Shown: positions 1 through 64,000 of the stretch, piece by piece
How positions within the stretch are numbered: the stretch's first letter is position 1
Layout of the letters: each line of letters opens with the position of its first letter
NCBI GenBank assembly: GCA_913057685.1
Contig: CAJXOA010000002.1
Span: forward strand, 62,001 to 126,000
Length of the DNA: 64,000 nt
Direction of reading: 5' to 3'
Origin: an uncultured Trueperaceae bacterium
GTDB taxonomy: Bacteria > Deinococcota > Deinococci > Deinococcales > Trueperaceae
Made by a program: the position numbers and the translations under genes
The notes under the pieces: model-generated
What the model was told of the DNA's origin: nothing
What the model saw: only the letters and a program-made list of their open reading frames with translations
Database searches by the model: none

Positions 1-39
1 AACGCGAGGGGAGAAACGACGGGTTGCGTGCCCCTTTTG

Positions 40-45
40 TATACT
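40..45 (+). promoter_or_regulatory. -10 element of the ROK regulator
   Basis: TATACT is a near-consensus -10 hexamer in otherwise GC-rich DNA. Transcription would start near position 52, which excludes the upstream in-frame ATG at 24 as the translation start. No convincing -35 lies 16-18 nt upstream; TTGCGT at 24-29 is only 10 nt away, too close. Confidence 0.5.
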
Positions 46-95
46 CTTTTCCGAAAGTCGTCAAGCGGCGCTGCCGATCGGCGCCACGACCTCGG

Positions 96-1289
96 ATGAT
101 CCGCGACATGAGCCAGCGCAGCGACCTCCTCCGCCACCTCCTCCGCGAACCCCGCACCCTGGCGGAGCTCGTGGAGCTGTCCGGCGCGAGCCTGCCGACG
201 GTCCGCCGCATCGTCGGCGAGCTCGGGGAGGAGCGCCTCGTGCGGGTCGTCGGTCACGACCCGTCGCGGGGCGGTCGGCCGGCGAAACGCTACGGTCTCG
301 ACCCCGGCGGCGCGCTCGTCGTCGGCGTGCACCTGGTCCATCCCGGCATGCGCCTCGTCGCCGCGTCCCTCACCGGCGACCGGCTCGACGAGGAGGTCCC
401 CGACGTCGGTTCCCTCGATCCCGACGACGTGCCCCGGCGCGTCGCCCGCTACGTACGGCGCGTCCGGGAGCGGCACCTAGGCCGGCCGATCCTGGGCGTG
501 GGGATCGCGACGCCCGGCTTCCTCGACCCCGTCGCGGGCCAGCTCCTCGCGATCCAGCGGGCGCCCGGCTGGACCGACGTGCCGCTCGCCGCGCGCGTCG
601 AGGCCGCCACCGGCCTGCGGGTCACGCTCCACAACGACATGGACGCCCTCGCCAGCAGCGACGCCGCGGCCGCCGCGGAGTCGGCCGGCCACCTGGTGTA
701 CGTCGGATTCGGGGAGGGCCTGAAGTTCTCGTTGATGTTCGACGGTGCCGCCTACGCCGGACCGTTCGGGAACGCCGGCCTGGCGCCCGACGCGCTGTTG
801 GCGCGCCTCGGGCGGGCCGAGGATGCGGCGTTGCTGCGGGTGCCGGGCCTCGTCGCCGCGATCGACGGTCCGGGTGCCGTCGCCGGCGTCCCGCGGAGCG
901 TCACCCGCGACCGCTTCGAGGCGCTCCTCGCCGCCTACGCCGGCGGCGATCCGACCGTCGCGGGGGTCGTGGAGCGCATGATCGAGGTGCTCGGTGCGGA
1001 GACCGCCGCCGTCGTCCAGCTGCTGCAGCCCACGACCCTGGTGTTCGGGGCGGCGTTGGCGGGGGCGCCCCCGGCGGTGCTCCAGGCGCTCGAACGCACC
1101 GTCCGCGCCTCGCTGCCGCCGTTGCTGGACGACGCCTTGGACGTCCGCCCCGCCCGCCTGGTGGGGCCCGCCAGCACGGCGCTCGGAGCGACGCACGCCT
1201 TCCTCACCCGCCACATCGCCGAGGACGTCCCCACGTCGGGCGCCCCGACGCCGCCGACCCCCTCGGCCCCCCCGGGCGTCCCGTCGTGA
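96..1289 (+). CDS. ROK-family transcriptional regulator
   Basis: Predicted DNA-binding regulator. The N-terminus (about residues 5-60) is a winged helix-turn-helix with the SLPTVRRIVGELGEERLV pattern typical of ROK/NagC repressors. The remainder is a degenerate sugar-kinase (ROK) fold with a recognisable phosphate-binding start (VVGVHLVHPG) and LHNDMDALA. The motifs of sugar-responsive ROK proteins are lost: the Cys-rich zinc motif is absent (no cysteine in the protein from ATG 96) and the EIGH segment is replaced by GNAGLAP. The start is taken as ATG 96 (ATG 108 is also possible) because a strong -10 at 40-45 lies downstream of the alternative ATG at 24. The stop overlaps the next gene by GTGA, so it is probably co-translated with the formylglycine-generating enzyme. 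Ligand unknown. Confidence 0.8.
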   Translation: MIRDMSQRSDLLRHLLREPRTLAELVELSGASLPTVRRIVGELGEERLVRVVGHDPSRGGRPAKRYGLDPGGALVVGVHLVHPGMRLVAASLTGDRLDEEVPDVGSLDPDDVPRRVARYVRRVRERHLGRPILGVGIATPGFLDPVAGQLLAIQRAPGWTDVPLAARVEAATGLRVTLHNDMDALASSDAAAAAESAGHLVYVGFGEGLKFSLMFDGAAYAGPFGNAGLAPDALLARLGRAEDAALLRVPGLVAAIDGPGAVAGVPRSVTRDRFEALLAAYAGGDPTVAGVVERMIEVLGAETAAVVQLLQPTTLVFGAALAGAPPAVLQALERTVRASLPPLLDDALDVRPARLVGPASTALGATHAFLTRHIAEDVPTSGAPTPPTPSAPPGVPS

Positions 1290-2212
1290 GTCACGGAGCC
1301 GCGAGCGGCTGCGGGTGCGCGCCGTCCGGTGGGGGGGCCGCCGGCCGGGACGGTCGGCCCGACGCCGGGCCGGCGGTCCGCCACCCCGTGCCGCCCGCCG
1401 GCGCGGTGGAGGTCCCCGCCGGCGCGTTCGTGATGGGGACCGACGCGCCGATCTACCCGAGTGATGGCGAGGGCCCCGCCCGCCGGGTGGAGGTGGGGCG
1501 CTTCGCGATCGATGTCGCCCCCGTCCGCCACGCCGCCTTCGCGCGGTTCGTGGCCGCCACCGGGTTCGAAACCGACGCCGAACGCCTCGGGGGGTCGTTC
1601 GTCTTCCACGACCTCGTCGCGGCGGACGACGCGTCGCACGCCACGGTGGTGCCGGGCCTACCCTGGTGGCGGTTCGTGCCCGGCGCCTCGTGGGCGCACC
1701 CGTTCGGGCCGTCGCGCGGCGCGGAGGGCCTCGACGACCACCCGGTCGTGCACGTCTCCTGGCGCGACGCTGCGGCGTACGCGGCGTGGGTCGGGGGGCG
1801 CCTCCCGACCGAAGTCGAGTGGGAGTACGCTGGGCACGGCGGGCGCGGCACCGACCGCGCCGAGCCGTTCCCGTGGGGCCATGATCTCGAGGCGGGCGGC
1901 CGCCACCACGCGAACGTCTGGCAGGGGCCGTTCCCCGAGTGCGACGAGGCGCGCGACGGCTTCCACGGCACCTCACCGGTCGGGGCGTTCCCCGCCAACG
2001 GCTACGGCCTCGTGGACGTCATCGGCAACGTCTGGGAGTGGACGGCGGACCGGTTCGACGCCGCGCCGGGCTCGGCGCGCGTCCGTAAGGGCGGCAGCTA
2101 CCTGTGCCACGCCAGCTCCTGCGCGCGCTACCGCCTGCCCGCGCGCAGCGCCGGCGCGGAGGACGACGCGGCGGGGAACGTCGGGATGCGCGTCGCGTAC
2201 GACCTGACCTGA
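1286..2212 (+). CDS. Formylglycine-generating enzyme (SUMF1/FGE family)
   Basis: The enzyme class oxidises a cysteine of type I sulfatases or related hydrolases to C-alpha-formylglycine using O2 and copper. The 308-residue protein has the FGE-sulfatase fold from about residue 38 to the end: VPAGAFVMGTD, VVHVSWRDAAAYAAWVG, RLPTEVEWEYA, NVWEWTADRF. The C-terminal GGSYLCHASSCARYR places two cysteines at residues 274 and 279, the spacing of the catalytic pair in human SUMF1 (C336/C341). This separates it from EgtB-like or C-lectin relatives that keep only the fold. It starts at GTG 1286 inside the stop of the ROK regulator (GTGA overlap) with no good Shine-Dalgarno, implying translational coupling. 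No sulfatase gene is in the window, so the substrate must be encoded elsewhere. Confidence 0.85.
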   Translation: MSHGAASGCGCAPSGGGAAGRDGRPDAGPAVRHPVPPAGAVEVPAGAFVMGTDAPIYPSDGEGPARRVEVGRFAIDVAPVRHAAFARFVAATGFETDAERLGGSFVFHDLVAADDASHATVVPGLPWWRFVPGASWAHPFGPSRGAEGLDDHPVVHVSWRDAAAYAAWVGGRLPTEVEWEYAGHGGRGTDRAEPFPWGHDLEAGGRHHANVWQGPFPECDEARDGFHGTSPVGAFPANGYGLVDVIGNVWEWTADRFDAAPGSARVRKGGSYLCHASSCARYRLPARSAGAEDDAAGNVGMRVAYDLT

Positions 2213-2270
2213 CCGGCCGGCGGTCGCCCGAACGGGGTCCGTCGTACGGAGTGCGTGGGGCGCCGGGTCG

Positions 2271-2338
2271 TAGGGTCCCCCATGCACTTCACGTCCGTGT
2301 CGGCCCGAACGCCCTTCCCGCCCCATCGGATCCGATGA
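2271..2338 (+). promoter_or_regulatory. Near-leaderless promoter and 18-codon leader ORF before psiE
   Basis: TAGGGT at 2271-2276 is followed after 5 nt by ATG 2282, the leaderless arrangement. The ORF encodes MHFTSVSARTPFPPHRIR and stops with TGA 2336-2338, which overlaps the ATG 2335 of the PsiE gene (ATGA). It may be a translated leader that delivers ribosomes to psiE. There is no independent evidence that the peptide is made. Confidence 0.35.
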
Positions 2339-2775
2339 CGGTCGCCGTGCGCCGCATCGAACAGGCGATCGCTGCGGCGGTCGTCGTCGTCCTCACGCTC
2401 GGGGTCGTCCTGGTCCTAATGAACGTCGCCACGCAGTTGTGGGAGGGGTTCCGTTTCGGCCTGGACGGCTACGACCTCACGAAGCTGCTGTCGGAGGCGC
2501 TCTTGGCGTTGATGATCGCGGAGATCATCGCGTCGGTCGCGTCGCTGTACGAACGGCGGACCCTGGAGGCCCGCCCGCTGTTGGTGATCGGCATCATCGC
2601 CAGCATCCGGCGGCTGCTGGTCATCAGCGCCGAAGCCGCCGACTTCATCGCCCAGGGGGGCACCGTGCCGACGTCGATGCTCGTCGAGTTGGGGATCCTG
2701 ACGGTCGCCGTCGGCGTGTTCGCCTGGTCGATGCGGCAGGTGGAGGGGGTGCCCGGCGAGGGCGTGCGGACCTGA
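2335..2775 (+). CDS. psiE: PsiE-family membrane protein
   Basis: A 146-residue integral membrane protein with four hydrophobic segments (about residues 10-30, 48-66, 77-95 and 110-130). The segment LLVIGIIASIRRLLVIS matches the conserved third helix region of the phosphate-starvation-inducible PsiE family (PF06146). The biochemical function of the family is unknown; in E. coli the gene is Pho-regulated. The start is ATG 2335, overlapping the stop of a short upstream ORF. A longer in-frame extension to 2104 is a shadow of the preceding gene. A hairpin at 2786-2815 follows the stop. Confidence 0.7.
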   Translation: MTVAVRRIEQAIAAAVVVVLTLGVVLVLMNVATQLWEGFRFGLDGYDLTKLLSEALLALMIAEIIASVASLYERRTLEARPLLVIGIIASIRRLLVISAEAADFIAQGGTVPTSMLVELGILTVAVGVFAWSMRQVEGVPGEGVRT

Positions 2776-2785
2776 CCCATGAGAG

Positions 2786-2815
2786 GCCCCCCGCGGCCCG
2801 AGGGCGGCGGGGGGC
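2786..2815. terminator. Bidirectional hairpin between convergent genes
   Basis: GCCCCCCGC (2786-2794) pairs perfectly with GCGGGGGGC (2807-2815), with an inner GCCC/GGGC extension around a GA loop. It sits between the convergent psiE and rhodanese genes. There is no U tract, so it is a factor-independent terminator only by position and strength. Confidence 0.55.
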
Positions 2816-2833
2816 TCGACCGGGAGGTCGGGG

Positions 2834-3271
2834 TCAGTTCGTGGTGGGGAAGCCGGCTTCCTGCCAGGCGCGGATGCCGCCGCGCATGTTCGTCACGTTG
2901 TTGTAGCCGAGCGACGCGATGTACGCCGTGGCCCAGAAGCCGCGCGTGCCCGCGGCGCAGTAGACGAGGATCGGGGTGTCCTTGTCGGCCGGCATCTGGT
3001 CGAGGTACTCGCCGATCGTCTGCACGGGGAAGTGCACGGCGCCCTCGAGGTGCCCGTCGTCCCACTCGTCCTGCGTGCGGACGTCGACGACGACCGGCAT
3101 GACGTCGAAGATGTAGTCGGCGGCGTCCTCGACGCTGATCTGCATCCAGCTCTCGTTGGCGGCCTCCTGCACGACCTCGTACATGCGGTCGGCGGCGGGG
3201 GTCGATTCGACCTGGGCGATGGCGGCGGTGGCGAACAGCGCGGCGATCAGGATGACGAAGAACTTCTTCAT
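2834..3271 (-). CDS. Exported single-domain rhodanese
   Basis: A sulfurtransferase that forms a persulfide on an active-site cysteine. Residues 1-19 form a signal peptide (KKFFVILIAALFATAAIA, then AQ). The rhodanese domain covers about residues 45-140, with VVDVRTQDEWDDGHLEGAVHFP, the catalytic loop CAAGTRG with C105, and the C-terminal GGIRAWQEAGFP. It is the last gene of the molybdoenzyme operon, 34 nt after the NrfD subunit, with a GAGAGGAAAG ribosome-binding site. An exported rhodanese beside a Psr/Phs-type reductase fits delivery or capture of sulfane sulfur from polysulfide or thiosulfate outside the cytoplasm. That role is inferred from context. Confidence 0.85.
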   Translation of the reverse strand: MKKFFVILIAALFATAAIAQVESTPAADRMYEVVQEAANESWMQISVEDAADYIFDVMPVVVDVRTQDEWDDGHLEGAVHFPVQTIGEYLDQMPADKDTPILVYCAAGTRGFWATAYIASLGYNNVTNMRGGIRAWQEAGFPTTN

Positions 3272-3305
3272 GAGACTTTCCTCTCCTCTCGGCGTCCGAG
3301 TGCGC

Positions 3306-4094
3306 TCAGAAGCCGAAGAACTGGTGCTGCCCGATCTCGACGATCAGGGAGCGGACGACGGTGGCGCCGACGAACGGCACCAGGGCGGCCAACAACGGCG
3401 TGCGGCGAAGGAACGCCGGCGCCACGAGCAAGGCGAGTCCGACCAGGAAGAGCGGACCGCCGTGGCTCCAAAGGTACGCGAAGCCTTGCTGGGCTTCGGG
3501 TACGCCCGTCGCAAGACCCCACAGGTAGAGAACCCCGATCCCGGCGCTCGCCAGGCTCAGGGGGGTGATGAACGCCTTCGCCCACGCCTGCTTGAACAGC
3601 ATCGCGAGGGCGGTCACGGTGACCATGCCGGTCAGCGGGAAGAGGACGATGAGGATCATGCTCCAGATGGGGCGGTTGACGTTCACCGACAACGCCAGGC
3701 CGGGGTAGACCAGCGCCAGCGAACTGCCGATCACCAGCAGGGCGCCCCACACCTGCCGGGGGCCGCGGTCGAGCCAGACGAAGAAGCTGGCGACCATCGA
3801 GGTGATCAGGCCCCACGCCCCGATCCAGATCGGCGAGGTGGGCGTGAACGCCAGGAACAACCACACGTGCGTGAAGCGCCAGCGGGCGGGCGACTCCACC
3901 CAGAGGGTGAACAGGTCGAGCACGATGAGGCCCATCGTGATGAGGGCGTACGTGCGCTTGCGCGGGTGGTCGCGCAGGGTGGCGACCATCGTGACGAACG
4001 CCATGCCGCCGGCGAGGGCCACGAACGCGAAGTGGAACAACGTCGGCCAGTGCCAGAAGTGTTGCGACCAGGGAAGTCCGTACCACTCCACCAT
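3306..4094 (-). CDS. NrfD/PsrC-type membrane anchor subunit
   Basis: A 262-residue hydrophobic protein with about eight transmembrane helices and the NrfD/PsrC layout. In this family it anchors the molybdenum and iron-sulfur subunits and exchanges electrons with the quinone pool, with no haem. The N-terminal WPTLFHFAFVALAGGMAF and the central NVNRPIWSMILIVLFP resemble quinone-site helices of this family. Start ATG 4094 shares one base with the stop of the ferredoxin subunit (TGATG), so the two are translationally coupled and likely equimolar. It is slightly shorter than Thermus PsrC. It completes the ABC set of a complex iron-sulfur molybdoenzyme. Confidence 0.85.
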   Translation of the reverse strand: MVEWYGLPWSQHFWHWPTLFHFAFVALAGGMAFVTMVATLRDHPRKRTYALITMGLIVLDLFTLWVESPARWRFTHVWLFLAFTPTSPIWIGAWGLITSMVASFFVWLDRGPRQVWGALLVIGSSLALVYPGLALSVNVNRPIWSMILIVLFPLTGMVTVTALAMLFKQAWAKAFITPLSLASAGIGVLYLWGLATGVPEAQQGFAYLWSHGGPLFLVGLALLVAPAFLRRTPLLAALVPFVGATVVRSLIVEIGQHQFFGF

Positions 4095-4696
4095 CAGTGG
4101 GCTCCTTCCTCATGCTTGACGTCCCAGATGTTGCTCGTCAGGCCGAAGCTCGACGGGGCGTTCAGGTAGTACAGGTTCGGCCCCGTGCCCTGTTCGGGCC
4201 GCAGGACGTCGACGCGGTCGGCTTCGCGGATCGCGATCGACACCGCGCTGTTCGGGTCGTCGAGGTCCCCGAAGCTGCGGCACAGCGTGGGGCACGTCTC
4301 GACGCAGGCGGGCAGCTTGCCCTCCTCGAGGCGGTGGCGGCAGAAGTTGCACTTCGTCACGTAGCCGTCGGGGTGCATGCTGCGCGCGTCGTAGGGGCAG
4401 GCGGCGATGCAGGCGCCGCAGGCGATGCACTGGTGCTCGTCGATGTCGACGATGCCGTCGTCGGTGACGTAGCAGCAGCCGGTCGGGCAGACGGGCACGC
4501 AGGGTGGGTTCTCGCAGTGCAGGCACTGCTCGGGACGGAACTCGACGGTGAGGTTCGGGAACGTCCCGACCGTCGTGTTGCGGATCCAGAGGCGGTGGTT
4601 GCCGACCGGCACGTCGTTCTCCATGGTGCAGGCGACCGAGCAGGCCGAGCAGCCCACGCACGCGGACAGGTCGATCGACATCGCGTAGCGGGTCAT
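4094..4696 (-). CDS. 4Fe-4S ferredoxin subunit (PsrB/DmsB-like)
   Basis: Electron-transfer subunit of 200 residues that relays electrons between the membrane anchor and the molybdenum subunit. Four cysteine groups are visible, enough for four [4Fe-4S] clusters: CVGCSACSVAC near residues 13-23, CLHCENPPCVPVCPTGC near 58-74, CIACGACIAACP near 89-100, and CNFC with CVETCP near 116-135. There is no signal peptide; partners of this type are co-exported by the Tat signal of the catalytic subunit. ATG 4696 overlaps the stop of the upstream gene (ATGA), and AGGAGT lies just upstream. Confidence 0.9.
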   Translation of the reverse strand: MTRYAMSIDLSACVGCSACSVACTMENDVPVGNHRLWIRNTTVGTFPNLTVEFRPEQCLHCENPPCVPVCPTGCCYVTDDGIVDIDEHQCIACGACIAACPYDARSMHPDGYVTKCNFCRHRLEEGKLPACVETCPTLCRSFGDLDDPNSAVSIAIREADRVDVLRPEQGTGPNLYYLNAPSSFGLTSNIWDVKHEEGAH

Positions 4697-7023
4697 ACCG
4701 GACTCCTATCGGCGACGAGGTCCTTGATCGGCGGGTGGTTCGGGTTGGGGGCGTCCGCAACGACCCGCACGAAGTTGTTGCGCAGGCCCGCACCGCCCGA
4801 GATCGGGTCGAGGGTGTACGAGCTCTGCAGCGCCGTGTCGGAGGCGCCCCGCCCGTTGGCGAGCCGCATCAGCGGCGCCTTGTGGCCGAAGCCGTGCACG
4901 ATGTAGACGCAGTCGTGGCGGATGCGTTCGGTGACCGCCGCCTTGACGGGGCCCTCGCGGACGCCGGCGTCGTTCTCGAGGTAGACGTAGTCGCCGTTCG
5001 CGACGCCCAGCCGCTCCGCCTCCTTCGTCGCGATCCACACCTCGTTCTCGCCGTGCTGGTCCATCAGGACGGCGTTGTTGTGCGTCCGCGCGAACGTGTG
5101 GACGGGGCTGCGTCCGTACAGCAACCGGTAGCTGCCCGCGGGCGGCTGTTCGGTCGGTTCGTACGTCGGCATGGGGTCGAACCCGGCGTCGGCGAAGCGT
5201 TCGCTGTAGATCTCGATCTTGCCCGACGGCGTCCCGAGCGGGTTGCGGTTGAAGCGCTCGTAGTCCGCGAAGTACGGCCGGCCGCGGCGAACGATCGTCC
5301 CCTGCTGACGGAGCTCCTCGAGGTCGCTGCCGATCGTGCGCAGGCGCGTGTCGAGGTAGTCCTCCATGTCCTCCCAGGGGAAGTACTCGCCGAGCCCGAG
5401 TTTCTCGCCGAGCTCCTTGGCGATCCACCAGCCGGGCTTCGTGTCGTACATCGCTTCGATGGCGGGGAAGCGTCCGGCGATGAACGGCGTCTTGTACGAC
5501 TGCAGCAGCAGGTCGTCGTAGCGCTCGAGGTAGGTCGCTTCGGGCAGGATGACGTCGGCCCACATGACGTGCTCCATCGGGAGGACGTCGATGGCGACGT
5601 ACAGGTCGAGCTGCTTGAGGGCCTCCTTGGTGTAGTCGACCTTCGGGATGCTGTGGAAGAGGTTCACGCCGTAGCTGAACAGGCCCTTGATGGGGTACGG
5701 CTCGCCCGTCAGCATCGGCGGGATCATCTCCTGCACCGCCGTCGCGCTGCCGTAGAAGAGGCCGCGGTCGACCGAGTCGCGGAACGGGGAGTCCGCCTCG
5801 ACGTCGGTCGTCGAACCGCCGCACCCGCCGGAGGACGGCGCGAGCGGCAGGTCGGGCGCCGGGTAGGCGTCGACGCCGGGCGCGTCGCAGAAGTAGTACC
5901 CGCCGGGCTTGCCGTAGTTCCCGAGCAGCACGTTGACGAGGTACAGCGCGCGGTTGCGTTGCGTGTCGTTGCCGTACCAGACGACGTGGCGGCTGACGGG
6001 GATGACGGCGCGGGGGGCGTGCTCCGCCATCTCGCGCGCGATGCGGCGGATGGTGTCGGCCGGGATCTCGGTGATCTCCGCCGCCCATTCCGGCGTGTAC
6101 GGCTGGACGTGCTCGACGAGGCGGTCGAAGCCGAGCGTGTACTGCTCGACGTACGCCGCGTCGTACAGCTCCTCGGTCACCAGGACGTGCATCCAGGCGA
6201 GCAGCAGGGCGGTGTCGGTGCCCGGCTTGACGGGCAGCCAATCGTTCGCCTTCGCCGCGGCGGTGCTGAAGCGTGGGTCGGCGACGACGAGCTTCGCGCC
6301 GCGCTTGAGGGCGAGGGCGAAGTCCTGCAGTTGGGTGTTGTGGGTGTCCTCGCCGATGTGGTGGCCGATGAGGACGATGTAGTTCGTTTCCGACCAGTCG
6401 ATCTGTTCGTGCCCGGAGATGCCGCGCCCGAACGTGTACTGGCTGGCGGTCTCCCGCGGGCCGGTGCAGAGGCTGACCGACGGCTTCGCGGCGTTGGGCG
6501 ATCCCCAGGCGCCGGGCAGGTAGGAGGCGAACCACTTGTCGCCCGAGCCGTGCCCGAACCAGGCGACCGATTCCGGACCGTGCTCGTCGCGGATCGCGAA
6601 CATCTTCTCCGCGATGTAGTCCAGCGCCTCGTCCCAGCTCGCTTCGCGGTACTGCCCGTCGCCCCGCTCGGTGCCCTCGACGCGGATCAGCGGCCGCTTG
6701 AGGCGGTCGGGGTCGTACGTCTGGGTGGGGGCGCCCTGTCCGCGGGGGCAGAGCATGCCGCGCGATTTGGGGTTCGTGGCGTAGCCGTCGACCTTGCGGA
6801 CCTTGCCGCCGGCGACCTTCACCTCGATCCCGCACTTCCAGAAACAGTTCTCGCAGTACGAGTACACCGTTTCCACGTCGCCGTCGAACCACTGCGGCGG
6901 CATCGGCGCGAAGGGGTTGGGGATGCGGTCCAGCAGCGATTGTGCGCTGGCCTGCCCCGCCACCGTCGCGGCGCCCACCGAGGCGGCCGACAACTTCAGG
7001 AACTCCCTACGATCCATTCCCAC
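4693..7023 (-). CDS. Molybdopterin oxidoreductase, PsrA/PhsA-like catalytic subunit
   Basis: Catalytic subunit of a complex iron-sulfur molybdoenzyme, 776 residues. The N-terminus has a Tat signal (MDRREFLKLSAASVGAAT, AxA near residue 27), so it acts outside the cytoplasm. C57, C60, C64 and C92 (CENCFWKC and LCPRGQG) bind the proximal [4Fe-4S] cluster. C186 in SVSLCTGPR is the likely Mo ligand, as in PsrA. The C-terminal molydopterin-dinucleotide-binding domain includes RSPVHTFARTHNN. The start is GTG 7023, supported by AGGGAGGT 5 nt upstream, and overlaps the chaperone gene by 17 nt. The rhodanese neighbour favours polysulfide or thiosulfate over tetrathionate or arsenate as substrate, but sequence alone does not decide. 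Confidence 0.85.
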   Translation of the reverse strand: MGMDRREFLKLSAASVGAATVAGQASAQSLLDRIPNPFAPMPPQWFDGDVETVYSYCENCFWKCGIEVKVAGGKVRKVDGYATNPKSRGMLCPRGQGAPTQTYDPDRLKRPLIRVEGTERGDGQYREASWDEALDYIAEKMFAIRDEHGPESVAWFGHGSGDKWFASYLPGAWGSPNAAKPSVSLCTGPRETASQYTFGRGISGHEQIDWSETNYIVLIGHHIGEDTHNTQLQDFALALKRGAKLVVADPRFSTAAAKANDWLPVKPGTDTALLLAWMHVLVTEELYDAAYVEQYTLGFDRLVEHVQPYTPEWAAEITEIPADTIRRIAREMAEHAPRAVIPVSRHVVWYGNDTQRNRALYLVNVLLGNYGKPGGYYFCDAPGVDAYPAPDLPLAPSSGGCGGSTTDVEADSPFRDSVDRGLFYGSATAVQEMIPPMLTGEPYPIKGLFSYGVNLFHSIPKVDYTKEALKQLDLYVAIDVLPMEHVMWADVILPEATYLERYDDLLLQSYKTPFIAGRFPAIEAMYDTKPGWWIAKELGEKLGLGEYFPWEDMEDYLDTRLRTIGSDLEELRQQGTIVRRGRPYFADYERFNRNPLGTPSGKIEIYSERFADAGFDPMPTYEPTEQPPAGSYRLLYGRSPVHTFARTHNNAVLMDQHGENEVWIATKEAERLGVANGDYVYLENDAGVREGPVKAAVTERIRHDCVYIVHGFGHKAPLMRLANGRGASDTALQSSYTLDPISGGAGLRNNFVRVVADAPNPNHPPIKDLVADRSPV

Positions 7024-7624
7024 GCGTGACCTCCCTGATCGTTGCGTGCAAGAACGTCGTCAGCGGTCCGTAGAAGCCGCTGCCGTCCCGATCCGCGACG
7101 CTCGATGCGTAGCGGTCGAACCACGGCCGCACCCACCGCGCGAGCAGGTCGCGGGCGGCGTGGGGCCGTTCGTGCCGAGCGAGGAGGACGCCGGCTTCGG
7201 CGACCGCGGCGACGTGGTCGGGAAGGTCCGTCCAGTCGTCGTGGGTGCCGATGCCCTCGTCCTTGAGGAAGCGGCCGATCGCTTCGGCGGTGTCGCCGAG
7301 CAGTTCGCCGTCCTGGGCGTAGCCGAGGTAGGGGGGCGCGGCGAGACCGTCGCCGCTGCTGACGAAGAGGTCGACGTACGACGCCTGCAGCGCCGTCGCG
7401 TCGACGGGGGGAAGCGTGGGGGCGGGGACGCCGGTCGCGTCCGCGAGCGCCACCAGGGCCGCCGCGAAGCGGCCGCTCCGCAGGTCGTCGAGGAGCGGGT
7501 CGCGGGGGGACGCGTACGTTGCGGCGATCGTCTGCAGCAGCGCGTCGGTCGCGTCCGGTTGGGCGGTGGGGGGCCGCGCGTCGGCGGGGGTCCGGTCGGC
7601 GATCATGTGCCGAGTTTCACGCAT
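7007..7624 (-). CDS. TorD/DmsD-family molybdoenzyme chaperone
   Basis: A cytoplasmic all-helical chaperone of 205 residues. Proteins of this family hold the Tat signal of their molybdoenzyme until the cofactor is loaded. Recognisable features are YVDLFVSS followed by PPYLGY, the DLPDHVAAVAEAGVLLA segment that carries the family D-H signature, and WVRPWFDRY. It is the first gene of the operon and overlaps the start of the catalytic subunit by 17 nt, so it is made just before its client. The start is uncertain: ATG 7624 or ATG 7606, neither with a clear ribosome-binding site. The first 30 residues are Ala/Pro-rich and may be untranslated. Confidence 0.8.
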   Translation of the reverse strand: MRETRHMIADRTPADARPPTAQPDATDALLQTIAATYASPRDPLLDDLRSGRFAAALVALADATGVPAPTLPPVDATALQASYVDLFVSSGDGLAAPPYLGYAQDGELLGDTAEAIGRFLKDEGIGTHDDWTDLPDHVAAVAEAGVLLARHERPHAARDLLARWVRPWFDRYASSVADRDGSGFYGPLTTFLHATIREVTRGNGS

Positions 7625-7798
7625 GGGGGCGCGCGGCCGTAGGGACGAATGTCGTGAGGTCGTTCGTCCCGGTCGCGGCCCACGCCGACGGACCTATGCG
7701 CGCCTTGCGCTCACCGATTCGTTACATGTGGGGACGTGCGGGGGGCGGTCTGCGTTCGGCCGACGGCGCCCCCCGCGGGGCGGCCGTCGGGGAACGGC
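7625..7798. promoter_or_regulatory. Control region of the molybdoenzyme operon with 8-bp inverted repeat
   Basis: This 174-nt gap lies upstream of the chaperone gene and downstream of the exporter adaptor. It contains the perfect inverted repeat GGGACGAA (7642-7649) and TTCGTCCC (7663-7670) with a 13-nt spacer, 18 nt from ATG 7624. It could be an operator for a dimeric regulator or a 5' hairpin. GGTCCC-like and TTACATGT sequences further up show no clear -35/-10 pair. Confidence 0.4.
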
Positions 7799-8863
7799 TC
7801 ACCGGCCGGTGGGCACGCCGGTCGCGAGCGGAAGGTCGCGGACGACCGCCGTCATGCCGGGCCGCAAGCGCGCCGCGACGTCGGCGTCCGACGCGGCGCC
7901 GTCGACGCGAATCGTCGCCTCGTACGTCACGTCCCCGCGCACGAGGCGGGGTGCGTACGCGACCCGCTCGACGGTCCCGTCGAACGTCCGCCCGGGGATC
8001 GCGTCGATCGCGACGCGCACCGTCGCCCCCGACGTCAGGCCGGTCACCTGCCGTTCGGTGAGGTTCGTCGTGACGACCCGCCAACCGCCGACGTCGCCGA
8101 TCCGGATCGTGGGGGCGGACGGCCCCACCGACTCGCCGACCTCCGGCGGTGCGGTCAACACCCGCCCGGCGAACGGCGCGCGGACGGTGCGTTGTGCGAG
8201 CGCCACCTCCGCCGACGCCAGCGCGGCGCGCGCCTGGCGGCGTTGCGCCTCCGCGACGGCGAGGGACGCCTCCGCCTGCGCGACGGCGACCTCCGCCGCC
8301 GCCGCGCCCGCCTCCGCCTGCGTCACCGCCGCAGCGGCGCGGCGGGCGTCCGCCTCGGCCCGCGCCACCTGCGCGGGCGCCTGCTCCGCAGCGAGTCGCG
8401 CGCCGGCGTCCGCCGCCTCCCGCGCCGCCTCCGCGACGCGGATGGCGGCGGTCTGCACCGCGCGTTGCGTCTCCGCCGCGCGGACGCCCTCGCGGGCGGC
8501 GGCGACCGCCGCGTCGGCGGCGGACACCGCCGCCTCCGCCTCGGCGAGGCGCGCGCGCTGCGTCGCGTCGTCCAGCCGCGCGAGCACGTCGCCGGCCTCG
8601 ACCGGGTCGCCGACCTCGACGGCGCGCGCCGCGACGGTCCCCGCGACGCCGAACGCCACGTCGGCGGTCCGGCGGGGGGCGACCTCCGCCTCCGCCGTCG
8701 TCGGCGGCGCCACCGCCGCGCGCGGCGCGACGTCGCCGCTCGGGGCGGCCGCCGCGGGCGGCGCCTCGTTCGGGGCGTCGTCGCCCCCCAGCCACCACGT
8801 CACGCCCAGCACGCCGCCAGCGACCACGAGGGCCAGCGGCACGAGAATCCGCAGGATCTTCAC
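7799..8863 (-). CDS. HlyD/MacA-type periplasmic adaptor of an ABC exporter
   Basis: A membrane-fusion adaptor of 354 residues. An N-terminal hydrophobic anchor (ILRILVPLALVVAGGVLGV) is followed by a lipoyl half-motif (GTVAARAVEVGDPVEAGDVLARLD) near residues 73-93. A long Ala-rich helical hairpin of heptad character spans about residues 98-215. The second lipoyl half (VRAPFAGRVLT) is followed by a beta-barrel (TSGATVRVAIDAIPGRTFDGTVERV). It starts at GTG 8863 behind AAGGAAGG and follows the ATPase by 25 nt. With the ATPase and permease it forms a MacAB-like exporter; the cargo is unknown. No outer-membrane channel gene is adjacent. Confidence 0.85.
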   Translation of the reverse strand: MKILRILVPLALVVAGGVLGVTWWLGGDDAPNEAPPAAAAPSGDVAPRAAVAPPTTAEAEVAPRRTADVAFGVAGTVAARAVEVGDPVEAGDVLARLDDATQRARLAEAEAAVSAADAAVAAAREGVRAAETQRAVQTAAIRVAEAAREAADAGARLAAEQAPAQVARAEADARRAAAAVTQAEAGAAAAEVAVAQAEASLAVAEAQRRQARAALASAEVALAQRTVRAPFAGRVLTAPPEVGESVGPSAPTIRIGDVGGWRVVTTNLTERQVTGLTSGATVRVAIDAIPGRTFDGTVERVAYAPRLVRGDVTYEATIRVDGAASDADVAARLRPGMTAVVRDLPLATGVPTGR

Positions 8864-8888
8864 CGGTGCCTTCCTTTCCCGGGCCGCC

Positions 8889-9674
8889 TCACGGCGCCCC
8901 CTCCGCGAGCTTCGCGACGTCGGTGGGGTCGTCCACGATGCGTTCCAGCATCCCGTCGCGCATCTGCACCACCCGATCGACGTACCGCACCATGCGTAGG
9001 TCGTGCGTCACCATGATCCCCGCCCGCCGCTCCTCGTGGATCAGGGACGCGAACGTCTCCACCACCTGGTGGGCCCGTTCGGTATCGAGGCTGGCGGTCG
9101 GTTCGTCGGCCAGCACCACCGCGGGACGGTGGATCAACGCCCGCGCGATCGACACGCGTTGCTGTTGGCCGCCCGAGAGTTGCGAGGGGAGGTTGTCCAG
9201 GCGGTCGCCCAACCCCAACTGCTCGAGCAGCTCCAGCGCCCACGTGCGCGCCGCGGGGGTCGTCCGGCCGTTCAGCGACAACATCAGCAGCACGTTCTCG
9301 AGGACCGTCAGGTACGGCAGCAGGTTGTTCGATTGGAACGTGAAGCCGATCATGCGGCGCCGGAAGCGGGTGAGCGCCCGGTCGTTCAGGTCCGCGACCG
9401 GCTGCCCGGCGATCCGCACCGTCCCCTCCGTCGGCCGCAGCAACCCCGCCAGCATCGCCAGCAGGCTCGTCTTCCCGGAGCCGGACGGACCGACCAGGGC
9501 GACGAACTCGCCCGGCGCGACCGTGAACGTCACGCCACCGACCGCGGTGATCGTCTGCTCCCCCAAGCGGTAGGTCTTCGTCAGGTCGTGCACCTCCAGG
9601 GCGGGCGTCTCGGGCGGGGCGGCGCTCCCTGCGGCCGCCTCGTCCCGCGCGGCGCGCGCGCCGGCGGCGGTCAC
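8889..9674 (-). CDS. ABC exporter ATP-binding protein (MacB/LolD-like)
   Basis: A 261-residue nucleotide-binding subunit. It shows Walker A GPSGSGKTS near residue 62, a Q-loop at FQSNNLLPYLTV, the signature LSGGQQQRVSIARAL near 166, Walker B VVLADEPTASLD near 186 and the H-loop VTHD. The spacing and the LLPYLTVLENV region match the MacB/LolD/FtsE group that works with FtsX-type permeases. The start is GTG 9674, which overlaps the permease stop (GTGA). Residues 1-24 form an Ala-rich lead before the conserved LEVHDLTKTYRLG. It energises the permease encoded just upstream. Confidence 0.9.
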   Translation of the reverse strand: MTAAGARAARDEAAAGSAAPPETPALEVHDLTKTYRLGEQTITAVGGVTFTVAPGEFVALVGPSGSGKTSLLAMLAGLLRPTEGTVRIAGQPVADLNDRALTRFRRRMIGFTFQSNNLLPYLTVLENVLLMLSLNGRTTPAARTWALELLEQLGLGDRLDNLPSQLSGGQQQRVSIARALIHRPAVVLADEPTASLDTERAHQVVETFASLIHEERRAGIMVTHDLRMVRYVDRVVQMRDGMLERIVDDPTDVAKLAEGAP

Positions 9675-10882
9675 TTGCCCAACCCCAAGGCGGTCAGCGG
9701 CTCGACGCGAAGCGCCGCGCGGAGCGCCACCAGCCCGCCGGCGGGACCGATGATCAACAACCCGGCGATGGCGGTCCCGACGTTCGTGGGGCGGAACTCG
9801 ATGGGCACCTGCGGGGGGAACGACGCCGCCAGGCCCGCCGTCCCCAGCGCCCCGAGCGCCACCCCGACGAGGTTCGTGAAGACGATCTGCAGGACGGTCG
9901 CCCAGGCGATCAGGCCGCCGCTCGCGCCGATCGCCCGCAGCATCCCGATCTGCGGGACCTTCTGCAGCGTCTGGATCTGGAAGAACCCCCCGACGACCAG
10001 CACCCCGATGATCAACGTGAAGAACGTCTGGGTGTTCACCGTGCTCTCCTGCGCGGTGTAGCCCGGGACGTTCGTGTAGGCGGTCACCAGGTCGACCGCC
10101 TCGACGCCGCGCACCTCCCGCTCGAGGCGTTCCTTGAGGGTCGCGGGGGGGACGCCGTCCGCGGCGCGCACGGCGACGACGTCGAACAACAACCGGCGCG
10201 GGTCGACCGCGGCGTCCGCCTTCGGGCGGACCCGCTCGAACGTCACGAGCGGCGTGAGGATGCTGGCGGAGATCTGGTACTGCTGGCCGTTCGCGATGCC
10301 CACCACCCGCAGGTCGTAGCGTTCGTCGACGGCGCCCTGCGTCGAGCGGACCGTCACGACGTCGCCGACCTCGGCGCCGGTGAACAACGCCGCGCGCGCC
10401 CCGAAGATCGCTTCGTTCGCGTCGAGCGACGTGAACGTCCGCCCCTCGCGCACCGGCGGGGCGCCGGGACGCCCGGGCTCCACGCCGATCAACGCCACGC
10501 GCTCCCCGCCGAGCGCCCCGTCGGCCTGCGCACCGTCCTCCGCACCGTCGGACCCCGCCGCGTCGAGCGGCTCGACGACGGTGCTCGAGAACGCCAACGC
10601 CCCGAGGTCCGCGACGCCGTCCACCCGGCGGATGGAGGCGAGGACGGACCCGTCGAACTGGCTGGCGGCGATCTGCAGGTCGGCGGTCTCCTGGTAGACC
10701 AGCAGGTCGCCGTCGATGCGTTCCAGGAACTGTCGGTTGCCGAGCGCCAGGCCCTCCCCGAGGCCCGCGAGGAACAGGATCAGGACCGTGATCAGGGCGA
10801 TGACGGCGCTGATCGACGCGAAGCGCGGGGCGTTGCGGACCATCTCCTTGATGGAGAGCGTGACGGCGAGACGAACGCTCAA
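9671..10882 (-). CDS. FtsX/MacB-type ABC permease
   Basis: A 403-residue permease. An N-terminal transmembrane helix (ISAVIALITVLILFLAGLG) is followed by a large extracytoplasmic MacB-like domain (about residues 45-270) and three C-terminal helices that start at FFTLIIGVLVVGGFFQIQ. The segment QKVPQIGMLRAIGAS is the conserved cytoplasmic coupling region of FtsX/MacB permeases. The start is best placed at TTG 10882 because GGAGGT lies 4 nt upstream; the in-frame ATG 10924 lacks such a site and adds an unlikely LVRLPGCPGLE extension. It works with the ATPase and adaptor encoded downstream. Confidence 0.85.
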   Translation of the reverse strand: MSVRLAVTLSIKEMVRNAPRFASISAVIALITVLILFLAGLGEGLALGNRQFLERIDGDLLVYQETADLQIAASQFDGSVLASIRRVDGVADLGALAFSSTVVEPLDAAGSDGAEDGAQADGALGGERVALIGVEPGRPGAPPVREGRTFTSLDANEAIFGARAALFTGAEVGDVVTVRSTQGAVDERYDLRVVGIANGQQYQISASILTPLVTFERVRPKADAAVDPRRLLFDVVAVRAADGVPPATLKERLEREVRGVEAVDLVTAYTNVPGYTAQESTVNTQTFFTLIIGVLVVGGFFQIQTLQKVPQIGMLRAIGASGGLIAWATVLQIVFTNLVGVALGALGTAGLAASFPPQVPIEFRPTNVGTAIAGLLIIGPAGGLVALRAALRVEPLTALGLGK

Positions 10883-10980
10883 GGCGACCTCCAGGCCCGG
10901 GCAGCCCGGGAGCCGCACGAGCATACGCCCCGCCTCGCCCCCCGCTGCGTCGCCGGCGGCACGCGGCCGACGGGGTGCGC

Positions 10981-11574
10981 TCAGGCGCGCGCCGTGAGGC
11001 GCCCGGCGAGCGCGTCGCAGCGGGCGGCGACGTCCTCCAACCAGCCGCGGCGGGTGGCGCCGTCGCTCGCGACGACCGGCCCGAGCGCGATGCGCTCCGC
11101 ATCGTCGATCCCGACCGCGGGCAGCACGAACGAGCGCCAGTAACGATCCAACGCGTCGGGCGGGACGTACGGCGCGTTCTGGGTCGTGACGACGAGGGCG
11201 TCCTGCGCCGGCAACAACCCGCGGAAGCCGCCCTCGGGCGCGTGCTCGAAGGCGTCCCCCTCGCGCACGACGCGCTGCACCCACCCGCTCAGGATCGCGG
11301 GGGGCTGGTCGAACCAGACCGGATGGATCACGACGAGGGCGTCCGCCGCGCGGAGTTCGCGGACGTGCGCTTCGACGACGGCGTCGTCGCTCGCGTGCGT
11401 CGCGATCTCGCCGGCGCTCAGGCGCGGGTCGAACCCCTCGCGGTAGAGGTCGTGCAGGTCCACCCGTACGCCGCCCTCCTCGAGCGCTTCGGTCGCGGCG
11501 CGCGCGAGGGCGTGATTGAGGCTGGAGGGGTTCGGGTGCGCCACCAACAGCAGCACCCGGGGTGGGGTCGTCAC
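10981..11574 (-). CDS. Flavodoxin-fold NAD(P)H:quinone oxidoreductase (KefF/MdaB-like)
   Basis: A 197-residue FMN-dependent enzyme of the Flavodoxin_2 family, expected to reduce quinones by two electrons in the cytoplasm. The FMN phosphate loop is VAHPNPSSLNHALA near residues 11-24, and the family signature HPVWFDQPPAILSGWVQRV follows near residue 84. The start GTG 11574 is preceded by GGGAGGTGACGCC, a strong ribosome-binding site. It lies 36 nt after the glucan synthase and 98 nt before the exporter permease, so it probably shares a transcript with one or both. Family members protect against quinones or electrophiles; the exact substrate cannot be told. Confidence 0.8.
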   Translation of the reverse strand: MTTPPRVLLLVAHPNPSSLNHALARAATEALEEGGVRVDLHDLYREGFDPRLSAGEIATHASDDAVVEAHVRELRAADALVVIHPVWFDQPPAILSGWVQRVVREGDAFEHAPEGGFRGLLPAQDALVVTTQNAPYVPPDALDRYWRSFVLPAVGIDDAERIALGPVVASDGATRRGWLEDVAARCDALAGRLTARA

Positions 11575-11610
11575 GGCGTCACCTCCCGCGACGCGGTGGC
11601 GTCGCGCGCG

Positions 11611-14600
11611 TCAGCGTCCCGCAGGGTCGCGCCGCCCTCCAGGGGCGGACGTCCCCACCCCCGGGACGGTGACGTGCACCTCGTGCGCTCCCCCGTCGTC
11701 GTGGAGCGGCACCCGCCCACCGGCGCACGGCACGCCGTCGCACGTCACCGCGAGGGGGGCGGCGGCGTCGTCGGCCCGGCGGTAGTGCAGCCGGAAGGTG
11801 CTCGCACCGAATGCGTACGCGACCTCCGCCTCGTTCCAGGTGGGCGGCAGGTGCGGCGCGAGGCGCAGCGCGGTCCCCTCGCGCCGCAGCCCGAGGATCC
11901 CCTCGACCGCCAGGCGGTACGCCCACCCGGCCGATCCCGTGTACCAGGTCCAGCCGCCCCGCCCGACGTGCGGAGGCCACCCGTAGACGTCCGCCGCCAT
12001 CACGTACGGCTCCACCCGGTAGCGCGCGACCGCGTCCGGCGTGCCGGTGTGGTGCAGCGGGTTCAGCATCGCGAACAGGTCGCTGCCGGCCGCCGGGTCG
12101 CCCGCGACGCCGCCCGCCTCGAGCGCCGCCCACGCCAACCACAACGCGGCGTGCGTGTACTGCCCGCCGTTCTCGCGGACGCCCGGCGGGTACGCCCCGA
12201 CGTACCCGGGGTCGCGCGGGTGCGCGTGGCGCGCGCGGATCCCCGCCGCATTCGGGGCGGGGTCGCGCTCCGCGGTGCCGAACGGCGGGTGCAACAGCCG
12301 CGCCAGCCCGGCGTCGGGATCGACCAACGTCCGCCAGGCGGTCGCCAGCGCCTCGCGCGCGCGGGCCGGGTCGCCCGCGCCCGACAGCACCGCCCACGCC
12401 TGCGCGATCGCGTCGATCCGCGCCTCGGGGCGGTCGGCACCCCCCATCGGGGTGCCGTCGTCGTAGTAGGCGCGGAGGTAGCGGTCGCCCGCCCAGGCGT
12501 GCGCCTCGACCGCCGCCCGGTAGGCGTCCGCCTGCGCCCGCCACCGCGCCGCGCGTTCGCCCTCCCCGCGCGCCTCGGCGTACGGCGCGACGTCGCGCAG
12601 CGTGCGGATCAGGAACCACGCCAACCAGACGCTCTCGCCCCGGCCCTTCGCCCCCACCCGGTTCATGCCGTCGTTCCAGTCGCCGGTCCCGATCCGGGGC
12701 AGGCCGTGCGGGCCCTCCGTCGCCGCCCGCTCCAGCGCGCGGGCGGCGTGCTCGTACAGCGTCGCGTCGGCCTCGCCGTGGCGCCAGGCGTCGAAGCGCT
12801 CGTGCACGTCGGGGGGGAGCGGCGCACCCCGCAGGAACGGCCGGCGGACGTCGAGGACCGCCCGGTCGCCGGTCGCCTCGACGTACGCCGCGAGGGCGTA
12901 CGGGAGCCACGCCAGGTCGTCGCTGATGCGCGTGCGGACGCCGCGTCCCGACGGCGGCAACCACCAGTGCAGCACGTCGCCCGCTTCGAACTGGTGGGCG
13001 GCGGCCTCGATGAGGCGCGCGCGGAGGACCTCCGGCGCGACGTGCAGCAGCGCCAGGCCGTCCTGCAGTTGGTCGCGGAACCCGTACGCGCCGCTCGACT
13101 GGTACGTCGCGGTGCGCGCCAGGAGGCGGCACGCCCACGTCTGGTGCAGCCACCGGCCGTTCGTCATCGCGTCGAACGCCGGGTCGGGCGTCCGGACCCG
13201 CAGCTGCCCCAGGCGCGCCCGCCAGGTCGCCTGCGCCGCGGCGATCGTTCGCTCCGCCGCCCCCGCCTCGGTGAGGGCGGCGGCGTGCGCGTGGGCGGCG
13301 TCGCGGCCGCGGTCGGCCCCGACGACGAAGGCCACCGCGTCCCGCCCGCCGGGCGGCAGGTCGAGGTGCACCTGCAACGCCGCGCACGGGTCGTCGCCCG
13401 GCGCGACGCGGCCGGACAACCCCACCCGCCCGAGCGCCGCGGGGGCGCGCGGGTCGCCGCGCGTCCCCAGGAACTCGTGCCGGTCGCACGTCAGGCCGTG
13501 CGGGGGGCGGTCGGTGGCGAGGAAGGCGACGACGTCGGCGAAGTCCGGATCGCGGCCCGAGGTCGCCGACAGCACCCCGGTGTCGGGGTCGTAGGCCGGA
13601 ACGACGCCGGCCGCCGCGGTCGTCCGGTGCGCACCGAGCACCCACTCCAGGTACGCCGTCGCCGTCACGCGCCGCGGCGCGTCGCCCTCGTTGCGGACCT
13701 CGAGGCGGACGACCTTCGCGGGCCGCTCCGGGTCGACGGCGACCGTCGCGTCCACCGCCAGGCCGGCGTGCCGATGCTGGAAGGTCGTCGCCCCGAAGGC
13801 GTGCACGACCCGGTACGCCCCCTCGCCGGGGGCGGGGCGGGGGGTCGCGGTCCACACCTCCCCGCTCGCCTCGTCGCGCAGGTACACGGTCTCGCCCGAC
13901 GGGGCGAGGCGCGGGTCGTTCGACCAAGGCGTCAGGCGGAACTCCCCGGCGTTCTCGAACCAACTGCTCATGGCGCCCGCCTCGTCGACGAGGGTGCCGA
14001 AGCGCTCGTTGGCGAGGACGTTCGCCCACGGTGCGGGCGTCGAGCGCCCGCCGACCTCCAGCTCGAACGCGCCGTCGCGGCGGAGGGTGCCCCACCCGGT
14101 CGTCACCTGCGCCTGCGCGCCGTCGGCGGGGGGCCCGCCTCGCGCATCGAGCGGACCGAGCGACGGCGGCGCGGGCGGGGGCGCCGGCGGCTGCGCCGCC
14201 CGGACGGGGCGCCCGCCGGCGGCGAGCGCCGGGAGGGGGGCGGGCCGGACGGGGGCGGGCGGCGCCCACCCGGGGCCCGGCTCGCCGCCCAGCACGACCT
14301 CGGCGCGCGCCAAGAGCGACGCCACGACGTCCGCCTCCACCGCGGCGCGACGCACGACGTGCACGCCGCCCGGCGCGTCGCGGGCGGCGTCCGCCTCCGC
14401 CACCGCCCGCTCGAGGCGGGTGCGGGTCGCGTCCTCGTAGCCGACGTCGCGTTCGTCGAGCAGGACCAGGTCGACGGCGAAGCCGAGGTCGCGCCACCAG
14501 CGGTGGATCGCCAGCAGGGTGCGGGCGCGGCGCAGGTCGTCGCGGACCGCGACGCGCAGCACCAGGAGCGGCAGGTCGCCCGACGGCCCGAGCGCCCACA

Positions 14601-17600
14601 GGGCGCGGGGGTCCTGCGGGGCGGCCCCGAGGGTCGTCGCGGCCGCGCGCAGGTCGCGGGTCGGGACGAGGAGGCGCGAGGCGAGGCGGTCGGCGCCGGC
14701 GAGGCGGTCGCCGTCCATGCGGCGTTGCGCGGCGGCGGCGTCGGCGCGGCGCGTGGCGCCGGCGCCGGCCTCCTCGATCCACGCCCAGGTGCCCTGCGCC
14801 CGTGCGCCGCGCCGGAGCGCCTCGCCCGACCGGGCGACGCTCGTGACGAGCGCGAAGCGGGCGGTCGCGTGCGGGGGGAGCGTCACGTCGGTGCGCAGGA
14901 CGAACGCCGGGTCGAGGGTGTCGCCGTCGGTCGCGACCGGCGCTCGCCGCAGGCCGGACGGGTCGGCGGGGTCGTCGTGCCGGTCCAGCAGCGCAGCGCG
15001 GTCGCCGGACGCCGTGACCGGCCCGAACGTCGGTCCGCCGTCGGTGGGGGACCCCGGGCCGGCCACGAAGCGGTGGAGGGCCCACACGGGGTCGGTCCCG
15101 CGCTCGCGGGGGGTCCGCCGGAAGGCGACGCCGCGGACGTCCGGCCACGTTTCGCTGCGCACGAACAGGTTCTCGAACGCCGGGTGGCGGAGGTCGGCGG
15201 CGTGCGGTCCGAGGACGACCTCGCCGTACGACGCGACGGCGAGGTGGCGGGCGTCGTCCCCGCGGTTCTCGAGCGTCACGATGCGGACGTCGGCGTCGAC
15301 GTCGGGCGCGACGAACGCCTCGAGGGTGGCGACGACGTCGCCGCGCCGCCGCGTCCAGCGACCGCGATCGGCGGACCAGGTGACGGCCTCGTCGCGGACC
15401 TCCGGGTCGGGGCCGCACGGGGCGCGGGTCGGGGACCAAGCGACGCCGTCCGCCGCGTCGAGGAGGTACAGCCGGACGCCGGCCGGGTCGCGCGTCGCGT
15501 CGGGCTGCCAGCGGGTGACGTCCAGGTCCCCCCACCGCAGGCCCCCACCGCCGGCCGCGCCCACCCACGACGTGAGGCGCCCGTTCGAGAGGCCGTGGAC
15601 CTGCGGGGTGGGGTCGTCCAGGGTCGGCTGCCAGGTGGGGCGCTCGCGGCTGGGGGGCGGCCGGCGTGGGGGGCGCGCGGGGCGCGGGCGGCGGCGGACC
15701 GGCGCGTCGGTGGGGATGCGTTCGGCGAGGAGGGGGGCGTGCGCGGCGACGCGCGCGTCGGCGTGGAAGCGCTCGACGAACCGGGGGCCGTCGAGGACGT
15801 GGCAGAGCGCCAGGAAGCTCATGCCCTGGTGGTGCGCCATCCAGGTGCGCACCACCGTCGCGGAGGTGCCGGCGGGGAGGTGGGCGGGGGTGGCGTCGAC
15901 CGCCTCGTAGAAGCCGAGCGGACCGTACGCCCCGAGCCGCGCGAAGCGGCGCAACGCCGCCGTCGCGGCGGCGGGGGCGCGGAGCAGGCCGAGGTGGGTG
16001 GCGTAGGGCGCGACGACCCGCCGGTCGGTCGGGGGGTGGGCCAACGCCAGGTCGGGCACCCCGAAGGCGTGGTAGCGGTAGCCGCCGTGCGGGTCGCGCC
16101 GCGCGTAGCTCGATTCCGAGACGCCCCACGGGAGGTCGTGCGCCGCACCGAACGCCCGTTGCCGGCGGACGCAGGCGGCCTCCGCCGCATCGAGCAGCGT
16201 GCCGGGTGGGGGCCGCATCCAGAGCGCCGGCATGAGGTACTCGAAGGTCGTGCCGCTCCAGGAGAGCAGGACCCGGTCGCGTCCCGCCCGCGCGCAGGGG
16301 CGACCCAGGTGCACCCAATGCTCGGCGGGCACCTGGTGGGTCGCGACCGCCAGGAAGCTCGCGATGCGCGCTTCGGACGCCAGCAGGTCGTAGGCGTTCG
16401 CGTCGGCGCGGTCGTCGTCGACGTGCCACCCGAGGCGCAACAGGTGGGTGCGGGGGTCGTACAGCACGTCCCAGCGGGTGCCGTCGACGATCGCGTCGAT
16501 CGCGGCCTCCAGCCGTCGGACGTCGTCGCGGACCTCCGCGAGGGCGGTGCGGGCCGCCGCGAGGCGGGCGGGGGGTACGCCGCCGCCCGCCCCCGACGCT
16601 GCCGCGGCGTCCGCCGCGAGGGCGTCGTAGGCGGCGTCGAGCTCGGCGTACGTCGGTCGCGTCGGGAGGTCTGGGCGCGCGCCCGCGCCGGCCGCGTCGG
16701 TCCCCGGCGCGAGCGCCGGGTCGGTCCACGGGAGGAAGGCGTCGCGGTCGCGGCGCAGGGAGGCGACGTGGTCGTGGAGCGCCCGCAACCAACGCCCGAG
16801 GTCGGCGAGGGCGGCGTCGTCGGGCGGGTCGCCGTCCGCCTCGACCGCGTCGAGCGCGCACGTCGCGAGGTGGGGGAGGAGGTCGGTGTGGAGGGCGTCG
16901 AGGAGTGCGGGGGCGGCCGCCGGGTCGTCCGCGCCGCGGCGGAGGGCGGCGCGGACGTCGGCGACGGCGGTGGCGACGGTCCCGCCGTCGCGCGCGCCGC
17001 CGGGCAGCGCCGCGCGCGCTTCGTCGACGAGATCGAGGACGACCTCCGCCCCGCGCCAGGCGCGCGCGTCCAGGGGACCGTGCGCCTCGAGTTCGCGCAG
17101 GCCGCTGCGGAGGGCGACGAGGGCGGCGACGAGGTTGCCGCTGTCGACGGTCGAGACGTACCGGGGGGCGAGGGGCGCGAGGGTGCGGGTGTCGTACCAG
17201 TTGAGGAGGTGCCCGTGCCAGCGCTCCAGGCGGTCGAGCGTCGCGAGGGCGTTGCGGAGGCGGAGGACGGCGGCGCGGGCGGAGAGGAACCCGAGGTCCC
17301 ACGCGCCCCACGTCGCGTTCAACGCCATGCCGACGTTCGTGGGGGAGGTGCGGTGGGCGGTGCCGGCGGTCGGGTCGAGCTGGACGTGGTCGGGGGGAAG
17401 CCAGTGGTCCTCCGGGCCGACGTAGCGTTCGAAGAACCCCCAGGTGCGCCGGGCGATCCGCCACCACCAGGCGCGGTCCGCCTCGGTGGCGGGGGCGGCG
17501 TCGGGGGCGCCGCCCGCGACGGGGCGCGCCAACCACGCCGCGAAGCGTGGGGCGGCCGCCCAGGCCACGATCCAGGGGAGGGCGGAGGCGAGCCGCGCGT

Positions 17601-20088
17601 ACGCCGCGGCGTCGGCGTCGGCGAGGGGAACGACGATCAGCAGGAGGGCGGCGGCGCCGGCGGCGACCGGGGCGACGCGGACGCTGCGGTCGCCGTCGGT
17701 CCGCGCGTCGCGCGCTGCGGTCGTCCACTGCAGCAGCCCCCGGCGGGTGCGGTAGACGCGGTGCAGCGTCCGCGCGATGGCGGTGGCGTGCGTCCACGCC
17801 TGGACGGGGAGGAACGCCACGTCGGTCGCGAGCCGCGCGGCGGCGACCGGGGCGCCGACGGTCCGTCCCCGCCAGGCGCGGCGGACCGCCCCCCAGCCGG
17901 GCCAGGCGACGGGGGCGGCGAGCCACGCGAGGACGGCGGGCGCGACCGCCGCGCCGGCGGGCAGGGCGCCGCTCCACGCGAGCGCGAGGAGGGCCAGCGC
18001 GACCGGCGCGCGGAGGCTGCGGCGCAGGTTGTGGCGCGCCACGGCCCGCGCCGCGGGCGAGAGGGGGGCGGCGGGAGGGGGCCCGCCGGGGGGTGCGGGC
18101 CGGCGGAGGAGCCACGGGAGCAGCTGCCAGTCGCCTCGCACCCACCGGCGTTCGCGGCGGCGCCAGGCGTCGTACGTCGTGGGGGTGGGTTCGAGGAGGA
18201 CGACGTCGGCGACGAGGGCGGTGCGCCCGAGGCCGCCTTCGAGCAGGTCGTGGCTGAGGATCGCGCCGTCGGGCATGCGGCCGGAGAGGGTGGCGTCGAA
18301 CGCCGCGAGGTCGTAGAGGCCCTTGCCGGTGTACGCCCCCTCGCCGGTGAGCGCCATGATCGGTTCGGAGATGGCGTGGGCGTACGGATCCACGCCGCGC
18401 GCGCCGGCGACGTCGCGCGCGAAGCGGGTGGGGGGCTCGGTGGGTGGCAGCGGCTCGATGCGGGGTTGCAGGACGGTGTAGCCGTGGACGACGCGGCCGG
18501 CGTCGTCGAGGTGGGCGTGCGCGAGGGGGTGGGCGGCGGCCCCGACGAGGCGGGCGAGGGCGTCGGGCGGGAGGACGGTGTCGGCGTCGAGGGTGAGGAC
18601 GTAGCGGGGGTCGGGGGGCGCGCCGTCCGGGAGGTCCAGCACCGTGAAGTCGCCGCGTTCGCCGCGCAGCAGCCAGGCGTTCCAGGCCATCAGTTTGCCG
18701 CGTTTGCGTTCCCACCCCATCCAGCGGCCTTCGCTGGGCGCGTAGCGGCGGGTGCGGAGGGCGAGGGCGAAGGGGGCGTCGGGGGTGCGCGCGCGGACGG
18801 CGGCGAGGCCGGACGTGAGCGCGGCGGTGAGGGCGGCGTCGCCGGGCGCGTGGGCGGCGTCCGCGTCGGGCAGGTCGGCGAGGAGGGCGTACGCGACGGC
18901 GCCGCCGACGCTGGCGCGGGCGTGCCGTTCGAGCTGCGCGTAGGCGTCGGCGACGTCGTGTTCGTCGTGCACGAGGACGGGCATGACGACCCAGGTGGCG
19001 GCGTCCGGGGGGAGGCCGTCGCGCAGGTCGAGTTTCGGGAGGACGCGCGGGGGGAGGAGGTGGGCGGCGAGGTGGCGGACGACGACGTCGGCGAGGTCGG
19101 CGTAGGCGACCGCGGTGAGGGCGGCGAGGAGGAGGGTGGCGAGGGGGGTGGCGTGCGGCCACGCAGCGGCGACCGTCGCCGCCCAGGCGGCGGTGGCGGG
19201 CACGGCGGCCGTCCGCCGTAGGGTGGCGAGAGGGTGGCGGGTGGCGGTGGCGACGAGGCGGTCGCGGGGGGTGGGGCGGACGCCGAGGTGCGCGGCGAGG
19301 GCGTCGGCGCCGTCGCCGAACAGGACGTGCCCGACGTGCCGCGTCGCGCCGGGCCGTTCGGGGGCGTGGGCGGCGGCGAGGACTGCGTCGGCGACGGCGA
19401 GTTCGGAGGCGCGGGCGCGCCGCGCGAGGCGTTCGATTTCGCTGCGGTAGCGGTCGCGCCCGTTCGCGTCGAGGCGGGGGTAGACGCCGGCGGGGTCGCG
19501 TCGGAGGCGGGCCTCGACGAGGGAGACCGCTTCGACGACCTCGCGCCAGTCGGCGCGGTCGAGGCGTTGCACGGTGAGGACGGCGGCGCGGACGCGGCGG
19601 TCGGCGTCGGGCCCGGCGCGGTCGATGCGGCCTGGGGGGTCGCTGGCGTCGAGGATCGTTTCGAGCGCGCGGAGGCGGAGGAGGACGGGCAGCGCCCAGA
19701 GTTCGGCGAGGTCGAGTTCGTCGACGTCGGGGCGTTCGCGGAGGCGGCGGCGGAGGGTGGCGACGTCGAGGGGGTGGGTGCGGTCGTCGAGGAGGGCGTC
19801 GGCGATCCGCTCGACGCGGGTGTGGGGGGCGTGGGGTCCGTCGCGGGTGCCGTCGCGGGCGGTGCGGAGGCGGGCGGCGAAGGGGGTGGGGAGGTCGCGG
19901 GGGAGGGCGTCGGCGGTGCGGAGGAGGAGGTACTCGTTCTCGAACAGCCACTGCGCGGCGGAGGAGAAGGCGACGGCGTCCTCGGGGAGGGCGTGGAGGC
20001 GCTCGCGGACGGCGCGGCGGACGCGGGTGAGGCGGCGGCGGAGGCGACGCGCCCCGAGGCGTCCGACGGTCGTCCGCGCGGTCGTCAT
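11611..20088 (-). CDS. ndvB: Cyclic beta-1,2-glucan synthase (GT84-GH94)
   Basis: A 2825-residue membrane enzyme, the usual size of NdvB/Cgs, which builds and cyclises osmoregulated beta-1,2-glucans from UDP-glucose. The N-terminal motif AAQWLFENEYLLL is near residue 45. Two helices (about 290-345) precede a GT84 glycosyltransferase domain with LTLDADTVLPP (D501-x-D503) and ERRWVRGDWQLLPW near 640. More membrane helices follow up to about 900, then SPTNVGMALNATWGAWDLGF, the SESSY...YRYHAFG block and RTWMAHHQGMSFLAL. The C-terminus is a GH94 phosphorylase-like domain with GTGDWNDGMNRVG near residue 2470. Start ATG 20088 overlaps the upstream Usp stop (ATGA). This family is best known from Rhizobiales and Brucella. 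Confidence 0.9.
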   Translation of the reverse strand: MTTARTTVGRLGARRLRRRLTRVRRAVRERLHALPEDAVAFSSAAQWLFENEYLLLRTADALPRDLPTPFAARLRTARDGTRDGPHAPHTRVERIADALLDDRTHPLDVATLRRRLRERPDVDELDLAELWALPVLLRLRALETILDASDPPGRIDRAGPDADRRVRAAVLTVQRLDRADWREVVEAVSLVEARLRRDPAGVYPRLDANGRDRYRSEIERLARRARASELAVADAVLAAAHAPERPGATRHVGHVLFGDGADALAAHLGVRPTPRDRLVATATRHPLATLRRTAAVPATAAWAATVAAAWPHATPLATLLLAALTAVAYADLADVVVRHLAAHLLPPRVLPKLDLRDGLPPDAATWVVMPVLVHDEHDVADAYAQLERHARASVGGAVAYALLADLPDADAAHAPGDAALTAALTSGLAAVRARTPDAPFALALRTRRYAPSEGRWMGWERKRGKLMAWNAWLLRGERGDFTVLDLPDGAPPDPRYVLTLDADTVLPPDALARLVGAAAHPLAHAHLDDAGRVVHGYTVLQPRIEPLPPTEPPTRFARDVAGARGVDPYAHAISEPIMALTGEGAYTGKGLYDLAAFDATLSGRMPDGAILSHDLLEGGLGRTALVADVVLLEPTPTTYDAWRRRERRWVRGDWQLLPWLLRRPAPPGGPPPAAPLSPAARAVARHNLRRSLRAPVALALLALAWSGALPAGAAVAPAVLAWLAAPVAWPGWGAVRRAWRGRTVGAPVAAARLATDVAFLPVQAWTHATAIARTLHRVYRTRRGLLQWTTAARDARTDGDRSVRVAPVAAGAAALLLIVVPLADADAAAYARLASALPWIVAWAAAPRFAAWLARPVAGGAPDAAPATEADRAWWWRIARRTWGFFERYVGPEDHWLPPDHVQLDPTAGTAHRTSPTNVGMALNATWGAWDLGFLSARAAVLRLRNALATLDRLERWHGHLLNWYDTRTLAPLAPRYVSTVDSGNLVAALVALRSGLRELEAHGPLDARAWRGAEVVLDLVDEARAALPGGARDGGTVATAVADVRAALRRGADDPAAAPALLDALHTDLLPHLATCALDAVEADGDPPDDAALADLGRWLRALHDHVASLRRDRDAFLPWTDPALAPGTDAAGAGARPDLPTRPTYAELDAAYDALAADAAAASGAGGGVPPARLAAARTALAEVRDDVRRLEAAIDAIVDGTRWDVLYDPRTHLLRLGWHVDDDRADANAYDLLASEARIASFLAVATHQVPAEHWVHLGRPCARAGRDRVLLSWSGTTFEYLMPALWMRPPPGTLLDAAEAACVRRQRAFGAAHDLPWGVSESSYARRDPHGGYRYHAFGVPDLALAHPPTDRRVVAPYATHLGLLRAPAAATAALRRFARLGAYGPLGFYEAVDATPAHLPAGTSATVVRTWMAHHQGMSFLALCHVLDGPRFVERFHADARVAAHAPLLAERIPTDAPVRRRPRPARPPRRPPPSRERPTWQPTLDDPTPQVHGLSNGRLTSWVGAAGGGGLRWGDLDVTRWQPDATRDPAGVRLYLLDAADGVAWSPTRAPCGPDPEVRDEAVTWSADRGRWTRRRGDVVATLEAFVAPDVDADVRIVTLENRGDDARHLAVASYGEVVLGPHAADLRHPAFENLFVRSETWPDVRGVAFRRTPRERGTDPVWALHRFVAGPGSPTDGGPTFGPVTASGDRAALLDRHDDPADPSGLRRAPVATDGDTLDPAFVLRTDVTLPPHATARFALVTSVARSGEALRRGARAQGTWAWIEEAGAGATRRADAAAAQRRMDGDRLAGADRLASRLLVPTRDLRAAATTLGAAPQDPRALWALGPSGDLPLLVLRVAVRDDLRRARTLLAIHRWWRDLGFAVDLVLLDERDVGYEDATRTRLERAVAEADAARDAPGGVHVVRRAAVEADVVASLLARAEVVLGGEPGPGWAPPAPVRPAPLPALAAGGRPVRAAQPPAPPPAPPSLGPLDARGGPPADGAQAQVTTGWGTLRRDGAFELEVGGRSTPAPWANVLANERFGTLVDEAGAMSSWFENAGEFRLTPWSNDPRLAPSGETVYLRDEASGEVWTATPRPAPGEGAYRVVHAFGATTFQHRHAGLAVDATVAVDPERPAKVVRLEVRNEGDAPRRVTATAYLEWVLGAHRTTAAAGVVPAYDPDTGVLSATSGRDPDFADVVAFLATDRPPHGLTCDRHEFLGTRGDPRAPAALGRVGLSGRVAPGDDPCAALQVHLDLPPGGRDAVAFVVGADRGRDAAHAHAAALTEAGAAERTIAAAQATWRARLGQLRVRTPDPAFDAMTNGRWLHQTWACRLLARTATYQSSGAYGFRDQLQDGLALLHVAPEVLRARLIEAAAHQFEAGDVLHWWLPPSGRGVRTRISDDLAWLPYALAAYVEATGDRAVLDVRRPFLRGAPLPPDVHERFDAWRHGEADATLYEHAARALERAATEGPHGLPRIGTGDWNDGMNRVGAKGRGESVWLAWFLIRTLRDVAPYAEARGEGERAARWRAQADAYRAAVEAHAWAGDRYLRAYYDDGTPMGGADRPEARIDAIAQAWAVLSGAGDPARAREALATAWRTLVDPDAGLARLLHPPFGTAERDPAPNAAGIRARHAHPRDPGYVGAYPPGVRENGGQYTHAALWLAWAALEAGGVAGDPAAGSDLFAMLNPLHHTGTPDAVARYRVEPYVMAADVYGWPPHVGRGGWTWYTGSAGWAYRLAVEGILGLRREGTALRLAPHLPPTWNEAEVAYAFGASTFRLHYRRADDAAAPLAVTCDGVPCAGGRVPLHDDGGAHEVHVTVPGVGTSAPGGRRDPAGR

Positions 20089-21083
20089 TCGTGGCCTGGG
20101 CGTTCGGTGGCGGCGCGTTCGGCGGCGCTGGGTTCGACGTCGTCGCGGCCGAGGTCCTGCACGACGTACAGCGGGGTCGCGCCGTACGCGACGAGGTGGG
20201 CGACGGTGCTGCCGTACGGGCGCCGGCGGCTGCCGGTCCGGCCGTGGGCGGCGGCGACGACGAGGTCGACGGCCTCCTCGTCGGCGATGGCGTGGAGGGC
20301 GGTGACGGGGTCGGGGTCCTCGACGAGGCGGAGGGTGGCGGGGCGGCCGTCGGGGCAGGCGTCGTGCGCGCGGGCGTCGAGGTACGCCTCGGCGTGCCGG
20401 CGGGCGACGTGAGCGTAGGCGTCGACGGCGGCGCGGTCGTCCACACCGAGGGGGAGGGCGGTGCAGACGCCGGGGGGCCGGAGGACGTGCGCGAGGACGA
20501 GGTCGGCGTCGTGCGCTTCGGCGAGGGGGCAGGCGGTGCGCAGCGCGCACTCCGCGCGCGTCGAGCCGTCGAGGGGGACGAGGATGCGGCGGTAGTGCGC
20601 GGGTCGGACGCGGCCGTCGTCGCCGCGGACCGAGGCGTCCTCGAAGGCGCGGACGACGAGGAGGTGGCTGCGGGCGTGGTCGGCGACCTTGTGCCCGACG
20701 CCGCCGAGGTTCCAGCCGGTGAGGCCGCTACGCCCGTGGCTGGAGAGCGCGACGAGGGCGGTTCCGGCGTCGCGGGCGAACGCCAGGAGGCTGCCGGCGG
20801 GGTCGCCCTCGAGGACGTGCGTCGTGACGTCGTGGGGGGCGTCGGTCGGGTCGGTCGGAGCGAGGGCGGTGCGGACGCCGTCGAGGTACGCCGTCGCCTC
20901 GTCGCGGGCGAGGCGCCAGGCGATCGGGTCGGTGGGGGTCGGGTCGCCCGCGAGGGTGGGGGGGACGAGGACGCGGGCGAGGTCGAGGTGGGGGGTGGTG
21001 CCGCGCGTGACGGCGAGGACGTGGGGGAGGACCCGTTCGGCGAGGGGGGACCCGTCGAGCGGGACGAGGATGGGGTCGACCAC
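20085..21083 (-). CDS. Tandem universal stress protein
   Basis: A 332-residue protein with two UspA domains. Domain 1 (about residues 2-147) begins ILVPLDGSPLAERVLP and ends with the nucleotide loop SSHGRSGLTGWNLGGVGHKV. Domain 2 (about 163-310) begins ILVPLDGSTRAECAL and has AAHGRTGSRRRPYGSTVAHL. Both keep the G-x2-G pattern associated with ATP binding. The start is GTG 21083 with GAGAGGAGAC upstream. The stop overlaps the ATG of the cyclic glucan synthase (ATGA), so the two are translationally coupled. This suggests a stress or osmotic sensor feeding glucan production, though a direct interaction is not shown. Confidence 0.85.
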   Translation of the reverse strand: MVDPILVPLDGSPLAERVLPHVLAVTRGTTPHLDLARVLVPPTLAGDPTPTDPIAWRLARDEATAYLDGVRTALAPTDPTDAPHDVTTHVLEGDPAGSLLAFARDAGTALVALSSHGRSGLTGWNLGGVGHKVADHARSHLLVVRAFEDASVRGDDGRVRPAHYRRILVPLDGSTRAECALRTACPLAEAHDADLVLAHVLRPPGVCTALPLGVDDRAAVDAYAHVARRHAEAYLDARAHDACPDGRPATLRLVEDPDPVTALHAIADEEAVDLVVAAAHGRTGSRRRPYGSTVAHLVAYGATPLYVVQDLGRDDVEPSAAERAATERPGHE

Positions 21084-21441
21084 GGCGGTCTCCTCTCCGG
21101 TTCGCGGGGAGGAGGGCGGGCGCCGGGTGGGAGCCGGACGGGGGCCGGGCGGGGACGACGAACCAACGAAAGGCTACCGCCGGGGTGGGGCGGGGGCGGG
21201 TCGGACGCTCACACGCGGCTGGTCCGGGGTGGCCGTGCGGTGCGCAGGCGCACGAACGCGGGGCGGGGGCGCACGAAAAACGCCCCCGGGTGGCGGGGGC
21301 GTGGTGAGGAGGGTGCCGCCGTGCTCGTGCGCGGCCTCTCCTTCATCTGCGTTCAGGATAGCCGCTCGGGACGACCGACATTGTCACGCGAACGACATAT
21401 GCGTGACCGTCCTGGGGGCGACGGCGCACCGAGATGGGGGG
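21084..21441. promoter_or_regulatory. Intergenic region: Usp promoter, terminator and inverted repeat
   Basis: The Usp/ndvB promoter is most likely the -10 TAGCCT (minus strand) at 21171-21176, about 80 nt from the start codon. No good -35 is seen. An intrinsic terminator for the upstream small gene is at 21281-21301. Between them the DNA is G-rich. Further up, GTCACGC (21383-21389) and GCGTGAC (21401-21407) form a perfect inverted repeat with an 11-nt spacer, in A/T-richer DNA. No ORF on either strand looks coding. Confidence 0.45.
21275..21301 (-). terminator. Intrinsic terminator of the small membrane-protein gene
   Basis: Read on the minus strand, CGCCCCC and GGGGGCG (21281-21287 with 21295-21301) form a 7-bp GC stem with a 7-nt loop. 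It is followed directly by TTTTT (21276-21280). This is the only hairpin in the window with a proper U tract. Confidence 0.8.
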
Positions 21442-21663
21442 CTACCAGCCGATGCCGAGCACGTTGCAGAGGAGGCCGGTGACGCCGAGCAGGAACAACA
21501 GCGGGCCGATCGACGCCAACAGGGCCCCCAGGATCATCGATTCGGTGCGCCCCTGGCCGGCGGTCTCCACCTCCTGCGCGCCGCGCGCGCCGAAGAACCG
21601 CACCAGCAACGCCACCCCGGCGAACGTCATCGCCCCACCGAGCACGAGTCCGGTCCAGCACAT
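21442..21663 (-). CDS. Small two-helix membrane protein, unknown function
   Basis: 73 residues with two hydrophobic helices: about 5-23 (TGLVLGGAMTFAGVALLVRFF) and 46-68 (ILGALLASIGPLLFLLGVTGLL). They are joined by a polar loop with EVETAGQGRTES. I do not recognise the family. It is supported as real by a strong ribosome-binding site (GAGGAGGTGACC before ATG 21663), a -10 TAGCGT at 21700-21705 and a U-tract terminator just downstream. The neighbours are stress genes, but no specific role can be inferred. Confidence 0.65.
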   Translation of the reverse strand: MCWTGLVLGGAMTFAGVALLVRFFGARGAQEVETAGQGRTESMILGALLASIGPLLFLLGVTGLLCNVLGIGW

Positions 21664-21699
21664 GGTCACCTCCTCGGCCCGCGAGGGGCCGTCGAGGTG

Positions 21700-21705
21700 A
21701 CGCTA
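21700..21705 (-). promoter_or_regulatory. -10 element of the small membrane-protein gene
   Basis: TAGCGT on the minus strand, about 37 nt upstream of ATG 21663, leaves room for a 29-nt leader containing GAGGAGGTG. No -35 consensus is visible. Confidence 0.35.
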
Positions 21706-21746
21706 CCGAGGCGGTCGCGGGGGCGCCGTGACCGCTGACGCTCCCC

Positions 21747-22154
21747 TCAGACGGCGGCGCCGACCTCCACGGCGTCGAGCGCCGCCCGGAGCCGCGTCGT
21801 CGCGTCGCCGGCCAACCCCGCGAGGCGGTCGCGGACGTCCGCGTCGAGGAGCTCGAATGCCGAGGCGGGGGAGAGGATGCGGATTTCGGTGCCGCCGTCG
21901 ACCTCCCGCAGGGTCGCGGTGCACGGCAGCAGCAACGCCACGTCGCGGTCGACCTCCAGGGCGTCCTTCGCGAGGCGGGGGTTGCAGACCCCGAGGATCG
22001 TGTGGCCCTCGTGCGCTTCACCGAGCTTCGCGTCGAAGGTCGCCTGCAGATCGACCTCGGTGAGGACGCCGAACCCCTGCGTCTTCAGGGCGTCGGCCAG
22101 GTGCGCCTTCGTCGCGGCGAGGTCGGTGGGAACGGTGCGGTCGAACGTGTCCAT
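21747..22154 (-). CDS. DUF302-family protein
   Basis: A 135-residue soluble protein of the DUF302 family. Diagnostic parts are the N-terminal phrase DLAATKAHLADALKTQGFGVLTEVDLQ, the central GHTILGVCNPRLAKDAL and DVALLLPCTATLREV. The family is a TATA-box-like fold often found beside thiol, copper or stress genes; the activity is unknown. Two cysteines (in GVCNP and LPCTA) sit where many members have them. The start is ATG 22154 behind AAGGAGGCACC. Longer in-frame reading to 22661 crosses G-rich repeats and is not coding. Confidence 0.8.
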   Translation of the reverse strand: MDTFDRTVPTDLAATKAHLADALKTQGFGVLTEVDLQATFDAKLGEAHEGHTILGVCNPRLAKDALEVDRDVALLLPCTATLREVDGGTEIRILSPASAFELLDADVRDRLAGLAGDATTRLRAALDAVEVGAAV

Positions 22155-22541
22155 GGTGCCTCCTTGGGGTGGGTGTGGACTGGCCGTGGGGTGGCCGTGG
22201 GGTGGGTGGGGGTGTCGCCTGGGTGTGGGCGTGCCCCGACGCGCGGCGAGGGTGCCACGCCGGAGCGCGGAGCCGCGCCATCCCCGCGACATACCCCCCC
22301 GGGGTGTCGCGGGATCGGGGGGCTGGATGGGGGGCTGGATGGGGGTGCAGCTTGGGCGTGACGGGTCGCACCGCGCCGGCGCGCCCGATGCGCTTCCATG
22401 GAGGTCGCCAGGTCCGTGCCGCCGGCGAGGCCACGGACCGACGCGCGGGCGCCCTGCCTCCGGTTTCCCCTCCCGGCCCGGTACCCCGCCTCGCCTCGGC
22501 CGCCCCCGTCGGCGGCGCCGACCGGCGGAAAGAGGTGATGC
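22155..22541. repeat. Divergent intergenic region with G-rich repeats and hairpins
   Basis: This 387-nt gap separates DUF302 (minus) from Hsp20 (plus). It holds two copies of TGGCCGTGGGG at 11-bp period (22181-22202) and two of GGGGGGCTGGAT at 12-bp period (22317-22340). A hairpin pairs CCCGCGACA (22283-22291) with TGTCGCGGG (22305-22313) and extends through CCCC/GGGG. A perfect inverted repeat pairs GGTCCGTG (22411-22418) with CACGGACC (22432-22439), 13-nt spacer. No CIRCE element (TTAGCACTC type) is present before hsp20. No clear promoter was found. Confidence 0.5.
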
Positions 22542-22985
22542 ATGGCCCGTTTGCTGCCCGCACGACGCCGCACCGTTCCCGACCCGTTCGAGACGATCGA
22601 CCGCCTCTGGAACGACCCCCGCTTCGCCCCCCGCCCGATGTTCGGGGACGGCGAGACGCACGACGTCCGCACCGACCTGTTCGAGGAGGACGGCACCCTC
22701 GTGATGCGCGCGTCCCTCCCCGGCCTACGGCGCGAGGACCTGCACGTCGAGGTGGACGACGACGAGATCCACGTCTGGGGCGAACGCAAGGAGGACACCG
22801 TCCGCGAGGAGGGCGACGTCTACCTGCGCGAGAACCGCTACGGCCGCATCGAACGGCGCGTGGCGCTCCCGCGGGACGTCGACCCCGAGACCGCCAAGGC
22901 GACCTTCAAGGACGGCGTCCTCACGCTCCGCCTCCCCATCCGCGAGGACGGCGGCCACCGCGAGCTGCCCATCGACGCCGAATGA
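22542..22985 (+). CDS. Hsp20/alpha-crystallin small heat-shock protein
   Basis: A 147-residue ATP-independent holdase chaperone of the cytoplasm. The alpha-crystallin domain spans about residues 42-135: DLFEEDGTLVMRASLPGLRREDLHVEV, a beta-5/6 loop with ERKEDTVREEGDVYLRENRYGRIERRV, and the signature GVLTLRLP near residue 127. The short C-terminus contains ELPIDAE rather than a clean I-x-I. ATG 22542 has AGAGGTGAT upstream. Its stop overlaps the following hydrolase start (ATGA), so both are made from one message. Confidence 0.9.
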   Translation: MARLLPARRRTVPDPFETIDRLWNDPRFAPRPMFGDGETHDVRTDLFEEDGTLVMRASLPGLRREDLHVEVDDDEIHVWGERKEDTVREEGDVYLRENRYGRIERRVALPRDVDPETAKATFKDGVLTLRLPIREDGGHRELPIDAE

Positions 22986-23704
22986 CCCGCGCGGCGCGGG
23001 CGGGGGGGAGGGCCCGCCCGTCCCCCGCCGACCCGCCCCCCGGCCCCGATCCCCACCCCGTCGTCGTCCCGGTCGACGGCACCGACCTGCACGGCGACCT
23101 CGTCGTGCCCGACGTCCCGCGCGGCGTCGTCGTGTTCGCGCACGGCAGCGGCAGCGGCCGCCACAGCCCCCGCAACCGCGCGGTCGCCGGGCGGCTCCAC
23201 GCCGACGGCTTCGCGACGCTCCTCCTGGACCTCCTCGGCGACGACGAAGCGGAGCGCGAGCGGGCCGGAGCACGCCGGCGCTTCGACGTCCCCCGGCTCG
23301 CGCGCCGCCTCGACGCTGCCCTCGACGTCCTCGCCGAACGCGACGACGTCGGCGCCCTCCCGGTCGGCCTGTTCGGGGCCAGCACCGGCGCTGCCGCCGC
23401 CCTGCGCGCCGCCGCCGACGCTCCACGCCGCGTCGCCGCCGTCGTCTCGCGCGGCGGCCGGACCGACCTGGCGGGCGACGCCCTCCCCCGCGTCCGCTGC
23501 CCCACCCGCCTCATCGTCGGCAGCGAGGACCGCACCGTGTGGGACCTCAACGAACGCACCCGCGACGCGCTCCGCTGCGAGGTGGACCTCGCCATCGTCC
23601 CCGGCGCCGGGCACCTCTTCGAGGAACCCGGGGCGCTCGACCGCGTCGCCGACCTCACCGCCGACTGGTTCGACGCCCACCTGCCCGCCGACCCGGCCGC
23701 CTGA
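22982..23704 (+). CDS. Alpha/beta hydrolase (dienelactone-hydrolase-like)
   Basis: A 240-residue predicted cytoplasmic serine hydrolase. It contains the oxyanion phrase VVVFAHGSGSGRHSPRN, the nucleophile elbow GLFGASTGAAAAL (Ser in GxSxG), an acidic residue in IVGSEDRTVWDLNE and the catalytic His in PGAGHLFEEPG. Relatives are often fused to or encoded beside phosphoribosyltransferase-like proteins, but none is here. ATG 22982 overlaps the hsp20 stop (ATGA). The first about 25 residues are Arg/Pro-rich and of doubtful structure. Substrate unknown. Confidence 0.8.
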   Translation: MTRAARAGGRARPSPADPPPGPDPHPVVVPVDGTDLHGDLVVPDVPRGVVVFAHGSGSGRHSPRNRAVAGRLHADGFATLLLDLLGDDEAERERAGARRRFDVPRLARRLDAALDVLAERDDVGALPVGLFGASTGAAAALRAAADAPRRVAAVVSRGGRTDLAGDALPRVRCPTRLIVGSEDRTVWDLNERTRDALRCEVDLAIVPGAGHLFEEPGALDRVADLTADWFDAHLPADPAA

Positions 23705-23781
23705 CCGCACGCCCCGCGCGAGCGGGCACCGACGTTCGGGCGCCGGATCGCGCCGAGCGTGCGCCGTCGGTGCGCGCGCGT

Positions 23782-24231
23782 TCACGTCGCGCCGGAGCGT
23801 AGGCGCGCGGCGGACCTCGCGTCGACGTCGCCGCCGAAGTACCGGTCGAGCACCGCACGAAACGGCGCGGCGTCGTCCGCGGCGAAGGCGAACAACGTCA
23901 TGCTCGACCGCAACTTCCGGGCGTCGGTCGGCCCGAGCGCGTCGAGGGCCGTCAGGCTCGGGTCGTCCCGCCCCGCCTCGAGGAGGGCGTCGCAGCACGC
24001 CAGCAGGCGTGGACCGAGCACCTCGTGGTCGAGGTAGGCGCGCGCCTCCTCCACGCCGCGAACGGCGTACCGCTGGGCCATGGCGCTGTGCCCGAGTCCG
24101 TCCAGCTGCGGGAAGACGAACCACATCCAGTGGCTCTCCTTCCGTCCCGCACGCAGTTCGCGAAGGGCCTGCTCGATGATGCCCTCTTGCGCGGCGACGA
24201 AGCGGGTGAGGTCGAACGGGTCGCCCGTCAC
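23782..24231 (-). CDS. DUF1810-family protein
   Basis: 149 residues, closely matching DUF1810: DPFDLTRFVAAQEGIIEQAL at the N-terminus, KESHWMWFVFPQLDGLGHS near residue 31, YAVRGVEEARAYLDHEVLGPRLL, and RKLRSSMTLFAFAADD near 106. The family is small, soluble and of unknown function. The start is GTG 24231, preceded by GGAGG and overlapped by the stop of a 36-codon upstream ORF that has its own ribosome-binding site. Longer in-frame reading upstream is Arg/Pro-rich and not convincing. Confidence 0.8.
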   Translation of the reverse strand: MTGDPFDLTRFVAAQEGIIEQALRELRAGRKESHWMWFVFPQLDGLGHSAMAQRYAVRGVEEARAYLDHEVLGPRLLACCDALLEAGRDDPSLTALDALGPTDARKLRSSMTLFAFAADDAAPFRAVLDRYFGGDVDARSAARLRSGAT

Positions 24232-24338
24232 GCCCGCCCCCTCCGTCGCGTCGTCCGCTCGGCACGGCCGTGCCGAGCGACCCCGTGGTCGCGGTGGGGA
24301 CCGTCGAGGGCGAGGGTGGGGGGGTCGGGGGTGGCCAT
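24228..24338 (-). other. Candidate 36-codon leader ORF upstream of DUF1810
   Basis: ATG 24338 is preceded by CCAGGAGGTTCCCC, a strong ribosome-binding site, and by a -10-like TATCGT at 24358-24363. The peptide begins MATPDPPTLALDGPHR and ends Arg-rich. Its TGA (24228-24230) overlaps the GTG of the DUF1810 gene as GTGA. The translation signals are better than those of the main gene, so a coupled leader peptide is plausible. No homologue is recognised. Confidence 0.4.
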
Positions 24339-24437
24339 GGGGAACCTCCTGGCCCCCACGATAGGCGACGTGTGCGTCAGGGAACGACGCACCGGGACCA
24401 CCGGCGATGCCGCCGAACGCCGCCAGCCCGACGCCGC

Positions 24438-25940
24438 TCAGCGCTCGCGCCGGCGGGCGCCGCGCTCGCGACGATCGACGTGCCGCGCCACCACCGCCTC
24501 CGCCGCACGCCGCGTCGCGGGCGCCCCCTTCGCGGCGTACAGCCACGCCTGTGCCTCGCGACGGGCGGCGGCGACGTCAATGATCGGTTCGGGGTAGGCG
24601 GGCGCGACGAGGGGCGGCGCCTCGTGCGGCGCGAGGTGCCACGGCGCCGGGACGTCGCGCAGCTCCGGGACCCAGCGGCGGACGAAGATCCCGTCGGGGT
24701 CGACGTCCTTCGCCTGCTTGAACGGCGCGTAGATGCGGATCGTGTGGATCCCCGTCACCGCGGCCTGCATCTGCACCTGCGCGTAGTGGATGCCCGGCTC
24801 GTAATCGAGGAAACGGCGGGCCAACACCTCGGCGACCGGGCGCCAATCGAGCTGCAGCAGGTGCGTCGCGAAACTCACGAGGGTCGCGCGCAACCGGAAG
24901 TTCACCCACCCGCCGGCCGCCAACGCCCGCATGCCGGCGTCGATCAGCGGGACGCCGGTCCGTCCCTCCCGCCAGGCGTCGAAGCGCTCGTCGCGCCAGC
25001 GGCCGTCGTACAGGTCGTCGAGCGCAGCGTTCATCGCGCGGGTCTCCAGCGTCGGTTCGCTCTCCAGCTTCTGCATGAAGTGGCTGCGCCACACCAGGCG
25101 ACGCTCGAAACTGCGGAGGCTCCGCGCCCACGTCGTCGCGTCCGCCGGGAGGGCGCGGCGGCGGTCGCGGGCCGCCTGCCACGCCCGCCGTTGCGAGAGC
25201 GTCCCGTACGCCAGGTCCGCACTGATGCGGCTGCACGCCGTCCACCCCTCGACGGGCGACGCCATCGCCGCGGTGTACGTCTCGCCCCGCTCGTGCAGGA
25301 AACTCCGCAACCGCTCCGCCGCCGCCGCCTCCCCGCCCCCGAGCGCCTCCGGCATGGCGTCCCCGACCGACCCCGCGGACGCGTCCGCGCCGGCCCTCCC
25401 GAGCCACGGATGCTCCGCGACGCCCGGTGGGGGGCCGGGGAGGCGCGGCGGGACGTCGACCTCCGCGGCGTTCGCGAACGCCCGCCACCGTCCGGCCCAC
25501 CCGTCCCGCGCCCGCAAGCCCCGCTCGACGCCGTCCTGTACGTGTTCCTCCCAGGCCACGCGGTGCGTCCGGCACCACGCCGCCACCCGCCGGTCGCGGG
25601 CGTACGACACCGCGTGCCCGGTCTCCTGGTGCGACGCCACGCGCCGGACCGGCCCGACCTCCCGCCGGATGCGCTCCAGCACCTCCGGCATGTCGCCCTC
25701 GACGACGAACAGGTCCGCCCCGCGCGCCCGCAGGCCGCCGGCCAGCTCGCCCAACGCCGCCTCCACGAACCGCGCGTGCGCCGGGTGGTGCGTCGCGTGC
25801 GCCCGGAGCGCCGGCTCGCGGGCGTACAGCACGAGCGTGCCCCCCGGCGCCGGATCGGCGGCGGCGCGGGCCAAGGGGGCGTGGTCGTGCAGACGCAGGT
25901 CGCGCTTGAGCCACACGACGTCGATCGGGCGCTCCGTCAC
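24438..25940 (-). CDS. Photolyase/cryptochrome-family flavoprotein
   Basis: A 500-residue FAD-binding blue-light protein. The N-terminal photolyase alpha/beta domain begins [18 protein letters not shown]. The C-terminal FAD domain includes [47 protein letters not shown] and [20 protein letters not shown]. The block with HYAQVQMQ and IRIYAPFKQ is typical of the cryptochrome-like subgroup rather than E. coli PhrB, so DNA repair activity is likely but not certain. The start is GTG 25940; an in-frame ATG at 25988 adds 16 low-complexity residues. It is downstream of the tRNA terminator with no visible promoter of its own. Confidence 0.85.
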
Positions 25941-26051
25941 GCCCCCATCGTTCCGGCGGCGGGCGGGGCCCGCCGTGGGGCGCGCCACGAAGCGGGCGGG
26001 CGGGCCGGCCCGGGGGCGCCGCGCAGGACGCCCGAGCGGACATCAACACGA

Positions 26052-26081
26052 CCGCCGCGCCGTCCGAAGACGGCGCGGCGG
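26052..26081 (-). terminator. Terminator downstream of tRNA-Pro
   Basis: A 13-bp perfect stem (26052-26064 with 26069-26081). Read on the minus strand the loop is TTCG closed by C-G, the extra-stable cUUCGg tetraloop. It is followed by TCGTGTTGATG, a weak U-rich stretch. It lies about 30 nt beyond the tRNA 3' end. Confidence 0.8.
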
Positions 26082-26109
26082 TGGGGGCCGGTGGGGGGCC
26101 GACCCGCGG

Positions 26110-26186
26110 TGGTCGGGGTGACTGGATTCGAACCAGCGACCACTTGACCCCCAGTCAAGTGCGCTACCAGGCTGCGCTACACCCCG
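26110..26186 (-). tRNA. tRNA-Pro (GGG)
   Basis: The cloverleaf folds fully on the minus strand. The acceptor is CGGGGTG/CACCCCG, the D stem GCGC/GCGC and the anticodon stem CTTGA/TCAAG with loop CTGGGGG, giving anticodon GGG. The T arm is GCTGG-TTCGAAT-CCAGT with one G-U pair. The discriminator is A, and CCA is encoded at 26112-26110. It decodes CCC and CCU. A canonical promoter lies immediately upstream and a 13-bp hairpin downstream, so it is an independent unit between betA and the photolyase. Confidence 0.97.
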
Positions 26187-26199
26187 ACGCGCGCCGCCC

Positions 26200-26228
26200 A
26201 GCATACGCGCCCCCCGCGGCGCGGTCAA
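26200..26228 (-). promoter_or_regulatory. Sigma-70-type promoter of tRNA-Pro
   Basis: On the minus strand TTGACC (26223-26228) and TATGCT (26200-26205) are separated by exactly 17 nt. Transcription would start about 6-8 nt before the mature 5' end. It is the best -35/-10 pair in the window and sits in the gap after the betA stop. Confidence 0.85.
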
Positions 26229-26251
26229 ACCCCGCGGGGCGCCGCGCCCCC

Positions 26252-27916
26252 TCAGGCCCCGGGGTTCGCGTCGGGGGTGTGCCGGTAGACCGGCGCGTCG
26301 GACGGCGGCAGCGGCGTGCGGCCCCGAATCAGGTCCGCCGCCCGCTCCGCGATCATCATGACCGGCGCGTAGATGTTGCCGTTCGTGATGATCGGCATCA
26401 CCGACGCGTCCACGACCCGCAGGCCCTCGGTGCCGTGCACCCGCATCGTCGCCGGGTCGACGACCGCCATGTCGTCGGTCCCCATCTTCGCCGTGCCCGA
26501 GGGGTGCAACGCGGTTTCCGCGTCGCGCGCCACCCAATCGAGGATCTCCTCGTCGGTCTCCACCGACGGGCCCGGACTCAACTCCCCGGCGTTGTACGGC
26601 TCGAACGCCGGTTGCGTCAGGATGTGCCGCGCGTGCCGGACCGCCTCCACCCACTCGCGCTTGTCGTTCTCGGTCGACAGGTAGTTGAACACCATCGACG
26701 GCTTCACCGACGCGTCGCTCGAGACGATCTTCAACTCCCCGCGAACGTCGGAGAACATCGGCCCGACGTGCACCTGGTAGCCGTGCCCCCCGGCGGGGGA
26801 GGAGCCGTCGTAGCGGATCGCCAAGGGGAGGAAGTGGAACATCAGGTTCGGCCATCCCACCTCGTCGTTCGACCGGATGAAGCCGCCCGCCTCGAAGTGG
26901 TTCGTCGCCCCCGCACCGCGCCGGAAGAACAACCACTGAAACCCCACCCACGGCCGCCGCCACCACTTCAGCCAGGGCGACATCGACACGGGGCGTTTCG
27001 AGCCGTACTGGATGTACACCTCCAGGTGGTCCTGCAGGTTGCGTCCGACGCCGGGCAGGTCCACGACCGGTTCGACGCCGACCGAGCGCAGGTGCTCCGC
27101 CGGCCCGACGCCCGACACCTGCAGCAGTTGCGGCGTCGCGATCGCGCCCCCCGCCAGGATCGTTTCGCCCGCCTCCACCGTCCGCGTCCGTCCCCGGTGC
27201 TCGTACGTCACGCCGGTCGCGCGGGTGCCGTCGAACCGCACGCGGCGCACGAACGCGCGCGTCCGGATCGTCAGGTTCGGGCGCGAGCGAATCGGCTTCA
27301 GGTACGCCTTCGAGGCGGACCAGCGGCGGCCCCGATGGACGTTGCGGTCGAACGCCGCGAAGCCCTCCTGCTTGTAGCCGTTGACGTCGTCGGTCAACGG
27401 GTGGCCGGCCTCCTGCACGGCGTCGAAGAACGCCCGGAACAGCGGGTTCGTCGCCGGACCCCGCTCGAGCATCAGCGGGCCGTCCCCGCCCCGCCAGTCG
27501 TCCGCCCCCGCGAGGCAGGTCTCCATCTTCTTGAAGTACGGCAGGCAGTGGGCGTAGTCCCACCCCTCCATCCCGGGGGCCTCCGCCCAGCGGTCGTAGT
27601 CCATCGGGTTGCCCCGCTGGAAGATCATGCCGTTGATGCTGGAGGACCCGCCCAACACCTTGCCGCGCGCGTGGTAGACGCGGCGGCCGCCCATGTACGG
27701 CTCCGGGTCGGATTCGTACTGCCAGTCGTACCGGGGGTTCCCGATCGGGAACGGTAGCGCCGCCGGCATGTGGATGAAGACGTCCCACGGCCAGTCGGCG
27801 CGGCCGGCCTCCAGCAGCAACACCTGCGTCTCGGGATCCTCGCTCAGGCGGGCGGCGAGCGCCGAACCGGCGGACCCACCCCCGACGATGACGACGTCGA
27901 AGCGTTCGTCGGCCAT
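26252..27916 (-). CDS. betA: Choline dehydrogenase (GMC oxidoreductase)
   Basis: A 554-residue FAD enzyme that oxidises choline to betaine aldehyde. The ADP-binding motif [17 protein letters not shown] is at residues 8-24. GMC signature 1 is in [16 protein letters not shown], followed by [13 protein letters not shown], and signature 2 is in [16 protein letters not shown]. The C-terminal [13 protein letters not shown] has the catalytic-site His. Segments such as [19 protein letters not shown] and [11 protein letters not shown] align by eye with E. coli BetA along the whole length. ATG 27916 follows GGGAGGCGTC; a -10 TAGCCT is at 27969-27974. It is divergent from the transporter-betB cluster, which supports the choline assignment over other alcohols. 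Confidence 0.88.
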
Positions 27917-28289
27917 GACGCCTCCCTTCTTCGCCCCGGCGCCTCGCGCGGCCGGAGCGGCTGGAGGGAGGCTACCAGCGCCCCGCCGTGCGGCCCCCCG
28001 ACCGACCCTGTCAAGCCCACGCGGCGACCGCCCACCGGCGCCGTCCCTCACGTCACTCCCGTAACGGCGTCCGCACCGGCGTGGGGGGCCGAACGTCCCG
28101 GGTCGTGCTACGTTCCTCCCGGTCCGCATCCCGGACCCGCGCCCACGCGGCGTCGCCCCCGCGAACCTGGCGGGGCGCCGACCCGCGGTCCGATGCCCGG
28201 CGTTGCACCGCCATGACGTTCCTGCGTCATCGTTTCGTCAAGGGGGGATCCGCCCCCCGGTTCACGTCCCCACCGGAAGGAGCACTCCG
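27917..28289. promoter_or_regulatory. Divergent control region of betA and the transporter-betB operon
   Basis: For betA (minus) a -10 TAGCCT is at 27969-27974; TTGACA at 28009-28014 is too far away (34 nt) to be its -35. For the plus-strand operon TACGTT at 28109-28114 is a possible -10. A perfect palindromic site ATGACG-N6-CGTCAT occupies 28213-28230, and a GGGGGG/CCCCCC hairpin (28242-28258) lies just before the ribosome-binding site. The site is a candidate operator for a BetI-like regulator, but no regulator gene is nearby. Confidence 0.5.
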
Positions 28290-29813
28290 TTGCTACGACT
28301 CCGCATCCTCCCCGCCCTGCTCGCCCTCGCGGCCGTCCTGGTGCCGACGAGCGTCGCGCAGGCCCAGGACGAACTCGTCGTCTCGCTCTCGAGCGACCCG
28401 ACGTCGTTGTTCATGCCCCGCACCTCCGACCGCACCGCCTCGAACGCCGCCTGGTCGCTGTTCGATTCGCTCGTCTGGATCGACGACGACGGCAACCTCG
28501 TGCCGGCGCTCGCGACCGACTGGACGATCTCCGAGGACGGCACCGAGTACGTCTTCGAGCTCCGGGAGGGCGTGACGTTCCACAACGGCGAGACGTTCGA
28601 CGCCGAATCGGTCGTCGCGACCTGGGAGACCGGCAGCGACGAGTCGAACGACTACGCCAGCGCCTACAGCGCCGCGGACTCCGTCGAGGCGATCGACGCC
28701 TACACCGTCCGCATCACCACCCCCGAACCCAACGCGATCTTCCTGACGACGATCGCGAACAACTGGGCGATGGTGCCGCCCGACTACATCCGCGAGGTCG
28801 GCCTCGACGCCTTCGCGCAGGACCCGGTCGGGACCGGCCCCTTCCGCTTCGTCTCCCGCACCCCCGGCGACCGCATCGTCATGGAGGCCAACCCCGACTA
28901 CTGGGCGGACGGCCTGCCCCGCGTCGATCGGCTCGTCTACCGCGTCATCCCCGACGGCTCCACCCGCCTCGCCGCCATCCGGACCGGCGACGTCGACGTC
29001 GCCAACCGCTTGACGCCCGACCAGGTGACCGCCCTCGAGGGCGCGGAGGACGTCGAGGTCGTGCAGTACCTCAACGACCGCGTGTACTACGTCGGCTTCA
29101 AGAACATGGGCGCCGGCGAAGGGACCCCCATCGAGGACCGCCGCGTCCGCCTAGCGCTGAACTACGGGCTGGACCGCTTCGGCATCAACCAAGCGATCTT
29201 CAGCGGGCAGGCGAACGCCGCCCCCGGCTTCGTCGTCGAAGGGAACCTCGGCTACGACGCCGACACCATGCAGCCGTTCCCGTACGACCCCGACCGCGCC
29301 CGCGCCCTGCTCGCGGAGGCCGGCTACCCCGACGGCTTCGAGATCAGCATGGGCTGCCCCGCCGACGGGTACGTCAACATCAACGAGGTCTGCCAAGCGA
29401 TCGCCTCCAGCCTCGGGCAGATCGGCGTCGACGTCGAGGTCGACTTCCAGACGACGAACGCCTACTGGAGCGAACCGAACTACGCGGTCACCGGCCCGAT
29501 GTACGTCGACAGCTGGTCGTCGGAGTTCGGGGAGGCCATCCCGCGCCTCGACGGCGCGCTGACCCCCGGGAACTACTACAACACCTGGGAGGACGAGCGC
29601 ATCGCGAACCTCATCCAGGAGATCCAGCGCGAGGTCGACCGCGACGCCCGCGCGGAGCTCTACGGCGAGATGCACGAGCTCATGCGCGAGGACCCGCCCT
29701 TCATCTACCTCTACCAGCCGGTCATCTTCGAGGCGGTCGACGCCGACCTCGAGGGCTACCAGCCGCGCGCCGCGGAGGAGTACTTCCTGCGCTCGGTCGG
29801 CTTCGCCGACTGA
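28290..29813 (+). CDS. ABC substrate-binding protein, peptide/nickel family (SBP_bac_5)
   Basis: A 507-residue exported binding protein. TTG 28290 is chosen as start because GGAAGGAG lies 7 nt upstream and it begins a good signal peptide (LRLRILPALLALAAVLVPTSVAQA). The mature part has the family-5 layout: NAAWSLFDSLVWIDDDGNLVPALA, FELREGVTFHNGETFDAESVV near residue 90, QDPVGTGPFRFV, and LNYGLDRFGINQAIFSG. It is first in an operon with two permeases, an HAD phosphatase and betB. Family-5 proteins bind peptides, opines, nickel or glycosides. A quaternary amine or choline ester as ligand is inferred only from the betaine genes. Confidence 0.9.
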   Translation: MLRLRILPALLALAAVLVPTSVAQAQDELVVSLSSDPTSLFMPRTSDRTASNAAWSLFDSLVWIDDDGNLVPALATDWTISEDGTEYVFELREGVTFHNGETFDAESVVATWETGSDESNDYASAYSAADSVEAIDAYTVRITTPEPNAIFLTTIANNWAMVPPDYIREVGLDAFAQDPVGTGPFRFVSRTPGDRIVMEANPDYWADGLPRVDRLVYRVIPDGSTRLAAIRTGDVDVANRLTPDQVTALEGAEDVEVVQYLNDRVYYVGFKNMGAGEGTPIEDRRVRLALNYGLDRFGINQAIFSGQANAAPGFVVEGNLGYDADTMQPFPYDPDRARALLAEAGYPDGFEISMGCPADGYVNINEVCQAIASSLGQIGVDVEVDFQTTNAYWSEPNYAVTGPMYVDSWSSEFGEAIPRLDGALTPGNYYNTWEDERIANLIQEIQREVDRDARAELYGEMHELMREDPPFIYLYQPVIFEAVDADLEGYQPRAAEEYFLRSVGFAD

Positions 29814-29855
29814 GGCGCCGTCGGGCCGGCCGTCCGCGGCCGGCCCGACCCCTAT

Positions 29856-30776
29856 TTGATGCTGTCGTTCTTCGCTCGCCGGGTCGGTGAGTCGCTGGCC
29901 CTGATCCTCGGCGTCCTGGTGCTGGTGTTCTTCCTCGTGCGCCTCACCGGCGACCCGGTCGGCCTGATGCTGCCCAAGGAGGCGCCGCCCGAACAACGCG
30001 CCGCGTTCGCGGCGGAGATGGGCCTCGACCGGCCCCTCCCCGTCCAGTTCGCGGCGTACATGACCGGCGTCGCCCGCGGCGACTTCGGGGAGTCGCTCCG
30101 GCAGCGCCGACCGACCCTCGAGATCGTGGCCGAACGCCTCCCCGCCACCTTCGAGCTGGCGCTCGCCGCCCTCGCCTTCGCCCTCCTCGTCGCCGTCCCC
30201 CTCGGCTTGGCCGGCGGGATGCGACCGGGCACCTGGGTCGACGTCCTCGCGCGCGGCGTCGGGCTGGCGGGGCAGACCGTCCCGAACTTCTGGCTCGGCA
30301 TGCTGTTCATCGTCTGGTTCGCCGTCGGGCTCGGTTGGTTCCCCGCCTTCGGGCGGGACGACCTCAGCTCCATCGTCCTTCCCGCCGTCGCGCTCGGCTT
30401 CGCCGGGATGGGGCAACTGATCCGCCTCACCCGCTCGGCGGTCCTCGAGGTCCGCCGCAGCGACTTCGTCCGCACCGCCCAAGCGAAGGGGATCGCGGGC
30501 ACGCGCGTGTCGCTGAAGCACGTCCTCCCGAACGTCGCGATCCCCATCGTCAGCGTCCTCGGCATCCAGTTCACCTACCTGCTCGGCGGGTCGGTGTACA
30601 TCGAGGTCGTCTTCGCCTGGCCCGGCCTCGGGACCCTCCTCGAGACCGCGATCCGCGACACCGACTTCCCGCTGGTGCAGGCCATCACGATCTTCCTGTC
30701 GTTCTTCGCGATCTCGATCCACCTGCTGACCGACCTCGCGTACGGCCTGATCGACCCCCGCCTGAGGGCCGCATGA
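29856..30776 (+). CDS. ABC transporter permease, DppB type
   Basis: A 306-residue inner-membrane permease. The N-terminal helix is SLALILGVLVLVFFLVRLTGDP, with about six helices in total. The EAA motif region is VRTAQAKGIAGTRVSLKHVLPN near residue 205. The GQTVPNFWLGMLFIVWF segment is typical of DppB/OppB. It follows the binding protein by 42 nt, and its stop overlaps the DppC-type partner (ATGA). It pairs with that partner to form the transmembrane channel. Confidence 0.92.
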   Translation: MMLSFFARRVGESLALILGVLVLVFFLVRLTGDPVGLMLPKEAPPEQRAAFAAEMGLDRPLPVQFAAYMTGVARGDFGESLRQRRPTLEIVAERLPATFELALAALAFALLVAVPLGLAGGMRPGTWVDVLARGVGLAGQTVPNFWLGMLFIVWFAVGLGWFPAFGRDDLSSIVLPAVALGFAGMGQLIRLTRSAVLEVRRSDFVRTAQAKGIAGTRVSLKHVLPNVAIPIVSVLGIQFTYLLGGSVYIEVVFAWPGLGTLLETAIRDTDFPLVQAITIFLSFFAISIHLLTDLAYGLIDPRLRAA

Positions 30777-31702
30777 CGCGGCCGACGACGCCGCCCGACG
30801 CCGGAGCTCCGACCGCCGCCGACGCGCACGCCGGCGAGGGCCTGTTCTCCCCCCGGCGCCTCGGGCGCGAGCTGCTGCGCAGCCCCGCCGGCCTGCTCGG
30901 CGCGGCCTTGGTCCTCCTCGTCGCCGCCGCCGCGATCTTCGCGCCGTGGGTCGCGCCGTACGCCCCCTCCGAGGCGGACTTCCTCTCCGCCCGCATCCCG
31001 CCCGCGTGGAACCCCGAGGGCAGCGCGGCGCACCTGCTGGGGACCGACCAGTTGGGGCAGGACCTGTTCAGCCGCATCGTCTACGGCGCCCGCGTCTCCC
31101 TCCTCGTCGGGGTGTTCGGCGTGACGCTTTCGCTGACGATCGGCGTGACCCTCGGCCTCCTGGCCGGCTACTTCGGGGGGCGGATCGACTCCGTCATCAC
31201 GGCCTTCACGAACCTGCTGTTGTCGGTGCCGTACCTGGTGCTCGTCATCGTGATCGCGACGATCCTCGGGCGCAGCCTCGTCAACGTGATCCTGTTGTTC
31301 GGCGTCACCAGCAGCCCCGTGTTCATCCGCGTCACGCGGGGGCAGGTGTTGCGCCTCAAGCAACTCGCGTACGTCGAGGCGGCCCGGGGCCTCGGCGCGT
31401 CGTCGGGCCGCATCATCCCCCGCCACCTACTGCCGAACCTCGTCGGGCCCCTCGCGACCCTCGCGACGTTCGAGATGTCCGCCATGATCTTCTACGAGGC
31501 CGGCCTCGGTTTCCTCGGGCTCAGCGTCCCGCCGGAGGTCCCCAGCTGGGGGAACATGCTGTCGCTCGGGCGTCGCTTCCTGACGACGGAGCCGTGGATG
31601 GCGATCTTCCCCGGCCTCGCGATCGCCGTCACGACCCTCGGGATCAACCTCGTGGGGGACTGGTTGCGCGACGCGATCGACCCACGGGCGGGGGAGGGGT
31701 GA
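30773..31702 (+). CDS. ABC transporter permease, DppC type
   Basis: A 309-residue permease partner. Residues 1-40 are a polar cytoplasmic tail, then GLLGAALVLLVAAAAIFAPWVAPY, and the DppC hallmark HLLGTDQLGQDLFSRIVYGARVSL near residue 90. The EAA loop is YVEAARGLGASSGRIIPRHLLPN, and the C-terminus contains FLGLSVPPEVPSWGNML. ATG 30773 overlaps the previous stop. No DppD/DppF ATPase follows; the next gene is an HAD phosphatase. The transporter must borrow ATP-binding subunits encoded elsewhere. Confidence 0.92.
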   Translation: MTRPTTPPDAGAPTAADAHAGEGLFSPRRLGRELLRSPAGLLGAALVLLVAAAAIFAPWVAPYAPSEADFLSARIPPAWNPEGSAAHLLGTDQLGQDLFSRIVYGARVSLLVGVFGVTLSLTIGVTLGLLAGYFGGRIDSVITAFTNLLLSVPYLVLVIVIATILGRSLVNVILLFGVTSSPVFIRVTRGQVLRLKQLAYVEAARGLGASSGRIIPRHLLPNLVGPLATLATFEMSAMIFYEAGLGFLGLSVPPEVPSWGNMLSLGRRFLTTEPWMAIFPGLAIAVTTLGINLVGDWLRDAIDPRAGEG

Positions 31703-31704
31703 GG

Positions 31705-32433
31705 GTGCCGAGCGGCGCCCTGCCCGACCCGTTCGCCGCCGACGCGGTCCTCCTCGACATGGACGGCACCCTCGTCGATACCGAGGGCGCCTGGTTCGAC
31801 GCCGAACGCGCCGTCGCCGCCCGGTACGGCGTCGCGCTCCCGCGCGACGCGGAGGCGGTCCTGCACGGCCTCGACGTCGGTGCGATCCTCGACGCCCTCA
31901 TCGACCGCTACGGCGTGCCGGCCGCCCCCGAACGGCTCCGCGCCGACGTGAACGCCGCCGTCGCGGACGCCCTCCGGCGGACCCCCGCGCGGCCCGGCGC
32001 CGCGGCGTTCGTCGCGCACCTCGCGGCCCGCGACCACCCTCGCGCCGTCGTCTCGAACGCGCCGCGCGCGGCGATGCAAGCGACCCTCGCCCCGCACCCG
32101 TTCGACGCCGCCCTCGCGGTCCGCATCTCCGTCGACGACGTCGCGCAGGGCAAACCGGCGGCTGATCCGTACCTCGCGGCCGCCGCGCGGCTGGGCGTCG
32201 CGCCCGAGCGGGCGTTGGCGGTGGAGGACAGCCTGCCCGGCGCGACCGCCGCCCGCGCGGCGGGCGTCCCCTGCGTCCTGCTGACGCACGGGGTGCTCGA
32301 GGCGAGCGTCGCGCGGGAGGTCACGCCGTACGTCGCGACGTCGTTCCCGGACGCCTGGCCGCACCTCGTGCGAGACTCCGAGGTCACGACCCCCCGCGCC
32401 GCGCATGCGGACGCGGTGAAGGAGGCCCCATGA
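31705..32433 (+). CDS. HAD-superfamily phosphatase (beta-phosphoglucomutase-like)
   Basis: A 242-residue predicted cytoplasmic phosphohydrolase. Motif I is LLDMDGTLVDTEGAW with the nucleophile D18 and D20. The cap domain spans about residues 28-90. Motif II is VVSNAPRAAM, motif III is the Lys of DVAQGKPAADPYL and motif IV is ALAVEDSLPGATAARAAG. GTG 31705 is preferred over GTG 31699 because GGAGG sits 7 nt upstream. It overlaps betB by ATGA. Lying between a transporter and betaine aldehyde dehydrogenase, it might dephosphorylate an imported phosphorylated choline compound. That is a guess; general sugar or nucleotide phosphatase activity is equally possible. Confidence 0.85.
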   Translation: MPSGALPDPFAADAVLLDMDGTLVDTEGAWFDAERAVAARYGVALPRDAEAVLHGLDVGAILDALIDRYGVPAAPERLRADVNAAVADALRRTPARPGAAAFVAHLAARDHPRAVVSNAPRAAMQATLAPHPFDAALAVRISVDDVAQGKPAADPYLAAAARLGVAPERALAVEDSLPGATAARAAGVPCVLLTHGVLEASVAREVTPYVATSFPDAWPHLVRDSEVTTPRAAHADAVKEAP

Positions 32434-33974
32434 CGACCGATTCCACCCCCGCGGGCGCCCCGCCCGACCCGACCCGCCTGCCGGGCGCCCCGACGCTGCC
32501 GGAGGCGGCGCTGCACGTCGCCGGCACCCGCCGGCCCGCCGCGGCCGGCGCGACCCGCCCGGTGGTCGACCCCGCCACCGGCCACCTGCTGATGGAGGCG
32601 CCGGAGGCGGACGCCGCCGACGCGCGGGCGGCGGTCGCGGCGGCCCGCGCCGCGTTCGACGACGGCCCCTGGCCGCGCACGTCGGTGCAGGACCGCGCGC
32701 GCCTCCTCGAGCGCGTCGCGGACGCCATCGAACGCGACCGCGACGCCCTCGCCTGGCTCGAGACCCTCGATACCGGCAAGACGCTGGGCGAGAGTCGCGA
32801 CGACATGGAGCAGATCGCGCAGGTGTTCCGCTACTACGCCGCGGAGGCCCGCACGATGCGGGGGGAGGTCAACCCCGTCCCGAGCGGTGCGGTGAGCCTC
32901 ACGGTGCACCAGCCGGTCGGGGTGGTGGCGATGATCACCCCCTGGAACTACCCGCTGTTGCAGGCGTCGTGGAAGATCGCGCCGGCCCTCGCGGCGGGCT
33001 GCACCTTCGTGCTGAAACCCAGCGAACTGACGCCCCTCACCACCCTCCGGATCGTCGAGATGCTGGAGGAGGCGGGGCTGCCGGACGGCGTCGCGAACCT
33101 CGTGACGGGGGCGGGCGGCACCGTCGGTGCGGCCCTCACGGAGGACCCGCGCGTCGACCTGGTGTCGTTCACGGGCGGGATCGTCACCGGGCGCGCCATC
33201 GCGGCGACGGCCGCGCGGAACGTCACGCGCGTCGCGCTGGAGTTGGGCGGCAAGAACCCGAACGTCGTCCTCGAGGACGCCGACCTGGACCTGGCGGCGG
33301 ACCACGCCCTGAACGCCGTGTTCTTCCACGCCGGCCAAGTGTGTTCCGCCGGGTCGCGGCTGCTGGTGCACGAGGCGGCGCACGACGCGCTCCTCGAACG
33401 CCTCCTGGAGCGCACCCGCCGCATCCGTCTCGGGTTCGGGTGGGAGGACGGCACCCAGATGGGGCCGGTCATCTCGCCCGAGCACCTCGCGAAGGTCGAG
33501 GGGTACGTCGCCCTCGCGCAGGAGGAGGGCGCGACCCTCCGGGTCGGTGGGGGGCGCCCCACCGACCCGCGGTTCGCGGGCGGCACCTTCCTCGAACCGA
33601 CGGTCCTCACCGGCCTCCCGCACGAGGGACGCGTCGCGTCGGAGGAGATCTTCGGGCCGGTCCTGACGGTGGAGACGTTCCGCGACGACGACGAGGCGCA
33701 CGCCTTCGCCTCCTCGACGCGCAGCGGCCTGGCGGCGGGCGTGTTCTCCCGCGACGCAGCGCGCGCCATGCGCCTCGCGAAACGGTTGCGGTTCGGCACC
33801 GTGTGGATCAACGACTTCCACCCCTACTACCCCGAAGCGCCGTGGGGCGGCTTCGGGGAGAGCGGCATCGGGCGGGAGTTGGGCCGCGAGGGCCTGGCGG
33901 AGTACCAGGAGACGCAGCACCTGTACTGGAACCTCGAGCCGGCCGGCGCCGACTGGTTCGGCCCGCAGGACTGA
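32430..33974 (+). CDS. betB: Betaine aldehyde dehydrogenase-like ALDH
   Basis: A 514-residue NAD(P)-dependent aldehyde dehydrogenase. The conserved landmarks are ITPWNYPLLQASWKIAPALAAG, SFTGGIVTGRAI, the general base E271 in LELGGKNPN and the catalytic C305 in FHAGQVCSAGSRL. ASEEIFGPVLTVETF and the C-terminal GGFGESGIGRELG follow. Coupling by ATGA to the HAD gene and the divergent betA make betaine aldehyde the most likely substrate, giving a complete choline-to-glycine-betaine pathway. The first about 25 residues are Pro-rich and extra compared with typical BetB. Other aminoaldehydes cannot be excluded. Confidence 0.85.
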   Translation: MTTDSTPAGAPPDPTRLPGAPTLPEAALHVAGTRRPAAAGATRPVVDPATGHLLMEAPEADAADARAAVAAARAAFDDGPWPRTSVQDRARLLERVADAIERDRDALAWLETLDTGKTLGESRDDMEQIAQVFRYYAAEARTMRGEVNPVPSGAVSLTVHQPVGVVAMITPWNYPLLQASWKIAPALAAGCTFVLKPSELTPLTTLRIVEMLEEAGLPDGVANLVTGAGGTVGAALTEDPRVDLVSFTGGIVTGRAIAATAARNVTRVALELGGKNPNVVLEDADLDLAADHALNAVFFHAGQVCSAGSRLLVHEAAHDALLERLLERTRRIRLGFGWEDGTQMGPVISPEHLAKVEGYVALAQEEGATLRVGGGRPTDPRFAGGTFLEPTVLTGLPHEGRVASEEIFGPVLTVETFRDDDEAHAFASSTRSGLAAGVFSRDAARAMRLAKRLRFGTVWINDFHPYYPEAPWGGFGESGIGRELGREGLAEYQETQHLYWNLEPAGADWFGPQD

Positions 33975-33991
33975 CCCCATGGCGCCCGCCG

Positions 33992-35257
33992 TCAGGCGGG
34001 CGCCTCCAGCGCCGGGGTGGGCGCGAGGGGTTCCGCGTCGGTGGGGGTGGGGACGTGCCGCACCGCCCGCCACGCCAGGGCGAGGGCGGGCAGCAGCATC
34101 GCGTACGCGACCGCCATCGCGACCGTCACGCCGAGCGTCTGCTGCAGCACCCCGACCCCGAGGTAGGCGATGCCGGCCAGGCCCCACGTCACCCCGACCT
34201 GCATGCCGGTGGCGGCCCCCAACCGGTCGGGCGCCTCGTCCTGGGCCTGCGCGATCAAGAGCGGGATCACCGAGCTGGTGAACGCCCCGGCGAACGCCGC
34301 CGCGACCAGGAAGGCGGCGGTGGTGGGGGGCAGGATCAGGGTGGCGGCGAGGAACGGTCCGGCGGCGAGGAAGCTGCCCACGACCACCCACCGGCGCGGC
34401 CAGCGGGCGTCGATCAGGCCGATCCCCATCGAGCCGGCGGCGGCCGCCAACTGGTAGGCCGCCAAGCCCGCCGCCAACCACGGCGAGGTCGCCTCGAGGC
34501 CCCACCGGCCGGTCATCAACAGCGGCAGCGACGACAGGAAGGTCAGGTCGGCGGTCGCCTGCAGCGTCCCGATCGTCAGGAGGGCGCCCGACCGCCCCCG
34601 CAGGAGGGTCGTGTCGATGCTCGGCGGGCGGCCCCACCCCCGTCCGCCGCGCACGCCGCGCGGGGGCCGCGGGGCGGGCGGCTGGTGCGGAACGAACGCC
34701 AGGAAGCCGAGGGCGGCGAGGACGCCGCCCCACGCGAGGACGAGGACGCCCTCGGGTCCGGCCGCCTCGAGCAGCGCGAGGGCGAGGAGGGGGAACAACG
34801 CCACGCCGATCGGGCCGCCCGCGCCGTACACCCCGAGCGCCGTGGCGCCGCCCCCGGTGGAGCGCACGAGGGCCGCGGCGGCGGGGTGGAACAGCGCCGA
34901 GCCGAACCCGCCGGCGACGAGGACGGCGACGAGGAGCAGCGGGTGCTCGATGCTGGGCACGAGCGAGATCATCACGGCGACCGTGAGGACCCCGACCGCG
35001 GCGCTACGTCGGCGGCCCCACCGGTCGACGAGGGTGCCGCTGACCCCCTGCGCGACGTTGGAGGCGATCGCGACGAGCGTCACGAGGCTCGCGAGGGTCG
35101 CTTCGCCCCACCCGAAGCGCATCTGGATGCCGGGCAGGAACACCGGGAGGCCGTACACGAACGCGTCGTTCACGACGTGCGCGAGGGCGGCGAAGACCAC
35201 GAGGCGGCCTCCGCCGAGCACGAGCGCGTGCCGGCGGCGAAGGAGGGTGGCGCGCAT
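33992..35257 (-). CDS. MFS transporter
   Basis: A 421-residue membrane protein with about twelve helices in two halves joined by a Pro/Arg-rich loop near residues 190-215. The cytoplasmic loop 2-3 has DRWGRRRSAAVGVL, the MFS signature between helices. The N-terminus LAHVVNDAFVYGLPVFLPGIQMRFGW resembles the fosmidomycin-resistance/YfnC type of drug efflux MFS proteins. Substrate unknown. The start ATG 35257 has no Shine-Dalgarno, but its first base is the last base of the TGA ending a 54-codon upstream ORF (TGATG), so translation is probably coupled. Confidence 0.85.
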   Translation of the reverse strand: MRATLLRRRHALVLGGGRLVVFAALAHVVNDAFVYGLPVFLPGIQMRFGWGEATLASLVTLVAIASNVAQGVSGTLVDRWGRRRSAAVGVLTVAVMISLVPSIEHPLLLVAVLVAGGFGSALFHPAAAALVRSTGGGATALGVYGAGGPIGVALFPLLALALLEAAGPEGVLVLAWGGVLAALGFLAFVPHQPPAPRPPRGVRGGRGWGRPPSIDTTLLRGRSGALLTIGTLQATADLTFLSSLPLLMTGRWGLEATSPWLAAGLAAYQLAAAAGSMGIGLIDARWPRRWVVVGSFLAAGPFLAATLILPPTTAAFLVAAAFAGAFTSSVIPLLIAQAQDEAPDRLGAATGMQVGVTWGLAGIAYLGVGVLQQTLGVTVAMAVAYAMLLPALALAWRAVRHVPTPTDAEPLAPTPALEAPA

Positions 35258-35421
35258 CAGGAGCGCCGCTGCGGGGGGAGGTCCCAGCGACCGCCGAGCG
35301 GGGTCGTGGGGTGGACGCGGGGGAGGGGCGTCGCGTGGGGCCCGACGGGGACCCACGACGACGGCACGACGCACGAGGGGGACGCGCCGCGGAGGCGGCG
35401 AACACCCGAACACTGGTTCAT
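35257..35421 (-). other. Candidate 54-codon leader ORF upstream of the MFS gene
   Basis: ATG 35421 lies 11 nt after the -10 hexamer TAAAGT (35433-35438, minus strand), giving an almost leaderless message. The peptide starts MNQCSGVRRLRGASPSC and ends PPQRRS. Its TGA overlaps the MFS start as TGATG. It is Pro/Arg-rich without recognisable domain. It may serve as a translated leader that supplies ribosomes to the MFS gene, which lacks its own binding site. Confidence 0.4.
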
Positions 35422-35622
35422 GCGCAGGCTCGACTTTACGGAAACGAAAGGGTGGAGGGTCGTGGCGCGCACCCCCGCGTCCGGGGGTCCGTTCCGGCGG
35501 CCGGCGCGAAATCTACCCACGCGCCGTTCACGCGGTCAACCCCCCGCACGTCATGCGCCACGAGGCCCGTCCCCTGCGGGGGATTCGGGGTGCGCGCGCC
35601 CGGCGGTTGGTAGCCTCCTCGG
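35258..35622. promoter_or_regulatory. Divergent region between MFS transporter and Nudix gene
   Basis: It holds the MFS leader ORF (35257-35421) with its -10 TAAAGT at 35433-35438, in the only A/T-rich patch (35430-35450). It also holds the leaderless promoter of the Nudix gene with -10 TAGCCT at 35611-35616. The stretch 35460-35600 contains no other ORF or clear element. Confidence 0.45.
35611..35616 (+). promoter_or_regulatory. Leaderless promoter of the Nudix gene
   Basis: TAGCCT ends 6 nt before GTG 35623, so transcription should begin at or next to the start codon. There is no Shine-Dalgarno. This is the TAnnnT-N6-start pattern of leaderless genes in Deinococcus. Confidence 0.5.
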
Positions 35623-36255
35623 GTGAAGACCGACGCCGCCGAACCGTTCGACGTCCTCGACGCGGCCGGCCACCCGACCGGGGCCACCGCGGCGCGCGAC
35701 GTGGTGCACCGCGACGGCCTGTGGCATGCGGCGCTGCACGTGTGGATCGTCGATGCGACGGACCGCGTGTGGCTGCAGCGGCGGAGCGACGACAAGGACC
35801 TGGCGCCCGGCAAGGTCGACGTCGCGGTCGGGGGGCACCTCGCGGCGGGGGAGACGTGGGTCGACGCGTTGCGGGAGGCGGACGAGGAGCTCGGGCTGCC
35901 GCTCGCACCGTCCGACGTCGAGGTCCTGGGGGTGGTGCGCAGCGAACGGCGCTACCCGCACGCCACCGACCGGGAGGTGCAGACCGTCGCGGTCCACCGC
36001 ACCGAGCGGACCCTCGCCGACGTCCGCCTTCCCCCCGACGAGGTGGCGGCGGTCTACGCCGCGTCCCTCCCGCGCCTGCTCGCCTGGTGGCGCGACGACG
36101 TGCCCGCCGCGGTCGAGGGGCGCGACGCCCAGGGGCGCCCCGCGGGGGCGCTGCTGCACGCCGCCGACCGCATCGAGGAGGGGCGGGCGGGGACCCTCGA
36201 GGAACTCGCGCTGGTGGAGGCGTGGGGGCGGCGCGTCGGCCTGCGCGGCGCGTGA
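35623..36255 (+). CDS. Nudix hydrolase (IDI/YfcD-like)
   Basis: A 210-residue predicted metal-dependent pyrophosphohydrolase. The N-terminus EPFDVLDAAGHPTGATAARDVVHRDGLWHAALHVWI is typical of the isopentenyl-diphosphate-isomerase-like/YfcD Nudix group. The Nudix box GGHLAAGETWVDALREADEELG (GX5EX7REUXEE) is complete near residue 69. A second part of about 75 residues with ADRIEEGRAGTLEELAL follows, where YfcD-like enzymes are shorter. The start GTG 35623 is probably leaderless. It converges with rnj. Substrate unknown; isomerase activity is unlikely because the IDI active-site Cys/Glu context is not evident. Confidence 0.8.
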   Translation: MKTDAAEPFDVLDAAGHPTGATAARDVVHRDGLWHAALHVWIVDATDRVWLQRRSDDKDLAPGKVDVAVGGHLAAGETWVDALREADEELGLPLAPSDVEVLGVVRSERRYPHATDREVQTVAVHRTERTLADVRLPPDEVAAVYAASLPRLLAWWRDDVPAAVEGRDAQGRPAGALLHAADRIEEGRAGTLEELALVEAWGRRVGLRGA

Positions 36256-36274
36256 CGCCCGCACGACGCCCCCG

Positions 36275-36307
36275 CGACGCCGTCACGACGCCATCACGAC
36301 GCCGTCA
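36275..36307. repeat. Three tandem 11-bp repeats
   Basis: CGACGCCGTCA, CGACGCCATCA and CGACGCCGTCA follow each other at 36275-36285, 36286-36296 and 36297-36307, with a partial fourth. They lie in the convergent gap between the Nudix gene and rnj, directly before the terminator hairpin. Confidence 0.8.
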
Positions 36308-36311
36308 CGAC

Positions 36312-36344
36312 GTCGCGGCGCACCCGCATCGGGTGCGCCGCGAC
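36312..36344. terminator. Bidirectional terminator between Nudix gene and rnj
   Basis: A 14-bp perfect stem (36312-36325 with 36331-36344) closes a 5-nt loop GCATC. It lies between the ends of two convergent genes, 23 nt from the rnj stop. There is no strong U tract on either strand. Confidence 0.75.
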
Positions 36345-36366
36345 GGCGGGACGCCGGTGGCCGGCG

Positions 36367-38121
36367 TCAGTTCTCGATGACGGTGGGGACGATCAACGGC
36401 GTCCGCCCGGTCGCTTTGCGGAGGTAGCGGCGGACGGGGTAGAAGATGTCGTCGCGGACGTCGGAGAGCCGCCGTTTCTCGCGTTTGCCCTTCGCGAGCG
36501 CGTCGAGCGTGAGGCGGGTGACCTCCTTCTTCAGGGCGTCGTCGGCGCCGGCGACGCCGCGCACGATGACCTCCGCGGACGCCTTCTTGCCCATGAGGCC
36601 CATGATGACGACGACCCCTTCGCTGGACAGCGTCTGCCGGTCGCGAATGATCGGTTCCTGGATCTCGTCGCTGCTGCGCCCCATCGAGTCGATGTAGACG
36701 ACGCCCCCCTCGATCTCGCCCGTCACCTTCAGGTCGTCCTCGCTCAACTCCAGGATCGCGCCGTTCTGCGGGATGACGGTCTTCTTCGGGGGGCGCGGCA
36801 TCGACTCCGCCAACCAGGCGTGGTTCACCTGGTGGCGGGGTTCGCCGTGCCACGGAATGAAGTACTTCGGGCGCGCCAAATCGAGGATGAGTTTGAGTTC
36901 CTCCTGGCTGCCGTGCCCCGAGGCGTGCACCTTGTACTTGGGGGGGTAGAGGACTTTGACGCCGCGCTCGTACAGCAGGTTGATGACGCGGTTGACGGCC
37001 TCCTCGTTGCCGGGGATCGGGTTGCTGGACATGATGATCGTGTCGTCGTTCTGCAGCTCCACCTTGCGGTGCGTACCGGCCGCGAGGCGGGAGAGGGCCG
37101 CCATCGGTTGGCCTTGGCTGCCGGTCGTGATGATCATCAGGCGGTCGCTCTTCATCTCCGCGACCTGGTCCATGCTCAGGATCGGTTGTCGGGTCTCGAG
37201 GTAGCCGAGCTCCTGCGCGATGCGGGTCGCCTTCACCATGCTGCGCCCCTCGACCGCGACGCGCCGCCCGTGGCGTTCGGCGACCCGCACGAAGTTCTGG
37301 ATGCGGTGGACGTGACTGGAGAAGGTCGTCACGATCACCCGCCCGGGCGCCTTCGCGACGAGGTCGTCGACGGCGTTCATGACGTCGCGTTCCGACGGCG
37401 TGAAGCCCGGCCGTTCGCCGTTCGTGGAGTCGGACAACAACAACAGGACGCCCTCCGCACCGGCCGCCGCGATCTTCGCGAGGTGGCTGGTCTTGCCGTC
37501 GGCGGGGTGGTAGTCCAGCTTGAAGTCGCCGCTGTGCACGATCCGACCGAGCGGCGTGTGGATGATCAAGCCCGAGTTGTCGGGGATCGAGTGCGTCATG
37601 CGGAAGAAGTCGACGGTGAAGTGCTCGCTGATCTTGATGCGGTCGTCGGGCGTGATCTCGTGCAGGTCGACGTCGCCCTCGCTCAACTTGAACTCGTCGA
37701 ACTTGCCGCGCAACAGCCCCAACGTCAACTTCGCGCCGTACATGGGGATCTTGCGGGGCAACTGCTTGAGGATGTAGGGCAGCCCGCCGATGTGGTCCTC
37801 GTGACCGTGCGTCAGGACCCAGCCCTTGACGCGATCGATGTTCTCGATCAACCAGTCGACCTTGGGGACCAGCAGGTCCACGCCCAGCATGTCGGCGTCG
37901 GGGAACGCCAGGCCGCCGTCCACCATCAGGATCTCGCCGCCGTACTCGAAGGCGAACATGTTCTTGCCGATCTCGCCCATCCCGCCGAACGGGATGATGC
38001 GGATGCGGTCGGTGGGGCCGCTGGTCTTGCTGCGGCCGCCTCCGCCGCCGCCGCGGCGGCGTCCGCCCCGGCGGCTGGAACCGCTCCGTCGTCTCGGTGC
38101 GTTGGGTTTCGTTTCGCTCAT
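36367..38121 (-). CDS. rnj: Ribonuclease J
   Basis: A 584-residue metallo-beta-lactamase/beta-CASP nuclease with 5'-3' exo- and endoribonuclease activity in mRNA decay and rRNA maturation. The core starts at RIRIIPFGGMGEIGKNMF (about residue 39). The zinc motif HGHEDH is at 105-110. Further motifs are MTHSIPDNSG, LLLSDSTNGERPG and the beta-CASP SMVKATRIAQELGYL, with HASGHGSQEELKL and IPWHGEPRHQVNHAWLA. The first 38 residues are a basic RG-rich tract (RRRSGSSRRGGRRRGGGGGG) not found in Bacillus RNase J. The start is ATG 38121 with GAGGAG. It follows pnp by 85 nt on the same strand. Confidence 0.95.
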   Translation of the reverse strand: MSETKPNAPRRRSGSSRRGGRRRGGGGGGRSKTSGPTDRIRIIPFGGMGEIGKNMFAFEYGGEILMVDGGLAFPDADMLGVDLLVPKVDWLIENIDRVKGWVLTHGHEDHIGGLPYILKQLPRKIPMYGAKLTLGLLRGKFDEFKLSEGDVDLHEITPDDRIKISEHFTVDFFRMTHSIPDNSGLIIHTPLGRIVHSGDFKLDYHPADGKTSHLAKIAAAGAEGVLLLLSDSTNGERPGFTPSERDVMNAVDDLVAKAPGRVIVTTFSSHVHRIQNFVRVAERHGRRVAVEGRSMVKATRIAQELGYLETRQPILSMDQVAEMKSDRLMIITTGSQGQPMAALSRLAAGTHRKVELQNDDTIIMSSNPIPGNEEAVNRVINLLYERGVKVLYPPKYKVHASGHGSQEELKLILDLARPKYFIPWHGEPRHQVNHAWLAESMPRPPKKTVIPQNGAILELSEDDLKVTGEIEGGVVYIDSMGRSSDEIQEPIIRDRQTLSSEGVVVIMGLMGKKASAEVIVRGVAGADDALKKEVTRLTLDALAKGKREKRRLSDVRDDIFYPVRRYLRKATGRTPLIVPTVIEN

Positions 38122-38148
38122 GTCTCCTCGTTCGTGCGCCCGCGGCCT

Positions 38149-38202
38149 CGAACCGTGCGGTTCGGCCGGCGGGGCGCGACGGGGCGGCGGGTGTCGCCCC
38201 GT
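38149..38202 (-). terminator. Two hairpins between pnp and rnj
   Basis: ACGGGGCG/CGCCCCGT (38179-38186 with 38195-38202) and CGAACC/GGTTCG with a 4-nt loop (38149-38154 with 38159-38164) lie 5-60 nt after the pnp stop. They may terminate or process the rpsO-pnp message before rnj. No U tract follows, so some read-through into rnj is likely. Confidence 0.45.
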
Positions 38203-38206
38203 GCGG

Positions 38207-40384
<2,178 letters not shown>

Positions 40385-40459
40385 GAATGCTCCTTCGTCG
40401 TGCGTGCGTCGGTCCGCCACCCCCTGGCGGCGGGCCGGACCCCGGTGGGGTCAAGGGAA

Positions 40460-40487
40460 CCGTCCCTCCGGCGGGCCGGAGGGACGG
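40460..40487 (-). terminator. rpsO-pnp intergenic hairpin
   Basis: A 12-bp perfect stem CCGTCCCTCCGG/CCGGAGGGACGG (40460-40471 with 40476-40487) with a 4-nt loop, 96 nt after the rpsO stop. On the minus strand TTCCCTT follows. By position it matches the rpsO-pnp attenuator/processing hairpin known from other bacteria and may set the ratio of the two products. Confidence 0.7.
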
Positions 40488-40582
40488 CAAAGGGGACGCC
40501 GGCCTGGGGCCGGGACGTCCCGACGTTCCTGCGTTCACCGAGCGGCGAACCGTGGGGGAGGGTCGCGCGCTCGGGCGTCACG

Positions 40583-40852
40583 TCAGCGGCGTAGACCGAG
40601 TTCGCCGAGCAGCGCCTTGTAGCCGTCGTAGTCGGTCTTCTCCAGGTAGCTGAGGAGGCGCTTGCGCTTCCCGACCATCACCAGCAGGCCGCGCCGGCCG
40701 TGGTGGTCCTTCTTGTTCGCCTTGAGGTGCTCCGCGAGGTCCTCGATGCGGGCGGTGAGCAGCGCGATCTGCACGCGGGTCGAGCCGGTGTCGGTCGCGT
40801 CGCTCCCGAACCGTTCCACGATTTCGCGCTTGCGTTGAGCGTCGATGGCCAT
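40583..40852 (-). CDS. rpsO: Ribosomal protein S15
   Basis: The 89-residue small-subunit protein that binds the 16S rRNA central-domain three-way junction. The whole chain matches S15: [58 protein letters not shown] and the C-terminal [12 protein letters not shown]. The start is ATG 40852 with AAGGGAG. A leader of about 70 nt upstream contains the palindrome CGATC-GA-GATCG (minus strand), a possible S15 autoregulatory site. pnp follows. Confidence 0.97.
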
Positions 40853-40927
40853 GATGACTCCCTTCAAATCGCGGCGACGGGATCGGATGCGGTAGAGAGA
40901 ACGATCTCGATCGCGCCAGCCGTCGAG

Positions 40928-40934
40928 TACTCTA
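40928..40934. promoter_or_regulatory. Shared divergent -10 element for rpsO and the kinase gene
   Basis: TACTCT on the plus strand (40928-40933) ends 6 nt before ATG 40940, so the kinase is predicted leaderless. The same bases read TAGAGT on the minus strand (40929-40934), facing rpsO about 75 nt away. Both fit TAnnnT. No -35 is obvious on either strand. Confidence 0.5.
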
Positions 40935-40939
40935 GCACG

Positions 40940-41896
40940 ATGGCCCGCCGGCGTGCGCCCCCCGACGCGTCGTCCGCACCGTCGACGACCCCGTCCCCCA
41001 CCCGCCCCCCGGAGGAGGTCGGCGCGTGGCTGGAGGCGGCGCTCGGCGAGGCCCCCCTCGCCTGGACGCCGCTCGCCTCGCCGCTCGCCGCCCGCGGCGC
41101 CGCCCGCGTCCACCGGATCGACGGTCCCCGCGGCCCGCGCGCCGTCCTGAAGCGGCACGCCGACGTCGCGAAGCACCGGCGCGAGGTCGCCACCCACCGC
41201 GCCGTCGCCGCCGTCCCCGCGCTCGCCGCCCGCACCCCCGCGCTGCTCGCCGCCACGGAACGTCCCGAACCGCGGCTGCTGATGCAGGTCGCACCGGGGA
41301 CGGCGGCGCCCCCACCGCCGACCGCGCCCCCCGCCGCCGTCCTCGCCGACGTCGGTGCGTACCTCGCCGCCCTCCACGCGACCCCGGTCGCGGGCACCGA
41401 CCCGCTGCCCGTCGGCGAGGCGATGCTGCGGCGGGCCGACGCCGCCCTCGCGTCGTTCCCGCCGCACCGCCGGGCGGAGGCGGAGCGGACGCGCGCCGCG
41501 GTCGCGGCGGCCGCACCGTCCCTCGCGGGGCGGGAACGGCGGCTCGCGCACCGCGACGTCGGGCCGCACAACTGGCGGCTCGACGGCGGGCGGCTCGCCG
41601 CCGTCCTCGATTTCGAGCACGCCCGCGCGGACCTCCCCGAGGTCGACCTCGCCCGCCTCGTCGTCACGTACGCCGCCGCCCCCGACGCGGTCCAAACGAT
41701 CCTCGCGGCGTACGCCGCGGCGGGCGGTCCGGCGCCGCTCGACGCCCGGGTCCTGTTCGCGGTGGCGCGCCTCGACGCCGCCGCCGCGGCGGCGTGGGCG
41801 GCGCGGCGGACGGGACCGGCGGCGCGCGCCGCCGCCGCCCAGGCGGAGGACGCGTGGGCGGCGTTGCGGCACCCCGGCGACGTCGCGCTACCCTGA
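40940..41896 (+). CDS. Phosphotransferase of the APH (aminoglycoside/choline kinase) fold
   Basis: A 318-residue kinase-like protein. The catalytic loop is [16 protein letters not shown] (H204, D206, N211), followed by the metal-binding [22 protein letters not shown]. The N-terminal lobe has [24 protein letters not shown], with Lys for ATP binding and a conserved Glu partner. The family includes aminoglycoside, choline, homoserine and fructosamine kinases; nothing here fixes the substrate. The first 28 residues are Pro/Ser-rich. Translation is predicted leaderless. Stop and downstream promoter overlap: the -10 of yjbQ lies in its last codons. Confidence 0.75.
41889..41894 (+). promoter_or_regulatory. 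Leaderless promoter of yjbQ
   Basis: TACCCT ends 6 nt before ATG 41901 and overlaps the TGA of the kinase gene. No Shine-Dalgarno precedes the ATG. It allows yjbQ to be transcribed independently of the kinase. Confidence 0.45.
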
Positions 41897-41900
41897 CCGC

Positions 41901-42332
41901 ATGCCGCTGCGTGCCGCGACCCTCACGCTCCCGCCCCACCCGCGCGGCGTCCACCTCGTGCACGGTGCGTTACTGGACGGCGTCCGCGCGGCCGGGATGC
42001 CGCTCGACGCGACCGCGGCCGGGCTCCTGCACCTGCATTTGCTGCACACGTCGGCGGGCCTGTTCCTGACGGAGAACGCGTCGCCCGACGTCCGCCGCGA
42101 CCTGGACGCCTGGATGCGCGACGTCGTCCCCGACGGCTGGCCCGGCTTCCGGCACACCCTCGAGGGGCCGGACGACATGCCGGCGCACGTCGGGTCCGCC
42201 CTGGTCGGCGTGCAGCTCGCGCTGCCGGTGGAGGACGGTCGCCTGGTCCTGGGGCGCTGGCAGGGGATCGCCCTCGCGGAGTTCCGCGAGGACGGCGGCG
42301 CCCGCCGGGTGCGAGCGACGCTGCAGCACTGA
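41901..42332 (+). CDS. yjbQ: YjbQ/UPF0047 family protein (secondary thiamine-phosphate synthase type)
   Basis: A 143-residue protein with the full UPF0047 signature. GLLHLHLLHTSAGLFLTENASPDVRRDL is followed by DGWPGFRHTLEGPDDMPAHVGSALVGVQLALPV, LGRWQGIALAEFRE and RRVRATLQH. Conserved His residues in LLHTSAG, FRHTLEG and MPAHV probably bind a metal. E. coli YjbQ can replace thiamine-phosphate synthase weakly, but the main role of the family is not established. Length and motif order are those of the family. It is the last plus-strand gene before a convergent terminator. Confidence 0.9.
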   Translation: MPLRAATLTLPPHPRGVHLVHGALLDGVRAAGMPLDATAAGLLHLHLLHTSAGLFLTENASPDVRRDLDAWMRDVVPDGWPGFRHTLEGPDDMPAHVGSALVGVQLALPVEDGRLVLGRWQGIALAEFREDGGARRVRATLQH

Positions 42333-42341
42333 CGCGTCCGC

Positions 42342-42377
42342 GCGCCCCACGCGCCCCATGCGCCCCAGGCGCCCCAC
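42342..42377. repeat. Four tandem 9-bp repeats
   Basis: GCGCCCCAC, GCGCCCCAT, GCGCCCCAG and GCGCCCCAC at 42342-42377, each differing only in the last base. They lie between yjbQ and the convergent peptidase gene, just before the terminator hairpin, like the 11-bp repeats at 36275. Confidence 0.85.
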
Positions 42378-42383
42378 GTCCGG

Positions 42384-42404
42384 CCGGCGGGGCGCGCCCG
42401 CCGG
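42384..42404. terminator. Convergent terminator after yjbQ and the S9 peptidase
   Basis: CCGGCGGG (42384-42391) pairs with CCCGCCGG (42397-42404) around GCGCG. It touches the end of the peptidase gene (stop at 42408). There is no U tract. Confidence 0.55.
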
Positions 42405-42407
42405 GGG

Positions 42408-44450
42408 TCAGGGGTGCGTCTCGAACCAGTCGACGATCGCTTCGAGCCGCCGGACGCGGCGGTCGGGCCGGCCCGAGCGGGACAGTTCGTGGCCCTCCTC
42501 GGGGAACCGCACGAACGCCGTCTCCGCCCGCCCGATCCGCTTCAGCGCCACGAACCACTGCTCCGCCTGCTCGACGGGGCAACGGTGGTCGGCGTCGGCG
42601 TGCAGGATCAACAGCGGGGTCGTGACGTTCGCGACCCGCCGCAGGGGACTCTGCCGCCACAACAGCTCCAGGTCGTCCCAGGGGGTGCCCTGGACCTCCT
42701 GTTCCGCGAAGCGGTAGCCGATGTCGCTCGTGCCGTAGAACGACGTCCAGTTGGCGATGCTGCGTTGCGTCACGGCGCTCGCGAAGCGGTCGGTACGCCC
42801 CACCAACCAGTTCGTCATGAAGCCACCGTACGACCCGCCGGTCAGGTGGACCGGCGGGTCGTCGACCGGCGACGCGGCCTGCGCCGCGTCGGCGACGGCG
42901 AGCACGTCGTCGGCGTCGACGGTGCCGTACCCCCCGATCATCGCCGTCGCCCACGCTTCGCCGTAGCTGCTGCTGCCCCGCGGGTTCGCGAAGGCGACCG
43001 TGTAGCCGCGCGCGGCGAGCAGCTGATGCTCGAACGAGAAGCCGAACCCGGCGTTCGTGTGCGGCCCGCCGTGCACCTGCAGCACGATCGCGCCGTCGCG
43101 CCGGCGGCGGCGGGGCCGAAGCCGCCACCACGGGACCGGTCCGCCGCCCGACGGCGCCTCGAGGGGGCCGTCGGCGTCGCGCAGCGCGAAGCGCGCGACG
43201 AACGCGGCGTTCGGGTCGTACCGCACGGTCGCGCTGCGGTCGGGCCCCAGGCGGGTTAGGTGCCCGGGGCGGGCGGGGGTCTCCTGCAGCGCCACGGTGA
43301 CGCCGCCTACGTGCGCGAAGGCGGTCGTCACCCGCCCCGCCGGCTGGAGGTCGTCGACGCCGCCGTCGGGGCGGACGAGGGCCGGGACCGCCGACCCGGC
43401 CCGATTGTGGATCACGACGATCCCGTCCGGCGTGAACACCGGCCGCGCCTCGTACGTCCCGTAGCGGGCGTCACCCCCCACCGAGGGCGCCAGGTCGAGG
43501 TCGGCGTCGGCGGCGAGGGTCGGCCCGTCGTGCGCCGGCGACCACGTCCACACCCCCACGGGGGCGGCGAGGTCGTCGGGGTCGCTCGGGGCGAGCCAGG
43601 CGACCGTGTCGTTCGGGCCGACGGCGAGACCGTGCGCCTGCAGCAACCCCGCCGCCACCCGCGTCGGGGCGCCGCGCGGCACGCCGCGCCGCGAGACGTC
43701 CATCCGCCACAGGCTGGTGCGGAACGCGTCGCCCTCCTCGGCGTCGGCGGGCCCGAGCAGCCACAACGTCGCGCCGTCGGGCGCGAAGCGCGCGTCGTCC
43801 ACCCCGTCACCGGGCGCCTCGAGGCGGCGGAGGGCGGTCCGGTCGGGCCGCCCCCACCACAGGCCGGTGGGGGCGTCGGCCCGCACGCCCGGCGCCGGGA
43901 GGCCGTCCTTCTTGGCGTGCAGCCGATCCACGGTGCGGGCGACGACGTCGCCCTCGCCGGCGGGGGGCGCGACGTCCCGCCCGACGGCGACGAAGCCCGC
44001 GCCGGTCGGGTGCCACGCCACGGCGCTCGCGCCGCCGGGGAGATCGGTGCGGGTGACGGGGGCGCCGCCGTGCCGCAGGTCGAGGACGCGGACCTGGGTC
44101 GCGCGGCGCGCTGCGCCGTCCGTCGTTTCGGGCGCGGGGACGTCGGCGAGGAACGCCAACCAGCGTCCGTCGGGGGACGGCCGGGGGTGGCGGGCGTCGC
44201 TCGCGCCGTCGTCGCTCGCGGCGCCCCCCACCACGAGGCGGGCGTCGCCCCCGTCCTGCGCGTCCACGTCCGGGCCGTCCACCGCCACCGCCACGACCTC
44301 CGAACGGTAGGTCGGGGGGCCGTCCGCGGGGGCGTGGATGCGGGTGCGGACCAGGTAGGCCGTCGCGCCGTCGGGCGCGAGCTGCGGGTCGGCGAGGAAC
44401 GTCAGGTCGTGCAGGTGGGGGGCGTCGAGGCGTTCGCTGCGGGGTGGCAT
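42408..44450 (-). CDS. S9-family serine peptidase (acylaminoacyl-peptidase-like)
   Basis: A 680-residue soluble prolyl-oligopeptidase-type enzyme. Residues about 1-415 form a beta-propeller with repeated short strands (HPRPSPDGRWLAFLADVPAPE, AWHPTGAGFVAVG, RFAPDGATLWLLG). The alpha/beta hydrolase domain begins near 440 (GAIVLQVHGGPHTNAGFGFS). The nucleophile is S540 in LTGGSYGGFMTNW, the acid is in LLILHADADHRCP and the His is in PEEGHELSRSGRP. There is no signal peptide, so it acts in the cytoplasm on small peptides. The ATG 44450 follows GAGGAGGACCC, a strong site. It is the last gene of the long minus-strand string, 16 nt after rlmB. Confidence 0.88.
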   Translation of the reverse strand: MPPRSERLDAPHLHDLTFLADPQLAPDGATAYLVRTRIHAPADGPPTYRSEVVAVAVDGPDVDAQDGGDARLVVGGAASDDGASDARHPRPSPDGRWLAFLADVPAPETTDGAARRATQVRVLDLRHGGAPVTRTDLPGGASAVAWHPTGAGFVAVGRDVAPPAGEGDVVARTVDRLHAKKDGLPAPGVRADAPTGLWWGRPDRTALRRLEAPGDGVDDARFAPDGATLWLLGPADAEEGDAFRTSLWRMDVSRRGVPRGAPTRVAAGLLQAHGLAVGPNDTVAWLAPSDPDDLAAPVGVWTWSPAHDGPTLAADADLDLAPSVGGDARYGTYEARPVFTPDGIVVIHNRAGSAVPALVRPDGGVDDLQPAGRVTTAFAHVGGVTVALQETPARPGHLTRLGPDRSATVRYDPNAAFVARFALRDADGPLEAPSGGGPVPWWRLRPRRRRRDGAIVLQVHGGPHTNAGFGFSFEHQLLAARGYTVAFANPRGSSSYGEAWATAMIGGYGTVDADDVLAVADAAQAASPVDDPPVHLTGGSYGGFMTNWLVGRTDRFASAVTQRSIANWTSFYGTSDIGYRFAEQEVQGTPWDDLELLWRQSPLRRVANVTTPLLILHADADHRCPVEQAEQWFVALKRIGRAETAFVRFPEEGHELSRSGRPDRRVRRLEAIVDWFETHP

Positions 44451-44466
44451 GGGTCCTCCTCGGGCG

Positions 44467-45189
44467 TCAGGCGCGTCCGCGCCGGGCGGCGTACAACAGC
44501 ACGCCGGCGGCGACGGACGCGTTGAGGCTGTCGATGCGTCCGACGGTCGGGATGGCGACCGTCGCGTCGCACGCTTCGCGCACGACGCGGCGCAGGCCGC
44601 GGCCCTCCGCGCCGATGACGAGGGCGACGTCGCGCTGCCAATCGAGTCGTTCGGGCGGCTCCGCGGCGTGGTGGTCGGCGCCGTAGATCCAGGTCCCGCG
44701 CGCCTTCAGGTCGCGAATCAGGTTCCCCAGGTTCGCGACCTGGATGAGCGGCAGGAGGCTGGCGGCGCCCGCCGCGGTCTTCGCGACGACCGCCGACAAC
44801 GGGGCGCTGCGCCGCGCTTCGCTGACGACGCCGTGCGCCCCGAGGACCTCGGCGCTGCGGATGATCGCGCCGTAGTTGCGGGGGTCCTGCACGTGATCGA
44901 GCAGCACCAACAACAGCGGTTCGCCGGCCGCCTCGGCGCGCGCGAAGGCGGCGTCGAGCGGTTGGTACTCCAGCTCGGGCAGTTCCGCGGCGACCCCCTG
45001 GTGCGCGGTCGTGCCGAGCGCCCGGTCGAGGTCGATGCGGGGGAGACGGTCGATGGGGACGCCGGCCGCGCGGGCGGCCTTCTCGAGCGGCGCGACCCGC
45101 CCCCGCTGCACCCCCTCGGCCAGCACGAGGCGTTCGACCTGGCCCTGGTGAAGCGCTTCGGCGACGGGGTTGCGTCCGTAGATCCACAC
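44467..45189 (-). CDS. rlmB: 23S rRNA (guanosine-2'-O-)-methyltransferase, TrmH family
   Basis: A 240-residue SPOUT methyltransferase. The N-terminal substrate-binding domain is VWIYGRNPVAEALHQG...RLVLAEG. The knotted catalytic domain has LLLVLLDHVQDPRNYGAIIRSAEVLGAHGVV (motif 1, with the Asn/Arg pair), ALVIGAEGRGLRRVVREACD (motif 2) and IPTVGRIDSLNASVAAGVLLY (motif 3). The layout matches RlmB, which methylates G2251; TrmH-type tRNA activity is less likely. The start is GTG 45189, one base after the ribF stop. Confidence 0.88.
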   Translation of the reverse strand: MWIYGRNPVAEALHQGQVERLVLAEGVQRGRVAPLEKAARAAGVPIDRLPRIDLDRALGTTAHQGVAAELPELEYQPLDAAFARAEAAGEPLLLVLLDHVQDPRNYGAIIRSAEVLGAHGVVSEARRSAPLSAVVAKTAAGAASLLPLIQVANLGNLIRDLKARGTWIYGADHHAAEPPERLDWQRDVALVIGAEGRGLRRVVREACDATVAIPTVGRIDSLNASVAAGVLLYAARRGRA

Positions 45190-45190
45190 G

Positions 45191-46135
45191 TCAGGCCTCC
45201 GCGTCCGTCCCGGCGGGCAGCCCGCGGGCGCGCAGTTCGGCGCGGGCGGCGTGCGCATCCCTGGCGAGTTGCGCCTTCAGGGCGTCGAGGCCACCGAAGC
45301 GGCGTTGCCCGCGCAGGCGGGCGTGCACGAACACCGCCAGGTCGGCGCCGTACAGGTCCAGGTCGACGTCGAACAGGTGCACCTCGAGGGTCGCGGTCGC
45401 GTCGTTCACCGTCGGGCGAGGGCCGGCGTTCGCCATGCCGCCGAACGTCCCGGCGGGCGTCTCGACGGTGACGGCGAACACGCCGATCGGGAGGGCCTTG
45501 CCGTCGGGCACCGCGACGTTCGCGGTGGGCACCCCGATCGTCCGGCCGCGCGCGTCGCCCGGCACGACGGTGCCGGCGACGAGGTACGGCCCACCCAACA
45601 GCGCGTGGGCGGTCGCGACGTCGCCGTCGGCGAGGGCGGCGCGGATGCGGCTGCTGCTGACGACGTCCCCGGCGTCGCGCACGAGGCGGACGACCTCGAG
45701 GCGGTCGGCGACGTGCTGCAGGTCCTCGATGCCGCCGGCCCGGTCGCGGCCGAAACGGAAGTCCTCCCCGACGACGAGGGTGGCGGGCGCGAGCGCTGCG
45801 AGGTCGTCGAGGAAGGTGCGGGCGGGGGTGGCGGCGTACGCCGCATCGAAGTGCTGCACGACGATCTCGTCGGGGGCGTAGGCGGCGAGCAGGCGGTGTT
45901 TCTCGCGTTCGCTGGCGAGGTACGGCGCGCCGGTGAACACGACCTTCGCCGGCGGGAAGAACGTCACGACGACCGAGGGGCGGCCCGCCTCGCGGGCGTC
46001 GCCCCGCATCCGGTCGAGGAGGGCGTGGTGCCCGCGGTGGACGCCGTCGAAGTTGCCGATCGCGACGACCGCGCCGCGCGACCGCACGTCGCGCATCGCT
46101 GCGCGGAGGGGCGGGAGGTCGGCGGGGGCGCTCAC
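45191..46135 (-). CDS. ribF: Bifunctional riboflavin kinase/FAD synthetase
   Basis: A 314-residue enzyme that makes FMN and FAD. The nucleotidyltransferase domain has AIGNFDGVHRGHHALLDR near residue 24, VVTFFPPAKVVF and VVGEDFRFGRDRAGG, followed by the SSSRIRAALADGD segment. The riboflavin kinase domain has GTVVPGDARGRTIGVPTANV near 193, then GVFAVTV and VEVHLFD-like LEVHLFDVDLDLYG. The start is GTG 46135, overlapping the stop of the Nudix gene (GTGA). It lies in the string downstream of ftsZ. Confidence 0.93.
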   Translation of the reverse strand: MSAPADLPPLRAAMRDVRSRGAVVAIGNFDGVHRGHHALLDRMRGDAREAGRPSVVVTFFPPAKVVFTGAPYLASEREKHRLLAAYAPDEIVVQHFDAAYAATPARTFLDDLAALAPATLVVGEDFRFGRDRAGGIEDLQHVADRLEVVRLVRDAGDVVSSSRIRAALADGDVATAHALLGGPYLVAGTVVPGDARGRTIGVPTANVAVPDGKALPIGVFAVTVETPAGTFGGMANAGPRPTVNDATATLEVHLFDVDLDLYGADLAVFVHARLRGQRRFGGLDALKAQLARDAHAARAELRARGLPAGTDAEA

Positions 46136-46662
46136 CGCGCGTCCTCCCGTCGCGCGAGGACGCGCTGCAGGCCGAGGAGCGTGACGCCGCTCGTCGCGAG
46201 GTCGCCGGCGGCGACGGCGTCCCACGCCGCGCGCGGGTCGCGCCAGGCGACGCGCAGGTCCTCCCCCTCGTCCGGGACGCCGGCGCAGGGCGCGACGTCG
46301 GTCGCTTCGAACAGGTGGACGATCTCGTCGGTGAAGCCGGGGGAGACGTACAGGCGGGTGACGTACGTCAGGGGGCCGCAGCGTTGCGTTTCTTCGGCGA
46401 GTTCGCGGGCGGCGGCCTCGCGGGGCGTCTCGCCGGGGTCGATCAGGCCGGCCGGCAGTTCCCACGTCACGGCGTCGACGGCGGGCCGGGTCTGTTCGAC
46501 GCCGAGCACGAAACCGTCGCTCGGGCGTTCGACGAGGATGGAGACCGCCGGTGCGTGTCGGGCGACCTCGTAGCCGTTCCCGAGGACCTCCATCGCCACG
46601 ATGCGGCCGCGCCACACGGTGGTGGCGCCCGCCGGGCGGGGGGCGTCGTCGCCGTCGGGCAC
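46132..46662 (-). CDS. Nudix hydrolase, ADP-ribose pyrophosphatase-like
   Basis: A 176-residue predicted NDP-sugar hydrolase. The Nudix box GLIDPGETPREAAARELAEET is at about residue 76, preceded by AVTWELPA as in ADP-ribose pyrophosphatases and followed by VSPGFTDEIVHLFEATDV, where the conserved Pro and Glu of the NudF/YjhB group lie. The start is GTG 46662 without a clear ribosome-binding site, 20 nt after ftsZ. Coupled to ribF by GTGA, which hints at FAD or ADP-ribose turnover, although such a link is only positional. Confidence 0.82.
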   Translation of the reverse strand: MPDGDDAPRPAGATTVWRGRIVAMEVLGNGYEVARHAPAVSILVERPSDGFVLGVEQTRPAVDAVTWELPAGLIDPGETPREAAARELAEETQRCGPLTYVTRLYVSPGFTDEIVHLFEATDVAPCAGVPDEGEDLRVAWRDPRAAWDAVAAGDLATSGVTLLGLQRVLARREDAR

Positions 46663-46682
46663 GCCGCGCGTCGCTCGCGGCG

Positions 46683-47744
46683 TCAGGCGTCCCCGTCGGG
46701 CTGGTACCGCAGGAACGCCGGGATGTCGTAGTTGCCGGGGTCGACGCCGCGCTGCAGGGCGTCGCCGCGCAGGTCGGAGGGGCGCAGCACCCGCGTCGAT
46801 TGCGGTTCGTCGAAGCCGGCGGCGATCACGGTGACGCGCACCTCGTCGGCGGCGTCCTCGTCGTGCGTGATGCCGAACAGGACGTTGACGTCCTCGACCT
46901 CCGTCGCTTCGCTGATGCGTTCGACGATCTCCTGCGCGTCGAACAACGTCAGTTCGTCCGACCCCGTGACGTTGATCAACAGGCTGCGGGCGCCCTCGAC
47001 GCCGCGCGACAACAACGGCGATTGCGTGGCGGAGGTCGCCGCTTCCTCCGCGATCCGTTCGCCGCGGCCCGCACCGATCCCCATCAGGACGGTGCCGGCC
47101 CCCTCGAGGAGGGTCTTGACGTCCGCGAAATCGACGTTGATCATCCCGGGCACGTTGATGACGTCGCTGATGCCGCGCACCCCGTGGTACAGGATGCGGT
47201 CGGCGACGCGGAAGGCGTCGGACAGTTTCGTCTTGCGGTCGAGGGCGGACAACAACCGTTCGTTCTCCACGACGATCAACGCGTCGACGTGCCGCTCGAG
47301 CTTCGCGAGGCCCTCGTCCGCCTGCCGGCCCCGCTTGGGGCCCTCGAACTTGAAGGGGGTCGTGACGACCGCGACCGTGAGCGCGCCGACCTCCCGCGCG
47401 ACCTCCGCGACGACGGGGGCGCTGCCGGTCCCCGTCCCGCCGCCCATGCCGGCGGTCAGGAACACCAGGTCGCTGCCGGCCAGCACCTCGCCGATGCGGT
47501 CGCGATCCTCGAGGGCGGCCTTCTCGCCGACCTCCGGGTTGGCGCCCGCCCCGAGGCCCTTCGTGAGGTGGTCGCCCAACTGGATGCGGGTGTCCGCCAG
47601 ACTGGTGGCGAGGACCTGCGCGTCGGTGTTCGCCGCGATGAACTCCACGCCGATCAGTCCAGTCTCGATCATGCGGTTGACGGCGTTGTTCCCGCCGCCC
47701 CCGAGGCCCATGACGCGAATCACGGCGTTGTCGTCGTATCTCAT
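46683..47744 (-). CDS. ftsZ: Cell division protein FtsZ
   Basis: The 353-residue tubulin-like GTPase that forms the Z ring. The nucleotide-binding loop T1 is VMGLGGGGNNAVNRMIE, the signature GGGTGTGSAP is at 101-110 and the T7 loop contains NVPGMINVDFADVKTLL. The C-terminal linker is short (about 30 residues), and the conserved tip peptide is DIPAFLRYQPD, the docking site for FtsA. ATG 47744 is preceded by GGGAGGCAGGC. It is the last of the dcw genes proper. Confidence 0.98.
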   Translation of the reverse strand: MRYDDNAVIRVMGLGGGGNNAVNRMIETGLIGVEFIAANTDAQVLATSLADTRIQLGDHLTKGLGAGANPEVGEKAALEDRDRIGEVLAGSDLVFLTAGMGGGTGTGSAPVVAEVAREVGALTVAVVTTPFKFEGPKRGRQADEGLAKLERHVDALIVVENERLLSALDRKTKLSDAFRVADRILYHGVRGISDVINVPGMINVDFADVKTLLEGAGTVLMGIGAGRGERIAEEAATSATQSPLLSRGVEGARSLLINVTGSDELTLFDAQEIVERISEATEVEDVNVLFGITHDEDAADEVRVTVIAAGFDEPQSTRVLRPSDLRGDALQRGVDPGNYDIPAFLRYQPDGDA

Positions 47745-47787
47745 GCCTGCCTCCCGTCGCCGGCGTCGTGCGCGCCCGGTGCGACCA

Positions 47788-49011
47788 TCAGAAGAAGTCC
47801 TTGAGGAGCGTCCGCAACCGCCGGAGGGCGGCGGGCGCTTCGCCCCCCCCGCGCGCGGGCGCGGGGGGAGCGGCGTGCTGCGTGGCGTGCCGGACGAGGC
47901 CGACGGCGGTCGCGTGCGTCGGGGCGGACACGACGTCGGTGAGGCCCGACACGCCCTGCGGTCCGGCGATGCGGACCGGCAGGCGGAAGCGTTCCGCGGC
48001 GAGCGGCTCCGCGCCCGCGAGGCGGCTCCCGCCGCCCGTCAGCACGACGTGCCCGGCGTTCAGTTCGAGCGCCCCGAGGTGGGTTTCGACCTCGCGTTTG
48101 GCGAGGTCGAAGATCTCCATCATGCGGGGTTTGATGACCTGCGCCAGCTCGAACGTCGAGAGGCTGGCGGTGTAGCCGGGGTTGGCGACCTCCAGGACGA
48201 CGTCGCGGTCGGCGAGCTCGGGTTGCGCGACGCCGTGCAGTTGCTTGACGCGTTCCGCTTCGTCGGGCGGGATGCGAAGCAGCTGCGCGATGTCCTGCGT
48301 GACGTGGTCGCCGCCGACCGGCAGCACCGCGCCGTGCGCGAGGACGCCGCGCCGCACGACGGCGACGTCGGTCGTGCCGCCGCCGACGTCGATCACCAGG
48401 GTCGTGACGTCCTCGTCGGCGTCCCCGAGGACCGCGAGGCTGGAGGCGAGCGACTGGACGACGAGCCCGTCGACCGCGACGCCGGCGTCCTCCACCGCCC
48501 GGCGTAGGTTGGCGAGGGGCCCGCGCTGGCCGGCGACGACGTGCACGTCGACCTCCAGCCGGACGCCGCTCATGCCGACCGGGTCCTTGATGCCGTCGTT
48601 GCCGTCGACGACGTACTCCTGCGGGATGACGTGCAGCAGCTCGACGTCGCCCTCCATGGGGACCGCGCGGGCGTTGTCGATGGTGCGTTCCAGGTCGGCG
48701 CGGGTGACCTCCTGCCCGCGGCGGATGGCGGCCATGCCGTGGCTCGTGAACGACGCCAGGTGGGGCCCGCCGACCCCCAACCAGACCGAGGCGACGTCGA
48801 CGCCGGCGACGCGTTCGGCGGCGTCGATCGAGGCGCGGATCGAGCGGACCGTCCGCTCGAGGTTCGCCACGACCCCCTTGCGCAGGCCGTCGCTGGCGAC
48901 GGTCCCCTCGCCGATCACGTCGAGGACGCCGTCGTTCGCGAGTTCGCCGATCACCGTCGTCACCTTCGTCGTCCCGACGTCCAGACCGACGAGGATGCGT
49001 TCGTCACTCAT
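47788..49011 (-). CDS. ftsA: Cell division protein FtsA
   Basis: A 407-residue actin-like membrane tether for FtsZ. The ATPase core has LVGLDVGTTKVTTVIGEL at residues 7-24, the 1C subdomain (IRASIDAAERVAGVDVASVWLGVGG), TTLVIDVGGGTTDVAVVRRG near 205 and GHVVLTGGGSRLAGAEPLA near 337. The C-terminal RLRTLLKDFF is the amphipathic membrane-targeting helix. Its start overlaps ftsQ by 8 nt, giving translational coupling, and ftsZ follows after 43 nt. Confidence 0.97.
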   Translation of the reverse strand: MSDERILVGLDVGTTKVTTVIGELANDGVLDVIGEGTVASDGLRKGVVANLERTVRSIRASIDAAERVAGVDVASVWLGVGGPHLASFTSHGMAAIRRGQEVTRADLERTIDNARAVPMEGDVELLHVIPQEYVVDGNDGIKDPVGMSGVRLEVDVHVVAGQRGPLANLRRAVEDAGVAVDGLVVQSLASSLAVLGDADEDVTTLVIDVGGGTTDVAVVRRGVLAHGAVLPVGGDHVTQDIAQLLRIPPDEAERVKQLHGVAQPELADRDVVLEVANPGYTASLSTFELAQVIKPRMMEIFDLAKREVETHLGALELNAGHVVLTGGGSRLAGAEPLAAERFRLPVRIAGPQGVSGLTDVVSAPTHATAVGLVRHATQHAAPPAPARGGGEAPAALRRLRTLLKDFF

Positions 49012-49642
49012 CCGCCACGCTCACTCCCCACGGGTAGATCGCGACCCGTCCCGACCCGGCGGCCCGCACCGCCGCCCACTCGCGCCGGAGGGCCGCGAGG
49101 TCGGGGGTGCGGACGTGCAGATCGGCCAGGGCGATCGTAAAGCCCATTGGCGCGTACTCTACCACCTTCGGTTCCTCGTCCCGCAGGAGGCGGAGGAGGG
49201 CGAACGCCTCCTCCCGGCGGGACGGCCCCCACCCCCGCACGACCGGCAGCGCCGCCCGCACGGCCGGCCCGACGTCCGGGAGGACCGTCCCGTCCTCCGC
49301 CCACACGACCGCGTCCGCGCCGGTCCCCGCCCGCGCGAACGGCGTGCGTTCCTCGACGGTGATGCGCACGGCGTCCGGCCACCGCCGCTCGACGTGCGCC
49401 GCGGCGACCCACGGGTGCGCCACCAGGTCGTCCACCCGCTGGGCGGTGATCCACAACAGCGGGTCGCCGTGCGCGACGCGCGCGAGCTCCGCGACGCGGG
49501 CGGGCGCCAGGTGGTCGGCGCCCGCCACCTCGATGCGGTCGATGCGGGGCGCCACCCGCGTCCCGGCGAGGAGCGCCACCACCAGCGCCGTGGCGAGGAT
49601 CCACCGCCGGCCCCGCCGGCCGGTGGGCGTCAGCGGCCCCAC
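49004..49642 (-). CDS. ftsQ: Cell division protein FtsQ/DivIB
   Basis: A 212-residue bitopic membrane protein of the divisome. A short basic cytoplasmic tail (TPTGRRGRR) is followed by one helix (WILATALVVALLAGT). The POTRA domain is IDRIEVAGADHLAPARVAEL...GDPLLWITAQRVDDLVAHPWVAAAHVERRWPDAVRITVEERTPFA. The beta domain after it is small. The start is taken as GTG 49642, which overlaps the murB stop by 13 nt. It connects peptidoglycan synthase FtsW/FtsI to the ring in other bacteria. Confidence 0.85.
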   Translation of the reverse strand: MGPLTPTGRRGRRWILATALVVALLAGTRVAPRIDRIEVAGADHLAPARVAELARVAHGDPLLWITAQRVDDLVAHPWVAAAHVERRWPDAVRITVEERTPFARAGTGADAVVWAEDGTVLPDVGPAVRAALPVVRGWGPSRREEAFALLRLLRDEEPKVVEYAPMGFTIALADLHVRTPDLAALRREWAAVRAAGSGRVAIYPWGVSVADE

Positions 49643-50469
49643 CGGCGCCACTCCACCTCGAGGGGCACCTCGACGCGCCGCTGGATCTCGGCGAGGAGCG
49701 CGTCGACGTCGGCGGCGGTGGCGTGCCCCAGGTTCACGATGAAGTTCGCGTGGTCGGGGGACACCATCGCGTCCCCCACCCGCACGCCCTTCAGGCCGGC
49801 GGCGTCGATCAGCCGGCCGGCGCTGTCGCCCGGCGGGTTCGTGAAGGCGCACCCGGCGCTCTTCGCCTTGGGTTGTCCGGCGCGGGCGGCGTCGACCGGC
49901 GCGAGGGCGGCCGCGACCCGCTCGGGGGTGGACGGCGTGAGGCGCAGGCGCGCCCGCAGCAGGACCGCGCCCTCGGGGAGGTGGGCGGTGCGGTAGCCGA
50001 AGCGCAGGGCGTCGGCGGGGAGGCGGACGACCTCCCCCTCCACGAACGCCTCGACCTCGACGAGGACGTCGGCGATCTCCCCGTAGCGCGTGCCGGCGTT
50101 CATCGCGATCGCGCCGCCCAACGCCGCGGGGATCCCCAGGAGGCCCTCGAGGCCGGACAGGCCCGCCTCCTTCGCGCGGCGCACGAGGCCGGGCAGCGGC
50201 GTCGCGGCCCCCAGCCACACGTCGGCGTCGCTCCCGAACGTCCGACCGTCGTCGAAGCCCCGCCCGAGGCGCACGACGCGCTCGGCGACGCCGTCGTCGG
50301 CGACGAGGAGGTTCGACCCCGCGCCGAGCACGCGGAACGGCTCCCGCGTCGCTTCGCGGACGCCGGCGACGTCGTCGACGTGCCAGATCTCCGCGGGGCC
50401 CCCCACGCGGAGGGTCACGAAGTCCGCGAGGGGGCGGACCTCCACCCGCGCGGCGGACGTCGCGCTCAC
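49630..50469 (-). CDS. murB: UDP-N-acetylenolpyruvoylglucosamine reductase
   Basis: A 279-residue FAD enzyme that reduces enolpyruvyl-UDP-GlcNAc to UDP-MurNAc with NADPH. The FAD motif is FRVLGAGSNLLVADDGV near residue 45, followed by GLEGLLGIPAALGGAIAMNAG, FGYRTA and the catalytic-site phrase SAGCAFTNPPGDSAGRLIDAAGLKG. In E. coli the proton donor at that place is Ser (AGSFFKNP); here a Cys occupies it. The start GTG 50469 overlaps murC (GTGA). Type I/II loops are reduced, as in short MurB proteins. Confidence 0.93.
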   Translation of the reverse strand: MSATSAARVEVRPLADFVTLRVGGPAEIWHVDDVAGVREATREPFRVLGAGSNLLVADDGVAERVVRLGRGFDDGRTFGSDADVWLGAATPLPGLVRRAKEAGLSGLEGLLGIPAALGGAIAMNAGTRYGEIADVLVEVEAFVEGEVVRLPADALRFGYRTAHLPEGAVLLRARLRLTPSTPERVAAALAPVDAARAGQPKAKSAGCAFTNPPGDSAGRLIDAAGLKGVRVGDAMVSPDHANFIVNLGHATAADVDALLAEIQRRVEVPLEVEWRRWGR

Positions 50470-51845
50470 GCCGGCCCCTCGCCGGCGAGGCCGGCGGCGA
50501 CCCGCCACACGTCGCCCGCACCGAGGGTGAGGACCAGGTCGCCGTCGCGCAGGTCGCCCGCCAGGTAGGCGATCGCGCCGTCGACGTCCGCACCGCGCGC
50601 GGGCGTCCCGGCGGCGACGATCCGCTCGACGATCGCGTCGCGCGTCACGCCGGGGATTCGGGCCTCCCCGGCGCCGTAGACGTCGAGGACGACGACCTCG
50701 TCGGCGGCGGCGGCGGCGTCCGCCAACGCCGGCCAGTGCCGGGCGGTGCGCACCCACCGGTGCGGCTGCAGCACCGCCCGGACGCGGCGGCCGGTCGCGC
50801 GCGCCGCCGTCAACGTCGCAGCGACCTCGGTCGGGTGGTGGGCGTAGTCGTCGACGATGCGCGCGCCGCGCACGTCGCCCCACCGTTGCCAGCGGCGGCC
50901 GACCCCGCGGAACGTCGCGAGGGCCGCCGCCCCGTCGGCGAGCGGGACGCCGGCCCGGTGGGCGGCGGCGAGGGCGGCGGCGGCGTTGAGGGCGTTGAAG
51001 CGACCGGGGACGTGCAGCGCGACGTCCACCGCCGCGTCGGGCCCCACCAGGCGGAAGTGGGCGCCGTCGCCGTCGAGGGTGAGGTCGCGCACCCGGTAGT
51101 CGGCGTCCGCCGTTTCGCCGTACGCGACGGCGTCGGGGTGGTCGGCGACGACGGCGGCGAGGCCCGGCCAGTCGGCGCACCACACGAGGGTCCGCGCGGC
51201 GTGCGCGAAGCGGCGGGTGGCGGCCTCCAGGTCGGCGTAGGCGGCGTGGTAGGTGCGGCGTTCGCCGTGATCGCCGGCGACGTGGTCGTCCTCGAGGTTC
51301 GTCACGACCGCCACCTGGGCGCGCAGGTCGGCGAAGCCCGGGTCGGACTCGTCGACCTCCGCGACGAGGTGCGGTCCGCGCCCGAAGCGCATGACGCCGT
51401 TCAGGGTCGGCAGGGTCGCGCCCAGTTGGACGCTGGGGTCGCGGCCGGCGTGCAGCAGGATCGTCGCCAGCATGCCGCTCGTGGTGCTCTTGCCGTGCGT
51501 CCCCGTCACGCCCAACGCGGCGTGCGCGTCGAACAACTGCGCGAGGACGTCCATGCGGCGGAGGACGGGAAGGCCGCGCGCCTCCGCGGCGCGCCGCTCC
51601 GGCGCGTCCGCCGCGACGGCGGCGCTGACCACCAGCGCGTCGACCGGGCCGAGGTCCGCGTCGCCGTCCAGGTGGGCGGGGTCGTGCCCCACGACCGCGG
51701 GGATGCCGTCGGCGCGGAGCGCGTCGAGGTCGTCCCCGTCCGCCAGGTCGCAGCCGGACACGCGGTCGCCGGCGGCGTGGTGGTGGCGGGCGAGGCCGCC
51801 CATGCTGACCCCACCGATCCCCATGAAGTGCAGGTGGCGACTCAC
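50466..51845 (-). CDS. murC: UDP-N-acetylmuramate--L-alanine ligase
   Basis: A 459-residue Mur ligase adding L-Ala to UDP-MurNAc. The N-terminal Rossmann part is HLHFMGIGGVSMGGLARHHHAAG. The ATP loop is LGVTGTHGKSTTSGML near residue 110, the central domain has TNLEDDHVAGDHG, FNALNAAAAL and DDYAHHPTEVAATL, and the C-terminal domain has LQPHRWVRT. Start GTG 51845 overlaps the stop of a 17-codon ORF rather than the murG stop, 63 nt upstream. It overlaps murB by GTGA. Confidence 0.96.
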   Translation of the reverse strand: MSRHLHFMGIGGVSMGGLARHHHAAGDRVSGCDLADGDDLDALRADGIPAVVGHDPAHLDGDADLGPVDALVVSAAVAADAPERRAAEARGLPVLRRMDVLAQLFDAHAALGVTGTHGKSTTSGMLATILLHAGRDPSVQLGATLPTLNGVMRFGRGPHLVAEVDESDPGFADLRAQVAVVTNLEDDHVAGDHGERRTYHAAYADLEAATRRFAHAARTLVWCADWPGLAAVVADHPDAVAYGETADADYRVRDLTLDGDGAHFRLVGPDAAVDVALHVPGRFNALNAAAALAAAHRAGVPLADGAAALATFRGVGRRWQRWGDVRGARIVDDYAHHPTEVAATLTAARATGRRVRAVLQPHRWVRTARHWPALADAAAAADEVVVLDVYGAGEARIPGVTRDAIVERIVAAGTPARGADVDGAIAYLAGDLRDGDLVLTLGAGDVWRVAAGLAGEGPA

Positions 51846-51911
51846 GCGGTCCTCGCGGGGATGGGGAGGCGGGGGGCGTCGGGGGCGGTCGGCATGACGG
51901 CCCGCATGCTA
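51842..51911 (-). promoter_or_regulatory. Internal promoter and 17-codon leader ORF before murC
   Basis: TAGCAT (51906-51911, minus strand; its TAG is the murG stop codon) is a -10-like hexamer. Ten nt later ATG 51895 opens MPTAPDAPRLPIPARTA, whose TGA overlaps the murC GTG (GTGA). An internal promoter here would give murC-murB-ftsQAZ extra expression. The ORF could be a leader or simply a chance frame. Confidence 0.35.
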
Positions 51912-52997
51912 CCGCGCCCCTCGGGCCGGTCCCGCGTCGCGCTGGGCGACGGAGCGGACGAGGGCGTGCAAACCCTCCGCCGCGCCGGCGGGGCTGCGGT
52001 CCGCCTGGCGGGCGGCGGCCGCGGCGCGGGCGCCGGGGTCGAGCAACGTCCGCCACGCGTCGCGCAGGCCGGCGTCGTCGGTCTCCTCGACGGCGGCGCC
52101 CGCGCCCGCGGCGGCGACGGCGGCGGCGTTCGCGCGTTGGTGGTCGTCCGCAGCGGTCGGGAGCGGTACCGCGACGACCGGCACGCCGTGGAACGCCGCC
52201 TCCGACAGGGTCGAGACGCCGGCGCGGGTGATGGCGAGGTCGGCGGCGGCCCAGGCGTCGGGCGCGTCGACGAAGCCCGCGACGGCGTACCCGCCGAGGT
52301 CCCGGGTGGCGGCGCGGACGTCCGCCTCCCACCGCGGGCCGCTCGCGTGCAGCACGACGCCGCGCACCTCCGCAGGGAGGGTGCGGGCGACGCGGGGCAC
52401 GAGCGCGTTGAGGGCGGCGCTCCCCTGCGAGCCGCCCATCACCAGCGTGACCACCCCGTCGCCGGGGAGGCCCAACCGTCGGCGGGCGGCCGCCCGGTCG
52501 CGGCGCTCCTCGCGGACGGGGAACGCCGCCTCCACCAGCCGCACGTCGCGGGGGAGGTGCGCGCGGGCGCCTCCGTGGACGGCGGCGACGACGGCGGCGC
52601 GGCGCGCGAACCAGCGGGTGACGCGCCCGGGGACGGCGTTCCCCTCGTGCAGGACGAGGGGGGTGCCGGTGAGGGTCGCCGCGACGCAGCCGGGGAACGA
52701 CGCGAACCCACCGAACCCCACGACGACGTCCGGCGCGAGCCGGCGGACGGCGCGCACCGCGCCGGCCAGGCCGGCGGCGGCGCGAAGCGCCTCGCGCGGG
52801 TCGGGGCGGCCGCGGTCCCACTTGCCGGCCGACACGCCGGTGAAGGGGACGTCCGCCTCCGCCGCGAGGCGCGCCTCGAGGCCGCCCGTTCGGCCGAGCA
52901 GGTGCACGTCGTCGCCCGCCGCGCGGGCGGCGGCCGCCAACGCCAGGGCGGGGTAGACGTGCCCGCCGGTCCCGCCCGCCGCCAGCAGGACCTTCAC
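51909..52997 (-). CDS. murG: Lipid II synthase MurG (UDP-GlcNAc transferase)
   Basis: A 362-residue peripheral membrane GT28 enzyme converting lipid I to lipid II. The N-terminal loop AAGGTGGHVYPALALA is at residues 6-21, followed by PDVVVGFGGFASFPGCVAA, LVLHEGNAVPGRV and the C-terminal donor site LVMGGSQGSAALN and ITRAGVSTLSEAAFHGVPVVAVPLP. The start is GTG 52997 overlapping ftsW (GTGA). The stop TAG coincides with a possible internal promoter for murC. Confidence 0.96.
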   Translation of the reverse strand: MKVLLAAGGTGGHVYPALALAAAARAAGDDVHLLGRTGGLEARLAAEADVPFTGVSAGKWDRGRPDPREALRAAAGLAGAVRAVRRLAPDVVVGFGGFASFPGCVAATLTGTPLVLHEGNAVPGRVTRWFARRAAVVAAVHGGARAHLPRDVRLVEAAFPVREERRDRAAARRRLGLPGDGVVTLVMGGSQGSAALNALVPRVARTLPAEVRGVVLHASGPRWEADVRAATRDLGGYAVAGFVDAPDAWAAADLAITRAGVSTLSEAAFHGVPVVAVPLPTAADDHQRANAAAVAAAGAGAAVEETDDAGLRDAWRTLLDPGARAAAAARQADRSPAGAAEGLHALVRSVAQRDAGPARGAR

Positions 52998-54070
52998 GGC
53001 GCCTCCCCGTCGCCCGTCCCGCGCAGCGCGCCGGCGCGGACCGCTTCGCGGTGGGCGGCGTGCAGGAACCCGAAGGCGATCGCGACCGACACGAGGCTGT
53101 TCAGGCCGTAACTGACGAAGGGGAGGGGGATGCCGGTGACGGGCAGGAGGCCCGACGCGACCAACAGGTTCAGGGCGGCCTGCCCGGTGACGTACGCCGT
53201 GGCGCCGGCCGCCAGCAGCGCGCCGGGGCCGGCCTGCGCCGCGGCGATCCGCAGGCCGCGGCTGGCGATCAGGAGGTACGTCGCGATCAACGTCGCCATG
53301 CCCACCAACCCCAGGGTGCGCCCCAGCGCCACGGCGATCATGTCGGTCTCCGCTTCGGGGACCCGCAGGATGCCGCCGGGACCGATCCCGATCCACCCGC
53401 CCGCCTGCAGCGCCTCGCGCGCTCGGAACGCCTGGTAGCTGGTGCTGCGCGTCGCCTCCTGCGCGCCCCACAGGTCCTGGAAGCCGGTGATGCGTTCGGC
53501 GAGGTAGGAGAACTGCGACAGGTACGGCCCACCGATCACGATCGCGACGAGGGCGGCGGCGGTCGTGATCGACAGCAGCCGCGTCATCGTCGTCCCGGCG
53601 GCCAGCATCACGGCGAAGGCGAGGGCGAACGTGAAGAGGGCGGTCGAGACGTCCGGTTGCGCGATGATCGCGCCGGCCGCCACCCCGACGACCAACATCG
53701 GGCGCCAGATCTGCCAGTCGCCCAGGTGGTTCCAGAAGAACGCGGCGAGGTAGGCGATGACGGCGACCTTCATGAGTTCCGAGGGTTGGACGGAGACGCC
53801 GCCCACCAGCAGCCACCGTTTCGCGTCGCTGCCCGCCGGCGCGACCCCGATGAACAACACCGCCACGAGGAGCGCCAACGTCCCGGCGTACAGCCAGGGG
53901 CTGGCGCGCACCACCCGCGCGACGGGAACGTAGGCGACCGCGACGCTCACGACGAGCGCCGCGGCGACGCGCAGGGCGTGCTCCCCGGCGAGGTCGGGGG
54001 CGGCGGCGGCCACCCCGAGGATCCCGAGGGCCCCCAGGACGACCTGGGCGGTCAGGAGCAGCCGGTCCAC
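52994..54070 (-). CDS. ftsW: Cell division/peptidoglycan glycosyltransferase FtsW
   Basis: A 358-residue SEDS membrane protein with about ten helices that polymerises lipid II together with its class B PBP. Diagnostic stretches are GSDAKRWLLVGGVSVQPSELMKVAVIAYLAAFF, AQPDVSTALFTFALAFAVML, EARE-like FRAREALQAGGWIGIGPGG and LPVTGIPLPFVSYGLNSLVSVAIAFGFL. Start GTG 54070 lies within the end of murD (19-nt overlap). Encoded in the division cluster beside ftsI-type PBP, so FtsW rather than RodA. Confidence 0.93.
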   Translation of the reverse strand: MDRLLLTAQVVLGALGILGVAAAAPDLAGEHALRVAAALVVSVAVAYVPVARVVRASPWLYAGTLALLVAVLFIGVAPAGSDAKRWLLVGGVSVQPSELMKVAVIAYLAAFFWNHLGDWQIWRPMLVVGVAAGAIIAQPDVSTALFTFALAFAVMLAAGTTMTRLLSITTAAALVAIVIGGPYLSQFSYLAERITGFQDLWGAQEATRSTSYQAFRAREALQAGGWIGIGPGGILRVPEAETDMIAVALGRTLGLVGMATLIATYLLIASRGLRIAAAQAGPGALLAAGATAYVTGQAALNLLVASGLLPVTGIPLPFVSYGLNSLVSVAIAFGFLHAAHREAVRAGALRGTGDGEAP

Positions 54071-55437
54071 GCGGCCTCCGCGAGCAGGGCGTCGACGGCG
54101 GCGCGGAACGCGTCGCCGCGCGCCCGGTAGTTCGGGAACTGATCGAAGGACGACGCGAGCGGCGCCAGCAGGACCGTCCCGCCGCCGCGCGCGCGAAGGT
54201 GGTCGGCGCCGACCCGGACCGCCTCCGCCATCGCGGCGTCGCCGTCGGTCGCCGCGACCCGGTGGGTGGCGCACACGCCGTCGAACGCCTCCGCCAGGGC
54301 GGGCCCCGCCTCCCCGACCGCGACGAGCAGGGCGACCTTCTCCGCGGCGAGGGGCGCGAGGGCGGTGGGGTCGGCGCCCTTGTCGCGGCCCCCCACGATC
54401 CACGCGACCGGGGCGGGGGCGGCCTCGAGGGCGGCGTGCACCGCCAGCTCGCGGGTGGCGATCGAGTCGTCGACGAACGCGACGCCGCACGCCTCCGCGA
54501 CCCGTTCGTGCCGGCCGGGGAGGCCGCGCAGGTGGGGGAGGTGCGCCGCGAGGGCGGCGGGGTCGGCGCCGGCCGCCTCCGCCGCGGCGAGCGCCGCGAG
54601 GGCGTTCGCGCGGGCGGGCCGGCCGGGCACCGCGAGGGTGTCCGGCCCGAGGTCGCGCGTCCCGAGCCACAGGTGCGCCCCGCCGCGCGGGCCGGGCGCC
54701 CGCCGCGCGTACGCGCCTGCGGCCCCGGCGGTGGATACGGTCCGGACCTCCGCGCCGGCCGCCGCGACCGGCGCGCCCCAGTCCGCTTGGTAGGGGTCGT
54801 CGGCGTTCAGGATCGCGACGTCGCCCGGCCCCAGGTGGGTCAGGAGGCGCCGCTTGACGGCGTGGTACGTCGCGAGGTCGCCGTGCCGGTCCAGGTGGTC
54901 GCGCCCGAGGACGGTGACGACCGCCACGCGGGGGTGCAGGGTCGGGGAGCGCTCCAGCTGGAACGAGGAGATCTCCGTCACCAGCCACCGGTCGGGCGCG
55001 GCGACCGCGGCGAGTGCCGGGTCGAGGTTCCCACCCGCGACGGCGTCCACGCCGGCGGCGCGGAGGAGGTCGTCGGTCCAGCGCGTGACGGTGCCCTTCC
55101 CGGCCGTCCCGGTGATGCCGATCAGGGGGGCGTCGACGGTGCGGGCGACCCACTCGATCTCGCCGATCGTCTCCACCCCCCGCGCGCGGAGGGTCACGAG
55201 ATCGGGGTGGTCCCACGGCACGCCGGGGGCGGCGATGCAGATCGCGAAGGCGTCGTCCGCCGCGGCGGCGACGTCGACCGCCTCCCCCCAGCCTTCGCGG
55301 CGGGCGACCGCCGCGTCGGGGGAGGTGGGGTCGCGGTCGGTCCAGCGGACGGTCCACCCCTGCCGCGCGGCGAGGCGGCCGGCGGCGAGGCCGCTGCGAC
55401 CGAGGCCGTACACCAGCAGCGGCGCGCCGGCGGTCAC
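54052..55437 (-). CDS. murD: UDP-N-acetylmuramoylalanine--D-glutamate ligase
   Basis: A 461-residue Mur ligase adding D-Glu. The N-terminal LLVYGLGRSGLAAGRLAARQGW binds the uridine part. The ATP loop is LIGITGTAGKGTVTRW near residue 112, followed by ISSFQLERSPTLHPRVAVVTVLGRDHLDRHG, the ARANALAALAAAEAAG segment, LPGRHERVAEACGVAFVDDSIATRE and VAWIVGGRDKGAD. The K-G-T in the P-loop is the MurD form. Start GTG 55437 overlaps mraY (GTGA). Confidence 0.95.
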   Translation of the reverse strand: MTAGAPLLVYGLGRSGLAAGRLAARQGWTVRWTDRDPTSPDAAVARREGWGEAVDVAAAADDAFAICIAAPGVPWDHPDLVTLRARGVETIGEIEWVARTVDAPLIGITGTAGKGTVTRWTDDLLRAAGVDAVAGGNLDPALAAVAAPDRWLVTEISSFQLERSPTLHPRVAVVTVLGRDHLDRHGDLATYHAVKRRLLTHLGPGDVAILNADDPYQADWGAPVAAAGAEVRTVSTAGAAGAYARRAPGPRGGAHLWLGTRDLGPDTLAVPGRPARANALAALAAAEAAGADPAALAAHLPHLRGLPGRHERVAEACGVAFVDDSIATRELAVHAALEAAPAPVAWIVGGRDKGADPTALAPLAAEKVALLVAVGEAGPALAEAFDGVCATHRVAATDGDAAMAEAVRVGADHLRARGGGTVLLAPLASSFDQFPNYRARGDAFRAAVDALLAEAAWTGCS

Positions 55438-56375
55438 GCCGGTCCCCTCGTGGCGACCGCCAGCGCGACGGCGACGGCGGTCACCAGCACGAAGCGGGTC
55501 ACGACCCGCGGTTCCGGCCACCCGAGTAGTTCGAAGTGGTGGTGGAGGGGACTCATGCGCAGGACCCGGCGGCCGGTGAGGCGGACGGCGGCGACCTGCA
55601 CGACGACCGACAGGACCTCCGCGACCGGGACGGCGGCGAGGAGGGGGAGGCGCCAGACGTCGCCGTGCACGATCGCCAGGCCGGCGATCGCCGCACCGAG
55701 CGCTTCGGAGCCGACGCCGCCCATGAAGACGCGCGCGGGGTGGGCGTTGAACCACGCGAAGCCGAGGAGCGCCCCGAGCAACGCCGCGGCGAACGGGTCG
55801 TGCAGGAACGCCAGCAGGATGACCGCCGCGACGCCGGCGGCGAGGCCGTCGAGGCCGTCGGTGAAGTTCAGGGCGTTGACGCTGCCGACGACGACGAAGG
55901 CGAAGCCGGCGACGTCGAGGGCGGGGAGGCCGACCATCGCGTGGCCCTGCGCGACCGCCCACACCCCGAAGGCGAGGCCGACGCCGGTCTGCGCGAGGAT
56001 GCGCCAGCGCGCCAGCACGCCGGTGGCGGCGTCCTCCCCGGGGCGCGCCTTGCGGGCGAGCGCGCCGAGGTCGTCCCACGCCCCGAGCGCTGCGGAGGCG
56101 GCGACGAGGGCGAGGAGTGCGGCGGCGGTCGCGAGGTCCGCGCCGCCGGGCCGGACGGGCCCCACCCCGAGGGTGGCGACGAGGCCCGCGGCGAGGGCGA
56201 CGGCGAGGAAGGCGACGCCCCCCATCGTGGGGGTGCCGGCCTTCGCGAGGTGCGCGTCGGGTCCGTCCTGTCGCACCGCCTTCCCCCACCCGCGGGTGCG
56301 GGCGAGGGTCAGGAACCCGCGGGTCGCGACGCCGCTCAGCAGGGCGCCCGCGACGATCCAGACGGGCGTCGTCAC
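55434..56375 (-). CDS. mraY: Phospho-N-acetylmuramoyl-pentapeptide-transferase
   Basis: A 313-residue membrane enzyme, about ten helices, that moves phospho-MurNAc-pentapeptide to undecaprenyl phosphate (lipid I). Motifs: KAGTPTMGGVAFLAVALAAG near residue 46 with the Lys/Thr/Pro pattern, GAWDDLGALARKA, the Mg-binding NALNFTDGLDGLAAGVAAV and the cytoplasmic MSPLHHHFELLGWPEPRVV loop. It is shorter than E. coli MraY (360), with the first helices condensed. Start GTG 56375 overlaps murF by GTGA. Confidence 0.95.
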   Translation of the reverse strand: MTTPVWIVAGALLSGVATRGFLTLARTRGWGKAVRQDGPDAHLAKAGTPTMGGVAFLAVALAAGLVATLGVGPVRPGGADLATAAALLALVAASAALGAWDDLGALARKARPGEDAATGVLARWRILAQTGVGLAFGVWAVAQGHAMVGLPALDVAGFAFVVVGSVNALNFTDGLDGLAAGVAAVILLAFLHDPFAAALLGALLGFAWFNAHPARVFMGGVGSEALGAAIAGLAIVHGDVWRLPLLAAVPVAEVLSVVVQVAAVRLTGRRVLRMSPLHHHFELLGWPEPRVVTRFVLVTAVAVALAVATRGPA

Positions 56376-57766
56376 GGCGCCTCGCCGAGGAGTGCGGCGA
56401 CGACCCGCTCGAAGCGTCCACTGCGCGACGCCTTGACGAGGACGGTGCCCTCGCGCGGCAACGTGCGCGCGAGGTGCAGGAGGTCGTCGAACGTCCCGCA
56501 CGTCGCACCGGGGTGGCCGGCGCGGACGGCGTCGGCGTGGGCGCCGGCGTACGCGACGCGTTCGAGGCCGCGGGCGGCCTCCGCCATCGCGCGGTGGGCG
56601 GCGTCCGCCTCCGCGCCGAGCTCCGCCATGTCGCCGAGCAGCGCGACGCGGGGGCCGGGGGCGGCGTGCAGCAGCTCGAGCGCCTGCGCCATCGAGGTGG
56701 GGTTGGCGTTGTAGGTGTCGTCGATCACGAGGCGCGCCCCGTCGCGCCGAACCTGGAGGCGGCCGTCCTCGAAGCGCGCACGTTCGAGGCGGGCGGCGGC
56801 GGCGCGCGGGTCCTGGCCCAGCCGCTCCGCGACGGCGAGGGTGCCGACGGCGCTCTCCGCGAGGCCCCGCCCGACGCCGGGCAGCGCGACCTCCAGGGCG
56901 TCGCCGCCGCCCGGTGGGGCGACGTGCAGGGTGGGCGTCAGGGCGGGCCCGGTGACGGTCCCGCGCCAGCGCACGCCGTCCGCGGGGGCCGCGCCCGCGG
57001 CGTCCTCCGCCCCGTCGGCGAGGGCGTACGGCTCGGTGCGGAGGCGGAGGTCGGCGTCGACCTGCCGCCAGGCGCCGAGCGCCGCGAGGCCGCGGGCGAC
57101 GCCGTGCAGGAGCCGGCCCTTCTCCCGCGCGACGGTGGCGACGTCCCCGAAGCCGTCGAGGTGGGCGGGACCGATGGCGGTGAGGAGGCCGACGTCGGGC
57201 CGGACGAGGTGCACGATGCGGTCCATTTCGCCGACGTGGTCGATCCCCATCTCCAGCACGAGCGGGTGGGGGAGGTCCTCGCTCCAGGCGCGCAGGAGGC
57301 GTCCGGCGAGGGCGTGGGGGGTGTTGAGGTTGCCGTCGCCCGCGGCGGCGTCGAGGCCGGCGGCGAGGAGGGCGCGAGCGGTGGTCTTGCCGGCGGAGCC
57401 GGTGACGCCGACGACCGAACTGCGGAGGCGTGCGCGGGCCCAGCGCCCGAGCGCCAGCAGGGCGGCGGCGGGATCGTCGACGACGAGCCCGTGGGGGTGC
57501 GGGCGGTCGGACACGACGAGGGCGGCGCCGGCGGCGAGGGCGGCGTCGGCGTGGTCGAGGCCGTGGTGGGTGGCGCCGGGGAGCGCGAAGAAGGCGTCGC
57601 CGGGTCGGATGCGGCCGTCGTGGTGCGCGGCGCCGGTGACGGCGGGGAGCGCATCCGGATCGGTGCCGGGGGCGGGCGCCGCGCCGAGCAGCCGGGCGAG
57701 CGTCCGGGCGGGGAGGCGGCGGGGGGCCGAGGGCGGGATGGGGGAGGGCGCGGCGTCGGGCGTCAC
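56372..57766 (-). CDS. murF: UDP-MurNAc-tripeptide--D-Ala-D-Ala ligase
   Basis: A 464-residue Mur ligase. The MurF-specific N-terminal domain is VTGAAHHDGRIRPGDAFFALPGATHHGLDHADAAL. The P-loop is VVGVTGSAGKTTARAL near residue 120, followed by LVLEMGIDHVGEMDRIVHLVRPDVGLLTAIGPAHLDGFG and the third domain VIDDTYNANPTSMAQALELL with LGDMAELGA. Start GTG 57766, 53 nt after ftsI, has no close overlap, unlike its neighbours. murE, which usually sits between ftsI and murF, is absent here. Confidence 0.95.
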   Translation of the reverse strand: MTPDAAPSPIPPSAPRRLPARTLARLLGAAPAPGTDPDALPAVTGAAHHDGRIRPGDAFFALPGATHHGLDHADAALAAGAALVVSDRPHPHGLVVDDPAAALLALGRWARARLRSSVVGVTGSAGKTTARALLAAGLDAAAGDGNLNTPHALAGRLLRAWSEDLPHPLVLEMGIDHVGEMDRIVHLVRPDVGLLTAIGPAHLDGFGDVATVAREKGRLLHGVARGLAALGAWRQVDADLRLRTEPYALADGAEDAAGAAPADGVRWRGTVTGPALTPTLHVAPPGGGDALEVALPGVGRGLAESAVGTLAVAERLGQDPRAAAARLERARFEDGRLQVRRDGARLVIDDTYNANPTSMAQALELLHAAPGPRVALLGDMAELGAEADAAHRAMAEAARGLERVAYAGAHADAVRAGHPGATCGTFDDLLHLARTLPREGTVLVKASRSGRFERVVAALLGEAP

Positions 57767-57819
57767 GTCGCCCTCACGTTACCCGCTGGGGGGCGTTCGG
57801 CGGCGCGGGGGGTGGGGGG

Positions 57820-59265
57820 TCACCGGGCGGCCTCGGCGAGCGGGGCGGGGGCGGGGGCGACGCCCCAGTGCGCGACGACTTCGCTGCCGATCGCGCGGAA
57901 CAGCGGGGCGGCGGTGTAGGTGCTGCTGGCGCCGGCGTCGGGCTTCTGCAGCATCACGACCATGACGACCTCCGGGTCGTCGGCGGGGAACATGCCGGCG
58001 AACGTCAGCGAGTACCAGCCGTCGGGGTAGGTGCCCTGCGCGGGGTCGTAGATGTCGGCGGTTCCGGTTTTGCCGGCGACGGCGACGCCGGGAATGGCGG
58101 TGTCGCGGAGGCCGGAGCGTTCGACGGTGTAGCGCAGCATGCTGCGCACCTCGCGCGCGACGTCGGTGGACAACACCCGGTGGGGGTCGGGCGTCGCCTC
58201 GTCCTCGACGAGGCGGGGTGGGACGTACACGCCGTCGGTCGCGAGGATCGCGTACGCCGCCGCCAGCTGCAGGGGGGTGGTGGCGACGCTCTGGCCGATC
58301 GTGACGCTCGCCTGGTCCTGCGGGACCCAGTTCTGCCAGGGGTTGAGGGTGCCGGGGCGGGTGTAGGCGGAGCGCAGCGGTAGCGACTGGCCGAAGCCGT
58401 AGTGGCGCAGCCAGGCGTGCAGCTCCTGCGGTTCGAAGCGTTCGGTGAGGTTCAGCATGGCGGTGTTGCTCGAGTAGCGCAGCACGTCGCGGAGCGGCAG
58501 GCGGTCGGGGTGGGTCGCGACGTCGCGGAACGTCTTGCTGCCCACCCGAAGGGTGGGGGGCGCGTCGATCGGCTCGTCGAGGGTCGCGCGGTCGCTCTGC
58601 AGGAGGGCGGCGACGACGAACGGCTTCATGACCGACCCGGGTTCGTACTGGCGCAGGAACGCCTGGTTGCCGATCGCTTCGCGGGAGGCGCCCTGGAAGG
58701 CGTTCGGGTCGTACGTGGGGTAGCTGGCGGTGGCGAGGATGCGGCCGGTGTCCGCCTCGAGCATGACGACCGAGCCGTTCTCCGCGCCGGAGTCGTCGAT
58801 GCTGGCCTGCAGGTGGCGTTCGGCGGCGGACTGCAGGACCGGGTCGAGCGTCAACGTCACGTCGCGGCCGGCGGCGAGGCGCGCGTCGAGGGCGTACTCG
58901 ATCCCTTCGAGGCCGTAGCGACCGTCGGGCTGCAGGCGACCGGAGAAGCCGACGACCTGCGCGGCGAGGGAGCCCTGGGGGTAGCGGCGGTGGGCGACGT
59001 CGCCGTCGGCGAGGATGGTGCCGTCGGCGGCGAGGATGCGGCCGCGTTCGGGCGCCTCGGCGGGGGCGCTGGGCCAGATCGGGGCGCCGTGCTGCTGCAT
59101 CGCGAAGCCGCTCAACGCCGCGAGGAGCGGGAGGGCGATCAGGACGAGGAGGAGGCCGCGGCGGGCGAGCCGCAGTTCGCTCGGGCCGGTCGCGCGCGGC
59201 GCCGAGGTGCGCGTCGCACCGGAGGGCGCGAGGGGGCGCCGGGGGTCGGAGGCGTTCAACGCCAC
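57820..59265 (-). CDS. ftsI: Division-specific class B penicillin-binding protein
   Basis: A 481-residue D,D-transpeptidase that cross-links septal peptidoglycan. A polar tail and one transmembrane helix (LLLVLIALPLLAALSGFAM, about 38-56) precede a short pedestal domain with RGRILAADGTILADGD and GLEGIEYALDARLAAGRDVTLTLD. Active-site motifs are SVMK (S211, K214), SSN (265-267) and KTGTA (399-403). There are no PASTA domains, and it is about 100 residues shorter than E. coli FtsI, mostly in the pedestal. Overlaps ftsL by 10 nt. Confidence 0.93.
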   Translation of the reverse strand: MALNASDPRRPLAPSGATRTSAPRATGPSELRLARRGLLLVLIALPLLAALSGFAMQQHGAPIWPSAPAEAPERGRILAADGTILADGDVAHRRYPQGSLAAQVVGFSGRLQPDGRYGLEGIEYALDARLAAGRDVTLTLDPVLQSAAERHLQASIDDSGAENGSVVMLEADTGRILATASYPTYDPNAFQGASREAIGNQAFLRQYEPGSVMKPFVVAALLQSDRATLDEPIDAPPTLRVGSKTFRDVATHPDRLPLRDVLRYSSNTAMLNLTERFEPQELHAWLRHYGFGQSLPLRSAYTRPGTLNPWQNWVPQDQASVTIGQSVATTPLQLAAAYAILATDGVYVPPRLVEDEATPDPHRVLSTDVAREVRSMLRYTVERSGLRDTAIPGVAVAGKTGTADIYDPAQGTYPDGWYSLTFAGMFPADDPEVVMVVMLQKPDAGASSTYTAAPLFRAIGSEVVAHWGVAPAPAPLAEAAR

Positions 59266-59594
59266 GTCGTCGTCACCTCCAGGGTGGATGCCGCGTCGGG
59301 TGCGGGCGGAAGGGTGGGGGCGGGGAGCGGCTGGACGTGCCGGACGACCTCGACGTCGGGGGCCGGCACCATGCCGCGGGCCTGCGCCCAGCGGGCGACG
59401 GCGAGCGGACCTTCGACCGCGGCGGCGGCGGCGCGCGCCTCGACGGCGGCGAGGCGGGCGGCGGCGAGGTCGTCGCGGAGCGCCGCTTCGGTGCGGACGA
59501 GCCGCTGGTTGTGCACCCCGAGCGCGGCGAGGGCGAGCAGGAGCGTCAGGTACAGCCCCACGAGGGTGGTGGGGGTCACGAGGCGGCGGCTCAT
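59256..59594 (-). CDS. ftsL: Cell division protein FtsL-like
   Basis: A 112-residue bitopic protein: short basic N-terminus (MSRRLVTP), one helix (TTLVGLYLTLLLALAALGVH) and an Ala-rich heptad segment (QRLVRTEAALRDDLAAARLAAVEARAAAAAVEG) that can form the coiled coil with FtsB. It then has WAQARGMVPAPDVEVVRHV, the usual FtsL endpoint. Family sequence conservation is low, so the name rests on size, topology and position between rsmH and ftsI. ATG 59594 overlaps rsmH (ATGA). Confidence 0.8.
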   Translation of the reverse strand: MSRRLVTPTTLVGLYLTLLLALAALGVHNQRLVRTEAALRDDLAAARLAAVEARAAAAAVEGPLAVARWAQARGMVPAPDVEVVRHVQPLPAPTLPPAPDAASTLEVTTTWR

Positions 59595-60577
59595 GCGGGC
59601 TCCTTGCGGGCGACGCGCAGTTTCGCGGCGCGCGCCCGGGGGTTGCGGTCGATCTCCGCCTCGGAGGCGGTCTCGGGTTTCTTCGTGAGGGGCGTCAGGC
59701 GCGCGGCGTCGCGGAAGAAGCGCTTGACGATGCGGTCCTCGAGGCTGTGGTACGTGAGCACGACCAGGCGGCCGTCGGGGGCGAGGAGGCGGGCGGCGCC
59801 CTCGAGGCCCTCCTGCAGGGCGGCGAGTTCGTCGTTGACGTAGATGCGGAGCGCTTGGAAGGTCCGGCGGGCGGGGTGGTCGCGGCGGGGGCCGCCGGGG
59901 TACGCCGCGGCGACGACGTCCGCGAGGCGTGCGGTGGTGCGGATGGGTTCGTCGCCGCGGGCGCGTACGATCGCGGCGGCGAGGCGGCGGCTGTGGCGCT
60001 CCTCGCCGTAGCGGTACAGGATCGCGGCGAGTTCCGCCTCCGAGGCGTCGGCGACGACGTCGGCGGCGCTCCGTCCCGCGCCGCTCATGCGCATGTCGAG
60101 GGGGCCGTCGTGGCGGAAGGCGAAGCCGCGGTCGGCTTCGTCGAGCTGCATGCTGGAGACGCCCAGGTCCATCAGGACGCCGTGGGGGGCGGGGACCCCC
60201 GCGCTGGCGACGAGCGCCTCGACGTCGCGGAAGTCGCCGGGGACGAACACCAGGGCGTCGTCGGCGATCGCTGCGGCGCGGGTGGCGGCGTCGGGGTCGC
60301 GGTCGACGGCGACGACCTTCGCGCCGCGCGCGAGCAGGGCGCGGGTGTGCCCGCCGGCTCCGAAGGTGGCGTCGACGTACCAGCGGCCCGGCTGGACGTC
60401 CAGCGTTTCGAGGCACCGCTCGAGCATCACGGGGACGTGCGGGGCGTCGGGTGCGACGCCGGGGCCGGACGCGCCGCCGGCGCCCGCGGGGTCGGTCGGG
60501 CCGGACCGGCCGGAGGGGCCGGCGCCGCCGGCGCCGTGGGCGGCGGCGGCGATGGGGAAGGGGACGGGGGCGATCAT
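59591..60577 (-). CDS. rsmH: 16S rRNA (cytosine-1402-N4)-methyltransferase
   Basis: A 328-residue SAM-dependent methyltransferase (formerly MraW). The core starts HVPVMLERCLETLDVQPGRWYVDATFGAGGHTRALLARG near residue 47 with the SAM loop. VLMDLGVSSMQLDEADRGFAFRHDGPLDMRM, RYGEERHSRRLAAAIV, RRTFQALRIYVNDEL and LTYHSLEDRIVKRFFRD follow; all are family signatures. Residues 1-45 form a Gly/Pro/Ala-rich extension without family counterpart. ATG 60577 overlaps mraZ (ATGA). Confidence 0.96.
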   Translation of the reverse strand: MIAPVPFPIAAAAHGAGGAGPSGRSGPTDPAGAGGASGPGVAPDAPHVPVMLERCLETLDVQPGRWYVDATFGAGGHTRALLARGAKVVAVDRDPDAATRAAAIADDALVFVPGDFRDVEALVASAGVPAPHGVLMDLGVSSMQLDEADRGFAFRHDGPLDMRMSGAGRSAADVVADASEAELAAILYRYGEERHSRRLAAAIVRARGDEPIRTTARLADVVAAAYPGGPRRDHPARRTFQALRIYVNDELAALQEGLEGAARLLAPDGRLVVLTYHSLEDRIVKRFFRDAARLTPLTKKPETASEAEIDRNPRARAAKLRVARKEPA

Positions 60578-61059
60578 CCGATCAACTCCGACAGGAGGCC
60601 GGGGGCGGGCGGTTCGACCTGGACGTCGTCGAGCAGGTCGTGCCAGCGGCCCTCGTTCCAGAGTTCGAGGCGGTTGGGGGCGCCGGTCACGATGACCGGG
60701 CCCTCGTCGGCGTCCAGCTTCGCGAACGCCCGCAGGGGGGTGGGGAGGCTGATGCGGCCGGTGCCGTCGAGCTTGGCCTTCGCGGCGCCGGAGTAGAAGA
60801 AGCGCACGAACGCGCGGGCGTCGGCGTCGGTGAGCGGCAGCTCCTCGAGGCGCGCTTCGATGCGGCTCCAGGCGCCGACGGGGAAGACGTAGAGGCAGCC
60901 CTCCATGCCGCGGGTGACGACCATGCCGTCCGCGACGAATTCGCGGAAGGCGGGGGGGACGATGACGCGTCCCTTGTCGTCCACCGAATACTGGTACTCG
61001 CCGAAGGGCAATGGCTCGCTCCCGCGTCCGGAGTCTTCGGGGGTGGCACGACCCGCCAC
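60574..61059 (-). CDS. mraZ: Transcriptional regulator MraZ
   Basis: A 161-residue regulator made of two AbrB-like SpoVT swapped-hairpin halves: FGEYQYSVDDKGRVIVPPAFREFV near residues 19-42 and GAAKAKLDGTGRISLPTPLRAFAKLD near 91-116. Both contain the DxKGRxxxP-type DNA-binding loop. In E. coli MraZ represses its own operon through direct repeats near the promoter. Here three GTGGGA repeats lie just upstream. Start GTG 61059 has GGGGAGGA. It is slightly longer than usual at the N-terminus (about 15 residues). Confidence 0.96.
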   Translation of the reverse strand: MAGRATPEDSGRGSEPLPFGEYQYSVDDKGRVIVPPAFREFVADGMVVTRGMEGCLYVFPVGAWSRIEARLEELPLTDADARAFVRFFYSGAAKAKLDGTGRISLPTPLRAFAKLDADEGPVIVTGAPNRLELWNEGRWHDLLDDVQVEPPAPGLLSELIG

Positions 61060-61080
61060 GCTTCCTCCCCGAGATGCCCC

Positions 61081-61121
61081 ATACTAGCACGAATCTCCCA
61101 CGTTCTCCCACCGTTTCCCAC
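61081..61121 (-). promoter_or_regulatory. mraZ promoter with three MraZ boxes
   Basis: On the minus strand the -10 is TAGTAT (61081-61086). Upstream lie three direct repeats GTGGGA (61116-61121, 61106-61111, 61096-61101) at exactly 10-bp period, occupying the -35 region. This matches the known MraZ operator, direct TGGG repeats one helical turn apart. There is no -35 consensus. The expected effect is repression of the dcw operon by MraZ. Confidence 0.85.
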
Positions 61122-61392
61122 GAATGGGGCGAATTCCACACCGGTGCGCGGATTCCTCCCACGGGCACGGCCCTGCGGCCCCTTCGCTCGGCCCGACCCC
61201 CGGCCCGCACCCTGGGTGGGGCGGGCCGGGCGAGGGGACGCGCCGGCCCCGCGCAGCGCGCGCGGGGCGACGACCGAGGCATGCGGTGGGGACCGGTGGG
61301 GGGCGGTGGGGGAGCGGGGTGGGGAGCGATGTAGGGGAGCGGTGTTGGGAGCGGTGTGGGGGGCGGTGTAGGGACCGCGTCGAGGACGGGCG
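61122..61392. repeat. Intergenic region upstream of the mraZ operator
   Basis: This 271-nt stretch between the mraZ operator and the end of the STAND-like gene has a 9-bp hairpin GCCCCGCGC/GCGCGGGGC (61246-61268). It is the likely terminator for the STAND-like gene. It also has a degenerate G-rich tandem repeat (61285-61374) built from units like GGGAGCGGTGT of about 12-14 bp. No coding sequence or further promoter was found. Confidence 0.5.
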
Positions 61393-63246
61393 TCAGCCCA
61401 GGTGGTGTTCGCGAGCGATGCGGTCGAGGAGTTCCGCCGCCATCGCGTGCCCCGACGCCGCGACCGCGTCGCGCATGGCGCGGAACGGACGCCGGAGGCT
61501 CCGGCGCTCGACGCCGTCGACCGACCCGAGGTCGAGATCGAGGGTGTGGACCTCGCGGATCACGTCGGCCGGTGCGCCGTCCGACGCCGCGACGCTCAAC
61601 GCGGCGATCCGCAGGCCCGCCACGCTGTAGGCGTCGTTCAGGGGCTTCAGGGCGGCGATCGCCTCGCGGTACGCGGCGGCCGCCCCAGCGCGGTCGCCGC
61701 GCCCGCGAAGGACGTGCCCGAGGTTTCCGGTGCAGGCGGCCGCGACCCACGGGAGGTCGTGCGCCTCCGCCAGGTCCCGGCCGCGCCGTAGGCGGGCTTC
61801 GGCGGCGTCGAGGTCCGCGAGGCTCGCCTCGACCTGCGCGAGGTTCAGGTGCACCCGCGCCTCGGCGGTGACGTCCACCCCCTCCGCGTGGATCGCGAGC
61901 GCCGCCTCGAACGACGCCTTCGCCTCCGTCCACCGCCCGGCGATCGTCTCCAGGCTCCCGCGAGTCGCGAACGCCGCCGCCTGCGCGCCGGGCGATAGGT
62001 CGTTCCCGTGCGCGTCGAGCAGCACAGCGACGTAGCGCAGGAGGGTCGCCGCCCGCCCGATCCGCCGGTAGGCCGGCCAGGTCCGTCCCGCCACGAACAG
62101 CGCCCGCGCCGGATCGTGCTCGACGTCGTGATCGAGGGCCGCCTCGACGTCGTCCAGGCGCTCCAGCATCGCGACCGACGCCGCGCCGGTCGGTCCGTCC
62201 CGACCGGGGCCGGCGAGCGCCGCGACGGTCCGCCGCACGAACGCCGCGTGGCGGTCGGCGAGGGCCGCGGCGTCGGGGTCGCCGGACGCGTCGGCGCGTA
62301 GCGCCGCCGCCGTCTCGGCGGACACCGCGAAGCGGTCGTCGTCGGTCGTCCGCACCAGCCCCCGCCGCCGGGCCTCGAGGAGGCGCCCCCGGACCGCGTC
62401 CACCGGGACGTCCGCGAGCGCCGCGACGTCGTCGGCGGTGCCGCCCGCACGGAGGTGCGCGAGCGCCCGCACGACCGTGCGCGCCTCGGGCGCGAGCGCC
62501 GCCCATTCCGGAACGACCGCGGCGGCGTCGGGTCCGAACGCCGCCCGCACGAAGGCGGTAGGGCCGCCGCCCATCGCGGGCATCGGCGTCCCGTCGCGCG
62601 CCACCCGCGCACCGAGCTGCACGAGCGCACCGGGGTGCCCGCCGACCTCGCGCGCCAGCCGCACCCACGTGGCGCGCTCCGACGCATGGGGTGCGGTGGA
62701 GCGGCCTGCCGCCGTGGCGGCGGCGTGCAGGATCCGAAGGGTCGGGGCGTCGTCGATCCGTTCGCTCGCCTCCGCCCCCAGGGCGGCCACCGTCAGGCCC
62801 CCGAGGGGGATCGTCACCTCGTCCGGGACGCTTAGCGGCGCCGTCCCGGTGACGACCCAGCGAGGACCGTCGGCGTGCGGCGGGGCGGCGAGCGCCGCCC
62901 GCACCGCCGCGCGCGACGTCTCGTCGCCGGGAACGTCGTCCAGCACCACGATGCGGGCAGGCCGGTCGCCGTCCGGCGTGGCGGCGCGCGCGACCTCCGC
63001 TGCGATGCGGTCGACCGGCACCCCGCGCAGGGGGACGCACGCCACCGCACCGTCCCCGCCGTCGGGGGTGGCGGCGAGGGTGCGCTGGACGCACGTCGAC
63101 GTCCCGACGCCGTGGACGCCGACGACGCTCACGACCCGCGCCCCGTCGTCGAACGCGTGCGCGAGGCGCTCCTCGGTGCGGAGCCGCCCGACGAACCGGT
63201 TCGCGTCGCCCGCCTCCGTCGCGGCCGCCCGGAGCGGCGCCCGCAA
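61393..63246 (-). CDS. STAND-like ATPase-domain protein with TPR repeats
   Basis: 617 residues with the layout of the signalling ATPases associated with AfsR/LuxR-type regulators but without a DNA-binding domain. The NOD-like part (about 18-330) begins NRFVGRLRTEERLAHAF, then the degenerate P-loop VVGVHGVGTSTCVQ in which Thr49 replaces the Walker A lysine. Walker B RIVVLDDVPGDE, a sensor-like RWVVTGTAPLSVPDE and GGHPGALVQLGARV follow. The C-terminal half (about 370-590) consists of helical TPR-like repeats, e.g. AEARVHLNLAQVEASLADLDAAEARL and GNLGHVLRGRGDRAGAAAAYREAI. The start is TTG 63246 without a ribosome-binding site, so the N-terminus is uncertain. Function unknown; a protein-interaction sensor is likely. 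Confidence 0.65.
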   Translation of the reverse strand: MRAPLRAAATEAGDANRFVGRLRTEERLAHAFDDGARVVSVVGVHGVGTSTCVQRTLAATPDGGDGAVACVPLRGVPVDRIAAEVARAATPDGDRPARIVVLDDVPGDETSRAAVRAALAAPPHADGPRWVVTGTAPLSVPDEVTIPLGGLTVAALGAEASERIDDAPTLRILHAAATAAGRSTAPHASERATWVRLAREVGGHPGALVQLGARVARDGTPMPAMGGGPTAFVRAAFGPDAAAVVPEWAALAPEARTVVRALAHLRAGGTADDVAALADVPVDAVRGRLLEARRRGLVRTTDDDRFAVSAETAAALRADASGDPDAAALADRHAAFVRRTVAALAGPGRDGPTGAASVAMLERLDDVEAALDHDVEHDPARALFVAGRTWPAYRRIGRAATLLRYVAVLLDAHGNDLSPGAQAAAFATRGSLETIAGRWTEAKASFEAALAIHAEGVDVTAEARVHLNLAQVEASLADLDAAEARLRRGRDLAEAHDLPWVAAACTGNLGHVLRGRGDRAGAAAAYREAIAALKPLNDAYSVAGLRIAALSVAASDGAPADVIREVHTLDLDLGSVDGVERRSLRRPFRAMRDAVAASGHAMAAELLDRIAREHHLG

Positions 63247-63408
63247 CGCGGCGGGCGCGACACGCGCCGCATCGTAGTCGGGCTCACGGGCACGGTGACC
63301 GTTGTCGCAGAACGACGTCGCCGGACCGGCCTATCCTTGCCGACGGTCCAGGACGGCGAACCCGCCGCATCCCCGGCCCACCGACTCCACGCTCCCTCAG
63401 GAGGCACC
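63247..63408. promoter_or_regulatory. Divergent promoter region, STAND-like gene and fasciclin gene
   Basis: For the plus-strand gene TATCCT at 63332-63337 is a good -10, about 70 nt before ATG 63409; no -35 is at the right distance. For the minus-strand gene a TACGAT hexamer lies near 63270. No small ORF stands out. Confidence 0.4.
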
Positions 63409-64000
63409 ATGCGTTCGATCCTCGTCACCCTGCTCGCCGCCGTCGCGCTCAGCGGAGCCGCCACGGCCCAAACGATCCCCGAGGTCGCCGCCTCGGCCGG
63501 CTTCGACACGCTCGTGACCGCCGTCCAGGAGGCCGGCCTCGTCGACGTCCTCGCCGGCGACGGTCCGTTCACCGTCTTCGCGCCGACCGACGACGCCTTC
63601 GCCGCCCTCCCCGACGGCCTGCTCGACACCGTCCTCGCCGACCCCGACCTCCTCACCGCCGTCCTGACCTACCACGTGGTCGCCGGCGAGGTGCCCGCCG
63701 CCGACGTCGTGACGCTCGGCAGCGCCGAAACGGTGCAGGGCGAATCGGTCACCATCCAGGTCGACGGCGGCACCGTGCACGTCAACGACGCCACCGTCGT
63801 CCAGGCGGACGTCGCGGCGGACAACGGCGTCATCCACGTCGTCGACACCGTCCTGCTGCCCCCGTCGGTCACCGCCGCCACCACCGACGCGATTCAGCTG
63901 CCGGTCGGGGCCCTGAACGACTCCGGCGTCTCCGGCACCATCACGCTCGAGCGCTCCCAGGGCGGCACCCTCGTCACCCTCGATCTCGACGGCACGCCCG
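63409..64000 (+). CDS. Secreted fasciclin-domain protein (3' end outside window)
   Basis: Partial, at least 197 residues. A signal peptide (MRSILVTLLAAVALSGAATA, cut near AQT) is followed by one fasciclin (FAS1) domain: FDTLVTAVQEAGLVDVLAGDGPFTVFAPTDDAFAALPDGLLDTVL, LTYHVVAGEVPAADVV and the terminal NGVIHVVDTVLLPP. After about residue 150 a new segment begins, LNDSGVSGTITLERSQGGTLVTLDLDGTP. It resembles the start of a secreted SOD-like/CHRD beta domain and is cut by the window end. ATG 63409 has CAGGAGGCACC upstream. FAS1 proteins are cell-surface adhesion or matrix proteins. Confidence 0.9.
   Translation, partial: MRSILVTLLAAVALSGAATAQTIPEVAASAGFDTLVTAVQEAGLVDVLAGDGPFTVFAPTDDAFAALPDGLLDTVLADPDLLTAVLTYHVVAGEVPAADVVTLGSAETVQGESVTIQVDGGTVHVNDATVVQADVAADNGVIHVVDTVLLPPSVTAATTDAIQLPVGALNDSGVSGTITLERSQGGTLVTLDLDGTP

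Follow-up and report, generated by a model that had tools for sequence, protein, structure and literature searches.

Phased GTGGGA repeats running into an extended -10 promoter: a probable MraZ operator in front of mraZ in an uncultured Trueperaceae bacterium

Introduction

The regulator MraZ is conserved across a wide range of bacteria, and little is known outside a few models of how this ring-shaped protein reads DNA repeats or of what it regulates. Its operator consists of TGGG direct repeats. In Escherichia coli K-12, three GTGGG(A/G) direct repeats with a 10-bp period (GTGGGAAATTGTGGGGCAAAGTGGGA) lie upstream of b0081; they start at distances of 44, 34 and 24 bp from its ATG and are downstream of TTGACA and a putative -10 element. 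MraZ of this species is described as a repressor in the excerpted texts of PMC8475190 and PMC7761207. According to the latter excerpt, Burkholderia cenocepacia MraZ bound a repeat-bearing PmraBc fragment in EMSA; the repeats of this promoter likewise follow a 10-bp period (7-nt units plus 3-nt spacers), and four of them cover the point where transcription starts and lie downstream of the -10 element, a place given "as in E. coli" (PMC7761207). Mollicutes have a different box sequence, AAAGTG[T/G] (cited in the available part of PMC8475190), and cryo-EM entries exist for Mycoplasma genitalium MraZ on a multi-box promoter (9sz7, titled "MraZ in complex with 4 box promoter", and 9r4j, titled "in complex with its promoter").

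Here we describe the DNA in front of mraZ in the window, a stretch of 64,000 nucleotides from an uncultured Trueperaceae bacterium (CAJXOA010000002.1 of GCA_913057685.1, positions 62,001-126,000; coordinates below count from the window start). The window array resembles that of E. coli in having three GTGGG direct repeats with a 10-bp period but differs in placement: its boxes lie upstream of an extended -10 element and run into it, and a fourth box stands further upstream, whereas the E. coli and Burkholderia boxes sit in the leader, downstream of the -10. The initial annotation proposed that the same autoregulation as in E. coli operates here. This interpretation is largely supported by the sequence comparisons below, and the kind of switch, an autoregulatory MraZ operator, is a known one; the placement relative to the -10, however, departs from E. 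coli, and the layout here seems to be a variant that related bacteria share. Among the matches listed from the open-licence literature that we searched, no paper dealt with an mraZ promoter of Deinococcota or with an MraZ box set apart upstream in helical phase. Judged by those matches, three features seem to be new: the merging of boxes and extended -10, the whole-turn distal box and the single-target pattern across the order.

Data and methods

Upstream DNA was compared across 69 mraZ loci from 30 genera (59 loci and 10 added loci); distal-box counts were taken over the 59 and start-codon pair counts over 55. Genome searches covered 61 genomes (the window's own included), 111 genomes of the order and 5 genomes of the genus. 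An array was called chained when at least two GTGG boxes led at 10- or 11-bp steps into [GA]TGnTAnnnT. The order-wide search used a looser triple, GTGGGN{5,6}GTGGGN{5,6}GTGGNA, with the reversed pattern as control.

Results and discussion

The promoter region and the genes behind it comprise the following features, all on the minus strand and listed from upstream to downstream:

61157-61162, minus strand: putative distal box, GTGGGA, preceding box 1 by 41 bp or about four helical turns
61122-61141, minus strand: GTGTGGAATTCGCCCCATTC, adjoining box 1
61116-61121, minus strand: core MraZ box 1, GTGGGA, a putative box from the pattern search
61106-61111, minus strand: core MraZ box 2, GTGGGA, a putative box overlapping the place of a -35 element
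61096-61101, minus strand: core MraZ box 3, GTGGGA, a putative box from the pattern search
61081-61090, minus strand: GTGCTAGTAT, extended -10 element (TGC-TAGTAT), a candidate sigma contact
61074-61075, minus strand: predicted transcription start, 6-7 nt past the -10 and placed from its position
60574-61059, minus strand: mraZ, first gene of the block, start GTG 61059 or TTG 61011
59591-60577, minus strand: rsmH (mraW), overlapping the mraZ stop
42408-59591, minus strand: remaining same-strand block, possibly co-transcribed

The array upstream of mraZ (GTGGGA-N4-GTGGGA-N4-GTGGGA, GTGGGAAACGGTGGGAGAACGTGGGA, 61096-61121) holds an exact 10-bp period, and so matches an operator of at least three GTGGG/TGGGN repeats in the DNA preceding this gene. 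Shuffling the window 100 times gives an expectation of 0.00 copies, and the genome of 2,289,026 bases contains one copy (0 for the reversed control pattern). The three minus-strand boxes with 4-nt spacers reported in the initial annotation are thus confirmed as the sole genomic copy. Its further statements that they fill the -35 region and that a consensus -35 is missing agree with the overlap of box 2 with the place of a -35 and with a TTGACA/TATAAT scan of 60900-61700 that returned no promoter-like site. Its TAGTAT was also found, at 61081-61086, while the TGC before it and the fourth GTGGGA at 61157-61162 had been overlooked.

Two sequences border the array. GTGTGGAATTCGCCCCATTC is kept, by eye, in G000, G004 and G003 of the genus's five genomes, with a final T in G003 as its sole difference from the other two; it and box 1 make up a short inverted repeat, whose arms read CCCCA/TGGGG in L023 and TTCCCACA/TGTGGGAA in L028. 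Further upstream, between a TPR gene and the mraZ promoter, lies a degenerate G-rich tandem array on the plus strand (61283-61374), with a 12-bp unit, GTGGGGAGCGGT, in 7.6 copies at 61286-61374. By eye, the matching stretch of the close relative G004 holds nothing comparable.

The core array continues in register into the -10 element. The TG of the extended -10 lies at 61088-61089, and the GTG of GTGCTAGTAT starts 11 bp from the start of box 3, at what would be the fourth position of the array. Chained arrays of this kind occur in 51 of the 69 loci (22 of 30 genera), with at least three boxes in 30 loci and at least five in 13, and in 200 shuffles no locus had a chain of even two boxes. The box itself serves as the extended -10 in 30 of the 51 chained loci, where the last array element is GTGGTA, and the base preceding the TG is G in 49 and A in the other two. 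This GTG may stem, at least partly, from an extended -10 preference alone. The strict chain was not found in 18 of the 69 loci, most of which have degenerate boxes by eye, and in one of the 69 (L069) the DNA upstream of mraZ has no recognisable -10. Across 138 boxes, which were selected by their GTG, the unit reads GTGG(G/T)A with A-rich flanks.

These chains bear on whether a GC-rich genome could have produced the repeats by chance. The nearby G-rich array (61283-61374) would fit that explanation, as would three other GTGGGN5GTGGG pairs in the window (26081-26095 on the plus strand, 34377-34391 and 52707-52721 on the minus strand), counted besides the pairs of the mraZ array and of the G-rich repeat. 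Against this stand the shuffled expectation of 0.00, the single genomic copy and the -10-registered chains in 22 of 30 genera; because the array is conserved, chance is refuted and keeps next to no probability.

Alternatively, the G tracts could form a G-quadruplex that tunes mraZ expression, as proposed for the S. aureus leader, rather than a protein operator. The part of PMC11796246 available describes G-quadruplex behaviour of the G-rich region upstream of S. aureus mraZ and G-quadruplex-forming motifs in other species, and the window has three GGG tracts and a GGGG within 45 nt. However, the unit requires its GTG and tolerates a T for the third G (13% of the 138 boxes), 30 of 51 loci have GTGGTA as their -10 element, and the boxes are spaced by helical turns (10/11 and about 42 bp), a regularity that a G-quadruplex would not call for. 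An element of this kind would have four GGG tracts joined by short loops; the array holds three, and the fourth tract in the window stands, by inspection, 16 nt from box 3. We regard a G-quadruplex as very unlikely.

The distal box points to a protein that reads one face of the DNA. A detached GTGGG box 41-43 bp upstream of the core was found in 34 of 59 loci, from 17 genera, against a mean of 0.43 loci and a maximum of 3 in 300 shuffles. We know of no distal box in the MraZ promoter of Mycoplasma genitalium. When distances of 31-32, 41-43 or 52-53 bp are admitted, the box is present in 35 of 37 loci of family f1, 4 of 4 of f5 and 3 of 8 of f4, and in none of the 8 loci of f3 or the 2 of f2; within the genus, one of the five genomes (G001, the source of L028) has no distal box. 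Distal words within 75 bp are in phase in 54 of 64 cases. Only three stand less than 29 bp from the core (at 13, 19 and 22 bp), a count affected by a core definition that absorbs one-turn neighbours. The spacer between distal box and core is hardly conserved (identity 0.30 between genera versus 0.255 shuffled).

When each genus is represented by a single locus, the distances from one GTGGG word to another peak at 10-11, 20, 31, 41-42, 52 and 62-63 bp. Of 131 pairs 14-80 bp apart, multiples within the core being counted too, 103 deviate by no more than 1.5 bp from a multiple of 10.5 (the shuffled fraction is 0.33). We read this phasing as one protein complex on one DNA face, with the distal box as a likely second contact. 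In the window, the stretch from the distal box to the -10 measures 72 bp, which would put these elements at turn positions 0, 4, 5, 6 and 7 of eight. The DNA might hypothetically wrap around the MraZ ring; because box spans differ in length among relatives, a fixed eight-position occupancy of the ring is likewise put forward as a hypothesis only.

Many relatives carry a second pair of boxes at mraZ itself. Of 55 loci, 22 (from 11 genera of four families; e.g., L057, L029 and L059) have two GTGGG words 10/11 bp apart that abut the mraZ start codon, where a Shine-Dalgarno sequence would be expected; counted from this codon, their positions are roughly -18/-8 or -17/-7. The pattern GTGGGN5GTGGGNNATGCC occurs in 9 of 61 genomes, at mraZ in 8 of them (0 for the reversed control). 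The position of this pair is reminiscent of the E. coli boxes before the ATG and of the Burkholderia repeats downstream of the -10, as the latter appear in the excerpt of PMC7761207; the window species has no GTGGG pair at its mraZ start codon. Looping between promoter array and start-codon pair is not claimed because their distances (77-138 bp, or 7.33-13.14 turns) show no fixed phase.

The gene behind the boxes, named mraZ in the initial annotation, is indeed a true mraZ. Its product matches PF02381 in two stretches (E 7e-31, 106 bits), as expected of a protein with two MraZ/AbrB domains, and scores 110.2 against TIGR00242, above the cut-off of 98.35. Aligned with E. coli MraZ over 140 positions, it shows 33% identity. 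An AlphaFold model (mean pLDDT 74.9, with poorly predicted ends) has M. genitalium and M. pneumoniae MraZ as its structure matches at ranks 1-16; fold matches include 9qlg and 1n0e, and the model also matches the M. genitalium chains of 9sz7 and 9r4j. The Pfam, TIGR00242 and structure matches together make the identity firm.

The start of this protein has two candidates. GTG 61059 has an SD-like GGGGAGGAAGC directly before it and lies 15 nt after the predicted transcription start; TTG 61011 aligns with the start codon of relatives and lies about 64 nt after it. Folding of the predicted leader, first codons included, is no better than that of shuffled sequences (z 0.70). Several Trueperaceae leaders (e.g., L031, L033 and L039) share with the window (61060-61070, minus strand) an AGGAGG-like stretch a short way past the -10; far from the aligned mraZ start, it could belong to an upstream ORF or to a longer MraZ. 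Four genomes of family f4 and genus g25 each have two separate MraZ-family genes (G071 C18, G073 C89, G082 C2 and G084 C85/C223), about 12-13 kb apart in G071, G073 and G082 and on different contigs in G084.

The array accompanies mraZ and little else. By P0001, mraZ was found in 59 of 61 genomes, the MraZ family is present in 108 of the 111 genomes of the order, and mraZ occurs in 7 of 14 control genomes. GTGGGN5GTGGGN5GTGGNA is found exactly once per genome in all five genomes of the genus, always upstream of mraZ. Across the order, 87 of 111 genomes have the looser triple, and in 86 of these it lies upstream of mraZ, match and gene positions having been compared by eye; in the exception, G109, it is on a contig end. 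The array is thus conserved with mraZ and not scattered. Strict triples are absent from 24 of the 111 genomes. None of the three mraZ-less genomes (f2, genus g28) has the triple, which says little because mraZ-bearing members of their groups also fail the strict pattern.

The initial annotation had suggested searching the genome for the triple repeat to find further targets. Candidates from the strict triple (5 genomes), the looser triple (the order) and pairs (three genomes) did not exceed reversed controls. The looser triple gave 7 matches away from mraZ versus 12 for the control in the 111 genomes, so that nothing points to a wider regulon under this pattern; GTGGGA pairs gave three off mraZ, all in G003, and the control matches three.

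Since repeats alone name no reader, and binding by the MraZ of this species is itself predicted, the boxes might be read by another transcription factor. This is very unlikely: the triple lies almost only before mraZ, its unit agrees with that of the E. coli mraZ boxes, B. cenocepacia MraZ bound a fragment with such repeats in the EMSA reported in PMC7761207, and M. genitalium MraZ has a structure entry titled as a complex with a four-box promoter (9sz7). Because the identity of MraZ is firm and the order's triple stands almost only before its gene, the array is best interpreted as a site at which MraZ regulates its own gene. The triple is very probably an operator of MraZ, autoregulatory and merged with the promoter, as judged from sequence.

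How such an operator would work can be outlined. MraZ would be an AbrB-fold ring repressor, each subunit reading one GTGGGA on the same helix face one turn apart. The array would occupy the -35 place and continue in register into the extended -10 of a weak promoter that lacks a -35. Since it covers the one and enters the other, MraZ and RNA polymerase would exclude each other sterically in competing for the same bases. The same ring or a second one may contact the distal box, which lies four turns further upstream, and wrapping or bending of the DNA in between may stabilise the complex. As MraZ accumulates, its own promoter and the genes behind it would be shut down.

MraZ might instead be bound at this site and activate, or have a mixed effect. 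Over-expression of M. gallisepticum MraZ was accompanied by raised FtsZ (cited in the available part of PMC8475190), but loss of mraZ in M. genitalium raised mraW and ftsZ (same excerpt), and MraZ is reported to act as a repressor in both M. genitalium and E. coli (PMC8475190; PMC7761207). The placement of the window boxes, over the -35 place and reaching the -10, likewise argues against activation. Boxes in such a position are usual for repression. We consider activation unlikely and expect MraZ to act as a repressor in Deinococcota.

The genes that such a repressor would control form a long same-strand block. As expected of the mraZ family, mraZ is the first gene of a dcw cluster, with rsmH next, and it heads 18 same-strand genes, mostly for division and the cell wall. 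After rsmH come an ORF in the ftsL position (no Pfam match), an FtsI-type PBP (transpeptidase), murF, mraY, murD, ftsW, murG, murC, murB, ftsQ, ftsA, ftsZ, a NUDIX gene, ribF, rlmB and an S9 peptidase. The initial annotation's count of about 18 genes, through rlmB and the peptidase, is reproduced when the NUDIX gene and the ftsL-position ORF are included. The NUDIX gene lies between ftsZ and ribF (46132-46662, minus strand). Within 42000-61130 there is one promoter-like site, weak and on the opposite strand, and there are six rows resembling terminators, against a shuffle mean of 2.8; five of the six are on the coding strand, where they fall at three places. These counts carry little information. 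All 18 genes may belong to one transcript.

Conclusions

For the order as a whole, we advance a broader proposal, tentatively and as less likely than not. In this deinococcotal order, the MraZ operator and the dcw promoter might be one composite element. Phased boxes would stand in for the -35, the extended -10 would itself be the final box, and a detached box placed exactly three to five turns upstream would allow a single ring to bend the DNA or wrap it; in many relatives, the ribosome-binding site of mraZ would be covered by a second operator. The predictions for the order are that MraZ would contend with RNA polymerase at a shared -10/box, that it would have one chromosomal target, and that it would use a distal box set at whole turns. 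Thermus, which is genetically tractable, is suited to testing the composite-operator prediction, and the order offers natural operators of varying box number for structural work on MraZ.
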